DNA from: an uncultured Asticcacaulis sp. | GTDB lineage: Bacteria > Pseudomonadota > Alphaproteobacteria > Caulobacterales > Caulobacteraceae | Direction of reading: 5' to 3' | Length of the DNA: 48,371 bases | Assembly: GCA_936940865.1 (NCBI GenBank) | Contig: CAKZJB010000191.1 | Span: 1 to 48,371 of the forward strand | Part shown: piece after piece, positions 1 through 48,371 of the stretch | How positions within the stretch are numbered: the stretch's first letter is position 1 | Layout of the letters: each line of letters starts with the position of its first letter | Made by a program: the position numbers and the translations under genes | The notes under the pieces: model-generated | What the model was told of the DNA's origin: nothing | What the model saw: only the letters and a program-made list of their open reading frames with translations | Databases searched by the model: none

Positions 1-55
1 ATATCGGCTCCATCTTCTCAGAAGTTGGAGCCTCCGGCAAACCCGGGGCGGTTCA
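1..55. mobile_element. Terminus of an IS3-type insertion sequence (contig end)
   Basis: Read outward on the minus strand this segment starts TGAACCGCCCCGGG and is identical over 55 bases to the last 55 bases of the window read outward. The base just inside differs on the two sides, so a repeat begins exactly here. TG...CA ends and this kind of GC-rich terminal sequence are typical of IS3-family elements; that family name is from memory. The 55-base length equals a common assembler k-mer size, so the rest of the element was probably collapsed elsewhere. The insertion truncates the DarT-like gene beside it. Confidence 0.6.
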
Positions 56-552
56 AGGTTCGGCACCAGTATCTCCATGCGCTCGGCATTTCGCAATCTT
101 TCTTGCACATTCGGGTCGCTCCAATCCGTCCTAGAATAGATAACCTCTAAGTCTAGGAGATCAATGGCCTCGCTAAGGTCTAATATTACCGTATCGTTTG
201 CGTTGGCGATACCAAAAGCGACACGGACGCCTGGAGTTTTCAGAATCTCTGGCATGATTCCAAGCTGTTTCGGCGAAGGCAAGCGACCATCGCGATGTGC
301 TAAGTATTTCATTGGGTGGTTTCTTGTTAAGCAGAGGCTTACGTAGTCGGATATGCCTCGAATATCGTCCAAGTTATGGCTAAGTTGATTTCCACCTGTC
401 GCGTTCGGCCACCATCCTTCACTTCGCATCAACGTTTTCGAAGCAATACCTTTCGCTGCGATTGATGCGATGTTTGATTCGTCCGTGAAGTGGTATATAT
501 AACGATGTTGCGCGCTTCTTTTGATGTGCGCAATAAGCTGATCGATGTTCAT
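56..552 (-). pseudogene. DarT-like DNA ADP-ribosyltransferase toxin, 3' end removed by an IS
   Basis: The minus-strand frame opens at ATG 552 (an in-frame TGA lies just upstream; weak GGGGCGG ribosome site) and is open for 165 codons until IS sequence starts at base 55. The protein has the layout of the DarT/DUF4433 family: an N-terminal YIYHFTDESNIASI strand-helix with a His at residue 21, a SDYVSLCLTRNHPMKYL block near 69-84, and RNAERMEILVP near 154-164. The Glu in MEILVP (residue 160) sits where the family's catalytic Glu lies. DarT enzymes modify thymidine in single-stranded DNA and are normally paired with a DarG macrodomain antitoxin encoded downstream, which here would lie beyond the IS. 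Roughly the last 40 residues of a typical family member are missing, so the product is probably inactive. Family assignment is by eye, without a profile search. Confidence 0.65.
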
Positions 553-780
553 ATCCGCCCCGAGGTTGATTAATCTTCAGATTGTGTCGGGGAAAAATAC
601 CACCATTTGTGCTTTTTTCAACCAAATGGAAGCGCGTACCTCAAGAGTAATTGATCGGGATTTGAGCAGAGCTTCGGAGTGCCGAAGTGGTCGAATCTCT
701 CGCACGGGCAAGGATTTTGAGTGCTGCTCATTCCTCAGCCGCTGCTGCGGGATCGATTGAGACCGTACTGCTCGCAACGG
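553..780. other. Intergenic segment, nothing recognised
   Basis: Upstream of the DarT-like gene and left of the IS1380 element. No convincing reading frame, RNA gene or repeat was seen. It must contain the DarT promoter, but no clear -35/-10 pair stands out. Confidence 0.4.
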
Positions 781-784
781 CTAG
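781..784. repeat. CTAG target-site duplication, left copy
   Basis: CTAG directly outside the left inverted repeat of the IS1380 element; the matching copy is at 2413-2416. An uninterrupted ancestral site would read CAACGG-CTAG-GACGTG. Confidence 0.55.
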
Positions 785-2412
785 CCCGTCCTATTCGTCG
801 TAGCGCCGTTCTGGCTTTCGTATCGGATGGGGAATGAGGGCGCGCGGTGTTCCGCGTCGTGTTTTTCGCCACGCGCTTGGGACTGATTTTCCTCCGAATG
901 GGTTTCTTTTGAGGGGGGCGGCTTTTGGGGGCGTAGCCCCGTCAATCATGCGGGCGGGGGCTTGAGTGCAGTCATGATGTGACGGAAGAGTGAAGCCTCT
1001 GTGCAAGCGGCGGCGAAGGCGATCTTGACGCGGTGGACTGTCTCAGTGATGCGGGCGCCGATTTTCAGGAGGCTCAGCCGGATGGTATTGAACTCGGCTG
1101 TCGCCAGCTTGTGGTCCTTTGGGATCTGGTCCCTAACGGCGAGCATCAGCCAATAGGCGGCCGTGTGCAGGATCAAGCGCATCTGGTTGGCCAGAGGGCA
1201 TCGACAGGATGTGCGGTCGCTTTTCAGCTGGGTTTTGTGGAGCTTGATCAAGTTTTCCGCATTGCCGCGGGCGCAATAAAGCCTGGCGTAGAGCGTTTCC
1301 GGCTCAGGATCGTTCAGAGAGGTTACGATGAAGCGGGTGTCGAGCCCGAGCGGCGTGGCTTCGATGCGAGCAATGACGCGACGCTCGCAAGCCCAGGAGC
1401 CGGCGCCGTGGCGGATTTCGATGTAGCCGCGCACGGCTGCGGCATCCTGTTCGGCGCGCACGACACGGATATGGTCAGCGAAAGCTTCGACCTTGGCCTG
1501 CAACGGCTTGGAGCCTGCAAGCCCGAAGATGTAGTCGACGCCCTTGCGCTCGGCCCAGGCCATGACCTCGGGGCGGGCGTAATGGCTGTCACCGCGCAGG
1601 GTGATGTGGGTCTTTGGCCAGTGCTGCCGGATACGGCGCACGATCTTGCGCACCCAGCCACGCACTTCCTTGCCCGAAGGGGTCTTGCCCGGCCGCAGGA
1701 TAACCACAACCGGACGGCCCGTCGCCACATCGTAGACGTGGATGGGCTTGAAGCAGTACTCGCCTTCATGGGCATTGAAGAACGACAGCTGCTGGCGGCC
1801 GTGGACCACGTCGACCGTGTCGTCGATGTCCAGGGTGATGGCGGCGGGGACTGCCGAACCAAAGCTTTTGCAGTACTGATCGATCAAGGCGTAGGTCAGC
1901 CGTATGACGCTCCGCTTATCAGGCGCGTTCTCCCAGCGCGACAGCGTCGGCTGGGAACACAAATCCCTCCCGCCCTCGGGCAGGCGACCGCAGGCGAGCT
2001 TGAAGGCCGGATCGGTACGCAGGAAACCCAGATCGTTGCCATCCTCATAACCGCAGGCAATGGCGAAGATGCGCGCCTTCAGGATCGACGCCAGCGAATG
2101 GGTCACGAACACCGGATTGCGGTGATCCGGTATCAGTCGCCAAAGCCGGTCAATGATCCCGATCCGGCGCTCTGCGACAGCCAGCAACATGACGCCCCCG
2201 TCGGAACTGATCCGTCCGCCATCGAAAGCAGCTGTGACTTTCTTGCGCGAGACGCTTGGCAAATCGAACGGAAGATCGGTATCTTGGTCCATGGCGGGTG
2301 TGGCCTTGGCAGGGTTGGAACAGATTAGGATTCGACACCCAAAATCTATTACCAAACAACGCTTTAAGCTACACCTGCTGCATCAATTGGCCCCGCTCAT
2401 GAATAAGACGGG
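785..2412 (-). mobile_element. IS1380-family insertion sequence
   Basis: A 1,628-bp element with one transposase gene. Its ends form an inverted repeat: CCCGTCCTATTC at 785-796 against CCCGTCTTATTC (reverse complement of 2401-2412), 11 of 12 matching. Each end is flanked by CTAG (781-784 and 2413-2416), which fits the 4-bp target duplication usual for IS1380. Because CTAG is itself palindromic it could also belong to the inverted repeat, so the exact edge is uncertain by four bases. The length agrees with the family norm of about 1.6-1.7 kb, and the transposase frame is intact, so the element may still move. Confidence 0.8.
946..2292 (-). CDS. IS1380-family transposase
   Basis: DDE transposase of about 448 residues that cuts and joins the ends of its IS. 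The N-terminus has the family signature VTAAFDGGRISSDGGVMLL, with the first catalytic-region Asp residues, followed by a helical region with CGYEDGNDLGFLRTDPAFKLACG. The central part contains TLDIDDTVDVVHG (probable catalytic Asp) and ITLRGDSHYARPE, and the C-terminal part contains the family-typical GNAENLIKLHKTQLKSDRTSC, where the third acidic residue is expected. The frame stays open further upstream to 2355, but the start chosen is the ATG of MDQDTDLPF at 2292, inside the element and typical for the family. No frameshift or internal stop is visible. Confidence 0.9.
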   Translation of the reverse strand: MDQDTDLPFDLPSVSRKKVTAAFDGGRISSDGGVMLLAVAERRIGIIDRLWRLIPDHRNPVFVTHSLASILKARIFAIACGYEDGNDLGFLRTDPAFKLACGRLPEGGRDLCSQPTLSRWENAPDKRSVIRLTYALIDQYCKSFGSAVPAAITLDIDDTVDVVHGRQQLSFFNAHEGEYCFKPIHVYDVATGRPVVVILRPGKTPSGKEVRGWVRKIVRRIRQHWPKTHITLRGDSHYARPEVMAWAERKGVDYIFGLAGSKPLQAKVEAFADHIRVVRAEQDAAAVRGYIEIRHGAGSWACERRVIARIEATPLGLDTRFIVTSLNDPEPETLYARLYCARGNAENLIKLHKTQLKSDRTSCRCPLANQMRLILHTAAYWLMLAVRDQIPKDHKLATAEFNTIRLSLLKIGARITETVHRVKIAFAAACTEASLFRHIMTALKPPPA

Positions 2413-2416
2413 CTAG
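2413..2416. repeat. CTAG target-site duplication, right copy
   Basis: CTAG directly outside the right inverted repeat of the IS1380 element; pairs with 781-784. Confidence 0.55.
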
Positions 2417-2578
2417 GACGTGCTCCAGCCCCGCCAGGCGGTCGGGCAACCCTCCGCCGCGTCCGGAGTTGGCCACGGCGGCAGGAGGTCGTCGCCCACA
2501 ACGACAAGACCGACAGCCGGCGTGGACAACGGTCAAGCGCCGACCGGAGGGCAGATAAACGGGCCGCCAGCCATCTAC
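2417..2578. other. GC-rich intergenic segment, nothing recognised
   Basis: GC-rich stretch between the IS and the immunity gene. It may be debris of an older element, but I see no frame that I can match to a family and no strong terminator after the immunity gene. Confidence 0.35.
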
Positions 2579-3364
2579 CTACTGAGGCTTAAACTGAGGC
2601 CATGTGTAGAGTTTACCGCCCAACCACGGTTCGCATTCGTACGGCTCATCGCACTGCCAAAGCTGCAAGTGGGTCCCTCCGTGTATGCCAGGTTCAGGCC
2701 AGGGCTCCCCATCGCGCAGCCACATTCGCCAAAGAGGCTTATCAAAATTATTATAAATTACGGAGTATCTCTGGCCTCCATGCCTTTCGGCCAGTTCGCG
2801 CTCACTCATATGACGCTCTTCACCGGTCGGATCATAAATTCCGGTCGATGGCGGAGATTCTGTATCAAAATGAATAATCTCGCCCAACTCGGCTTGATCC
2901 GCGCCATAGATCGCAATTGCTGCATCAAATATGGCCGAAAGTAATGATTCATCGACCAAACAGTGAGGCAAATCCGTAATTCTCCAGCTACTAATATCTA
3001 ATTTCGGCGACCACTTGGACTTTAGAACTGGATAGGAGCCATCATTAAACGTTATTGTACTTACGACCCTGAACTCTTGATCCAGGATTCGATTCCATAG
3101 CCAATGGTTATGAAGGAACATTACGTCCGATGGCCCAGGCGCGAAAGTCTTCTCCCATTGCGCTTGATCCATCGCAAAAATGGAGGGTTGCTTCATTGCC
3201 GCTTTGTTACCTCCCCTCTTCGGGAATGGCGCCCAGTCGTTCAACAGCGGATGCAGACCACGTATCCGCTTGAAAAAATCGAGTATGCGCTCGCGCCGTT
3301 CTTCTGATGTTTGGACAGGTTTTTGCCAGCGCACTACAATCATGACGTTACTGGTTTTTGTCAT
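2579..3364 (-). CDS. Imm52-like immunity protein for the adjacent polymorphic toxin
   Basis: A 261-residue soluble protein. Its ATG overlaps the stop of the giant YD-repeat gene by an ATGA, so the two are translationally coupled, the usual arrangement of a polymorphic toxin and its immunity protein. The sequence is rich in Trp and acidic residues, without a signal peptide or membrane segment, and contains VMFLHNHWLWNRIL, a central IYDPTGEERHMSERELAERHGG and a C-terminal PEPGIHGGTHLQLWQCDEP. It recalls the Imm52 family, which is known to accompany Tox-REase-5 nucleases, and the upstream toxin domain looks like Tox-REase-5, so the two calls support each other. Expected role: bind and neutralise the nuclease domain in the cytoplasm of the producer and its kin. 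The immunity role is well supported by position; the family name is less certain. Confidence 0.7.
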   Translation of the reverse strand: MTKTSNVMIVVRWQKPVQTSEERRERILDFFKRIRGLHPLLNDWAPFPKRGGNKAAMKQPSIFAMDQAQWEKTFAPGPSDVMFLHNHWLWNRILDQEFRVVSTITFNDGSYPVLKSKWSPKLDISSWRITDLPHCLVDESLLSAIFDAAIAIYGADQAELGEIIHFDTESPPSTGIYDPTGEERHMSERELAERHGGQRYSVIYNNFDKPLWRMWLRDGEPWPEPGIHGGTHLQLWQCDEPYECEPWLGGKLYTWPQFKPQ

Positions 3365-3810
3365 TTATGCACCTTTGGCATCGGTGTAGGAATAACAGGA
3401 ATTGTCACTCCACTCTTGGTAAACAATCCTTGGATAACCGAAGCGTCAGATTTTTCTTGAACAAACCATGTCCCAGTCACGTTTTTACCCTCTGTAAGTA
3501 GGCTATCAATCACAACCTGTTGCCTTTGGCCTTGATTTGCAACACCGGCCTGCGCAAAGCCGTATTGAAATACCTTCGTATATTGGCCCTTAGCTTCCTG
3601 CAAAAGCACGCCGGTTCCTAAATCAACACAGCCATCAAAGGATATTGTCCCTTTCGGGAACATAGGAGCTGGGACAACAAATTGTTGATTTGGATGCCCT
3701 GTAATATACGCTTGATACGCGATAGAATTGGCTGACCACCCATTCGTATTTTCAGCCTCCCAAACACCGATTGACGCACATGTCGTTCGTTGTGCCTCTT
3801 CTTCAGTCGC
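3361..3810 (-). other. C-terminal toxin domain, Tox-REase-5-like nuclease
   Basis: Last 150 codons of the giant YD-repeat gene. GVWEAENTNGWSANSIAYQAYITG leads into ISFDGCVDLGTGVLLQEAKG, a restriction-endonuclease-fold core with Asp 4809 and the E-x-K pair E4822/K4824 spaced 13 residues later. This order, F-D-G then LLxEAKGxY, is what I recall of Tox-REase-5. The domain should cut DNA or RNA in target cells. The immunity gene begins at its stop codon. Confidence 0.65.
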
Positions 3811-6800
3811 TGCAATGGCGTCTACCAAGCTCACTGGAAGGTCCTTACCGTAAGCCTTACTCAACGCGACAGTGTCAAAAGTGATGCTCCCATGCGAAAT
3901 CGTTACCGGGACGTCGAGGTATTGATAAGATGTACTCGGCAGACCAAATAAGCCGGGCTTTGTAATAGCTATCGCGAATCCGGCTCTAGTTCCAGGGTCA
4001 CCAATGTTCGTGCCGCTTTTCGAGAAGGGACTAGGTCCGCTCACTTCAAGAACGAGGTCATCAAATTTTGTTTGCTGTACTTTTGGTTGCGGCGCATCTC
4101 CTGACAACACAAGAGGCATTGTTAACACGGAAAAGCGTGAGAAGATTCCGGCGTAGATGCCAAAAGCCTCCGCCGCTTCCGTTAAACCCGCCAAGCGAAG
4201 CGCCCCGACCGTGGCGTTTCCAGCCATTCCGGGCGCAAGGGTTAACGCACTGGCCTTATAAACCCCAACGCCTCCGCCTCCAGTCGACAGAGGGTTGCCA
4301 GCGGCATCGACATCCACCCAATTCCCGTTCCCATCACGGACTTGTCGGAACACCGCATTTTGTACGGACTGATTGCCATAACCCGATGACGCGATTGGAC
4401 TGTCGCCGTAATAAATTCGGTCACCCGAAGAATTGGCAACCCCGCCATCACCCACGATCGTGCTCTCGTCAGTGCTTGTGTTCGACGCCAGCAAGTCCGC
4501 CACTGTCGGGACATTGGCAAGGTAGTCGGGTAACGTCGTAGCCGCCGCCCATGACGCCGGCACAGATACGCCCCGCAACCGGATGCCGTTATCGCCCGGA
4601 AAGGCCTCGCCGCTCTGCGACGTGCTTGCGGGCTTAGCCATAATCGCATCGCCTATCATATCCCCGATGGTACTGCCGATATATTCGGGCAAGGCTGACA
4701 TAAGGCTCTTGCCGAAGCTCTCGTGCTTTGCCGCCGCCTGGGTAGCCGCGCCTGCCAGAAGCCCGGCGGTACCAGTCAAAATCCTGTCCGCTGTCGGGCC
4801 GAAGACATCGCCTCGGTGCTGTGCTGTCGCCCCGAAACCCTTTGGCGGATGCAGGGCGCTGCTTACCCCATATTCGACCAGCGCGACGGTCCCGGCCACG
4901 GCGATCGACGTCCAGTCGAACGTCTTCTGCATGTGGAGCCCCATCTCCACGCCCTGGCTGACCACATCGGTCGCGATGCCACGTTCGAGCATCTGGGGAA
5001 GCCCTGAGCCGGGGATCAACCCTTGGAATTCACCGCCGACCGCGCCAGTGATCGTGCCTACCGCCACGGATTTCCAATCGATCTTCTTTTGAATACCCGC
5101 CCCCACCGCGAAAACCTGGCTGCCCAGGCTGGCTGCGAAGCCGGTCATGGCCCCCGCCATCGCCAGTTCAGTGGGCGTCATAAGGGCGGCGGTGGCAGCT
5201 AATCCGGCTTGCGACACCGCCGTTCCCGTAGCCACAGCTCCGAACCCGGCCGTAGCCGCAGTCCCTCCTAGATTGATAGCCTCCGCCATTGCATACGGCG
5301 CCACGATCGCGGCCACCACGACGGCCACGGCGATGATCAGGATCTGCCCGACCATGCCGCATCCGATCTCCTTGGGCGCGGGCGGTTGCGGCTCCTGCGG
5401 CAGGGTCGGCGTCGTGTTGCCGAGCGCGTCGGAGGCGTTGTACGGCTTGAACACGCTCGAACTGTTGTGCACGTTGGTCACGCCGTTGGGGATGATCAGG
5501 CTCTGCCCCGCCACCAGCGTCGATCCCGCCGACAGCCCGTTGGCATTGGCCAGCACGTACCACAGCGAGGAATCGCCCCAGACGTTCTGCGCGATCGACT
5601 GCAGCGTATCGCCCGCCATCACCGTATAGCCGCCCGCCGACTGCCCGACGCTCGTGGCATTGTACGCCTGGTAGTTCTCGTCGAAGTTGGCGTTCAATCC
5701 GACGACCGGCGTCCCCGTCAGGCCGGTCAGCGCCGACCCCGCCGTCGCCGCGCTGTTGCGGTCCGTCTGCAACTGCTGCGCATAGTCCACCTGGCTCGTC
5801 AGCTGGTCGGTCCCGACATCGCCCACAACATGGCCGTTCAGATAGAAGAAGTTGCGGTACGCCCCCTTGGTGTTAAGCCCGTTATAGGTGTCGGTCTCCT
5901 TGCGCGTCAGAACCTGGCCGAAGCTGTCGGTCTGGTACGTCACAGTCCGCCCGATCCCCGTATCGGCCACCTGCGTCAGGTTGCCGTTGACGTCGTAGCT
6001 GTAGCTGGCATTGCCCGCCGGCCACGAATTGTTGCTGGGATTGTTCGGATCGTTGCCGGTAATCGTCGTCGCCGCGGACTTCGCCTGATCCCACCACGCA
6101 TAGGCATAGGTCGTCGTCGTCGTCACCGGCTGCGCCGAAGACCCGACCGTCGTCTGCACGTTTTTCGACTGCATGATCACGCCCTGGTCGGCGCCGTCGT
6201 AATTGCCCGTGGCGCTGTTGTAGGCCCCGTAATAGTTATTGACCACGCTCTTGTAGGTCGTGCTGCCGTTGTAGGTCAGGTCCGTCTCTGTCGTGACGCG
6301 GCCGCCCAGGTCGTAGGTGATGTCCCGCGTCGACAACGGATTGCTGCTGTTCTGCTGGTACTCGGTGTAGAACCTCATATTCCCCAGCACGTCCGTCGTC
6401 CGGCTGGCGGTCACATAGTTCCCGATCGTCACCGTCTCGAGATAGCCGTCCGTCGTATAGGCATAGCTTTCCGTGTAGGGCAGCGAGTAGATGACGCTGG
6501 TCGGGCCATAGGCCGCCGTCTTGCGGTCACCGCGCGCATTGTAGCTGATCAACACCCCGTCCGTGGCCACCGTGATCACCCCGTTCACCAGCGTCCCCTT
6601 GGTGATCACGAACCGGTTCATGCTGTCATACGTGTACCAGTAGTCCTGCGTCGCCGTCACAGCCGTCTGGTTGCTGGCCGTCCCCACCTTGTCCACCCGG
6701 ACATAGGTCGTCTTCACCTCCCGCCGGTTGCCGTTGGCGTCGTAGGCATAGGTTATGTCCGCATTGGCATCGCGGATCTCGGTGACCCGGTTCAGCGCGT

Positions 6801-9800
6801 CATAGCTGATGACCGAGTTCTGGTAGGTCCCGGCGGTCGCCCCCGTCCGGTAATAGCCCTCGACCGTCCGGTTGCCGTTCTTGTCATACGCATAAACCGC
6901 CTTGATACCCGTGGCGGTGTCGGTGACGCTGCCGATCTGGCCGCTGGTCGTATAGACATAATCCAGCGACTGCCCGGCGCTGCTGCCCTGGTGCGTCAAC
7001 TGGCCGTTCAGGTCATAGCTGTAGCTGGTCGTGTGCAAACCGAAGTCCGAACTCGACACCATCTTGCCGAAGTAGTCGGTCACGACCGACGAAGTCTGCC
7101 CCCAGACGCCCGTCGTCTTCGTCCAGCTTCCGATATTGGCCTGACCCGCCGTTACCCGGCCCGTCGCCGTCATCGCGGTCCACGTATAGTTATAGGTCGT
7201 GGCCTGGCCGGTGAAGCTGACCGACTTCGTCACCCGCCCCAGGAGGTCGTAGTCGCTCGTCTCAACGGTCGAAGCCCCGTAGACATTGTTCCAGTGCCTG
7301 AGGCGCTGGCCCAGACCATCATAGGCGTAATAGTCCTTCAACTGCGATATGCCGGACGTATAGGTCAGGTCCGTGCCGCTACGCGTCGCATGATCGACCT
7401 CGATCAGACGGTTGTCCTTGTCGTAGATATTCGTGGTGACCGCGCCCATGGCGTCGGTCACTGTTTGTACGTTGTCGAAGATATCGTAGACCGTCCGGAC
7501 GACGCCGGCATCGGGATTGTACTGGTTCGTTACCAGCGCCGCCGTACCGTCGTAACCCGTACCCACCTGCAGGTCCTGCGTCGTCAGCTTGCCGTTGGCA
7601 TCACTGTGGCCGACCTGGCGGCCCGACTTGTCGTAGTAATAGGTGTCGGTCGGCCTGACCAAGGTGCCAACGCCGTTTTCGCCGACCGACGTGACCCAGG
7701 CTCCCTTCTTCTGCACCAGGTTGCCAAGCACATCATAGGTAAAATTGGTCGTGTTGGTGTTCGCGTCCGTTTGGCTGAGCACATCGCCAAACGCATTGAA
7801 GGTCTGACTGCTGTCGCTATAGGCGGCCGTCACCGGAACCGCCGTCAACGTCCAGGAACCCCCGCTTTGCGCGGCCGCGAAAACCGGAACGGAGGTGAAG
7901 CTCGTCGCCGTCGGATTGGGCGTCGATGCGCTGTCGAAGGTTACCGTACCTGTCTTGGCGTCGACGACCTTGCCCGACGCATCCGTCGCCAGGTACTTCA
8001 CTTCCCAGCTCGAGCCCGCCGTGCCGTTGAAAGGCGGCGCCGAAAGATCGAACATGAAGGCGCCCGGAGTCGCCGTACTGTTGCCGTCATAGACCGGTTG
8101 CGAGGCCGTGACAGCCGTGTATCCGCCTGTAGACCCAGTGGGCCGTACATAAAGGGTCGCCGCCGTGGCGTTCGGCACCGTGACTCTCAATCCGCGGGCG
8201 GATGACGGCGTGTATGTGTCCGTGATGACGGCATATTGCATGCAAACAGCGGTGAATGTCCGGGAAGCCAGCGTAATAGTTCCTGACGCCGTGTCCTGGG
8301 TGACCGTCACCAGGACGCCGACCGTCTTGCCGCTACCCGTATAGCCCTGTCCCGGCTGCGGACTGGTCGCAAAGGACAGGTTATAGGTGCCGCCGTCTAT
8401 GACTCCTGCGTCGTAGTTGCTCGATTGCGCGGTATTCTCGGCAGCCGTTACGCTCACATGAACCTTGCCGGTGCCGTTGGCGGTTGTGACACTGGGGCTG
8501 TTGAAAGAAACCCGCACCGAAGCAGTCGTCGTTCCGCCCCAATCGCCGGCAACAGAATTGAAGTCGATGTCGACCGAACCCCGCGTGTCGACGACGGCAT
8601 TACCACCGCTGGCCACCGTGCCGTCGAGGTTGGCGCTGACCGGACGCTTGACGTCGGTCAGTTCGTTACGGCTGTCATAGAGGCTATAAGTTTTGGTGAC
8701 GCCCGTTGCCGCCAGCGCGGCATCGAGATTTGCAACGCCGCACAGGTCGGTCGTGCCCTGGCTCTGGATCTGGATCGTGGCATTGCCGTTCTTGTCGTAG
8801 CCATAGACCTTGGTGACGCCGTCGCCCATGTTGGAGCGCCAGACGCGGCCGGCGGTGTCGTAATCGGCGAACTCCTGCGCTTTGGCGACGTTGCGGCCGG
8901 TGTTGACACCGCGGCTGACCACCTCGCCATAGGCGTCGTACCAGCTATCGACCGTTTGGGTGAACACCCATTGGCCGTTCGTCAGGGTCGCTTCGCCTTC
9001 CAGAATCTTTTGCCCGGCCGCGTCATACCCGTACTGCTTCGATTCCGTGATCGATGTCGTGCCGTCGGACTTCAACCGCGTATACTGTTCGATCGTCTTC
9101 TGACCGTTGGAGTCATAGCCATAGGTCGTGATGAAACCCTCGGCGTCTTTCTGGGTCGCCAGACGTCCGCCCGCGCCGTAGGTAAAGGTCGTCGTCTCGG
9201 CGCCCGACGTGCCGGAGCCCGCCGTTGTCGTCAGGATATTGCCCAGCCCGTCATAGGTATAGGCCGTGGCGTTGGCCCAGGCCGAACCATAGGCCGTCGT
9301 AACGAAGGTCAGGTGCCCCAGCTTGTCGTAGTCGTATTTCGTCTGGTCGCCGGTGGCCTCGATCTTCAGCGTGACCTGGTTCAGGTTGTTGTACCGGTAT
9401 TCGACCGTGACATCGCCAGAGGTTGTGCTGACGCTGTTGCCGTTGACGGTGGCATAGGTAGCGCTCTTGCGCGTCTCCGTCCTGCGCTGGCCGTTGTGGT
9501 CGTAGGTAAAGGCCGTGACGCGATCCGGGTCCGACCCGGCCGGCGGAGCCGGCGGCGTGGCAGGCTTGCTGCCGTCGACGGGCACCGTAACCGGCGTCGC
9601 GTACTGGGTCTGCTGCTTCGCATTGCCTTCGGCGTCGAGCACCCACGACGTCATATAGCCACCGGCATCGACCTGGTCGGTCTTGCGGCCAAGCTTGTCA
9701 TACCAGAAGTAGGTCTTGTTGCCGTTGGCGTCGGTCGTCATCACCGCATTGCCGTTCAGGTCGTAGGTCGTGCTGGTCGTAAGGCTTGCCGTCTGGTGGT

Positions 9801-12800
9801 CCCAGGTTTGGGTGCCGGTGTTCCACGCCCCGGTCTCGACGCCCATGATGCTGGTCGAGCTCAGGCGGTTGTCCTTGTCATAGGTGTAGGTCGTCGTGCG
9901 GCAGTTGCTGCTGCTGACCGGCGACGGCCGGGTGGCGGCGCTGACCGGCAGCGCCACCTGGTCGCCATAGACCTTTTGCGAACTCACATTGCCGTTGTTG
10001 TCGTAGCCCCACTCCGTCAGCACGCCCAACGGATTGACCTGAGCCACCTTGCGGTTCTGGTGGTCGTAATAGGTCACCGTGATGGCGCCATTGGCGTCCT
10101 GGGCCGTGACCGCGTTGCCGCGCATGTCGTAGGTGTAATTCTGGGTCGGCGTCACGGACGTGGTCGTACCGTTCAGATACACCGCATCACCCGTCTGCTG
10201 GGTCAGGTGGTCGTCGTCGTCATAGCTATAGGTGGTCGTGCGCTGCTCTGTGCGGCCCTGGGCCTCGACCGTCGTCTTGCGGTTGCCGAAGGCGTCGTAA
10301 GTATAGGCCGTGGTCACCGCCGGCGCGATCGGCGCCCCTCCGCTCAGTACCTCGCTGGCCGGCACCACCTGCGAAGTCAGGTTGCCGTTCTTGTCGTAAT
10401 AGTAGTTGGTGGTCGCACCCGCCGCGTTCTGCATCCAGTCGCGATCGCCGAAGGCGGTGTAGTGATAGATGGTTGTATTGCCGTTGCCGTCGGTCGCGGT
10501 CTTAAGGCTGCCGTCGTTATAGTATGTGAACGACGTCTTGTTGTCGGTCTGGGCATTGAAGGTCATCGTCGGCTTCGGATCGTTGACCGAATTCACGGTC
10601 ACCGTGCCGGCATAGCGGATCGCGCTCAAGACCTTGCCGTTGATGTCGTAGGTCTTTTCGGTGACATAGCCCATCGCGTCGACAGCCATGGTCTGCTGGC
10701 CGCGCTTGTCGTAGTAGAAATAGCCCGTATTGCCGTTGGGATCCTTGACTGAGTTGATCTCGCCGAAGGCGTTGTAAGTATTGGTCGTGACGGCGCCTGT
10801 CGCGTCCGTAGTGGTCTTCACGCGCCCGGCATTGTCGTAGGTATAGGTGACGCTATTGCCCCGGCCGTCGGTCTTTTGGTAGACCCAGCCCTGCGCGTAA
10901 TAGCTGGTCGACGTCGTTACCGCCTCGGTCGTGCCGAAGGCCACCGTTGTCGACGTCAACCGGCCATCATTGTCGTAGCCATATTTCGTCGTCGCGGCAT
11001 CGGATGTACTGTACGCCGTGGTCGTCAGACTGAGCCGCCCGAAGGTATCGTAGTCATAGTGCGTCACGACTTTCAGCGGATCGGTCACGTCCGTCAGATT
11101 GCCCGCCGCGTCGTATTTATACCGTGTGATCCGCGTGCTGGTATCGCCATACTGCGTCTTGATGGCCACCCGGCCGGCGAAGTCGTAGTCGTACCGCGTC
11201 TTATAGCCCCGGGCATCGGTGCTGGTGTAAACGCGGCCGTTATTGTCATAGGTCGCCGATGTCGTCCGGTTGTCCGAATTGCTGGCATTGGCCGCCGCCC
11301 AGGTATTCATCTGGGCCAGGGACTGGATCGCCGTATTCGTGTTCGGTGTCGCGTACTGCACCGTCTGCTGCAGATTGCCGTAAGCGTCGTAGGTATAGCC
11401 CGTCACGGCGCCGGTCGGATCGGTGACGAAGGCTTTGCGGCCCAGGGCGTCGTAGGCGAAATTCGTCACGATGGCCGTCGAAAGCGACATCGTTGCCATG
11501 GTCGCAAGCGTAGTTCCCAGCGGATAGCGCACTTCACGCACGACGCGGCTGTCGGCATCGTAATCGTAGCTGGTCAGATAACCCGCCGCGTCGGTCACGG
11601 TCGCCAGCCGGCCCGCCGTGTCGTAGGTATTGGACGTCGTCCGGTTATTGACGTCGTTGGCAATGGCATTGCTGTTGGCGTTCAGCCAGCTGTTTACCTG
11701 CGCCAGGGTCTGGACGCCGGTCGCCGTAAGCTGCGTCGCATAGGTGGTCAACGCCGCGACATTGCCGTCCTTGTCGTAGGTATAGCCCGTCACCGTGCCC
11801 GTCGGGTCGACGACGAAGCTCCTGCGGCCCGCCGCATCGTAGACATAGCGTGTAATCTGCGCGCCGGCCGGCGGCGACGAAGGCGAAGGCAACTGGGCCT
11901 GGTATTCCGCTGCCATCAGCGTCAGTTCGCGGTCCTGCAACTCGCCGCTTGCCGCGATGGCCACGACCACCTGAGCCAGCGTCATCGTACCGTTGTTCAG
12001 CGCCGCGACATAGCTTGCCCCCACTGCATCGGGCGCATGACCAAAGGCGTTGTTGTACAGGTAGTCGACGATCTTCTGATTGCCGGTCGCTGCATCTGGG
12101 TAAGCGCTCAGATCATTTTGGTACTCGATATTGTTTGAAGCCGTCAGCGTCTGGGCAAGCTGCAACGCGGTCATGGAGCCGCTCAAAAGCTGGCTGCCAA
12201 AGACGTTCCAGCCATTCGCGTCGGGCTGACGGTTGAACACCGTCTGATACATGTTCCGGACGGTTTCATAAGCCCATCCGCCGTACGGCGTCGGATAGCG
12301 CATGGTCAGCACGACCCGGCCATCGCCGTCATAGGTGTATCCGGTCACATAGCCGTCAGGGTCGACGGCGTAGATCAGGCGGCCGCCCGCGTCGTAGACT
12401 GATCGCGTGATGATGTTATTGGGGTCGATATTGTTCGCCCAGGCCTGCATCTGGGCCAGGGTCTGCACGCCGGTTGAGGCGTTGAGCGCGGCATACTGGA
12501 TCGTGCGGATAACCCGGCCGTCATTGTCGTACGTGTATCCGGTTACCGCTCCAACCGCGTCGATGACGAAGGCCTTGCGCCCGTCGGCGTCATAGACGGT
12601 GCGGATGACTTCCGATCCGTCTGGCGGCGTTGCCGGCAGGGACGAGATCGAAACGCCGGTCGTATAGCGTATCCGCTGCACGACCCGTCCGTCGTTGTCG
12701 TAGGTATAGGTAACGAGCTTGTTGTCGGGATCGATCGTATAGTCCATCCGCCCGGCGGCATCGTAGTGGGCCCAGCTGTTGACACTTCCGGCGGAGTACG

Positions 12801-15800
12801 TCGTCGCCCAGGTCTGCATCTGCGCCAGGGTCTGGACGCCGGTATCGGTAAACCGCGCGCCAAATTTTTGCGTCCGCGTCATCCGGCCCTGACTGTCGTA
12901 GGTATAGCCGATCACTTCGCCCACCGCATCGATGGTAAAGGCCACGCGGTTGTCGCTGTCGTAGACCGAGCGCGTGAGACTGCCCGCCGGCGTCGTCTGG
13001 GTGAGGATCTGGCCCTTGCCGTCATAGGTCCAGTTGGCAGCAAGCGCCAGGCCACCGGTCCCATTGTCGACAGTTTTGGTTTTTACCCGCCCGGCGCCGT
13101 CATAGTCGTATTTCGTCACCATGCCATTGGCGTCGGTCACGGTCTGCAGCAGGCCGCCATTGGTAAAGAACTGCGAGGTCGCATTGCCGTTGGCGTCAGT
13201 CGTCTTGGTCAGGTTGCCGTCGGCATCGTATTCAAACGTCGTCGCGGCGCCGGTGCCGTCGACGATCTTCACCGTCTGGCCATAGGCATTCTTCGTGGTC
13301 GTGGTGACGATGTTGTTCGGATCGGTGACGGTGACCTGGCGGTCGAACACCTTGTAGTCGTACTGCGTCAGCTTGCCGTTCCCATCGATCACGGTCTTGA
13401 CATGGCCGAAACCGTCATAGGTATAGCTGGTCGCGACGTTCAGCCCGTCGGTGTCCGTCTTCACCTGGCCGGTGCGCCAGTAGGTCCAGCTTTCGGTATT
13501 GGTTTGCGGATCGGTGACCTTCGTCTTGCGGCCAAACGCGTCGTACTGATAGCTGGTCAGGAGCGCCAGCCCGCCGACATCGGCGGTCGAGGTCAACAGC
13601 AGGCCCCGGCGGCTGTAGGTCTTGTTTGTCTGCGTCGTGACGCCCGTCGACAGGGGATCGATCCGGCTCCCCTCTTGCCCGAAGGCATTGTAGCCATAGG
13701 TCGTCACCCCTCCCAGCGCATCGACCGTGTCCGCGACCGTGCCGGTGACGTTGTAATCGATATGGGTGTGGTTGTCGGTCGCGCCGGCCGATATCGCATT
13801 GTTCAGGGCAGAGGTGATCGGTCCGCCGGTAAGGGTCGGCAGCGTCGCCGGCGCGATCTTGTTGGTATAGGCGATGATGTCGCTCTTTTCGCCGAAAGTA
13901 TCATAGCCTTGCAGCAGTATCCCGCCGTCGCCATCGATCCGGTAGGTCAGGCGTCCATCGACATCGTAATAGAACAGGGTACGCCGGCCATCGGCATCTG
14001 TCTGGCTGATCAGGCGGCTCGCCGCGTCGTAGGTATAGGCCGTCTGGTAGCTGGCCCAGACCGCGTCGATCTGTGCCTGGGTGGGGGTTGCGCCCAATGC
14101 CGCCAGCGCCGCCGAGCCCCTGCCCGTCAGTTCGGCGATCTTGCGTCCAAGGCCGTCGTACTTGACCGTCGATGTACGGCCGTCGGCACCGCCGGTCGCG
14201 GAGCTCGAGCTGGAAACGGCCTGGCTGATCTGGTTGTAGTTGGCATCGTACGTGTAGGTCGTGGTCTCGACCGACCCGCCGGTCAGGGTAATGCTCTTCG
14301 TCAGCACATGACCGTACTGGTCGTAGGTCAGGCTGGTGATCTCAAGCGTGCCCGACGGCGCCGGCAGGCCGGCATAGGTCGGCGGCGTGGCGATCAGGCT
14401 CGCGGTGCTGATCACCTGGCCTTTGATAATCGTGCCGGCATCGCCGGCGGCCGTATAGCTGTCATAGCGGGTAATGTTGCCTTCGCCGTCGATCTCGGCG
14501 CGCAGCAGACCCCGGCCGTCATAGACCCACCAGTGGTAGATGTCGCCGGACGATGAGCCCGCATCGGCCTGCAACTGGGCCAGCGTGCCGCCGGCCCAGT
14601 GCGAAGAATTGGTCTGGGTGGCGTGGGTAAGGGTCCGCACCTTGCGGCCGGCGGCATCGTAGACGACCTCGGTCAGGTAGCCGTCGGCATCGAGCGTGGC
14701 GACCACCTGGTCGTCGTTGTTGTAGAAGGTGCGCGTCGTGCGGTCGTTGGCGGCGTCGGCCCCCGGCAGAATAACGGCCGTCGGGGGCGTCGTCTTGAAC
14801 GCTGCGATGGTCGATGCCGACAGGACACCCGCATAGGCTGTCGTCGCGATCAGCCGGCCGCCGGCGTCGTAGGTATAGGCAGTAACCGCGCCCTGGGCGT
14901 CGATATCCTCGACGCGTCGCCCGTCGGCGTCATAGACGGTCCAGCTCCAACGGTCGCTGGCCGAAGCGGGCGGCGTAACGGTCGCCAGACGCACAGGCGC
15001 GGAAGTGTTGCTTTCATTGGCCAGCAGCGACAGCTGCGCCGCCGTCAGCCGGTTGGCATAGGCTGTCGTGCTGACCACCTGGTCGTTGGCGTTGTAGCCA
15101 TAGGCGACGATGGCCCCGTCGGCCGCCACATCGGCCACCTTGCGGTTCCGCGTATCGTAGACATGATAGGTCGAAAACCCGGTGGGATCGGTCGTGCGGA
15201 TCAGGTTGCCGACCGAATCGTAGACATAGGTCGTGGTCGCCGTCAGCCCCCCGCCGCTGTCGCTGACGCTGATCAGCTCGCCCGCCTGATCGTAGGTCGA
15301 GGTCCTGACCGTGCCGTTGGCCAGGGTCGTCGCCGTCTGCAGGCCCGAAGCCGTATTGGTATAGACCGTCTGGGTCAGCTTGTTGTTATAGTCGGTGGCG
15401 CTGATCGTCCGGCCAAGCCCGTCATAGACAAAGGTCTCCGTCGCCGTCGAACTCGACAGCTTGCGGCTGAGCAAAAGGCCTGCCTGATCGTAGACATAGG
15501 TTGTCGTGCTGGCCGTCGAAGAGACGCCATTGCCGCTGCTGTCGGTTTGACCATAGGTCGTAACTGTCGCCACCAGGCCGCGCGCATCATAGGTCGTATC
15601 CGTCCGCATCGTCTGCGTCCGGTCGGTCGTCGTGACCCAGCTATCCATCGTCGACGCCCACGGATTCCCGCCCGTCGTATACAGATTGCCGGTATAGCGG
15701 ATGACGCTCTTTTGTGTCCCGTTCGTGTTGTAGACGTACTGTGTCACATCCCCGTTCGGGCTGATCGTGTAGACCAGGCGGGCGGCGGCATCGTAGACAT

Positions 15801-18060
15801 AGCGCGTCGTCAGCGGCGAAGACGAATTGGCCGCCTCCGTTTTCGATACAAGCTGGTTCGTACCATCATAACCGTAGTCCGTCCGGTTCCCCAAAGCGTC
15901 CGTCATCGTCAGACGATTGCCGTTGGAATCGTAGGTGTAGGTGTAGGTGGGAATCGAAGCGTTCGACGGCTTGCCGCTGACCAGAATGCTGGGATTGGCA
16001 ATGGCGACATTCAACGGTCCGCTACCGCTGGCGATCGCCTGGACAGTCAAGGTTACGTAAGCGGCCCCAGAGGGGACAATCGCCGATCCGCTTCCCAGTT
16101 TGGCCGTCGTCGTGCCGCTGGCACCAAGAGTACCTCCGACAGGGATGCTGCTCAGTCCCTGCGACCCCATGTAATTGCCATTGGCGTCATACCATTCGGC
16201 GTAAAGGGTGAGCGAGCTCGCCCCAGAGCTGGCTGCATAAACAGTCTCCCATACCGTCTGGCCTGAGCTAACCGGTGTTGCTCCTGCCAACACCTGACCA
16301 AGATTCATCGCCCATCCGGCCGCCGGCGTCGACGTGGTTTGCCGGCGATAAGCCTTAACGTTCCAATCGGTTTCCGCCGACTGCGTTGTCGATACGGAGC
16401 CATTGCTGGTGTAGAAATTGCCCCAGTTCTGCGTGATGTTGAAGAAACTGGCGTCGGGCGCGGGAGCCGAAACCGAAATCGTCGGCTTGGCGATCGCCAC
16501 GTTCAGCGGAGCGGTGCCACTGGCGGTAGCGATGACGGTCATACCCACGAGATAAGCGCTGGATGGAACAACGACCGTTCCGCCGCCCTGGTTCGCCGTT
16601 GCTGTGCCACTTGCGCCGAGGGTGCCCCCAGGCGTAATTCCGCTAACCTTCGTACTGCTCAGCCAGTTACCGCTGAGATCATAAAAGTCGGCATAAAAGT
16701 CGAGCGCGCTGGCCCCGGAGCTTGCCGCATATGTGCTCAGCGAAACGATCTGGCCTGGAACAACGGCTGTCCGCCCCGCAGTCGACCCCGGAGCATCCGT
16801 GCCAAGATCCATCTGCCAACCGGCCGCAGGCGTGCCGGTGGTCTGCCGACGGTAGACATTAACCCCGCCGTCGACCTCGGTCGACTTTGTCACCGTGACA
16901 CTGGCGTCCGTCGTCCAAGCATCCTGCCAGTTCAGCGAAATGTTCGCGAAGATCGAGTCTCCACCAGGCCCACTGTAGGTCAAGTTGCCGTTCGCGTCGT
17001 AACCGAAAGCCTGAACCTGCAACCCGCCTCCCGGCGTCGCCGGCGGCGAAACCATCTGCGTCAAGCGGCCGTTGGCGTCGTACACCATCGTCGTGACATT
17101 GCCCTGCCAGTCGGTGATGGTCGTCCGCCCGCTCAACTGATACCCGAAATAGGTCGAACGGCTGACACCGGACGCTGTCGTCTGAGTCAGGACGATGACA
17201 CGCCCGGAACCATCGTAGGTGACGCCAAGGCTGCTTCCATCGCCCTGGGTAATCGAGCTGATCTGCTTGCTGGTGCCGTTATAGCCGTAGGTCGTGACGT
17301 AGGTCTTGCCGTCGGCGATCGAATTGTCGTTCGGACTTAAGTCGGTCGTGACCGTCGTCAGGCGGTTACTGGCATCATAGCCATAGCGCACCCGCGTCGC
17401 CGTCTGCAGGCCAGAGGCATTGGTGTAGCTGGTGACGACCGAGGTCAGCAGCGCACCCGTATAGACGAAGCTGGTATAGTCGCCGTTGGCCGTCGTGATC
17501 TTCGTCAGCTGCGAACCGGTATAGGTATAGGTCAGCGAATTGTTGGACGTATCCGTCGACTGGATCAGCCGTCCGCCATTGGCATTGTCGTAGATGTCGA
17601 TCGCCCGGGTTTTGCCTTCGGTCCAGGTCCACTGGTTGGTCGAGCTGTTGAAGGCCAGGGTGTCGTAGGCGCCGCCCATCTCGTTGCCGACATATTTGCC
17701 GAGTGTCGTGCTGTAGGTATAGACGACCGTGCTGCCGTCGGCCGTGGTGTGCGTGATCGTGCTGCCGGCCGTGTTGACCGTGCCGGTCAGGCTGCCGACC
17801 TTGCGCTGGTAGCTCTCCTGCCAGCCGTTCGCCGTCAGCGTCCCCTGGCTGTTATAGGTATTGGTGATCGCATCGTCGAGACCGACACCGAACAGCATCT
17901 CGTCCTGGCTCTGGACGATCAGGTTGCCGTTGGCCGCGTTGACGATCACATCGCTGCCGTTCTGCCCCAGCTTGGCGGTCCCGATCTCGCCCTGGCTTCC
18001 CAACGCGGCCAATGACGATTTGACCAGACCCTGCCCGCTGCCCGTGACGATCGCGACCAT
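3361..18060 (-). CDS. Giant YD-repeat (RHS-like) polymorphic toxin with C-terminal nuclease domain
   Basis: A 4,899-residue protein. The start is the ATG of MVAIVTGSGQG at 18060, which has a strong GGGGGGAT ribosome site; the frame is open 10 codons further but without such a site. There is no signal peptide. Residues 30-60 have a SDVIVNAANGNLIVQSQDEML block seen in alphaproteobacterial YD proteins. Most of the rest is YD repeats (xxYxYDxxGRxxxxxDxxG), which should form a beta-helical shell. Insertions: two tandem beta-sandwich-like units near residues 370-700, a DUF4214-like helical domain near 1930-2057, a beta-rich stretch near 3137-3420, and a LysM domain near 4143-4193. A proline-rich linker and a long hydrophobic Ala/Gly-rich region (about 4234-4320) follow. 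The last 150 residues resemble a Tox-REase-5 nuclease with D4809 and E4822-A-K4824. I did not find the DPxG-type RHS core that normally ends the shell and cuts off the toxin. Transcribed away from the acyltransferase gene and coupled to the immunity gene. Confidence 0.9.
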   Translation of the reverse strand: MVAIVTGSGQGLVKSSLAALGSQGEIGTAKLGQNGSDVIVNAANGNLIVQSQDEMLFGVGLDDAITNTYNSQGTLTANGWQESYQRKVGSLTGTVNTAGSTITHTTADGSTVVYTYSTTLGKYVGNEMGGAYDTLAFNSSTNQWTWTEGKTRAIDIYDNANGGRLIQSTDTSNNSLTYTYTGSQLTKITTANGDYTSFVYTGALLTSVVTSYTNASGLQTATRVRYGYDASNRLTTVTTDLSPNDNSIADGKTYVTTYGYNGTSKQISSITQGDGSSLGVTYDGSGRVIVLTQTTASGVSRSTYFGYQLSGRTTITDWQGNVTTMVYDANGRLTQMVSPPATPGGGLQVQAFGYDANGNLTYSGPGGDSIFANISLNWQDAWTTDASVTVTKSTEVDGGVNVYRRQTTGTPAAGWQMDLGTDAPGSTAGRTAVVPGQIVSLSTYAASSGASALDFYADFYDLSGNWLSSTKVSGITPGGTLGASGTATANQGGGTVVVPSSAYLVGMTVIATASGTAPLNVAIAKPTISVSAPAPDASFFNITQNWGNFYTSNGSVSTTQSAETDWNVKAYRRQTTSTPAAGWAMNLGQVLAGATPVSSGQTVWETVYAASSGASSLTLYAEWYDANGNYMGSQGLSSIPVGGTLGASGTTTAKLGSGSAIVPSGAAYVTLTVQAIASGSGPLNVAIANPSILVSGKPSNASIPTYTYTYDSNGNRLTMTDALGNRTDYGYDGTNQLVSKTEAANSSSPLTTRYVYDAAARLVYTISPNGDVTQYVYNTNGTQKSVIRYTGNLYTTGGNPWASTMDSWVTTTDRTQTMRTDTTYDARGLVATVTTYGQTDSSGNGVSSTASTTTYVYDQAGLLLSRKLSSSTATETFVYDGLGRTISATDYNNKLTQTVYTNTASGLQTATTLANGTVRTSTYDQAGELISVSDSGGGLTATTTYVYDSVGNLIRTTDPTGFSTYHVYDTRNRKVADVAADGAIVAYGYNANDQVVSTTAYANRLTAAQLSLLANESNTSAPVRLATVTPPASASDRWSWTVYDADGRRVEDIDAQGAVTAYTYDAGGRLIATTAYAGVLSASTIAAFKTTPPTAVILPGADAANDRTTRTFYNNDDQVVATLDADGYLTEVVYDAAGRKVRTLTHATQTNSSHWAGGTLAQLQADAGSSSGDIYHWWVYDGRGLLRAEIDGEGNITRYDSYTAAGDAGTIIKGQVISTASLIATPPTYAGLPAPSGTLEITSLTYDQYGHVLTKSITLTGGSVETTTYTYDANYNQISQAVSSSSSATGGADGRTSTVKYDGLGRKIAELTGRGSAALAALGATPTQAQIDAVWASYQTAYTYDAASRLISQTDADGRRTLFYYDVDGRLTYRIDGDGGILLQGYDTFGEKSDIIAYTNKIAPATLPTLTGGPITSALNNAISAGATDNHTHIDYNVTGTVADTVDALGGVTTYGYNAFGQEGSRIDPLSTGVTTQTNKTYSRRGLLLTSTADVGGLALLTSYQYDAFGRKTKVTDPQTNTESWTYWRTGQVKTDTDGLNVATSYTYDGFGHVKTVIDGNGKLTQYDYKVFDRQVTVTDPNNIVTTTTKNAYGQTVKIVDGTGAATTFEYDADGNLTKTTDANGNATSQFFTNGGLLQTVTDANGMVTKYDYDGAGRVKTKTVDNGTGGLALAANWTYDGKGQILTQTTPAGSLTRSVYDSDNRVAFTIDAVGEVIGYTYDSQGRMTRTQKFGARFTDTGVQTLAQMQTWATTYSAGSVNSWAHYDAAGRMDYTIDPDNKLVTYTYDNDGRVVQRIRYTTGVSISSLPATPPDGSEVIRTVYDADGRKAFVIDAVGAVTGYTYDNDGRVIRTIQYAALNASTGVQTLAQMQAWANNIDPNNIITRSVYDAGGRLIYAVDPDGYVTGYTYDGDGRVVLTMRYPTPYGGWAYETVRNMYQTVFNRQPDANGWNVFGSQLLSGSMTALQLAQTLTASNNIEYQNDLSAYPDAATGNQKIVDYLYNNAFGHAPDAVGASYVAALNNGTMTLAQVVVAIAASGELQDRELTLMAAEYQAQLPSPSSPPAGAQITRYVYDAAGRRSFVVDPTGTVTGYTYDKDGNVAALTTYATQLTATGVQTLAQVNSWLNANSNAIANDVNNRTTSNTYDTAGRLATVTDAAGYLTSYDYDADSRVVREVRYPLGTTLATMATMSLSTAIVTNFAYDALGRKAFVTDPTGAVTGYTYDAYGNLQQTVQYATPNTNTAIQSLAQMNTWAAANASNSDNRTTSATYDNNGRVYTSTDARGYKTRYDYDFAGRVAIKTQYGDTSTRITRYKYDAAGNLTDVTDPLKVVTHYDYDTFGRLSLTTTAYSTSDAATTKYGYDNDGRLTSTTVAFGTTEAVTTSTSYYAQGWVYQKTDGRGNSVTYTYDNAGRVKTTTDATGAVTTNTYNAFGEINSVKDPNGNTGYFYYDKRGQQTMAVDAMGYVTEKTYDINGKVLSAIRYAGTVTVNSVNDPKPTMTFNAQTDNKTSFTYYNDGSLKTATDGNGNTTIYHYTAFGDRDWMQNAAGATTNYYYDKNGNLTSQVVPASEVLSGGAPIAPAVTTAYTYDAFGNRKTTVEAQGRTEQRTTTYSYDDDDHLTQQTGDAVYLNGTTTSVTPTQNYTYDMRGNAVTAQDANGAITVTYYDHQNRKVAQVNPLGVLTEWGYDNNGNVSSQKVYGDQVALPVSAATRPSPVSSSNCRTTTYTYDKDNRLSSTSIMGVETGAWNTGTQTWDHQTASLTTSTTYDLNGNAVMTTDANGNKTYFWYDKLGRKTDQVDAGGYMTSWVLDAEGNAKQQTQYATPVTVPVDGSKPATPPAPPAGSDPDRVTAFTYDHNGQRRTETRKSATYATVNGNSVSTTSGDVTVEYRYNNLNQVTLKIEATGDQTKYDYDKLGHLTFVTTAYGSAWANATAYTYDGLGNILTTTAGSGTSGAETTTFTYGAGGRLATQKDAEGFITTYGYDSNGQKTIEQYTRLKSDGTTSITESKQYGYDAAGQKILEGEATLTNGQWVFTQTVDSWYDAYGEVVSRGVNTGRNVAKAQEFADYDTAGRVWRSNMGDGVTKVYGYDKNGNATIQIQSQGTTDLCGVANLDAALAATGVTKTYSLYDSRNELTDVKRPVSANLDGTVASGGNAVVDTRGSVDIDFNSVAGDWGGTTTASVRVSFNSPSVTTANGTGKVHVSVTAAENTAQSSNYDAGVIDGGTYNLSFATSPQPGQGYTGSGKTVGVLVTVTQDTASGTITLASRTFTAVCMQYAVITDTYTPSSARGLRVTVPNATAATLYVRPTGSTGGYTAVTASQPVYDGNSTATPGAFMFDLSAPPFNGTAGSSWEVKYLATDASGKVVDAKTGTVTFDSASTPNPTATSFTSVPVFAAAQSGGSWTLTAVPVTAAYSDSSQTFNAFGDVLSQTDANTNTTNFTYDVLGNLVQKKGAWVTSVGENGVGTLVRPTDTYYYDKSGRQVGHSDANGKLTTQDLQVGTGYDGTAALVTNQYNPDAGVVRTVYDIFDNVQTVTDAMGAVTTNIYDKDNRLIEVDHATRSGTDLTYTSGISQLKDYYAYDGLGQRLRHWNNVYGASTVETSDYDLLGRVTKSVSFTGQATTYNYTWTAMTATGRVTAGQANIGSWTKTTGVWGQTSSVVTDYFGKMVSSSDFGLHTTSYSYDLNGQLTHQGSSAGQSLDYVYTTSGQIGSVTDTATGIKAVYAYDKNGNRTVEGYYRTGATAGTYQNSVISYDALNRVTEIRDANADITYAYDANGNRREVKTTYVRVDKVGTASNQTAVTATQDYWYTYDSMNRFVITKGTLVNGVITVATDGVLISYNARGDRKTAAYGPTSVIYSLPYTESYAYTTDGYLETVTIGNYVTASRTTDVLGNMRFYTEYQQNSSNPLSTRDITYDLGGRVTTETDLTYNGSTTYKSVVNNYYGAYNSATGNYDGADQGVIMQSKNVQTTVGSSAQPVTTTTTYAYAWWDQAKSAATTITGNDPNNPSNNSWPAGNASYSYDVNGNLTQVADTGIGRTVTYQTDSFGQVLTRKETDTYNGLNTKGAYRNFFYLNGHVVGDVGTDQLTSQVDYAQQLQTDRNSAATAGSALTGLTGTPVVGLNANFDENYQAYNATSVGQSAGGYTVMAGDTLQSIAQNVWGDSSLWYVLANANGLSAGSTLVAGQSLIIPNGVTNVHNSSSVFKPYNASDALGNTTPTLPQEPQPPAPKEIGCGMVGQILIIAVAVVVAAIVAPYAMAEAINLGGTAATAGFGAVATGTAVSQAGLAATAALMTPTELAMAGAMTGFAASLGSQVFAVGAGIQKKIDWKSVAVGTITGAVGGEFQGLIPGSGLPQMLERGIATDVVSQGVEMGLHMQKTFDWTSIAVAGTVALVEYGVSSALHPPKGFGATAQHRGDVFGPTADRILTGTAGLLAGAATQAAAKHESFGKSLMSALPEYIGSTIGDMIGDAIMAKPASTSQSGEAFPGDNGIRLRGVSVPASWAAATTLPDYLANVPTVADLLASNTSTDESTIVGDGGVANSSGDRIYYGDSPIASSGYGNQSVQNAVFRQVRDGNGNWVDVDAAGNPLSTGGGGVGVYKASALTLAPGMAGNATVGALRLAGLTEAAEAFGIYAGIFSRFSVLTMPLVLSGDAPQPKVQQTKFDDLVLEVSGPSPFSKSGTNIGDPGTRAGFAIAITKPGLFGLPSTSYQYLDVPVTISHGSITFDTVALSKAYGKDLPVSLVDAIAATEEEAQRTTCASIGVWEAENTNGWSANSIAYQAYITGHPNQQFVVPAPMFPKGTISFDGCVDLGTGVLLQEAKGQYTKVFQYGFAQAGVANQGQRQQVVIDSLLTEGKNVTGTWFVQEKSDASVIQGLFTKSGVTIPVIPTPMPKVHK
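5482..5634 (-). other. LysM domain inside the YD-repeat protein
   Basis: GGYTVMAGDTLQSIAQNVWGDSSLWYVLANANG...LVAGQSLIIPNG is a clear LysM motif of about 50 residues. LysM binds peptidoglycan N-acetylglucosamine. Placed between shell and toxin it could hold the protein to the cell wall of producer or target. Confidence 0.85.
11889..12274 (-). other. DUF4214-like domain inserted between YD repeats
   Basis: About 128 residues with YETVRNMYQTVFNRQPDANGWNVFGSQLLSGSMTALQLAQTLTAS and a second, related half ending in LAQVVVAIAASGELQ. The Y-x-x-xxNRxPDxxGxxxW-like pattern with following Ser/Met/Leu helices is the DUF4214 signature, common in secreted and surface proteins of proteobacteria. YD repeats resume directly after it. 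Confidence 0.75.
15965..16960 (-). repeat. Two tandem beta-sandwich-like units in the YD-repeat protein
   Basis: Two copies of about 150-165 residues share N-ITQNW/NISLNW, VYRRQTT-TPAAGW, YAASSGAS-L-YA-WYD-NGN, GGTLGASGT and a closing GPLNVAIANPSI. The pattern suggests carbohydrate-binding or similar beta-sandwich modules. The high internal identity points to recent duplication within the gene. Confidence 0.7.
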
Positions 18061-18081
18061 TGAGATCCCCCCTAAAACCTG

Positions 18082-18100
18082 AAGGTCCACCCCGGACCTT
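18082..18100 (-). promoter_or_regulatory. Hairpin in the leader of the YD-repeat gene
   Basis: Perfect 7-bp stem AAGGTCC / GGACCTT with a five-base loop, 21 bases 5' of the start codon and just before the GGGGGGAT ribosome site. In the minus-strand transcript an outer CCTGA / TCAGG stem and a short TTTT follow, so it could act as an attenuator. On the plus strand the same stem is followed by TTT only. Function is inferred. Confidence 0.35.
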
Positions 18101-18408
18101 TTTGCTCTTCAGGAACTCAATCGGCAGATTTCAAAAATCGTTTAGCGATCGAAGCGACAATTTCTTAGAAAAATTGCAAATCTCTGAAATGAAAAGCTAT
18201 TTTTTCTACATCCGCAGTTGCCGCCTTGACAGCCGGATTTAGGTGCTCGGCGATAACCACTGGTTCCTTTGGAGTGAAACTTCAAGTCAGCGCTGTCTTG
18301 CCAACCGGTATTAGGAACGAATTAACGGCTAGTGGAGAAATTATCACGCAGCGCGTGCGGCACTTTGACATGCCAGCACACACTGTATTTGTGTAAAGTA
18401 TGCTATTT
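18091..18408. other. Divergent intergenic region between YD-repeat and acyltransferase genes
   Basis: AT-richer spacer that must hold both divergent promoters. On the plus strand TTGACA occurs at 18365-18370, a good -35, but no well-placed -10 follows at 16-18 bases; TAAAGT at 18394-18399 is farther than usual. No gene is seen here. Confidence 0.35.
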
Positions 18409-18417
18409 GGGGGGGGG
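18409..18417 (+). repeat. Homopolymeric G9 tract at the ribosome-binding site
   Basis: Nine consecutive G directly before AGATG, so the tract and following AG form the Shine-Dalgarno region of the acyltransferase gene, only 2-3 bases from its ATG at 18420. Poly-G tracts of this length slip in replication and can alter translation. Confidence 0.6.
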
Positions 18418-18419
18418 AG

Positions 18420-19526
18420 ATGACACTCGGCGCAACGGCCCTTGCCGACAAGAAAGTCATATCTACGAGTGAGGCCGCGTCTCCACGCAAAAGGTTCGCT
18501 GCACTTGATGGATTGCGTGGTATAGCGGCCCTGATTGTCGTCCTTTTTCATGCGTCTGCGCGGTATCAGATGCATCTGGCCCCTTACGCTTATCTCGCAG
18601 TCGACTTCTTTTTTTGTCTGAGCGGTTACGTTTTAGCACACGCTTACTCCGACCGCTTGAAACGCGACAATGCGGCCGTTTGGTTCGTTCGAGACCGGCT
18701 AATCCGTTTAATGCCGATGATAAGCCTGGGTGCATCCCTTTGCGCTATAAGCTATATCGTCAATGGAGGGTCCAAGACCATTGCGATTACCGGTTTTGTT
18801 TTCAGCCTGCTGAATATCCCGATGCTTTCGCCTCCGCAAACATTCCACCATTACTATGTTTTTCCAATCAATCCGCCACAATATTCATTATTTTTCGAAC
18901 TGGTGATCAATCTGTTATGGGTAACGTGTAGGAGATACCAGCCGCTCCTGATCGCCGTGGCTGTCATTTCGAGCATTACCTTTCTCATTCTCGGAGAGGG
19001 CGGTGCGGAATCATGGAATTTCTGGTTGGGATTCCCGAGAGCGGGTTCCTCTTTCCTGATCGGTGTCTTTCTCTTTGGTTTGAGTAGAAAAATTTTTTCG
19101 AAAATACCCGGCAGGATCGTGGAGCTTGTTTTTTGGCCGCTATGTATTTTTGCCGTCCTGCTCCTGTGCTGGTACAGAGATACGTCCCATAAGACCCTTG
19201 TCATCTACGGTTGGACTTTTGGGGTCTCGCCTCTCTTGGTGATCTTGGGCGCAAAAATTGAACTGCCGGCCGTCGCCGAAAAAATTGCGACAATCGCCGG
19301 CAATTTATCATATCCATTATACGCACTCCATTTGGGTTTCCTTTTGCTAGCCTTCGCACTTCTTTCCGCGCTGCAGCGCGTAGGACTGCCTGCGTTCGAT
19401 GAGGCTGGCATGCTGACTATTATGCTTTCGATAGCGATCGCGGGAAGCTGGCTGGCCTACAAACACATCGATGTGCCATTGAGAGCTTGGTTGTCGCAAC
19501 GTCTTCATCCTCACTTTCCACTTTGA
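18420..19526 (+). CDS. Acyltransferase-3 family membrane protein
   Basis: A 368-residue integral membrane O-acyltransferase. RFAALDGLRGIAALIVVLFHAS near residue 28 is the family opening, with the conserved His in the first membrane helix; SRxYxxAVDFFFCLSGYVLAHAY and WFVRDRLIRLMPM follow, the latter holding the R-x-x-R loop. About ten membrane helices are evident, ending in IAGSWLAYKHIDVPLRAW. Enzymes of this family transfer acetyl, succinyl or similar groups to exopolysaccharide, lipopolysaccharide or peptidoglycan sugars at the inner membrane. Start is ATG 18420 behind the G9 tract. Transcribed divergently from the toxin; surface modification could be cargo of the island. Substrate unknown. 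GC content is lower than in the right half of the window. Confidence 0.88.
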   Translation: MTLGATALADKKVISTSEAASPRKRFAALDGLRGIAALIVVLFHASARYQMHLAPYAYLAVDFFFCLSGYVLAHAYSDRLKRDNAAVWFVRDRLIRLMPMISLGASLCAISYIVNGGSKTIAITGFVFSLLNIPMLSPPQTFHHYYVFPINPPQYSLFFELVINLLWVTCRRYQPLLIAVAVISSITFLILGEGGAESWNFWLGFPRAGSSFLIGVFLFGLSRKIFSKIPGRIVELVFWPLCIFAVLLLCWYRDTSHKTLVIYGWTFGVSPLLVILGAKIELPAVAEKIATIAGNLSYPLYALHLGFLLLAFALLSALQRVGLPAFDEAGMLTIMLSIAIAGSWLAYKHIDVPLRAWLSQRLHPHFPL

Positions 19527-19767
19527 TATTCCGGCTTGTCGCTGGCTACACGAGCGCATTTCCCGGTCGCCTTTTGCGCGGAGAACCGCCGCCGATGCAA
19601 AGATACTGTCTGACTGAGAACACAAAACTCGTGCTGGCTTAATAGGCAAGGATTTAAAAAATCCGCTATCGTGCCGTTCTCCGGCTACACAGCGAACGGT
19701 ATTCCCGTAAAGATTGCATTTTTCGCGAAACTGGTTAATGGTCACACTCTCAGCTAGGGAGGCGATC

Positions 19768-20148
19768 ATGAAAGTGCTTATCCAGCGTGACCAGCGTTCA
19801 GCCATTTTCGGCAGCAAGCCGGTGTTCGTGTTTGTCGTCCGCGCCCAAGTGACGGACGAGGAGGCCGCGGCAATCAAAAAGTACAAGCTCGGCGAGACCA
19901 GCCTCTACAGCAACCGAACGCACTACAACGAGATCGATAGCGTTAAGAACCTGGCCAAGGAGCTTATCGCCCACGCCCGCGCCGCGACCATTACGGTGAA
20001 CGAGCTCATCGCCGGCAAGAAGTTCGAGTGCAAGGACATTCTCGAAATGCTCGCCATGGAAAATGAAATCCGGGAGCGCGCCGCCATGTTCAAAAACATC
20101 CTGGATGCCGCCATGCACTTCGGCGGCGAGGAAGTGCTGGAGCTCTAA
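19768..20148 (+). CDS. Hypothetical 126-residue island protein
   Basis: Start at ATG 19768 (MKVLIQRDQRSAIFGSKPVFVFVVRAQVTDEEAAAIKKYKLG) is set by AGGGAGG at 19755-19761; the longer frame from 19714 lacks such a site. The protein looks soluble: a beta-strand-rich N-terminal half and an acidic helical C-terminal half ending CKDILEMLAMENEIRERAAMFKNILDAAMHFGGEEVLEL. I do not recognise a family. Five bases separate its stop from the ATG of the large ATPase, so the two are co-transcribed and it may be a partner or adaptor of the ATPases. Confidence 0.75.
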   Translation: MKVLIQRDQRSAIFGSKPVFVFVVRAQVTDEEAAAIKKYKLGETSLYSNRTHYNEIDSVKNLAKELIAHARAATITVNELIAGKKFECKDILEMLAMENEIRERAAMFKNILDAAMHFGGEEVLEL

Positions 20149-20153
20149 GGGCC

Positions 20154-22952
20154 ATGGAATGGTCCAACCTCCTCAACTGGTTGGGCGGCGACCTCGCAAC
20201 CAAAGAACGGCGCGAGATGCGCCGCAGCTGGGACGAAGCGCAAGCGGCGTGGAAGACCTCGCGATTCCCCGGCGCCCAACTTACCCACGAGTTGCTGGCG
20301 ATCGTACATGCTGCCGAGGATCGCGCCCATGTTCAGTTAGCCGGGCCGGTAGTGTGCAAGGCCGCCATGGTGGTCGACGAACTGCTCTTCACAAGCGGGG
20401 TCAGCTTTTGCGACCCGGATTGGAACATTATCTACGCAGATCCCGCCGTGGCCATCGAATTCCGGCAATTCGTCAAGCGCCGGTATCGCTGGTGCACGAG
20501 CTTCAACACGATGTTCCAGGTCTTCGAAAACGCGATGGTCGAAGGCTTGTCCCGCGTCCTGACGCTCCTACCGGAGGCCTGCACGGGCACTTGGGAAGCC
20601 GATGACGAATTTTTCGGAGTGCCGCTCATCGAAATGGTGGACGACCCGGCTGAAGTGGTAGGGCGCCTCTCCTACCTTGCCTATATGCCCGCGCTCCGAA
20701 CCTACGACATCTGTACGGAGGCCCGTGAGCACCTTGGTCAACGCCTGCTGTATGCGTCTGGCTTTCAGAGCGAGGAAGAGTGGGAAAAGCGGCAACCGCC
20801 GCTCACCATGCCGGCAGACCAGAAAAAGATGGCGCCCGTTGAATTGGCGGAAACGTACCTCGCCGGCACCGCCATGCTGGATTTTGCCAAGCTCGTTGTT
20901 CCCTTCCACATCTCGGACGAAGCCCGCTTCGAACACTGTCATATCGTCGGGGGTACCGGACACGGCAAGACCCAGCTTATGCAGCGCATGATCCACCACG
21001 ACCTGGTGGCGGCGCAGACGAGAAAGCGGAGCGTCGTCGTTATCGACAGCCAGGGCGATCTCATCAACAAGCTGGTGCGGTTGGAGCTGTTCGACCCAGA
21101 CAGCGAACACAGCCTTGCGCACAAGCTTGTTCTTATCGATCCGGCCGATGTCGAGTTTCCCTGCGCTCTGAACCTGTTCGACAGTCAGCTTGAGCGCTTA
21201 CAGGGCTACTCACCCGCCGACCGGGAACGCGTGCTCAATGGCGTGGTCGAGCTCTATGAGATGTTCTTCAGCTCCATGCTCGGTGCCGAACTGACGTCCA
21301 AGCAAGGCGTGATCTTCCGCTACCTGGCGCGGCTCATGATGGTGATCCCGAACGCCAACATCCATACCCTCATGCAGATCATGCAGGATGGGCGGCCGTT
21401 CAAGCCGTACATGCGGCAGATGGAGGGCTCGGCCCGCTGGTTCTTCGAGAAGGAGTTCTTCGACAAGTCTTTCGGCCAGACCAAGCAGCAGATCCTAAAG
21501 CGCCTGTGGGGCGTTCTCTCGACCCCGGCGTTCGAGCGCATGTTTGCGCAGCCGACCAATAAGCTGAACCTGTTCGAGGCCCTGAACGATGGCAAGATCA
21601 TCCTGATCTCGACCGCCAAGGATCTCCTCAAGAACGAAGGCAGCGCCCTCTTCGGCCGGTTCTTTATCGGCATGCTGGCGCAGGTCGCCCTTGAGCGCTC
21701 TACGCAAGCACCCGACGATCGCACCCCCACCTACGTCTACATCGACGAAGCCCAGGAGTATTTTGACGACTCCATCGCCACCATCCTGAACCAAGCCCGC
21801 AAATATAAAGTCGGTCTTACCCTCGCCCACCAGGCGCTCGATCAGTTGGCACCATCACTGCGTTCTGCCATCTTGGCCAACACGAGCCTCAAGTGCGTGG
21901 GCGGCGTCTCGTCTAAGGACGCCTCGACGCTGTCCGGGGAGTTGCGCGTCTCGTCGGATTTCGTCGAGACCATGAAGCGCCATAGGGACCGCACTGAATT
22001 TGCCGTCTGGCTCAAGCACAAAACGCCCCACGCCGTCCGCCTCTCTATTCCGCTCGGGTTCCTGGAGCGGCAGCCGCTTATGAGCGAGGACGCGTTCGAT
22101 GAGGTTATAACGAACAACCGACTACGATACGGGACGCCGCTCGACGACCTCCCGCAGCACGCCTTCGCCGACGAGTTTTTCGCCGAGCCGGAAGAGGATG
22201 AGCCTAAGGCGCGACGGCCAGCACCGCCACCGCAGGAGAAACCTGCCACGCGCACGGTGAAGCCCGAACCTGAGCCCACGCCGGAGACTGAAGAAGAGAT
22301 CGCAGCGCCGCCGGCCGATCCCGTCTCGCCTCCTTATACCAATGCTGAACGCACCGAAAATGCGGAAGCCTTCCCGATTCCCGAGGCGGCACCAGTGCGG
22401 TCACCGGCTGGGCCGAAACCGCGGAAACCCAACGCCGAGCGCGAACTGGGCAAAGGCGGTTCCCAGCATCGCTATGTGCAAACCCTCATAAAGGGCCTGG
22501 GCGAAGAACGCGGCTTCCGCGCGGTGATCGAAGCACCCGTCGCCGGCGGCCAGGTGGACGTCGCGCTCTATCGCGAGGAGCTCTCGATCGCCTGCGAGAT
22601 TTCAGTCAGTTCCGCGGCGCAATACGAAGCCCAGAACTTGGCCAAGTGCGCCGCAGCCGGCTTCACGTACATCTTCGCGATCGGCAACAATGCCAAACGC
22701 CTGAAAGCCATCGAGACTTTAGCCAAAGAAGCATTGTCCGAAGACGATTTCGCCAAGGTGCTCTTCCTCACACCGGACGCCGTCGCGGCAGTGCTCGACG
22801 AACTGACACCCGCAGCGACCGAAGAAAACATCGTCAACGGCTATAAGGTGAAGGTCAGCCGTAAGACCATCACCAGCACCGACGCGAAGGAGCGGCGCGA
22901 GTCGATCGCTCGTATAATCGCGAACTCCTTGCGCAACATGCCGAAGAAGTGA
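20154..22952 (+). CDS. Large HerA/TraG-type ATPase with PD-(D/E)XK-like C-terminal domain
   Basis: A 932-residue protein of three parts. Residues 1-240 are a domain I do not recognise, without clear membrane helices. The ATPase core follows: Walker A GGTGHGKT at 266-273, VVVIDSQGDLI, and Walker B YVYIDEAQEYF with D531/E532, then TLAHQALDQLAPSLRSAILANTSLKCVG. This is the layout of the HerA/FtsK/VirD4 superfamily, hexameric DNA pumps and conjugative coupling ATPases. A Pro/Glu-rich linker spans about 690-765. The tail (about 770-870) reads like a restriction-type fold: FRAVIEAPVAGGQVDVALYREELSIACEISVSS, with D802 and E815 but Ser 817 where the catalytic Lys is expected. It probably works with the 126-aa protein and the next ATPase in DNA processing or transfer. 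No relaxase or type IV secretion gene lies in the window. Confidence 0.8.
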   Translation: MEWSNLLNWLGGDLATKERREMRRSWDEAQAAWKTSRFPGAQLTHELLAIVHAAEDRAHVQLAGPVVCKAAMVVDELLFTSGVSFCDPDWNIIYADPAVAIEFRQFVKRRYRWCTSFNTMFQVFENAMVEGLSRVLTLLPEACTGTWEADDEFFGVPLIEMVDDPAEVVGRLSYLAYMPALRTYDICTEAREHLGQRLLYASGFQSEEEWEKRQPPLTMPADQKKMAPVELAETYLAGTAMLDFAKLVVPFHISDEARFEHCHIVGGTGHGKTQLMQRMIHHDLVAAQTRKRSVVVIDSQGDLINKLVRLELFDPDSEHSLAHKLVLIDPADVEFPCALNLFDSQLERLQGYSPADRERVLNGVVELYEMFFSSMLGAELTSKQGVIFRYLARLMMVIPNANIHTLMQIMQDGRPFKPYMRQMEGSARWFFEKEFFDKSFGQTKQQILKRLWGVLSTPAFERMFAQPTNKLNLFEALNDGKIILISTAKDLLKNEGSALFGRFFIGMLAQVALERSTQAPDDRTPTYVYIDEAQEYFDDSIATILNQARKYKVGLTLAHQALDQLAPSLRSAILANTSLKCVGGVSSKDASTLSGELRVSSDFVETMKRHRDRTEFAVWLKHKTPHAVRLSIPLGFLERQPLMSEDAFDEVITNNRLRYGTPLDDLPQHAFADEFFAEPEEDEPKARRPAPPPQEKPATRTVKPEPEPTPETEEEIAAPPADPVSPPYTNAERTENAEAFPIPEAAPVRSPAGPKPRKPNAERELGKGGSQHRYVQTLIKGLGEERGFRAVIEAPVAGGQVDVALYREELSIACEISVSSAAQYEAQNLAKCAAAGFTYIFAIGNNAKRLKAIETLAKEALSEDDFAKVLFLTPDAVAAVLDELTPAATEENIVNGYKVKVSRKTITSTDAKERRESIARIIANSLRNMPKK

Positions 22953-22991
22953 CGCCTACCGCTTCCGCGATTGGCATGAAACAATTTCGGA

Positions 22992-24164
22992 ATGCCCGAT
23001 CCAAACTCCATTTCATACTTCGCACGAACAAATCACCGCAACGAAGGGCGGCTTGTCGGGATCAAGCAGGCCGACCGGCTGCACCACATGTTCGTCATCG
23101 GGAAGACCGGCACTGGCAAGTCAAGTCTGCTGGAGGTGTTCATGCGGCAGGACTTGGAATCTGGGCGCGGATTCGCCCTCCTCGATCCGCATGGTGATCT
23201 CGCGGAGCGCGTTCATGGCGCCGCGCAGCGCTTGGCACCCAGTCGCACACTGTATCTCGACGCAGCCGACGTCACCCAGCCATACGGATACAATCCCCTA
23301 CGTCATGTACGATATGACAGCATTCCGGTTGCGGTTTCTGGCTTCCTTGAGACGCTCAAGAAGCTCTGGCCGGACGCCTGGGGCGTCCGCATGGAACATG
23401 TGCTCCGCAACAGCCTCTATGCGCTCTATGAGCAGCCGGAAGCGAGCCTTCCCGATCTTCTCCGCCTCTACAGTGACGACGGCTTCCGAAAGACTGTCAC
23501 GTCCCGCCTCCGCAACCTGGTGGTCCGGCAGTTTTGGCTTACTGAGTTCGAATCGTATCCCGACCGACTAAGGGCCGAAGCCGTGGCGCCGATCCAAAAC
23601 AAGCTCGGCGCCCTTCTGACCGATCCGCGCCTTTATCGCCTGTTCGTGTCCCATGAGACCGATATTCGATTCCGGCCGCTGATGGACGGCGACGGTGCGT
23701 TAATAGCAAATCTCGCGAAAGGGCGCCTTGGTGAGGAAAGTTCCAATGTCGCAGGCGGTGTGCTGCTTTCCACGATGTTCCTGGCGGCGCTCAGCCGTGC
23801 AACGGAAGCACCGGCTGCGCGCCGTCCATTCTTCATCTATGTCGATGAGTTTCAAACGTTTGCGACACTGACCTTCCTCAATATGCTATCGGAACTGCGT
23901 AAATATGGGGTTGGCGTCACCATAGCGACACAACAGATGAATTTAGCATTAGGCGAAATAGCAACTAGCGCTCTGTCAAATACCAGTAGCTTAGTGAGCT
24001 TTCGACTGGGTGCGGATGATGCGTCCCGAATCGCCCGAGAACTCGGCATTTCACATCTGCTCGACTATCTGCTTTCTCTTCCTACAGGATCTATGTACAC
24101 ATCAATACTAATTGATGGCATGCCCAGCATGCCCTTCTCGGCGAACGCGCGCCAACTGCAATAA
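22992..24164 (+). CDS. Second HerA/TraG-type (DUF87-like) ATPase
   Basis: A 390-residue P-loop ATPase. It begins SISYFARTNHRNEGRLVGIKQADRLHHMFVIGKTGTGKSS, with Walker A at 37-44, then GRGFALLDPHGDLAERV, and Walker B FFIYVDEFQTF with D285/E286; GVGVTIATQQMNLAL and a sensor-like SNTSSLVSFRLG follow. The pattern FGI(R/K)Q-DR--HM-I-GKTGTGKS is common in type IV-secretion DNA-binding domain proteins of mobile elements. It lacks N-terminal membrane helices, so it is not a standard VirD4/TraG. The gap from the preceding stop is only 39 bases, so it is in the same operon. Start is ATG 22992 with a weak site; its C-terminus is about the minimum for the fold. Confidence 0.8.
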   Translation: MPDPNSISYFARTNHRNEGRLVGIKQADRLHHMFVIGKTGTGKSSLLEVFMRQDLESGRGFALLDPHGDLAERVHGAAQRLAPSRTLYLDAADVTQPYGYNPLRHVRYDSIPVAVSGFLETLKKLWPDAWGVRMEHVLRNSLYALYEQPEASLPDLLRLYSDDGFRKTVTSRLRNLVVRQFWLTEFESYPDRLRAEAVAPIQNKLGALLTDPRLYRLFVSHETDIRFRPLMDGDGALIANLAKGRLGEESSNVAGGVLLSTMFLAALSRATEAPAARRPFFIYVDEFQTFATLTFLNMLSELRKYGVGVTIATQQMNLALGEIATSALSNTSSLVSFRLGADDASRIARELGISHLLDYLLSLPTGSMYTSILIDGMPSMPFSANARQLQ

Positions 24165-24220
24165 TAAAATATCGTGGGAGCGCCCCGGATTCGCGGTACC
24201 GATAGCGAGATTTTTGATTA

Positions 24221-24961
24221 TTACATACCCCTAATATCTAGGCTCAATCTTTCAAATGCCGTAATAAGCGCTCCTTGAATATCTCCGAACAATGTCGATC
24301 CTCTTATATTACAAGCATCAAGAAACGAAAACGCTAACTCAGATTGAGACGCATCAATATTGAATTTCCAAAGTACGGTTTCTCTAGGATTCACGTGTAG
24401 AACAAATTCCTCAATCGTATCAAATGTTGCTTCCAAGCTGGTAGCATAACCTAATTGTAAATCGGCACGTGCATTTTTCATTCCCACCAGTTTAATTATT
24501 TTGGCAGAATAATCCCCGCTCCAGATTTGTGAATTTCGATCTAATGCCCAAATTGTAACGTCTCTTCCAACTGATGGCATTTGAGCTCGCTGATGGAATG
24601 CAAAATAAGCTGCAACTAAGGGACTTGTAGTCCAATCCAACAAACGCGTCGGAAGTCCGTAGTGCTGTGCTAAACCTATAAATCCGCCTTCCTCTGGGCA
24701 TTCAACAGCATCCGCGTTAATTTCATCTTTTATATATGATTTGAGAACTTTATATATTTCCACGCGCTTACTGACTGGAAACACTGAAAATTTTCGGTCA
24801 AAGCTAGATTTTAATTGAAAATCAGAAGATCCTTGCCCTCGGAACAAAAATCTATCACGGATAAATACTCCACGCTCCGGGTACAATATTTGCTGAAAAT
24901 TTTTGATGAATTCAAAAAAATTTTCAAACCGTGTTTCATCTATTGCTGGCAAGGGGACCAT
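24221..24961 (-). CDS. FRG-domain protein of a putative defence pair
   Basis: About 246 residues. The start is taken as ATG 24961, one base after the stop of the ATPase gene (TAG-G-ATG), a tight coupling; a TTG at 24976 is an alternative that overlaps that stop. The protein holds the FRG-domain signature: RDRFLFRGQGSSDFQLKSSFDRKF, then GFIGLAQHYGLPTRLLDWTTSPLVAAYFAFH, then VTIWALD. FRG domains (named for F-R-G) are found widely in defence and abortive-infection contexts; their biochemical activity is not settled to my knowledge. The gene is markedly AT-rich compared with its flanks, which indicates separate acquisition. As the downstream small partner of an ATPase it is the likely effector. 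Confidence 0.85.
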   Translation of the reverse strand: MVPLPAIDETRFENFFEFIKNFQQILYPERGVFIRDRFLFRGQGSSDFQLKSSFDRKFSVFPVSKRVEIYKVLKSYIKDEINADAVECPEEGGFIGLAQHYGLPTRLLDWTTSPLVAAYFAFHQRAQMPSVGRDVTIWALDRNSQIWSGDYSAKIIKLVGMKNARADLQLGYATSLEATFDTIEEFVLHVNPRETVLWKFNIDASQSELAFSFLDACNIRGSTLFGDIQGALITAFERLSLDIRGM

Positions 24962-24962
24962 C

Positions 24963-26588
24963 CTACATGCGCTCAACGACTGGATTGGGGAACTCCACTC
25001 TCAACTTCGGAAAAGCATCAAGCATAATACTGTGCAAGGCATATTCTTCGCCATAATCTGGCATAATGAAATCCGAGTTCCGCGACATCGAGTAAAATTC
25101 GAATTTCTCGTCAGATTTACGCCTCTTAAATCCAATAAGTCCGTTTTGCCACAATATTGTAGAAAGATCTATATCCATTTTTGCAGGAGATTTGAAAAGA
25201 TTGTCAGCTTTAATCAAATCATCTATAGATAATTTTTCACATCCTAAACCTTTTATGTAGTTTTTAAACGTGTCTTTCCGGAATGCCACCTGTTCTTTAC
25301 TTGAAACATAAGCATCAGCATAGTCATGTTTTACCGAATGAGCCGGCGCATCATGCGATGCCAGTTGATTCGCACAAATTATCAATTGTTCTTCAGCAAA
25401 CGTTTTTGCCATTTGGGACACGACATTCCTAATTGTATAAACCCACCCATCCCTTGGGTAATTCCTAATTTTATATTGTAGCTTTTCCGTAGCTATAAGA
25501 TTACCCATTTGAACCACATCTCTTGGCAGACACCTTGTGTGGCGTATCACATAATCTATTGAATTTTCAAGACACTTTCTATCGAGGTTTTCTATTGCTT
25601 TCAATCCTAGAAACGATTCTACGGAATTGTCGTCTCTATCATCGAGATACATTGGATGTATAGATTTCACTTTTTCTTTAAGGAAGTATGTAATAGAATA
25701 ATAATCCCACTCCAATATTGATATGTACGGAGTCCTAATATATCGCGTTTGGTGCTCACTTTGCATAACTGATGAGTAGACAATATCTCTTATAGCTATA
25801 ACAACGTGCAACCTTTGACCAATTGCCCCAGATTGTCCCAAGAGTCTTAGGACCGCATAAAACAAACCTTTTTGGCACCTATGCCATTCCATTGGGGCAT
25901 GAGTAAATTCATCGTCAACCGCGTCCATGTATATAAATACTGGGGGACAGGCCTTCAGCGCAGTTCCTATTATTGTTTGGATGTCGTCCCACTTCGAAGA
26001 ACCAGCAAACTTAGAAAAAGTACTTTCCGAACGATATTGGTATAATATATTTTTTAATTCAGAATATGGACTCCTCTCGACCTCCTCTCCACTCTCGAGC
26101 TCTCCGAGATTGCGTAATTTTGAAATTAATATTTCTTGATTTATATATTGATTGAAATACTTTTTATAAGCCAAATGACTCATTACTGATCTAAGAATCG
26201 CAATTCTCCAAGCAGACTGCCATGCCTCCGTCACTCGCTCCATGGTAAATTGTTGGCAGAACCCTATTACTGACAATGTCTGAGGTACGTCTCTAGCAAT
26301 TTTGCTGGCAAAAACCACCTCATCTATATCAGATGAGACAGAATTTTCTTGTCTTGCCGAGTCCTGTAAGCGCCTTATATAAATTGTCTTACCAGCACCC
26401 TTTTTCCCAACAATTATACGAATATTTCGATCTGTCTCAGTTAAAGATATGCCGGTGTTGAATTCTCGTTCATTTAAGCGGACGAAGGTATTGTGGCCAT
26501 CGAATTCGGCCTTTACGCCATCGGGATTTCCGAAGGGATATCGTCCATCATCTCTCATCACATTACCCTGCATTCGCCAGATCAGCAA
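24963..26588 (-). CDS. P-loop ATPase, Sll1717-like, of a putative defence pair
   Basis: A 541-residue cytoplasmic protein. The TTG at 26588 is a plausible start because GGGGAG lies 5-6 bases upstream; ATGs at 26573 and 26558 are alternatives without a good site. Walker A is GKKGAGKT at residues 61-68, and a Walker B-like PVFIYMDAVDDEF lies near 213-225. HVVIAIRDIVYSS with a downstream Arg, and RHTRCLPRDVVQMGN are sensor-type motifs of STAND/KAP-like ATPases. It resembles what databases call the Sll1717 P-loop ATPase family. A C-terminal winged-helix-like part (FKSPAKMDIDLSTILWQNGLIGF) is possible. Strongly AT-rich, in operon with the FRG gene. I infer a sensor or regulator ATPase that triggers the FRG protein. 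Confidence 0.75.
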   Translation of the reverse strand: MLIWRMQGNVMRDDGRYPFGNPDGVKAEFDGHNTFVRLNEREFNTGISLTETDRNIRIIVGKKGAGKTIYIRRLQDSARQENSVSSDIDEVVFASKIARDVPQTLSVIGFCQQFTMERVTEAWQSAWRIAILRSVMSHLAYKKYFNQYINQEILISKLRNLGELESGEEVERSPYSELKNILYQYRSESTFSKFAGSSKWDDIQTIIGTALKACPPVFIYMDAVDDEFTHAPMEWHRCQKGLFYAVLRLLGQSGAIGQRLHVVIAIRDIVYSSVMQSEHQTRYIRTPYISILEWDYYSITYFLKEKVKSIHPMYLDDRDDNSVESFLGLKAIENLDRKCLENSIDYVIRHTRCLPRDVVQMGNLIATEKLQYKIRNYPRDGWVYTIRNVVSQMAKTFAEEQLIICANQLASHDAPAHSVKHDYADAYVSSKEQVAFRKDTFKNYIKGLGCEKLSIDDLIKADNLFKSPAKMDIDLSTILWQNGLIGFKRRKSDEKFEFYSMSRNSDFIMPDYGEEYALHSIMLDAFPKLRVEFPNPVVERM

Positions 26589-26748
26589 AGCTCTCCCCGT
26601 ACGTGTGTTAATTTAATCAACGCCAAAACGTAGAAATTGTAAAGAAGATTTATAGATTCGCTGTCACCTTCCATTTGGCGGATTATATGTTATTGTATAT
26701 TATGTATTTTGTGATGTTGTTCGGTAATATAGTAATGTACCGAGGCAG
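26589..26748. promoter_or_regulatory. AT-rich divergent promoter region
   Basis: Very AT-rich spacer between the ATPase/FRG operon (minus) and the 122-aa gene (plus). It contains several TATAAT-like words, such as TAATAT at 26725-26730 on the plus strand, but no single -35/-10 pair is decisive. It must hold both promoters. Confidence 0.35.
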
Positions 26749-26780
26749 TCTTCTGGTCACGACTTTGAGTGACCAGAAGA
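26749..26780 (+). promoter_or_regulatory. Perfect 12-bp hairpin just upstream of the 122-aa gene
   Basis: TCTTCTGGTCAC (26749-26760), eight-base loop, GTGACCAGAAGA (26769-26780). It ends two bases before the GGAGAGG ribosome site at 26783-26789. No run of T follows, so it is not a normal terminator. It may be a protein operator or an RNA hairpin that controls access to the ribosome site. Confidence 0.6.
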
Positions 26781-26792
26781 TTGGAGAGGTAA

Positions 26793-27161
26793 ATGGAACA
26801 AGATGTAGGTAAAGCTGATCGTCACAATTCGCTTTCCGAAATATCCCTGGTCAGCGAGTTACTTCGTGCTGGGCCTTCGGCGACGAGCGAAGGCCGTTGG
26901 ACAATAAGCGACGGTGTCAGACAGTTGGGGCAGACGTTTCTCGACGTGTTGATAGAAAGCATTTCAAACCCAGCACTTTTGAAGAGCTTCGTCATTTCGG
27001 AATGCGGAGACAGCGGCGCTCTAACAATCTCTGGTACCGTCGTAGTGTGGAGAATTTTGCACGCTAATCGCATCTGCGAGTCAACCACCGCGGTTCAGGT
27101 CTGTGATCAAATAAAAAATACCATTTGCATCGCTCTCTTAGACGAATGCGAATTTAATTAA
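26793..27161 (+). CDS. Hypothetical 122-residue protein
   Basis: Starts at ATG 26793 behind GGAGAGG at optimal distance, and is closed by a strong terminator, so it is a self-contained gene. The product is soluble and acidic at the N-terminus; GRWTISDGVRQLGQTFLDVLIESISNPALLKSFVISECGD and a Cys-containing C-terminal half with VCDQIKNTICIALLDECEFN stand out. I recognise no family. It faces away from the ATPase/FRG pair with a shared promoter region and might regulate or restrain it. Confidence 0.65.
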   Translation: MEQDVGKADRHNSLSEISLVSELLRAGPSATSEGRWTISDGVRQLGQTFLDVLIESISNPALLKSFVISECGDSGALTISGTVVVWRILHANRICESTTAVQVCDQIKNTICIALLDECEFN

Positions 27162-27166
27162 GACCT

Positions 27167-27194
27167 AAAAGCTGCCTGACGGCAGCTTTTTATT
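27167..27194 (+). terminator. Rho-independent terminator after the 122-aa gene
   Basis: AAAAGCTGCC - TGAC - GGCAGCTTTT forms a perfect 10-bp stem and runs into TTTTTATTT. It begins six bases after the stop codon. Confidence 0.9.
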
Positions 27195-27269
27195 TATCTA
27201 CTTCTTCGGCATTTAAGAGCCTTGGTGTTGCACAGCGGTCTAAAGAGAGTCTGTATTATCTTAGCGCTG

Positions 27270-27400
27270 CTAAGGGCTCCGCCCTCGCGCGCACAAGGGT
27301 CACGAGTCCTTCGGACCGGCCCCGGCGGTATCCCCGATCTTCCTCGCTTGGACTCGTGCAGATCGGGTGATCCCCCTCCGCCGGGACCGCCCTTGCACTT
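27270..27400 (+). ncRNA. Structured GC-rich leader upstream of the ParB-like gene
   Basis: Several perfect complementary pairs lie in this non-coding stretch: CCCGGCGG (27321-27328) with CCGCCGGG (27378-27385), CCCGATCT (27333-27340) with AGATCGGG (27360-27367), and CACGAGTCC (27301-27309) with GGACTCGTG (27350-27358). The first two nest into one long hairpin; the third crosses them, so it would form a pseudoknot or an alternative fold. AGGGC-TCC-GCCCT near 27273 is a further small hairpin. This could be a regulatory RNA leader or a DNA site bound by the partition protein. Confidence 0.45.
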
Positions 27401-27424
27401 GCTACCCCGGTCTCGCCGACGGGC

Positions 27425-27457
27425 AGGGTTTCAGCGCCACCCAAGCGCTGCAACCCT
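27425..27457 (+). promoter_or_regulatory. Hairpin immediately before the ParB-like ribosome site
   Basis: AGGGTT-T-CAGCGC, seven-base loop, GCGCTG-C-AACCCT: twelve pairs with one T/C mismatch. The ribosome site GGAGGG lies about 9 bases downstream and the ATG at 27476. Confidence 0.5.
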
Positions 27458-27475
27458 AGCCCCACGGAGGGACCT

Positions 27476-29452
27476 ATGTCCTCAGCTACTGAAACCACCA
27501 CCACTGAGCCCAGCGCGCACATCCTGATCCCGCTCCATAAGCTCAAGAAGTCGCCTAAAAACGCCCGGAAGATGCCGCACAGCCCGGCTACAATTGAAGC
27601 TTATGCGGCAAGCATCGCGGCCAAGGGCATTCTCCAGAACCTTGTCGTGGAGCCCGAATGCGATGATGCAGGCTCGCCCACGGGCTTCTACCTCGTCACC
27701 ATCGGGGAGGGGCGGCGGCAAGCACAGTTGCTCCGCCTCAAGCGGAAGGAAATCAAAAAGACCGAGCCTATCCCGTGCGTCGTTAACGTGCGCTCGGACG
27801 CGTTTGAAATCAGCCTCGACGAAAACGTAACCCGCGAGGCCATGCACCCGGCGGACCAATTCGAAGCCTTTCGGACGCTCGTGGAAGAGCGTGGTATGGG
27901 GGTCGAAGACATTGCCGCTCGCTTTGGGCTCACCGCACACACAGTGCGACAGCGCCTCCGCCTCGGCGCGGTATCGCCCCGGCTTATGGAGGCGTACCGA
28001 AACGAAGAGCTCACCCTTGAGCAACTGATGGCCTTCACCGTCTGCGAGGATCATGAGAAGCAAGAAGCCATCTTTGCCCGTCTAGGCAGTTGGCAGCGAG
28101 ACGCCTCATCCATCCGCCGCGTTCTAACTGAAACCAATGTGCGGGCGACCGACCGTCGCGCCCGATTGATCGGTATCAACGCGTACGTCGAAGCCGGTGG
28201 CACGATTCTCCGTGACCTCTTCACTGAGGACGGTGGCGGCTATTTCGAGAACGCGACGCTCCTAGACCAGTTGGTCGAGGAAAAGCTGACCGCTATCGCC
28301 GTCGACTGCCAACAGAATGAAGGCTGGGCGTGGTATCTGATATCCATCGACTTCCCGCATGCTCATGGCCTGCGGCGCGTATACCCGAAAGACGTTCCAC
28401 TCTCTGAAGAGGACGAGGCGGCGCAGTATGCTGCTCGCACCGAGTACGACAACCTCTATGCAGAATACGAAGAGTGGGACGAAGTGCCGGACGATATCAC
28501 CGCGCGGCTCCAGGAGCTTGAAGACACGATCAATCACTATGCGGACAAGCGGCAGGCCTACACCCCCGCCGACATCAGCCGGAGCGGCCTTATCGTGTCG
28601 CTCGGATCGGATGGACAAGCGCGCATCGAGCGCGGATTTCAGCGGCCGGAAGACGTCGTGATCGAAGAGCAGCCCGACACGCCGGAGAGGACCGAAGCCG
28701 CTACCGGCACTCCCCCTGCGCCAGAAGACGTCGATGACGGTGACAGTTCACCGGCCGCTGCACTGTCAGATGCCCTCATTCGCGACCTGACCGCCCACCG
28801 CACCCTTGCGCTTCGCCTTGCCTTAGGGGAACAGCCGAGCCTTGCGTGTCGAGCGCTCACCCACGCCTTGGCACTTTCGACGTTCTGGCGCAGCGCAAGC
28901 GGACGCAGTTGCCTCGACATTAGGCCGGTTTCTACCGATCTTGGGCCGCTGGCTGATGGCCTCGAAGCTTCGCCCGCCGCCGAAGCACTCATGGCTCGAC
29001 ACACCGCGTGGGCGGCGCGCATGCCGCAAGAGCCCGAGGACCTCTGGGACATCATCGCCGCCATGGACAACGATACCGTGCTGACGCTGCTGGCCCACTG
29101 CGTTTCCCTCACCGTCGATGCCGTGAAGTATCCGCATTGCCGGGCTACCGGAAAGCAGATTGCGGCCGACCAATTGGCAACAGCCCTTTCTCTGGACATG
29201 GCCGAGCACTGGAAGCCCACTACCCGCTCCTACTTCGGGCGCGTCACCAAGGCGCATATTGTCGAAGCCGTGTCGGAAGCTGCGGGCGCGGGCGCCGCAG
29301 CGCGCATTACCGGGCTCAAGAAACAGGCCATGGCCGACGAAGCGGAACAACTGGTGACGGGCACCGGATGGCTGCCACCGCTGTTGCGGCCGGTGCCAGC
29401 GGCGGATAGGTCCACCGATAATGAAGCGGAGCCAGACGCCCAAGCGGCATAA
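27476..29452 (+). CDS. ParB-like partition protein of the plasmid/ICE type
   Basis: A 658-residue protein with a ParB N-terminal domain: ILIPLHKLKKSPKNARKMPHSPATIEAYAASIAAKGILQNLVV, then the CTP-binding-type motif GEGRRQAQLLRL near residue 80. VTREAMHPADQFEAFRTLVEERGMGVEDIAARFGLTAHTVRQRLRLG is the helix-turn-helix. The long C-terminal half includes an acidic/Pro linker (near 400-425) and a helical domain ending at LVTGTGWLPPLLRP. Such long ParB-like proteins without a ParA are frequent on alphaproteobacterial plasmids and integrative elements. No parA is seen in the window, so its role may be regulation or element maintenance rather than classical segregation. Start ATG 27476 has GGAGGG just upstream. 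Confidence 0.88.
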   Translation: MSSATETTTTEPSAHILIPLHKLKKSPKNARKMPHSPATIEAYAASIAAKGILQNLVVEPECDDAGSPTGFYLVTIGEGRRQAQLLRLKRKEIKKTEPIPCVVNVRSDAFEISLDENVTREAMHPADQFEAFRTLVEERGMGVEDIAARFGLTAHTVRQRLRLGAVSPRLMEAYRNEELTLEQLMAFTVCEDHEKQEAIFARLGSWQRDASSIRRVLTETNVRATDRRARLIGINAYVEAGGTILRDLFTEDGGGYFENATLLDQLVEEKLTAIAVDCQQNEGWAWYLISIDFPHAHGLRRVYPKDVPLSEEDEAAQYAARTEYDNLYAEYEEWDEVPDDITARLQELEDTINHYADKRQAYTPADISRSGLIVSLGSDGQARIERGFQRPEDVVIEEQPDTPERTEAATGTPPAPEDVDDGDSSPAAALSDALIRDLTAHRTLALRLALGEQPSLACRALTHALALSTFWRSASGRSCLDIRPVSTDLGPLADGLEASPAAEALMARHTAWAARMPQEPEDLWDIIAAMDNDTVLTLLAHCVSLTVDAVKYPHCRATGKQIAADQLATALSLDMAEHWKPTTRSYFGRVTKAHIVEAVSEAAGAGAAARITGLKKQAMADEAEQLVTGTGWLPPLLRPVPAADRSTDNEAEPDAQAA

Positions 29453-29464
29453 GTGATCGTCATA

Positions 29465-29492
29465 GCCGGTACTGGCCCTGGCCAGTGCCGGC
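29465..29492 (+). terminator. Hairpin after the ParB-like gene
   Basis: GCCGGTACTGGCC / GGCCAGTGCCGGC, 13 pairs including one G-T, two-base loop, located 13 bases after the stop codon. It is followed by CCAAAAAA rather than T, so termination on the plus strand is less certain. Confidence 0.5.
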
Positions 29493-29503
29493 CCAAAAAA
29501 GTT

Positions 29504-29527
29504 GCGGCCCGCGCAAGCGCGGGCCGC
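29504..29527 (-). terminator. Terminator of the MucR-like gene
   Basis: Perfect 11-bp stem GCGGCCCGCGC - AA - GCGCGGGCCGC. Read on the minus strand it is followed by AACTTTTTT, a fair U-tract, which suits the convergent MucR-like gene. Confidence 0.7.
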
Positions 29528-29574
29528 TCTACGTTCCAGCCAGAATTACCGACCACACCGGGTCGGCCAGCCCC

Positions 29575-30033
29575 TTACTTCGCTACTGCGGGTTTGCGTC
29601 CACGACGAGCAGGTGCCGTCGATGTCGCGGGCTTCGGACGAGCCCCTAACCCCATTTGCTTTGCGAGCTGCGAGCGAGCCGCGGAATAGGACGGCGCCAC
29701 CATCGGATAGTCCTTGGGCAAGTTCCATTTCGCCCGATACTCTTCCGGCGACATATTGTAGGTCGTACGTAGGTGACGCTTCAGCGACTTGAACTTTTTG
29801 CCGTCTTCCAAGCAGACGAGATAGTCGGGCGAAATGCTCTTTTTGATGCTCACGGCGGGCGCTTTGGCTTCCGGCTCTTCCGGCTGCGGAGCACCTGTCA
29901 GGCCCGTGAGCGACGCATGGACCGACCGAATGAAGCCCGCCAAGTCCGCGGCCGGGAGCGGGTTCTTCGTCACATAGGCGGTGACGATCGAGGTAGTCTG
30001 GTCAAGAAGCTTTGCCTGGTCGTCCATGCGCAT
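29575..30033 (-). CDS. MucR/Ros-family transcriptional regulator
   Basis: A 152-residue DNA-binding protein. The C-terminal domain has the full family signature: YLVCLEDGKKFKSLKRHLRTTYNMSPEEYRAKWNLPKDYPMVAPSYSAARSQLAKQMGLG, with the zinc-finger-derived Cys and His residues. The N-terminus shows TTSIVTAYVTKNPLPAADLAGFIRSVHASL, the usual dimer/oligomer helix. MucR proteins act as H-NS-like silencers at AT-rich DNA and control exopolysaccharide, motility and cell-cycle genes in alphaproteobacteria. A mobile-element copy may silence the AT-rich cargo. Start is ATG 30033 (AACGGGAC upstream), or ATG 30027. Confidence 0.95.
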   Translation of the reverse strand: MRMDDQAKLLDQTTSIVTAYVTKNPLPAADLAGFIRSVHASLTGLTGAPQPEEPEAKAPAVSIKKSISPDYLVCLEDGKKFKSLKRHLRTTYNMSPEEYRAKWNLPKDYPMVAPSYSAARSQLAKQMGLGARPKPATSTAPARRGRKPAVAK

Positions 30034-30085
30034 GTCCCGTTCTGGCGTGAAAGATGTGCCCTGCTACTCCACAGACGACACGAAT

Positions 30086-30472
30086 TCAACACCGGCGATA
30101 TCGCACGCGGGGTGCTTGCGACCACAATGGCTCCTGGGGAGCGAGGAATTGGGTGATGCCTGGACGGCTGGGTTGCATCGGGTTCCACTCATCTCGCTCC
30201 CACCGCATGAAGGTGCCTTCATCGGCGCCACACGCCTTGGCCGCAGCATCAATAGACAAGCCACGGCGGAGGCGCTCCGCCTTTAACTGCTCCCCGAGAG
30301 TTGCTGGTTCATCCCAGGGTTCGTAGCCCAAAAATTTGATAATCGCGGGGTACGCCCACGGGAGCGGCACGCGCCCTTTCTCCCAGGTCATGAAGGTCCA
30401 GTAATTGATACCCAGGGAAGTCGCCGCCTCATACTGGGTTAGCCCGAGCACGTGTCGGCGCTCTTGGAGCAT
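30086..30472 (-). CDS. XRE-type helix-turn-helix regulator at the island edge
   Basis: About 128 residues with two related helix-turn-helix units: MLQERRHVLGLTQYEAATSLGINYWTFMTWEKGRVPLP and EQLKAERLRRGLSIDAAAKACGADEGTFMRWERDEWNP. The start chosen is ATG 30472 with GGAAGG ten bases upstream; a GTG at 30518 and a TTG at 30571 extend the frame, the latter into the comM remnant, so they are less likely. Probably a repressor controlling island genes. It is the last island gene before the chromosomal junction. Confidence 0.75.
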   Translation of the reverse strand: MLQERRHVLGLTQYEAATSLGINYWTFMTWEKGRVPLPWAYPAIIKFLGYEPWDEPATLGEQLKAERLRRGLSIDAAAKACGADEGTFMRWERDEWNPMQPSRPGITQFLAPQEPLWSQAPRVRYRRC

Positions 30473-30562
30473 TCCGGCTAAGCCTTCCGCAAAGACTGGC
30501 TCTGCAACGGGTCGCACAGCCTTGAGGACCGCCCGGACGCCGGCTGACAAAAAGGCAACGCG

Positions 30563-31100
30563 GCCATGCAAATGCGGCTATGGCGGCGTGGGCAAGGGCG
30601 CCTGCGGCAAGGCGCCACGCTGCCTGCGCGACTATCAGGGGCGGGTGTCGGGACCACTGATCGACCGCATCGACCTGCAAATCGACGTGCCGCCGGTCAC
30701 CGCCGCGGACCTGGCCTTGCCGGCTCCGGCCGAAGGGAGCGCCGAAGTCGCCGCCCGTATAGCCGTCGCCCGCGCGACCCAGGCCGATCGCGCCGCCAGG
30801 CTGAAGCTGCCGGCCGGCAATGCACTCAACGCCACCGCGTACGGGACCGGACTTGAGGCCATCGCCGCGCTCGACCCGTCCGCAAAGGCCCTGTTGACCC
30901 AGGCCGCCGAGCAAAACGGCCTGACGGCGCGCGGCTGGACACGGACGCTCAGGCTGGCGCGGACGATCGCCGACCTCGAACAGTCTGCGAATATCCTGCG
31001 CCGCCACGTTGCCGAAGCGTTGATCTATCGCCGCACCGGCGCGGAAAGTGCGTCCAGGGCCGGTGCGATGCCGGACTATGCCGGCAGCCGCTTGTCGTAA
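30563..31100 (+). pseudogene. comM: comM (yifB) 3' remnant, interrupted by the island
   Basis: From base 30564 the plus-strand frame reads PCKCGYGGVGKGACGKAPRCLRDYQGRVSGPLIDRIDLQIDVPPV, the C-terminal part of the Mg-chelatase-like ATPase ComM/YifB, and continues through GLTARGWTRTLRLARTIADLE to the natural end. In intact proteins this block is preceded by A-M-N-P-C; here the bases before Pro encode unrelated residues and belong to the island. About 178 of roughly 500 residues remain, without the N-terminal Lon-like domain and Walker A. ComM is a hexameric helicase that aids branch migration during natural transformation. The N-terminal half should lie at the other end of the island, outside the window. 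Its 3' end overlaps the SRPBCC gene, on the other strand, by 25 bases. Confidence 0.88.
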
Positions 31101-31609
31101 TCGGCTTTCAGGCGCGCCCAGCTGTCCCAGAAGGGGGCCGGATTGCCGCCCCTGAGGCGCACCGCCATGATGTCGAGGTGCATATGCCAGCCGGCACTGA
31201 CGCTGAGCATGTAGCCGCGGTTCGGGATACCGCGATGGGTCAGGGTCAACAGCACCTGATCGCCCCGGGGCGCCAGTTCGAACGTCACGCCGTCCGAGTC
31301 GCTCCAGGTTATGGCCAGCTTATGCGGCGGGTCGAGTTCGGTGATCCGGCCTTCCATGCGATGTTCCTCGCCGAAACCGTCGGGACGGCGGCCGGGTGGA
31401 TCGGTCAGTTCGTCGTTGCGCCAGACGAATTCGAACGATGCGCCAACCTTCATCTCCATCGCGCCGGCCGCCAGCCACAGGCGGCGCAACTCACCGTCCG
31501 TCAGGTAATTCCAGATTCGGTCGATCGGTCCGGGCAGAAGGCGCTCGATCCTCAGAGTCCCGGGCTCGGTCAAAACGCCGTAGGCGTCAGCGGTGATCAG
31601 TTCGGTCAT
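31076..31609 (-). CDS. SRPBCC (AHSA1-like) domain protein
   Basis: A 177-residue START-like fold protein: TLRIERLLPGPIDRIWNYLTDGELRRLWLAAG is the N-terminal signature, followed by VGASFEFVWRNDE, KLAITWSDSDGVTFEL and VLLTLTHRGIPNRGYMLSVSAGWHMHLDIM. Such proteins bind hydrophobic ligands or act with stress regulators, and are very often the second gene of an ArsR operon, as here: its ATG overlaps the ArsR stop by ATGA. Ligand unknown. Confidence 0.9.
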   Translation of the reverse strand: MTELITADAYGVLTEPGTLRIERLLPGPIDRIWNYLTDGELRRLWLAAGAMEMKVGASFEFVWRNDELTDPPGRRPDGFGEEHRMEGRITELDPPHKLAITWSDSDGVTFELAPRGDQVLLTLTHRGIPNRGYMLSVSAGWHMHLDIMAVRLRGGNPAPFWDSWARLKADYDKRLPA

Positions 31610-31971
31610 TGGTCATCTCCTTTGGGATGTGAAGGTTTTGCTGCGTCCTCTTCGCGCAGCAGCCGTTCGAGACCGTCGAGGCGGCTGGTCCAGAAACGCT
31701 CGTAGACACTCAGCCACTCATGCGCCGTGGCCAGGGGGCCGGGGTCGAGGCGGCACACGTGCAAGCGCCCCCTGACCTCCCGGCGGATCAGGCCGGCGAC
31801 CTCCAGCACCTTGATGTGCTTGGACGCGGCCGCCAGCGTGATGGAAAAGGGCTCGGCCAGCTGGCCGACCGTGCGCTCGCCTCCGGCAAGGTCGCGCAGC
31901 ATCCGCCGGCGGGTCGCGTCGCCCAGGGCATGAAAAACGGTATTGAGTTGGGGGGCTTCATATTCAACCAT
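31606..31971 (-). CDS. ArsR-family repressor, probably leaderless
   Basis: A 121-residue winged-helix regulator: QLNTVFHALGDATRRRMLRDLAGGERTVGQLAEPFSITLAAASKHIKVLEVAGLIRREVRGRLHVCRLD. It lacks the classic ELCVCDL metal-binding box, so it is of the SRPBCC-linked type, not an arsenite sensor. The start is placed at ATG 31971 because the promoter -10 (31979-31984) lies only seven bases upstream, which would make the transcript start at or next to this codon; in-frame ATGs at 32007 and 32001 lie at or upstream of the -35. Operators overlap the promoter, so the operon is probably self-repressed. Confidence 0.9.
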   Translation of the reverse strand: MVEYEAPQLNTVFHALGDATRRRMLRDLAGGERTVGQLAEPFSITLAAASKHIKVLEVAGLIRREVRGRLHVCRLDPGPLATAHEWLSVYERFWTSRLDGLERLLREEDAAKPSHPKGDDQ

Positions 31972-31982
31972 ATTGTTGAATA
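31961..31982. promoter_or_regulatory. ArsR operator 1
   Basis: Perfect inverted repeat TATTCAAC-N6-GTTGAATA that covers the -10 element and the start codon of the ArsR gene. Confidence 0.75.
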
Positions 31983-32007
31983 TAGATAATGCCCCCGCCA
32001 TCGTCAA
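31979..32007 (-). promoter_or_regulatory. Sigma-70-type promoter of the ArsR/SRPBCC operon
   Basis: On the minus strand TTGACG (32007-32002), a 17-base spacer, and TATATT (31984-31979). A start 6-8 bases further falls on the ATG at 31971. Confidence 0.7.
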
Positions 32008-32019
32008 CCGGTTGGTTGA
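32004..32019. promoter_or_regulatory. ArsR operator 2
   Basis: TCAAC-N6-GTTGA, same half-sites and spacing as operator 1, centred 40 bases away (about four helical turns) and covering the -35. Confidence 0.65.
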
Positions 32020-32186
32020 ATAAATTTCGTCACAGTGCGAGGCCCCTGCGGCATCGGGATTTTTCTGCGTCAGGCGCGGTTACGATTAAGGCTTTGTTAG
32101 CGGTTGCGGTAAAAGACTATCGCTATCTCCAGCCCGGGCAACGGCGTCCGCTGACGAGACCATTCCAGACACTTCAGGAGATACCC

Positions 32187-32927
32187 GTGCGAACGCTGGA
32201 TGCGGCCGTGCGTGCGACCGGCATCGAGTCGCCCGCGCCCAACATAGATGGCGCCTACTTCACCGGGCTGATCAACATGGCGGGCCGCCAGCGCATGCTG
32301 AGCCAGCGCATCGGCCTGATCCTCATGATCGCGGCCTGCGCCGACCCGGGGCAGCGGCAAGGTCATGCGGAGGCGCTGGGCCGCGCGCTCGATCTCTTCG
32401 AAGCCAGCCACGCCCTCATTGTCGCCGGCCGAACGGATGCCGCCCATCCTCCGGTCCCGCTTCCCCAACTGTCCGCCTATCTGGACACACCGTTCCAGGG
32501 AGACAACCAGAGCGTCGAACGCATCCTCAAGACTTTCACGACAGAGGCGCGGGCCTTTGCACAACGCCTGGCGCGGGGCGATGCCCTGGCGATCGACGAG
32601 GTTGCGCCGTTTTCCGCGCGCATCGCCGGCCCGATACTCACGCGCATCGCCGGCACCATCGACCGTCTCGAGGCCGATATCACGCAAATCCTGAAGGAAC
32701 GGTCGGCGGAAACCGCGGCTCAGCGCGACAAGGTCATGAAAGCCGTCGGCCGCATCGGCCAGGCCGCGGACACGGCGCGCATGATTTCGTTCAACGCCCG
32801 GATTTCCGCCGCGCGCGCCGGCGAGTTCGGACGGGAATTCACGGCGTTGACGAACGAAATCAAAACGATTTCCGATGACATACAGTCGGCGTCGCGCGAG
32901 ATTCTCGACTACGTCCACGCCATCTGA
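32187..32927 (+). CDS. Soluble PilJ-type sensor / short chemoreceptor-like protein
   Basis: About 246 residues from GTG 32187, selected because AGGAG lies at 32176-32180; the frame is open back to 31989 but without coding character. NIDGAYFTGLINMAGRQRMLSQRIGLILMIAACAD is the type IV pili methyl-accepting chemotaxis (PilJ) N-terminal motif. The C-terminus, RIGQAADTARMISFNARISAARAGEFGREFTALTNEIKTISDDI, matches the tip of a methyl-accepting signalling domain (I-x-x-NA-x-x-AARAGExGxxF). No membrane helix is seen, so it would be a cytoplasmic receptor that contacts CheW/CheA-type proteins. A TTAA-N7-TTAG word upstream (32086-32100) is close to a CtrA box but not exact. Confidence 0.8.
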   Translation: MRTLDAAVRATGIESPAPNIDGAYFTGLINMAGRQRMLSQRIGLILMIAACADPGQRQGHAEALGRALDLFEASHALIVAGRTDAAHPPVPLPQLSAYLDTPFQGDNQSVERILKTFTTEARAFAQRLARGDALAIDEVAPFSARIAGPILTRIAGTIDRLEADITQILKERSAETAAQRDKVMKAVGRIGQAADTARMISFNARISAARAGEFGREFTALTNEIKTISDDIQSASREILDYVHAI

Positions 32928-32978
32928 CAGGGGCCGCACATCCTTCATTAACGGCCGATTCTGTCCTATAGGCAGGCC

Positions 32979-33707
32979 ATGACCCATCGCCCCGCCAACC
33001 CCCAGGACAGCCTGCCGGTCGCGATCCTCCTGATTTTCGCGGCGGGGACGCTCGACGCCTACACCTTCGTGGCGCACCATGCCGTCTTCGCCAACGCCAT
33101 GACCGGCAATCTGGTGACCATGCTGGTGCGGCTGATGGAGGGCGACTTCGCCCGCGCCTACGGCTACCTCGTGCCCCTGACCGCCTATGCTTTCGGCGTC
33201 GCCGCCGCCCATGCCCTTCATCAGTGGCCGTTCCGCCGCTGGATTCCCTCGCCGTCGCGAACCTCGCTGGCCATCGAGATCCTGTTCCTGGCCGGACTGG
33301 CGTTCAGCGGCGACCATATAGGCGACGCCGCGGTCGCCGGAATCGCTTTCGTGGCCGCCATCCAGGGCACCAGCTTTACCCGCATCGGCGGGTTCGCCTT
33401 CACCTCGGTCTCGACCAGCGCGAATCTTCGCCATTTCATCGAAGGCCTGTTCGACTGGTCGCTGTTTTCCCGTCTTTCACACACCGGCACGGCCATATCG
33501 CCCGAGCGGATCGTACGCGCGCGACGCTTTGCCGTATATTACGGCAGCCTGTTCGCCTTCTTCGTCACCGGCGCGGCCATCGGTGCCGTCGCGACGCGGA
33601 GCCTGCCGCACCAGGCGCTGTGGCTGCCGGTCGTCTGCCTGGCGTCCGCCCTGGCCCTGTGCCTGCCGTGGAATGTCAGGCTGCAACACATTTTCCGCGA
33701 AGAATAA
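32979..33707 (+). CDS. DUF1275 (YoaK-like) membrane protein
   Basis: A 242-residue inner-membrane protein with about six helices. FAAGTLDAYTFVAHHAVFANAMTGNLVTMLVRLMEGD is the family signature and FAFTSVSTSANLRHFIEGLF matches its second conserved block. Function of the family is unknown. It sits alone between the PilJ-type sensor and a histidine kinase, about 50-70 bases from each. Confidence 0.9.
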   Translation: MTHRPANPQDSLPVAILLIFAAGTLDAYTFVAHHAVFANAMTGNLVTMLVRLMEGDFARAYGYLVPLTAYAFGVAAAHALHQWPFRRWIPSPSRTSLAIEILFLAGLAFSGDHIGDAAVAGIAFVAAIQGTSFTRIGGFAFTSVSTSANLRHFIEGLFDWSLFSRLSHTGTAISPERIVRARRFAVYYGSLFAFFVTGAAIGAVATRSLPHQALWLPVVCLASALALCLPWNVRLQHIFREE

Positions 33708-33777
33708 AACACAGGGGCGCAAACCCCGTCTTAAACCTTGTCGTCTATGCTGCAAGGACAAGGATAGGGAAAACGCA

Positions 33778-35295
33778 GTGACGACAAACAGCGGCAATAC
33801 AGAGACGGGCCAGACGGCGGAAGAGCGCCTGAAAGCGCGCGAGAGCTTTTTCCGGCTGATGAGCCACGAAATCCGCACACCGCTCAACGGCGTGATGGGC
33901 ATGCTGTCCCTGCTGTCACGCACCCCGCTCTCGCCCGACCAGAAATCCTATATCGCCACCGCCCAGGAATCGGGCGAACATCTTCTTACGCTCGTCAACG
34001 ATTTCCTCGACTACGCGCGCATCGACGCCGGCAAGATCGAACTGGAAACCACCGAGGTCCATCTCGAACCGCTGCTGCAGGGCGTCGCCGAACTGCTGTC
34101 GCCGCGCGCCCACATGAACGGCATCGAAATCGCCTGGGCGCTCGACCCGCGCCTTGAATTCATCGTCGCCGACGAAGGCCGCATCCGCCAGATTCTGTTC
34201 AACCTGGCGGGCAACGCGCTGAAGTTCACGCAAAAAGGCGGCGTGCTTATCGAGGTCACGCTTACCCACGACAGCCAGATTCGTTTCGCCGTGCGCGACA
34301 CCGGTCCGGGCATCGCCGAGGAAGCCCGCACCCGCATCTTCGAGGAATTCGGCCAGGTCGACCCCAGCCACGCCACGCTTTACGGCGGGGCGGGCCTGGG
34401 CCTCGTCGTCGTGAAAAAGCTGGTCGAGGCCATGAACGGCACGGTCACGCTCGACAGCGAACTGGGCGCCGGCTCCATGTTCAGCGTCCAGTTCCAGGCG
34501 CCTTACGGCGTCCGCCCGAAGAAGCCGCTGGCGCGCCCGCTGCATGAGGTGACGCTGGTCTCGCACAACAGCATCCTGGCCGATAGCGCCAGAAGCCATT
34601 TGCGCGCCTTCGAGGGGGGCCTGCGGATCGTACCGTCGCTCGACGATATGAAACTCGGTGATGCCCTGGTTCTGCACGACCGCAGCGCCTGCAAGGGCCC
34701 GATACCGGCGCCGACGCCCAGGAGTCTGATCCTGCTGGCGCCCGAGGAACGCAATGAAATCGATGCCTGGCGTGAACATGGCTGGGCCGGCTACCTGATC
34801 AAGCCGCTTCGCCGCGGCTCGCTGATCGAACGCCTCGATGCCTTGAGCGACGTCCGCGCCGAGAACCCGGCCGCGACGCTGCAGGACGAACGCATCGCCT
34901 CCGAAACCGCCCAGGACAAGGTCGTCCTGCTGGTCGAGGACAACCCGGTCAACGCCCTGCTGGCGCAAATCCTGCTGCAGCGTGAAGGCTGCCGGGTGGA
35001 ACGCGCCGCGTCCGGCGAGGAGGCGATCGACATCGTCCAGACACGCGCCTTCGACGTCATCTTCATGGATCTCGGCCTGCCGGGCCTCGACGGCATCGGC
35101 ACGACGCGGGCCCTGCGCGCCTCCGGCTGCGCAACGCCCGTCATTGCGCTGACCGCCAATGCCTATGAGGAAGACCGCCGCGCCTGCATGGCGGCCGGCA
35201 TGAACGACTTTTTGACCAAGCCGATCGAGATTGCGGCCCTGCGCGCGCGCCTCGCCACCTGGACACAAAGCCAGGCGCAGGCCCGCTCGGCCTAG
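33778..35295 (+). CDS. Cytosolic hybrid histidine kinase with a degenerate and a true receiver
   Basis: About 505 residues from GTG 33778 (AGGGA seven bases upstream); the longer frame from 33529 runs through the end of the DUF1275 gene and is not coding. There is no sensor or membrane domain: the protein opens directly with FFRLMSHEIRTPLNGVMG (phospho-His 30). The ATPase domain has NLAGNALKFTQKGG, RDTGPGI and GGAGLGLVVVKK. Residues about 250-355 resemble a receiver that has lost the phosphate-acceptor Asp (VTLVSHNSILADSARSHLRAF...GWAGYLIKPLRRG). The C-terminal receiver is complete: VVLLVEDNPVNALLAQILLQ, FMDLGLPGLDG with Asp 431, and FLTKPIE. It must take its signal from a partner protein or from small-molecule binding. 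Output partner not in the window. Confidence 0.92.
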   Translation: MTTNSGNTETGQTAEERLKARESFFRLMSHEIRTPLNGVMGMLSLLSRTPLSPDQKSYIATAQESGEHLLTLVNDFLDYARIDAGKIELETTEVHLEPLLQGVAELLSPRAHMNGIEIAWALDPRLEFIVADEGRIRQILFNLAGNALKFTQKGGVLIEVTLTHDSQIRFAVRDTGPGIAEEARTRIFEEFGQVDPSHATLYGGAGLGLVVVKKLVEAMNGTVTLDSELGAGSMFSVQFQAPYGVRPKKPLARPLHEVTLVSHNSILADSARSHLRAFEGGLRIVPSLDDMKLGDALVLHDRSACKGPIPAPTPRSLILLAPEERNEIDAWREHGWAGYLIKPLRRGSLIERLDALSDVRAENPAATLQDERIASETAQDKVVLLVEDNPVNALLAQILLQREGCRVERAASGEEAIDIVQTRAFDVIFMDLGLPGLDGIGTTRALRASGCATPVIALTANAYEEDRRACMAAGMNDFLTKPIEIAALRARLATWTQSQAQARSA

Positions 35296-35348
35296 ACAGA
35301 GTCTGCAAAGCCGCTTAGCCTTCCTGCCAAACTGGCAGGACGACAAGA

Positions 35349-37073
35349 ATGAGCGAAAGCCCGAAAGCCCCGACCGAACGCAAATCGACCTGGGCGGCAA
35401 TCGCCGCTTATGCCAAGCCGAAACCCGCCCTGATGCTGGCTTTGGGCTATGCCACCGGCATTCCCTTCCTGCTGATCGGAGACACCCTGACCGCCTGGCT
35501 GCGCGTCGACGGCCTGTCGCTGCAGGTCATCGGCTTCTTCGTGCTGGTCAGCTTTTCCTACACGCTGAAATTCATGTGGGCGCCGCTGATCGATCGCCTG
35601 GATATCCCGTTCCTGACCGCAAAGCTGGGTCACCGCCGCAGCTGGATGGCGGTGTTGCAGGTCCTGATCGCCTTGAGTTTGCTTGGTATCGCGGCAACCG
35701 ATCCCAGGGCGAACCTCGTCCAGATGGCGTTTTTCGCCACGCTCACCGGCTTCTTCGGCGCCACGCACGACATCGTGCTCGACGCCTGGCGGATCGAGGC
35801 CGCCGACAGCACCGAGGAACTGGGCGTCATGACGGCTGCCTATCAGTGGGGCTATCGCATCGCCTTCATCGTGTCCGGCGTCGTGCCGCTGCTGCTGGCC
35901 ACGCGCATCGGCTGGCCGGCCGCCTATGCCACCATGGCGCTGATGATCGCCATCGGCTGGGTATGCGTCTGGCTGGCCCCCCGTGGCGCCAAGCATGAAC
36001 CCCGTCCAATCCATACCGAAGGCATGGCCGTGCGGCCGGCTCAGGAAATTGTCGAATGGGTGCTTCGCGCCGTCCTCCTGGTGGCAGCGGCCATAATCAT
36101 GGGCTCGGGCCTGACCGCCAATGCCGACCTGATCAACGGCACGATCGGTCATCTCGGCGCCACGCCGGCCGCACAAGCCGCCTTCAAGGATGCCTTTACG
36201 TCCAAGACGACCGGCCCGTTCCTGCAACTGCCCTTCGTCGTCGTCGGACTTTGCCTGATGTTCGTCGCCTGCGTGCCGCTGCCGTGGGCGACCCGGCCCG
36301 GCGCTTATTTCAAGGGCGCCTTCATCGCGCCGCTGGCGGATTTCTTCCAGCGCTACAAGAACTGGGCGGTTTTCATCTTCGCGCTGATCTGCCTCTATCG
36401 CGTCAGCGAATTTACCCTCTATATCGCCAACGCCTACTATATCGACCTCGGCTTTTCGCTCGATGCGGTAGGCGAGATGCGCAAGGTCTATGGCGCGCTG
36501 ATGACCATGATCGGCGTCGTGATCGCCGGTTGGCTGATGGTGCGGGTCAGCTTGCGAACGGCGCTGATCGTCGGCGCCGTTGCGGGCCCGTTCAGCCACG
36601 TCGGATTCCTGATCCTGGCATGCAGCGGCCACAGTCTCAATGCCCTGGGCCTGGCGCTGGCGCTCGACAATATCGCCGCCTCGATCCAGGGCACGGTGCT
36701 GATTACCTATATGTCGACCCTTGTGTCGCCGCAGTATACGGCCGCGCAATACGCGCTGTTTTCCAGCTTCTACGCCATCCTGGGCAAGCTGGTGGCCTCG
36801 CAGTCGGGCCGCATCGTCGAGGCCTCGGCCAAGGCCGCGGACGCCGGCGGATTCAGCGCGGCTTTCAAGGGGCTGATGGGCCACCTGACGCCCGATGCCT
36901 ACGTCAAGGCCGCCGCCAAGCTGGGCGTCAGCGTCCCGGCCATGGGGGCAGGCTACTTTGCCTTCTTCGCCTACACGGTTGTGGTCGGCTTTGTCGCCAT
37001 CGCCATGAGCATCTGGCTCTTCATCCGCTACAAGCCGCAGGCGGAAGAAACGCCCGCGGCCCTGGACGGTTAG
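35349..37073 (+). CDS. ampG: AmpG-like muropeptide permease (MFS)
   Basis: A 574-residue major facilitator with about 12-14 membrane helices. LALGYATGIPFLLIGDTLTAWLRVDGLSLQVIGFFVLVSFSYTLKFMWAPLIDR is the AmpG signature, and FFGATHDIVLDAWRIEAADSTEELGVMTAAYQWGYRI the second. AmpG imports GlcNAc-anhydromuropeptides for cell-wall recycling and influences AmpC beta-lactamase induction. It is longer than the E. coli protein, with extra loop residues around 225-300. The 3' end overlaps the convergent maeB by four bases. Confidence 0.88.
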   Translation: MSESPKAPTERKSTWAAIAAYAKPKPALMLALGYATGIPFLLIGDTLTAWLRVDGLSLQVIGFFVLVSFSYTLKFMWAPLIDRLDIPFLTAKLGHRRSWMAVLQVLIALSLLGIAATDPRANLVQMAFFATLTGFFGATHDIVLDAWRIEAADSTEELGVMTAAYQWGYRIAFIVSGVVPLLLATRIGWPAAYATMALMIAIGWVCVWLAPRGAKHEPRPIHTEGMAVRPAQEIVEWVLRAVLLVAAAIIMGSGLTANADLINGTIGHLGATPAAQAAFKDAFTSKTTGPFLQLPFVVVGLCLMFVACVPLPWATRPGAYFKGAFIAPLADFFQRYKNWAVFIFALICLYRVSEFTLYIANAYYIDLGFSLDAVGEMRKVYGALMTMIGVVIAGWLMVRVSLRTALIVGAVAGPFSHVGFLILACSGHSLNALGLALALDNIAASIQGTVLITYMSTLVSPQYTAAQYALFSSFYAILGKLVASQSGRIVEASAKAADAGGFSAAFKGLMGHLTPDAYVKAAAKLGVSVPAMGAGYFAFFAYTVVVGFVAIAMSIWLFIRYKPQAEETPAALDG

Positions 37074-39355
37074 TTCCGGTGCACCGCTGAGCGCACGTCA
37101 TAGGCGGCGAATGTCGCCATGGCGAGGATCTTCGACACGCTGTCCGACAGCTGGCAGATCTGCACGGGCCTGGACATGCCCAGCAACAGCGGACCGATGA
37201 CGGTGGCGCCGCCCAGCGCCTCGATCAGCTTGGTCGAGATCGAGGCCGACTGGATGGCCGGCATGATCAGGACATTGGCCGGCGCGGTCAGGCGCTGGAA
37301 CGGATAGTTGGCCCACATGGCCGGCTCAAGCGCCACGTCGGGCGGCATCTCGCCTTCGAATTCGAAATCGACGCCGCGCTCTTCCAGCAGTTCGACGGCG
37401 CGCATGACCCGCTCCGAACGCTCGCCCGAGGGATTCCCGAAGGTCGAATAGCTCATGAAGGCGACACGCGGGGTGTGACCCATGCCGCGCACGGCCATGG
37501 CCGCTTCGATGGCGATGTCGCCGAGTTCCTCAGGCGACGGTGTTTCCGATACGGTCGTGTCGGCGATGAAGACGGTGCGGCCCTTGGCCAGCACGACCGA
37601 CATACCCATGATGCGGCCGCCCGGCGCCGGATCGACGACGCGCAGGACTTCCTCAAGTGCCTGGTCGAAAGCGCGGGTAACGCCGGTGACCATGCCGTCG
37701 GCGTGACCGGACACCACCATGGCGGCGGCGAACGAGTTGCGGTCCTGGTTGATCAGGCGGTCGACGTCGCGCTTGAGGAAGCCCTTGCGCTGAAGGCGCG
37801 AGTACAGGAGCTGGCTATAGGCGGCATTGCGGTGCGACAGGCGGGCATTGATGATCTCGATACCCTCTTCGGCCGGATCGATGCCGGCTGCACGCATATT
37901 CGCCTCGACAAGATTTTCCCGCCCGCACAGGATCGGCGTGCCCAAACCCTGCGCCTTGAAGGCGTGAGCGGCGCGAATGACGCTGATGTCCTCGCCCTCG
38001 GCGAAGACGATACGCTTGGACGGCCGGGACCGCACCACCGAAGTGATGCTTTGCAGGAAGCTGGCGGACGGATCGAGGCGCTGTTCCAGGCGCTTGCGAT
38101 AGGCATCCATGTCGTCGATCGGCTTGCGCGCCACGCCGGTATCCATGGCCGCCTGCGCCACGAAGGGCGGGATGTACCAGATCAGGCGTGGATCGAAGGG
38201 CGACGGGATGATGTAGTCCTTGCCGAACTTCAGGCGGCGGCCCTGATAGGCGGCGGCCACCTCGTCCGGCACGTCCTCACGCGCCAGTTGGGCCAGAGCG
38301 CGCGCGGCGGCCAGCTTCATCTCGTGGTTGACGCGGCGGGCGCGCACGTCCAGCGCGCCGCGGAAGATGTAGGGGAAGCCCAGGACATTGTTGACCTGGT
38401 TGGGATAGTCCGAGCGGCCGGTGGCGACGATGGCGTCGGACCGCACCTTGGACACGTCTTCCGGTGTGATTTCCGGATCGGGATTGGCCATGGCGAAGAT
38501 GATCGGATTGGGCGCCATGGTGGCGACCATGTCCGGCGTCAGCACGCCCTTGGCCGACAGGCCCAGGAAAACGTCGGCGCCGACCATGGCCTCAGCCAGG
38601 GTGCGTTTCGACGTTTTGGTGGCGTGAACCGACTTCCACTGGTCCATATCGACCGTACGGCCCTCATAGACAACGCCGTGGATGTCAACGACGATGGTGT
38701 TGTCTTTCTTCACGCCCAGCGCCTTGACGAGGCTTAAACTCGACAGGCCGGCAGCGCCGGCGCCGCACAGGACGACCTTCACGTCCTCGATGCGCTTGCC
38801 GGTGATTTCCAGCGCGTTGATAAGGCCGGCGGCGGCGATAATAGCCGTGCCGTGCTGATCGTCGTGGAAGACGGGAATGTCGGCCATGTCCTGCAGGGCC
38901 GATTCGATGATGAAACATTCCGGAGACTTGATGTCTTCCAGGTTGATGCCGCCGAAGGCCGCGGTGATGTTCTTGACGACCGTGATGAATTCGTCCGGAT
39001 CCTGCGTCGCCACCTCGATGTCGAAGCTGTCGATATCGGCGAAGCGCTTGAACAGGACGCTCTTGCCTTCCATCACCGGCTTCGACGCCAGCGCGCCCAG
39101 ATTGCCAAGGCCAAGGATCGCCGTGCCGTTGGAAATGACGCCGACCATATTGCCCTTGGCGGTGTAGTCATAGGCGGCGTCGGCGTTTTCGGCGATGCGC
39201 CGTACCGGCACGGCCACGCCGGGCGAATAGGCCAGCGCCAGGTCACGCTGCGTCGCCATGGGCTTGGTCGGAGCCAACGCAATTTTGCCAGGCGCGGGGT
39301 ACTGGTGGAGATTGAGCGCTTCTTCGTCGCTGAAGGTTTGTTTTTCGCTTGGCAT
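37070..39355 (-). CDS. maeB: NADP-type malic enzyme with phosphotransacetylase-like domain
   Basis: A 761-residue two-domain protein. Residues 1-430 are the malic enzyme: [74 protein letters not shown] and the NAD(P) motif [11 protein letters not shown]. Residues 440-761 are the phosphotransacetylase-like domain ([18 protein letters not shown]...), which in this family is regulatory and binds acetyl-CoA rather than being an active transacetylase. It decarboxylates malate to pyruvate, feeding gluconeogenic or acetyl-CoA needs. Divergent from mutS; a promoter with a LacI-type operator lies upstream. Confidence 0.96.
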
Positions 39356-39384
39356 TGTTTCCGGTCTTTTTCAGGTCTTTATTT

Positions 39385-39414
39385 ATGTTAGCGCTCACAT
39401 TGCCCCCGCGTCAA
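39385..39414 (-). promoter_or_regulatory. Promoter of maeB
   Basis: On the minus strand TTGACG (39414-39409), 18-base spacer, TAACAT (39390-39385), about 30 bases before the maeB start. Confidence 0.6.
39386..39399. promoter_or_regulatory. LacI/XylR-type operator in the maeB promoter
   Basis: TGTTAGCGCTCACA, a near-perfect palindrome with the AGCGCT core typical of LacI-family operators. It overlaps the -10 element. It is close to the 14-bp XylR operator known from Caulobacter (TGGTAGCGCTAACA, from memory): 12 of 14 positions agree when reversed. Confidence 0.55.
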
Positions 39415-39674
39415 TGCGCGGGTGTCACTATATGGCATCCGATGGGGACATATAGTCTGACAATTGGCAACTGAAAAGCGCCTATCTTGCAGGTTCGTTG
39501 TAGAGCAAGTTTCCATCGAAATGATTGCAAAATCGTGCTCCGGCCTTTGCTTTTTTGTGTTTGGCGCCATCGCGGCGATGAAGTCGCCATTCCGCGCGTC
39601 TCCACAGGGATTGTGCACGGTTTTTGCGCCTCCCGCACTTCTCTTGACGTTCAAGAATCGTTAACCTTCACAAC
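39415..39674. other. Intergenic region between maeB and mutS
   Basis: Non-coding spacer that must contain the mutS promoter. TTGACG at 39644-39649 could be its -35, but no good -10 follows at standard distance. No RNA gene or repeat seen. Confidence 0.4.
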
Positions 39675-42380
39675 ATGAACGCCCCGACCGATCTCAGCGA
39701 AGAGTCAAAACCCGCCCTCGATGTCGAAGGCGCCACGCCCGTCATGGCGCAGTACATCCAGACCAAGGCGCAGTATCCCGACGCCATCCTGATGTTCCGC
39801 ATGGGCGACTTCTATGAACTCTTCTTCGAGGACGCCGTCACCGCCGCGCAGGCTCTGTCGCTGGCGCTGACCAAACGCGGCAAGTACAAGGACGAGGACA
39901 TTCCGCTGGCCGGCGTGCCCGCCCACGCGGTCGACGCCTACATCGCCAAGCTGATCCGCCTTGGCCACCGCGTCGCCGTCTGCGATCAGCTGGAAGACCC
40001 GGCCGAGGCCAAGAAGCGCGGCTATAAGGCCGTGGTCAAGCGCGGCGTCGTCCGCGTCGTCACGCCCGGCACGCTGACCGAGGACTCGCTGCTTGAGGCG
40101 CGCGGCTCGAACCGCCTGGTGGCGCTGTCGGCGCGCGGCGGTGTCATGGCGCTGGCCAGCGTCGAACTGTCGACCGGCGACGTCGAATGCCTCGAAATCG
40201 AGCCCGAGTCCCTGTCGGCGCATCTGTCGGCCCTGCGCCCTTCCGAAAGCCTGGTCGCCGACCGCATCCTGCAAGACGAAGCCGTCTATGGCCTGCTGAA
40301 GGTGCTGGGCGGAGCCATCCAGCCGCAACCGGGGTCTTTGAGCGACCCTCAGGCCGGCGAGGCACGGCTGCTGAAGCTCTATGGGGTTCAGACGCTCGAC
40401 GGTTTCGGGCAATTCAGCCAATGCGAAATTTCCGCGCTGGGCATGCTGGCCGCCTATATCGACCTGACCCAGGCGGGCAAACGCCCCGTGCTGAAGCCGC
40501 CAGTGCGCGTGCTGCAGACCCATTGCCTGAGCATCGACGCCGCTACGCGCAATTCGCTCGAAATCGACCGGACACAGCAGGGACGGCGCGAAGGCAGCCT
40601 GATTTCGGCGCTCGACTGCACCGTGACCTCGGGGGGCGGGCGACTGCTGCTGGCGCGCCTGTCGCGCCCGCTGTTCGACCCCGAGGACATCAATGCGCGG
40701 CTCGACACCGTCGAATGGCTGCTGCCGCGCCGGACCTTACGCGACGACCTGCGCCACCTGATGCGCTCGCTGTCGGACCCGGCGCGCGCGCTTTCGCGCC
40801 TGTCGCTCAACCGGGGCGGCCCCCGTGACCTGTGTATTCTCCATCAGGCGCTGTCGATCGCCGAAAACCTGGCGCATCTGCTGAACGACGCCACGCAGAA
40901 CCCGGAAATCGACCCGGCCGTGCCCGTCGAAATCGACGGCTTCATCAACCGGCTTGTGCCGTCCGACGACCTGTCGCGCCTGCGCGACCGGCTGATCCGC
41001 GCCCTGATCGATGATGCACCCCTGTCGCTCAAGGACGGCGGCTTCATCCGCGAAGGCTTCCATAAGGGCCTCGACGAGGCGCGCACCCTGCGTGACGACA
41101 GCCGCCAGATCATTCTGGCGCTGGAAGCGCGTTTGCAGGCCGAAACCGGCATCGCCATCCGCATCAAGTACAACAATGTCCTGGGTTACTTCATCGAGCT
41201 TTCGCAGAAGCTGGCCGAACAACTCCAGGCGCAGGATACGGCGAAGCAGTTCATCCACCGCCAGTCGCTGGCCAACCAGGTCCGCTTCGTCACCACCGAG
41301 CTGGTCGATCTAGACGCCCGCATCCAGCGCGCCGCGGCGCAAGCCCTGTCGCTGGAAATGGAAATCTTCGAAGGCTTGCGCGAAGACGTCCGCCTCCTGG
41401 CGGGCGAAATCCAGTCGGCGCACGACGCCATTTCTGCGCTCGACGTCGCCGCCGCCAATGCCCACTATGCCGAAGAGTGCGACGCCGTCCGCCCCCGGGT
41501 CGACCGTTCGACGCGGCTCGAAATCTCGCGCGGTCGCCACCCGGTGGTCGCCGGCGTGCTCAAGGCCCAGGGCAAGCCGTTTACTCCCAACGATGTCGAC
41601 CTGGACGCCACCGGCGCCGACGCGGCACGGCTCAGCCTGGTTACCGGTCCGAACATGGCCGGTAAGTCGACTTACCTGCGCCAGAACGCGCTTTTGATCA
41701 TCATGGCCCAGGCCGGTTTGTTCGTGCCGGCAAAATCGATGCACCTCGGTGTCGTCGACCGCCTGTTCTCGCGCGTCGGCGCCGGCGACGACCTGGCGCA
41801 AGGCCGTTCGACCTTCATGATGGAAATGGTCGAGACCGCCGCCATCCTCAGCCAGGCCAGCGACCGCTCCTTCGTCATCCTCGATGAAATCGGCCGCGGC
41901 ACGGCCACCTATGACGGTCTGGCCATCGCGTGGGCGTGCGCCGAAGACCTGCACGAACGCATCCGTTGCCGGGCCCTGTTCGCCACCCACTATCATGAGC
42001 TTTCCCAACTCGAAAAACGCCTGAAGGCGGTCAACAACATCAGCCTGCAGGCCCGCGAGCACAATGGCGAACTGATCTTCCTGCATGAAGCCCGCGCCGG
42101 CGCGGCCGATCGCTCCTATGGCGTCCAGGTCGCGCGCCTGGCGGGCATGCCGACGGGCGTCGTCGAACGCGCCCGCGATATCCTGCAGCGCCTGGAGGAG
42201 GACAACCAGACCAGGCTCAGGCTCGACGACCTGCCGCTGTTTTCGTTCGAGCGCGCGCCCAAGCCCGTCTCTTCCGGTCCCTCCAAGGTCGAAACCATGC
42301 TCAAATCGATCAGCCCCGACGAATTGAGTCCCAAGGAGGCTCTTGAAGTTATCTATAATTTACACAAATTGCTTATCTAG
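39675..42380 (+). CDS. mutS: DNA mismatch repair protein MutS
   Basis: A 901-residue mismatch sensor. The N-terminal domain has MFRMGDFYELFFEDA with the mismatch-wedging Phe 46 and Glu 48 (F-x-E). Connector, lever and clamp domains follow. The ATPase carries Walker A TGPNMAGKSTYLRQ near residues 657-668, the DRLFSRVGAGDDLAQGRSTFMMEM block, and FVILDEIGRGTATYDGLAIAWA (Walker B). FATHYHELSQLE and the dimer helix-turn-helix end with LSPKEALEVIYNLHKLL. Length is normal. The gap to glnD is 27 bases, so the two are probably co-transcribed, as in many alphaproteobacteria. Confidence 0.98.
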   Translation: MNAPTDLSEESKPALDVEGATPVMAQYIQTKAQYPDAILMFRMGDFYELFFEDAVTAAQALSLALTKRGKYKDEDIPLAGVPAHAVDAYIAKLIRLGHRVAVCDQLEDPAEAKKRGYKAVVKRGVVRVVTPGTLTEDSLLEARGSNRLVALSARGGVMALASVELSTGDVECLEIEPESLSAHLSALRPSESLVADRILQDEAVYGLLKVLGGAIQPQPGSLSDPQAGEARLLKLYGVQTLDGFGQFSQCEISALGMLAAYIDLTQAGKRPVLKPPVRVLQTHCLSIDAATRNSLEIDRTQQGRREGSLISALDCTVTSGGGRLLLARLSRPLFDPEDINARLDTVEWLLPRRTLRDDLRHLMRSLSDPARALSRLSLNRGGPRDLCILHQALSIAENLAHLLNDATQNPEIDPAVPVEIDGFINRLVPSDDLSRLRDRLIRALIDDAPLSLKDGGFIREGFHKGLDEARTLRDDSRQIILALEARLQAETGIAIRIKYNNVLGYFIELSQKLAEQLQAQDTAKQFIHRQSLANQVRFVTTELVDLDARIQRAAAQALSLEMEIFEGLREDVRLLAGEIQSAHDAISALDVAAANAHYAEECDAVRPRVDRSTRLEISRGRHPVVAGVLKAQGKPFTPNDVDLDATGADAARLSLVTGPNMAGKSTYLRQNALLIIMAQAGLFVPAKSMHLGVVDRLFSRVGAGDDLAQGRSTFMMEMVETAAILSQASDRSFVILDEIGRGTATYDGLAIAWACAEDLHERIRCRALFATHYHELSQLEKRLKAVNNISLQAREHNGELIFLHEARAGAADRSYGVQVARLAGMPTGVVERARDILQRLEEDNQTRLRLDDLPLFSFERAPKPVSSGPSKVETMLKSISPDELSPKEALEVIYNLHKLLI

Positions 42381-42407
42381 ACCGGGGTAGAGCGGGTACC
42401 TGAGTTA

Positions 42408-45299
42408 ATGGACGATTCCTCCCCGATGCTGAACCTGACCCAACCGGTTGCGCCGGCCTATCGTATCGACGGCGCGCACCTGCGTCAGGCCCTGACCCAG
42501 GCCTATGAGGACTCGACCGGCGACACGTCAGACCTGCGCCGCCGCGCCGTCGCCATCCTGAAAGAGTCGTGGGACCTGGCGCGCGCCTCGATCCTCGACC
42601 GCATCGACCAGGCCCGCAGCGGCCATTCGGTCGCCCACGCCCTGTCGAAATGCGCCGACGAAATCGTCAGCGCCCTGTGGGATTTTACCCTTACCCACGT
42701 CTACCGCGCCCGCAACCCGACCGAGGGCGAACGCCTGTCGCTGCTGGCCGTCGGCGGTTACGGCCGCGGCGAACTGGCGCCCTATTCCGACCTCGACCTC
42801 CTGTTCCTGCGGGCCTGGAAGGAAACGTCGCACTCGGAATCGGTCATCGAATTCATCCTCTATACCCTGTGGGACCTGGGCCTGAAGGTCGGCCACTCGT
42901 CGCGCACGGTCGACGAAGCCGTCAAATTCGCGCGCGGCGACCACACCATCATGACGGCGCTGCTGGAACACCGCCGCATCGCGGGCGACGCCGACCTGGT
43001 TCTGCAACTGGACGCCAAGCTGGCGTCGGAAGGCCTGAAGTCGAACATGTTCGACTTCGTCGCCGCCAAGCTGGAAGAGCGCGACAGCCGTCACTTCAAG
43101 GCCGGCGCAACGCGCTTCGTCGTCGAACCGAATATCAAGGAAGGCAAGGGCGGCCTGCGCGACCTGCACACCCTGTTCTGGATCGCCAAATACCTGGAAG
43201 GCGCCGAGCCCAATCCCACGCGTTTCCACCAGGAAACGGAAAAGCGCGCGCGCGGCGAAGCTTCGGCGCGCGATGCCGGCTGGAAGGTGCTCGACCGCCT
43301 CCTGACCGACAAGGAGCGCCAGATCTTCATGCGCGCCTTCGACTTCCTGTGGAAGGTGCGCATCCTGATGCACCTGACGGCGGGCCGCGCCGAAGAACGC
43401 CTGAGCTTCGACCTCCAGCCCGAAATTGCCCAGCGCATGGGGTTTGTCGACCGCACCGGCGAACCCAATGTCGAACGCTTCATGCGCCGCTACTTCATCA
43501 CCACCAAGGAGGTCGGAGCGCTTACGCGCACCTTCTGCACCAAGCTCGAAGCGCAGCAGGCCAAACCGCTGGCGCGCCTGTCGAACATGATCCAGTCGGG
43601 CCTGATGAACCTGACGCGCGCCGACCATCCGGGCTTCGTCGTCACCAGCGGCCGTTTGAGCGTCAACAGCCCCGACATCTTCCAGAAGTCGCCCGTGGCC
43701 ATGTTCCTGCTGTTCAAGATGGCAGACCGGCTTGAGCTCGACCTGCATCCCGACGCCTTCACGGCGATCGCGCGCAACCTGAACCTGGTGACGCCGTCGC
43801 TTCGCCGCGACAGGCGCGCCGCCGAGCTGTTCCTCGACATGCTGGTACGCGGCAAGAATCCGTACAAGACCCTGTCGATGATGTCCGAGACCGGACTTCT
43901 GGGCCGCTACATCCCCGAATTCGGCCGGATCGTCGCCCAGACCCAGTTCAACATGTACCACGCCTATACGGTCGACGAACATACGTTGCGCGCCATAGAT
44001 ATCATCCACGGCGTCGAAACGGGCCGTTACAAGGATGATCACCCGCTGGCCAGCAGCATCATGCCGCAACTGGTCGACAAGGAAAGCCTGTATCTGGCCA
44101 TGCTGCTGCACGACACCGGCAAGGGCGGCGAGGACGGCCAGGAAATCGGCGGCGAGCGCGCGGCGCGCAAGGCGTGCGAGCGCTTAGGGTTGCCCGACTG
44201 GAAGATCGACCAGGTCGCCTGGCTGGTGCGTCACCACCTGGTGCTCAGCGACTACGCGCAAAAGCGCGACGTGTCGGACCCGGAAACGGTCGCCAGCTTC
44301 GCCGATATCGTCGAGACGCCGGAACGGCTGCGCCTTTTGCTTATCCTGACGGTCGCCGACATTCGCGCCGTCGGTCCGGGCGTGTGGAACGCCTGGAAGG
44401 GCCAGTTGATGCGCGACCTGTTCGCGGCGACCGAAAGCGCCTTCCGCGGCGGCCGGGAATCCGACGCCATTTCCAGCGTCCGCCAGGGCCTGAGCGAACG
44501 CGCCGAGGCCCGGCGCGCCGAACTGTCAGAAAACAACGACGACATGGCGGCGTGGCTGGAAACCATGGATGAGAATTATCTGTTCTCGTTCACGCCGGAA
44601 GACATCAAGGCGCATGCGGCCCTTGTCTGGTCGACCTTCAACTCCGAACCGGCCGCCAAGGCGCGCATCGACCTGAGCCGCAATGCCACGGCCTTTTCGA
44701 TCTCGGCCGACGACCGGCCGGGCCTGTTCGCGGATCTGGCGCGCACCTTCGCCAATCTCGGCGCCAACGTCGTCGGCGCCCAGGTCTTCACCTCGAGCGA
44801 CGGCAATGCGCTCGACGTCTTCTACGTCCAGGACAGCCAGGGCCTGCCGTTTGCCCACGACGACCCGCAGCGCCTGCGCCAGGCCGAACAGCAACTGGAA
44901 CAGGCGGCGCTCGGCCACCTGCCGCCGCCGGTGACCTACCGCTCCGCCCTGGCTGCCCGCACAGCGGCCTTTGCGATCGCGCCGACCGTCGCCTTCGATG
45001 ACAATGCCAACGCCAATATGACGATTATCGAGGTGTCCGGACGCGACCGGCCGGGTCTGCTGGCCGACCTGGTCGAGGTCATGGCCAAGGCGCGCGTCGA
45101 CATCGCCTCGGCGCATATCGACTGCTACGGCGAACGCGCCGTCGACGCCTTCTATGTCGCCGACCATTTCAAGAAGGCGCAGCTGTCCGCCAGCCAGAAA
45201 CAGGCCGTGCGCAAGCAACTGCTCGAGGTTCTCGACCAGGCTCCGGCCGTCCCGCCCAAGGCGAAACTGACGCGGGCCCGCGCCAGCCTGGCGCGCTGA
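42408..45299 (+). CDS. glnD: PII uridylyltransferase / uridylyl-removing enzyme GlnD
   Basis: A 963-residue nitrogen sensor that adds UMP to PII proteins when glutamine is low and removes it when high. Nucleotidyltransferase motif GGYGRGELAPYSDLDLLFL lies near 115-133 with the catalytic Asp pair; NIKEGKGGLRDLHTLFWIAKY follows. The HD domain motif AMLLHDTGKGGEDG is near 563-576. Two ACT domains close the protein: FSISADDRPGLFADLARTFANLGANVVGAQVFT (from about 763) and MTIIEVSGRDRPGLLADLVEVMAKARVDIASAHI (from about 871), which sense glutamine. All domains appear intact. ATG 42408 starts 27 bases after mutS. Confidence 0.98.
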   Translation: MDDSSPMLNLTQPVAPAYRIDGAHLRQALTQAYEDSTGDTSDLRRRAVAILKESWDLARASILDRIDQARSGHSVAHALSKCADEIVSALWDFTLTHVYRARNPTEGERLSLLAVGGYGRGELAPYSDLDLLFLRAWKETSHSESVIEFILYTLWDLGLKVGHSSRTVDEAVKFARGDHTIMTALLEHRRIAGDADLVLQLDAKLASEGLKSNMFDFVAAKLEERDSRHFKAGATRFVVEPNIKEGKGGLRDLHTLFWIAKYLEGAEPNPTRFHQETEKRARGEASARDAGWKVLDRLLTDKERQIFMRAFDFLWKVRILMHLTAGRAEERLSFDLQPEIAQRMGFVDRTGEPNVERFMRRYFITTKEVGALTRTFCTKLEAQQAKPLARLSNMIQSGLMNLTRADHPGFVVTSGRLSVNSPDIFQKSPVAMFLLFKMADRLELDLHPDAFTAIARNLNLVTPSLRRDRRAAELFLDMLVRGKNPYKTLSMMSETGLLGRYIPEFGRIVAQTQFNMYHAYTVDEHTLRAIDIIHGVETGRYKDDHPLASSIMPQLVDKESLYLAMLLHDTGKGGEDGQEIGGERAARKACERLGLPDWKIDQVAWLVRHHLVLSDYAQKRDVSDPETVASFADIVETPERLRLLLILTVADIRAVGPGVWNAWKGQLMRDLFAATESAFRGGRESDAISSVRQGLSERAEARRAELSENNDDMAAWLETMDENYLFSFTPEDIKAHAALVWSTFNSEPAAKARIDLSRNATAFSISADDRPGLFADLARTFANLGANVVGAQVFTSSDGNALDVFYVQDSQGLPFAHDDPQRLRQAEQQLEQAALGHLPPPVTYRSALAARTAAFAIAPTVAFDDNANANMTIIEVSGRDRPGLLADLVEVMAKARVDIASAHIDCYGERAVDAFYVADHFKKAQLSASQKQAVRKQLLEVLDQAPAVPPKAKLTRARASLAR

Positions 45300-45410
45300 A
45301 ACAACAGTTTTTCCCGAAATCGCGGCAAACACTAGGCTTGTCGCCCGTTAACGTTTATAGTTAACAGGTTCAGGACAAAGGTCGCTTGGTCGAGGGATGG
45401 GGAAAAGCGT

Positions 45411-46277
45411 ATGAACAGGAAGATCCTGTTATGGGCCATGGCTCTGGTGGTGATTATCCCCGCCTTGATCGGCACGGGATATTACATCTATTGGGACCAG
45501 TTCCAGCGCTGGGCGCCGGTGACGATCACCCGCAACCAGTCGGAAATCCAGGCCCTGCTCGACAAGGTCGACTATGTGTCGCCGGGCCGAAACGGCCCGC
45601 CTCTCTATGTTATCACCTATCGTTCGTGCGCCCAGTGCCGCGCCTTCGAGGAGCAGGAGTTCCCGAAATACGATGCCGCCGGCATCGATACCCGCGTCAT
45701 CGTCTACGCCCTGCCCGACAATCAGGGCCTGCATCGTTCGACCGCGACCGAACGATCGACCATCGCCGAACTGTGGATTTCGCGGAAGTGGGAGATCTAT
45801 CAGGCCTGGTTCATGTCGAGCGACGCCAACTGGCGCGCTACCGGCCTGCCGGTCGCCGACAACGATTTCGCCCGCGACGCCGTCGTGCAAGCCTCGCGCA
45901 ATTTCGTGGCCCAGCTCCAGCCTCTTCTGGCGGCCAACAACGTCCGGGTCGGCTATCCGCTGGTCATCTGGCGCGACCAGAACAATATGCTGAAAGTCTG
46001 CAGCTGCTCGGACGAGCGCGCCTTCCATTTCATCCGCGAAGACCTGAATGTGTCGAACGCCGCCGTCGGCAGCGAAGGCCCGATGTTCCATATTCCCGAC
46101 AACCTGCTGCCGAAGATGGGCGAGGACAAGTCATCGGCCGTCGCAACTTCGGCCAGCGCTGCGGCTCCAGCTCCGGCGCCCGCCCCAGCCCAGGCGCAAC
46201 CGGCCGCCCAGGCGGCAAAGCCGGCCGCAGCCGAGGCCAAGCGCAATTATTCGACCGATTTCGGCCCGGATCAGTAA
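45411..46277 (+). CDS. Membrane-anchored thioredoxin-fold protein
   Basis: A 288-residue protein with one N-terminal signal anchor (KILLWAMALVVIIPALIGTGYYIYW, residues 4-28) and a periplasmic domain with a C-x-x-C pair, CAQC at 73-76, after PLYVITYR, so a DsbA/DsbG-like or related thiol-disulfide function is likely. VGYPLVIWRDQNNMLKVCSCSDERAFHFIREDL adds a second Cys pair. The tail is Ala/Pro-rich (about residues 245-275). I do not recognise a named family. Spaced 111 bases from glnD, in a segment with GTTAAC at 45347 and again at 45360; a strong terminator follows it. Confidence 0.7.
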   Translation: MNRKILLWAMALVVIIPALIGTGYYIYWDQFQRWAPVTITRNQSEIQALLDKVDYVSPGRNGPPLYVITYRSCAQCRAFEEQEFPKYDAAGIDTRVIVYALPDNQGLHRSTATERSTIAELWISRKWEIYQAWFMSSDANWRATGLPVADNDFARDAVVQASRNFVAQLQPLLAANNVRVGYPLVIWRDQNNMLKVCSCSDERAFHFIREDLNVSNAAVGSEGPMFHIPDNLLPKMGEDKSSAVATSASAAAPAPAPAPAQAQPAAQAAKPAAAEAKRNYSTDFGPDQ

Positions 46278-46299
46278 CCCAGGCGAAAGCACCAAAAGA

Positions 46300-46340
46300 A
46301 AACGGGCCGGGATGTCTCCATCCCGGCCCGTTTCGTTTTT
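46300..46340. terminator. Bidirectional terminator between the thioredoxin-fold gene and rplS
   Basis: A perfect 15-bp stem (46300-46314 with 46319-46333, core CGGGCCGGGATG) and a TCTC loop, followed by CGTTTTT on the plus strand and TCTTTT on the minus strand. It serves both convergent genes. Confidence 0.93.
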
Positions 46341-46357
46341 GCCTGTAAGCGTCAGGC

Positions 46358-46783
46358 TTATTCTTCGCCGGCGTCGGCGCCCATCTGGGCGCGCAGTTCG
46401 TCGCCCTTCGAGCCGCGCGTCGAGTTCATCGAACGCTCGACGATACGGGCCGACTTGCCGCGACGGTCGCGCAGGTAATACAGCTTGGCGCGACGGACGA
46501 CACCGCGACGCTTGACTTCGATCGATTCGATCATCGGCGACAGCAGCGGGAACTTGCGCTCCACGCCTTCGCCGAAGCTGATCTTGCGGACGGTAAAGGT
46601 TTCGTTGATGCCGGTCGAGGCGCGGGCGATGCAGACGCCTTCGAAGGCCTGGACGCGTTCACGGTCGCCTTCCTTGATGCGCACGTTCACGCGCAGGGTG
46701 TCGCCGGGTTGGAAAGCCGGAACGGTCTTGCCAGCCTTCAGCTTGGCAACTTCTTCGGCTTCGATCTGCTGCAGCAGGTTCAT
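46358..46783 (-). CDS. rplS: 50S ribosomal protein L19
   Basis: 141 residues, with the family core [76 protein letters not shown]19 sits at the 30S/50S interface. An acidic C-terminal tail ([19 protein letters not shown]) extends it beyond the E. coli protein (115 residues), which is usual in alphaproteobacteria. AAGGAG is at good distance from ATG 46783. It follows trmD on the same strand by 45 bases. Confidence 0.98.
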
Positions 46784-46828
46784 GTCTTCAACTCCTTAAT
46801 TGGTAGCGGCCAGGGCCGCTGTTGAGGC

Positions 46829-47545
46829 TTAGGTGCCTTTTGCCTGTAATTTGGAAAGATAGGCCGCCCAGAGATCCGGACGCCGCTCCTTCGTTGTCGC
46901 CTCTCTTTGTTTTTGCTTCCATTCGGCCATCTTCTTGTGATCGCCGGACAAAAGCACTTCGGGGATGTCGAGGCCTTCGAACGAACGGGGCCGCGTATAT
47001 TGCGGCTGTTCGAGAAGTCCATCCTCGAAGCTTTCATTATCGAGACTGGCCGCTGCGCCGAGAACCCCCGGAATAAGCCGCACGGCTGCCTCGATCGTTA
47101 CCATCGCCGCCGCTTCCCCGCCCGCAAGGACGGCATCGCCGACGCTGATTTCCTCGAACCCGCGGGCATCGAGCACCCGCTGGTCCACCCCTTCGAACCG
47201 GCCGCACAGGACGATCAGTCCGGGCTTTTGAGCCCATTCCTTGACGCGGCCTTGCGTCAGAGGCCGGCCGCGCGCGCTCATGTAAACAAGCGGCCGGTCA
47301 GAAACCTCAATCGAATCAAGCGCTTTGGCGATTACATCCGCCTTCAGAACCTGACCCGGTCCGCCGCCGGCGGGGGTGTCGTCAAGAAAGCCGCGCTTAT
47401 CGCTCGAAAAGGCGCGAATGTCCAGCGTTTCCAGAGACCACAGGTTGGATTCCTTCCACGACGTCCCGATCAGCGAAACGCCAAGCGGCCCGGGAAAGGC
47501 CTCCGGGAACATGGTCAGGACGGTGACTTGGTAGGGACTGGACAT
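46829..47545 (-). CDS. trmD: tRNA (guanine-N1)-methyltransferase TrmD
   Basis: 238 residues. The N-terminus QVTVLTMFPEAFPGPLGVSLIG, the DDTPAGGGPGQVLKADVI loop, YMSARGRPLTQGRVKEWA and the trefoil-knot SAM-binding LCGRFEGVDQRVLD...EISVGDAVLAGGEAAAMV are all present. TrmD methylates G37 of tRNAs with a G at 36, which prevents frameshifts, and is essential. The canonical upstream partners rpsP and rimM are not beside it; an NrtS-like gene is. Confidence 0.98.
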   Translation of the reverse strand: MSSPYQVTVLTMFPEAFPGPLGVSLIGTSWKESNLWSLETLDIRAFSSDKRGFLDDTPAGGGPGQVLKADVIAKALDSIEVSDRPLVYMSARGRPLTQGRVKEWAQKPGLIVLCGRFEGVDQRVLDARGFEEISVGDAVLAGGEAAAMVTIEAAVRLIPGVLGAAASLDNESFEDGLLEQPQYTRPRSFEGLDIPEVLLSGDHKKMAEWKQKQREATTKERRPDLWAAYLSKLQAKGT

Positions 47546-47590
47546 GAGGCGGGCGGATTAGCACAGGCGGCGTTAAAACACCAATACCCG

Positions 47591-47818
47591 CTATTTGCCG
47601 CGACGCCGGTCAAGCTCGTTCTTCGTCGCGGACCATGTCGCGACGCAGAACGGCGTGATGAAGTTCAGCGCCACATGGCCCCAATGAATGCCGTGCCAGG
47701 CCAGGAAAGCCGAGCCCTGATTAATGATATTGAGGATCGTCCCGATGACGAGCGCCACGCGCAAGGCGTTGAGCGCCACGCGCTTCGACAGGGCTATGGA
47801 CCAGAATTCCTTCGTCAA
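47591..47818 (-). CDS. NrtS-like small membrane protein
   Basis: 75 residues, two membrane helices: ALRVALVIGTILNIINQGSAFLA and HVALNFITPFCVATWSATKNELDRR. The pattern VGTxLNxINQG...NFxxPFCVxxxSA is that of the NrtS family, described as nitrate/nitrite transport-related. It begins with TTG at 47818, which overlaps the TGA of the TonB receptor, so it is likely translated by coupling to that gene. Confidence 0.75.
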   Translation of the reverse strand: MTKEFWSIALSKRVALNALRVALVIGTILNIINQGSAFLAWHGIHWGHVALNFITPFCVATWSATKNELDRRRGK

Positions 47819-48316
47819 TAGTGCAGCCTCAGGGTCAGCCCGACCGTACGGGGATTGCCCAGGAAGGCATCATAGCTGCCCGACTGGAAGGGTGCGGCGA
47901 ACGCCACCTGGTAATAGGTGACGTCGGTAAGGTTCCGTCCCCACAGTTCAAGCGACCATTCGTTCGACGCGTCCGACAGGGCGATCTGGCCGTCATACAG
48001 GGTATAGGCCTTCTGAATCTTGAGCGGATTGAGATCGGAACCCGTATTGTAGGCGCTGCTGTACTTGCCGGCCAGCGTCGCGCTCAGCCGGAAATTGCCG
48101 ACGCCATGGCCATAGTCGAAACCGTAGGTCGCCGACCAATTCGGCGCGAACGACGCCGTGCCGCCGGCGACCAGCGGCAGGCCCGGCACGACATCGCGCC
48201 CGAACTTCGCCTCGTCATAGGTCACGCCGGCGTGCAGGTTCAGGTCGCCCACAGCATAGCGGCTTTCCGCCTCGACGCCCTTCGAGCGCAGATGCGGAAT
48301 GGAGTCGACGACGAAG
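47815..48316 (-). pseudogene. TonB-dependent receptor, 3' part, cut by an IS
   Basis: The C-terminal ~167 codons of an outer-membrane beta barrel: VVDSIPHLRSKGVEAESRYAVGDLNLHAGVTYDEAKFG, WSATYGFDYGHGVGNFRLSATLAGKYSSAYNT, WSLELWGRNLTDVTYYQVAF and a final GNPRTVGLTLRLHY. These are the strands and the NLTD motif usual at the end of TonB receptors (ferric-siderophore or other nutrient uptake). Upstream of codon VVD the frame runs into the terminal repeat at 48317, so the gene is interrupted there or, less likely, only the contig ends there. Substrate unknown. Confidence 0.8.
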
Positions 48317-48371
48317 TGAACCGCCCCGGGTTTGCCGGAGGCTCCAACTTCTGAGAAGATGGAGCCGATAT
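48317..48371. mobile_element. Terminus of an IS3-type insertion sequence (contig end)
   Basis: Starts TGAACCGCCCCGGG and is the exact reverse complement of bases 1-55. The same IS end faces outward at both contig ends, so the two flanking copies would be in opposite orientation. Confidence 0.6.

Follow-up and report, generated by a model that had tools for sequence, protein, structure and literature searches.

A candidate immunity-type gene pair of an Sll1717-type ATPase and an FRG-domain protein in an uncultured Asticcacaulis sp.

Several defence systems of bacteria are encoded by two genes, one for an ATPase and the other for an effector, as HerA with a nuclease or SIR2 and PARIS with AriA and AriB; one publication (PMC11291478) reportedly concerns an ATPase-nuclease two-component system. 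Their likeness to the gene pair considered here is a works-like analogy only, consisting of one NTPase, one small enzyme and coupled genes. In particular, the AriA model touches only the Walker region of the ATPase of this pair (E 0.013) and the HerA model is absent from the PADLOC matches of the same protein, for which no PADLOC model is better than 0.0085; at 1e-5, no PADLOC model is matched by three related ATPases.

The second protein of the pair carries an FRG domain. The review PMC9503650 places Frg in the ADP-ribosyltransferase (ART) superfamily, as a possible NADase and a domain of prokaryotic immunity, and in its accessible part names no Sll1717 partner, whereas the FRG protein of the pair has one. 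PDC-S15 is an uncharacterised candidate according to the accessible part of PMC12482510. It is matched by the FRG proteins of all four pair loci described below and differs in that the pair has an ATPase partner; in fact, PDLC04937 (PDC-S15) is the best PADLOC match of the four, at nearly full length, and that of the Asticcacaulis protein spans residues 7-239 of 246 (2.3e-44). The "S" of this name presumably designates a single-gene candidate. An earlier note on this DNA knew of no description of the exact pair, in agreement with a search of titles and opening abstracts, outside which lie most subscription papers and preprints; within the same scope, nothing was found on Sll1717, nor any study of FRG protein function.

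The locus and its two proteins

The DNA analysed, called the window, measures 48,371 nucleotides and is a whole contig (C191) of the source genome (5.07 Mb in 245 contigs). The features of the pair are the following:

24963..26558, minus strand: ATPase gene, 531 aa from ATG, divergent ATPase_Sll1717; first gene of the pair
26385..26408, minus strand: Walker A GKKGAGKT, residues 51-58; G51, G54, G56 and K57 identical in all four pair ATPases
25905..25937, minus strand: Walker-B-like FIYMDAVDDEF; D212 and D215 identical in all four pair ATPases
25518..25544, minus strand: RHTRCLPRD motif; RHTR and PR identical in all four pair ATPases
25128..25166, minus strand: C-terminal LSTILWQNGLIGF segment; LW..G identical in all four pair ATPases
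24221..24961, minus strand: FRG gene, encoding 246 aa; downstream member of the pair, one base after the ATPase stop
24833..24844, minus strand: FRGQ motif; R41 and G42 conserved in all of 62 aligned FRG proteins
24632..24667, minus strand: QH (99-100) and GLPTRLLDW segment; H100 and D109 conserved in all of the 62 proteins
24455..24457, minus strand: Q169, candidate active-site position; invariant in the 62 proteins

The earlier note had described the two genes as tightly coupled through TAG-G-ATG and as AT-rich against GC-rich flanks. The former is borne out by the minus-strand reading frames and by the junction, which reads ...GCGCATG-TAG-G-ATG-GTCCCC..., and the latter by the base composition: the G+C content is 0.393 in the ATPase gene and 0.390 in the FRG gene (about 39%), against 0.601 in the whole contig (60%), 0.565 in the left flank (18000-24200) and 0.624 in the right one (26800-33000). 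An alternative TTG start at 26588, the coordinate used in that note, is possible and would extend the ATPase to 541 aa. At the cassette boundaries the repeats found are weak and short, and mobile-element ends are not claimed. On the plus strand, divergent from the pair, lies a 122-aa gene (26735-27190 region, gene at 26793) with an imperfect 26-nt inverted repeat immediately upstream of its start codon and a hairpin resembling a terminator downstream; the gene was considered as a third member and rejected, as it has no family match and no counterpart at the other three pair loci.

The identity of the first protein as an Sll1717-like ATPase is confirmed by NF047389 (ATPase_Sll1717), which it matches with 97.1 bits against a curated cut-off of 75; of its relatives at the other pair loci, L066 reaches 97.8 and L211 86.9 bits, and L210 misses the cut-off with 72.0. 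Against an Sll1717 profile free of window sequences, the window ATPase aligns over 447 columns with a probability of 99.4% (profile-profile comparison), and a tblastn search with it at 1e-3 recovered none of the sampled Sll1717 loci; on these comparisons, it is far from the ordinary members. The pair ATPases are homologous to NF047389 members over nearly the whole length and have in common with them Walker A, the Walker-B-like DxxD, the W and PR motifs and the C-terminal L..L(Y/W)..G. In particular, the PR of the RHTRCLPRD motif is also common to other Sll1717 ATPases, and the LSTILWQNGLIGF segment, a putative winged-helix-like element, aligns with L..LY..G.IG of these proteins. Unlike the ordinary members, the FRG-linked ATPases appear as a separate deep clade, which unites all four with a support of 100/99 in a 24-row tree carrying a long-branch warning. 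Nine Pfam models are listed for the window ATPase, all below their cut-offs, with NACHT at 13.2 (cut-off 26.7) and BrxC_BrxD at 14.6 (cut-off 22.2); no nuclease family of Pfam or NCBIfam matches either protein of the pair.

The FRG family is presumably defined by an (F/Y)RG motif, which in the window protein reads FRGQ, and the FRG domain named in the earlier note is found by PF08867 at residues 37-127 (74.4 bits, cut-off 25). F120 is also invariant in the 62 aligned proteins. With its invariant R41-G42, H100, D109 and Q169, the domain resembles the Frg clade of the ART superfamily, as far as this is presented in the accessible part of PMC9503650; R41, H100 and Q169 are candidate ART-like active-site residues, and because that review puts FRG in the ART superfamily, the protein probably acts on NAD+. 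Its ART fold and NAD chemistry are putative, following the published classification; in the PDB no match was found by sequence or by profile with E up to 10.

The earlier note had also placed the pair in an island of toxins, which holds for one neighbour. Among 18 window proteins scanned with Pfam there is an RHS-repeat protein of 4909 aa, while the other identified neighbours have mostly other functions: two coupling-type ATPases, an acyltransferase, ParB, a MucR-type regulator, a two-component protein, malic enzyme, MutS, GlnD and a tRNA methyltransferase, five of the 18 being without a match. The 4909-aa open frame (3361-18090, minus strand) contains 17 stretches of RHS repeats together with a LysM domain and DUF4214, and its product is probably a giant protein of polymorphic-toxin type. 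Two successive coupling/HerA-like ATPases (20154-22952 and 22992-24164, plus strand) both match phrog_5156 and PADLOC mad8 of MADS (58.7 and 60.3 bits), and the second also matches HerA (PADLOC) and has a 40.9% relative on a plasmid of Sulfitobacter mediterraneus. The mad8 matches may reflect general ATPase likeness. With PADLOC at <=1e-5, only the FRG protein and these two ATPases are matched among seven window proteins; the same scan shows no other defence part and no clear defence island.

Recurrence of the pair and extent of the linkage

Relatives were sought with the ATPase alone, the FRG protein being left unused. A pattern scan of a collection of 84,980 species gave a single relative, in Antarcticirhabdus aurantiaca (L066, 51% identical), where the next gene encodes an FRG protein (48% identical) and overlaps the ATPase end by 11 bases. 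In 299 genomes from the order to which the window belongs, a profile of the window and L066 ATPases then matched three, the window's own among them; in the two further genomes (L210 and L211) the next same-strand gene is again FRG, with overlaps of 38 and 17 bases according to first-start-codon calls. Over the three relatives, identity to the window decreases from 51 to 25 and 21% for the ATPase and from 48 to 30 and 25% for FRG. Three of the four pair loci were found in this way without using FRG, and in all three it is downstream, on the same strand and overlapping. Recurrent linkage, the absence of which the earlier note had named as a refutation, is observed inside one rare ATPase clade, in which FRG is next at four of four loci, and not between the two families as a whole.

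FRG is present in 26 of the 299 order genomes (taken as the same draw as that of the ATPase search), among them both non-window genomes with the ATPase (hypergeometric P 0.007), and the chance that the FRG of a genome is the immediate neighbour is, as a rough figure, about 1 in 3000 per locus. When the ORFs of L066, L210 and L211 were matched to the window and to one another, only the two pair genes were found in common, with the exceptions of a response-regulator-like match between L066 and window 34861-35253 and of an antisense ORF over the ATPase; the contig of L210 stops some 100 bases beyond FRG, and the downstream side of this pair lies outside it. By this comparison, the unit is two genes, whose order, strand and overlap or near-contact are kept across four otherwise unlike loci. 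The G+C content of the pair is below that of the flanks in all four: 0.39 versus 0.57-0.62 in the window, 0.59-0.60 versus 0.65-0.70 in L066, 0.53-0.54 versus 0.66 (one side) in L210 and 0.50-0.52 versus 0.61-0.64 in L211; the pair looks horizontally acquired at each locus. Between the window and L066, third-position changes (0.75 and 0.73) are far above second-position changes (0.29 and 0.32), as under selection for protein.

At the level of families, the listings of NF047389 and PF08867 for 398 genomes of the phylum, apparently the same draw, give Sll1717 in 55 genomes, 30 of them with scores above the cut-off, and FRG in 45. The co-occurrence of the two families at large to which the earlier note had looked is not seen: 13 of the 398 genomes hold both, which are adjacent only in the window, and outside it the closest Sll1717 and FRG places that share a contig are separated by about 34 kb (G580:C36). 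At 20 sampled ordinary Sll1717 loci, no FRG was found within the fetched 3-12 kb. Conversely, profiles of the pair ATPases and of Sll1717 match only L066, L210 and L211 across 67 FRG loci, a set composed of 40 of 51 phylum places, 20 of 27 order places, four plasmid loci and these three; the window's own locus is outside the set and L224 is without a complete FRG ORF. The places left out are 11 of the phylum (one is the window) and, in the order, G097, G1014 and G995, while the order places G566, window, G1081 and G1139 were covered separately from the 20. Neither profile matches among the best 80 of 283 viral FRG loci. The ATPase clade itself is rare, occurring in one of 199 family genomes and one of 385 class genomes, in each case that of the window; the window ATPase has no match in plasmids and phages, nor those of L210 and L211 in plasmids, and viral scans gave no relative of the pair ATPases or of three close FRGs. 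As far as these sets extend, the linkage is one-sided, belonging to one rare ATPase clade and not to both families generally.

In a 67-row tree, the four pair FRGs and one from a plasmid of Rhizobium jaguaris are grouped in one fork (95/85). The latter, the closest FRG outside the pair loci, nests beside those of the window and L066 (98/94), and no pair-type ATPase is present in the fetched 14.6 kb around it; a hidden ATPase upstream was looked for, with no convincing match. An FRG of this kind can therefore do without the ATPase or have another partner, and its nested position requires that a partner was lost or swapped.

Nine chosen proteins that neighbour FRG elsewhere are HsdR/SWI2-SNF2-like (two), GmrSD_N (two), T5orf172/ResIII (one), integrases (two), a carbamoyl-phosphate synthase (one) and one protein with no match; the five FRGs beside the restriction-type genes are not in the fork that holds the pair FRGs. 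In two genomes FRG overlaps a GmrSD_N gene by 4 nt (L074, 5719-7526; L078, 5657-7479), and in two others (L077 and L079) it is followed by an HsdR/SWI2-SNF2-like gene. In three order genomes (L222, L223 and L225) a gene of about 630-647 aa, lacking the searched Walker A pattern, directly precedes FRG and is possibly part of a further FRG pair. Viral contigs are also rich in FRG, relatives being encoded by 283 of 302 pattern-matched stretches (L127-L206 are the best 80).

Possible role of the pair

The preferred reading, to which a probability of about 0.45 is given, is that of a horizontally acquired two-gene module of immunity type, in which the ATPase would be the sensor or switch and FRG the NAD+/ADP-ribose effector. 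The two proteins would be made together; the ATPase would bind ATP and keep FRG inactive until it perceives the signal of an invader, which may be nucleic acid recognised by its conserved C-terminal part. Once released, FRG, as an effector of the ART superfamily according to the published classification, would consume NAD+ or modify a target with ADP-ribose, stopping the propagation of a phage or plasmid at the cost of the cell. Since the pair recurs in different genome surroundings, it is a good candidate for an unlisted phage or plasmid immune system. The more specific version, an undescribed two-gene immune system whose deep-clade Sll1717-type ATPase senses the invader and licenses the FRG effector, is put forward a little more tentatively still. 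The role in immunity is a reasoned guess drawn from the PDC-S15 matches, the HsdR/GmrSD-type neighbours of FRG elsewhere and the classification in the accessible part of PMC9503650. The module as such is favoured by its recurrence, its low G+C at all four loci, the single ATPase clade and the constraint on protein sequence; against it count the rarity of that clade, the Rhizobium jaguaris FRG with no pair-type ATPase in 14.6 kb, the L210 score below the NF047389 cut-off and the lack of a clear defence island among the seven window proteins scanned with PADLOC.

An addiction module of toxin-antitoxin style is a rather unlikely alternative: FRG would be the toxin, restrained by the ATPase, and the mobile region would be stabilised with no phage defence. 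The overlapping two-gene unit of low G+C and the plasmid-type ParB and coupling-type ATPases of the contig agree with it, as does the occurrence of the pair at other loci without the neighbours of the window; on the other hand, typical antitoxins are small, whereas this ATPase has 531 aa and a conserved nucleotide-binding site. Because toxin-antitoxins overlap with defence systems, this alternative is not sharply separate from the immunity-type module. Somewhat less probable is a restriction-type module, in which invading DNA would be the substrate of the ATPase, while FRG would have an accessory or regulatory part in DNA targeting and would not be an NAD enzyme. The five restriction-type proteins among the nine chosen FRG neighbours suggest it, but the adjoining FRGs do not belong to the fork with the pair FRGs, the other four neighbours are integrases, a carbamoyl-phosphate synthase and a protein with no match, and neither pair protein matches a nuclease family of Pfam or NCBIfam.

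Equally doubtful is a cargo pair with a non-immune role, such as responding to stress or controlling the transfer of the host element. It would fit the coupling-type ATPases that adjoin the pair and the seven window proteins in which PADLOC finds no complete defence system beside it, yet these neighbours are not common to the other pair loci, and PADLOC lists FRG as a defence candidate. Chance neighbourhood, with which the missing family-level linkage would agree (Sll1717 in 55 and FRG in 45 of 398 genomes, adjacent only in the window), is contradicted by the recurrence, FRG being next at all four loci of the clade down to an ATPase identity of 21%, and it is very improbable.

By analogy with the described systems, the immunity-type pair is a candidate for an unlisted version of the ATPase-plus-effector module. 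The case indicates that a linkage can be invisible at the family level yet clear inside one clade. FRG is widespread both in bacteria, with 45 of 398 genomes of the phylum, and on viral contigs, with 283 of 302 pattern-matched stretches, and the stable ATPase-FRG unit offers a small construct for asking what FRG does and what triggers it. If the immunity-type reading is true, PDC-S15 would gain a conserved partner and Sll1717-type ATPases would be tied to a named effector.
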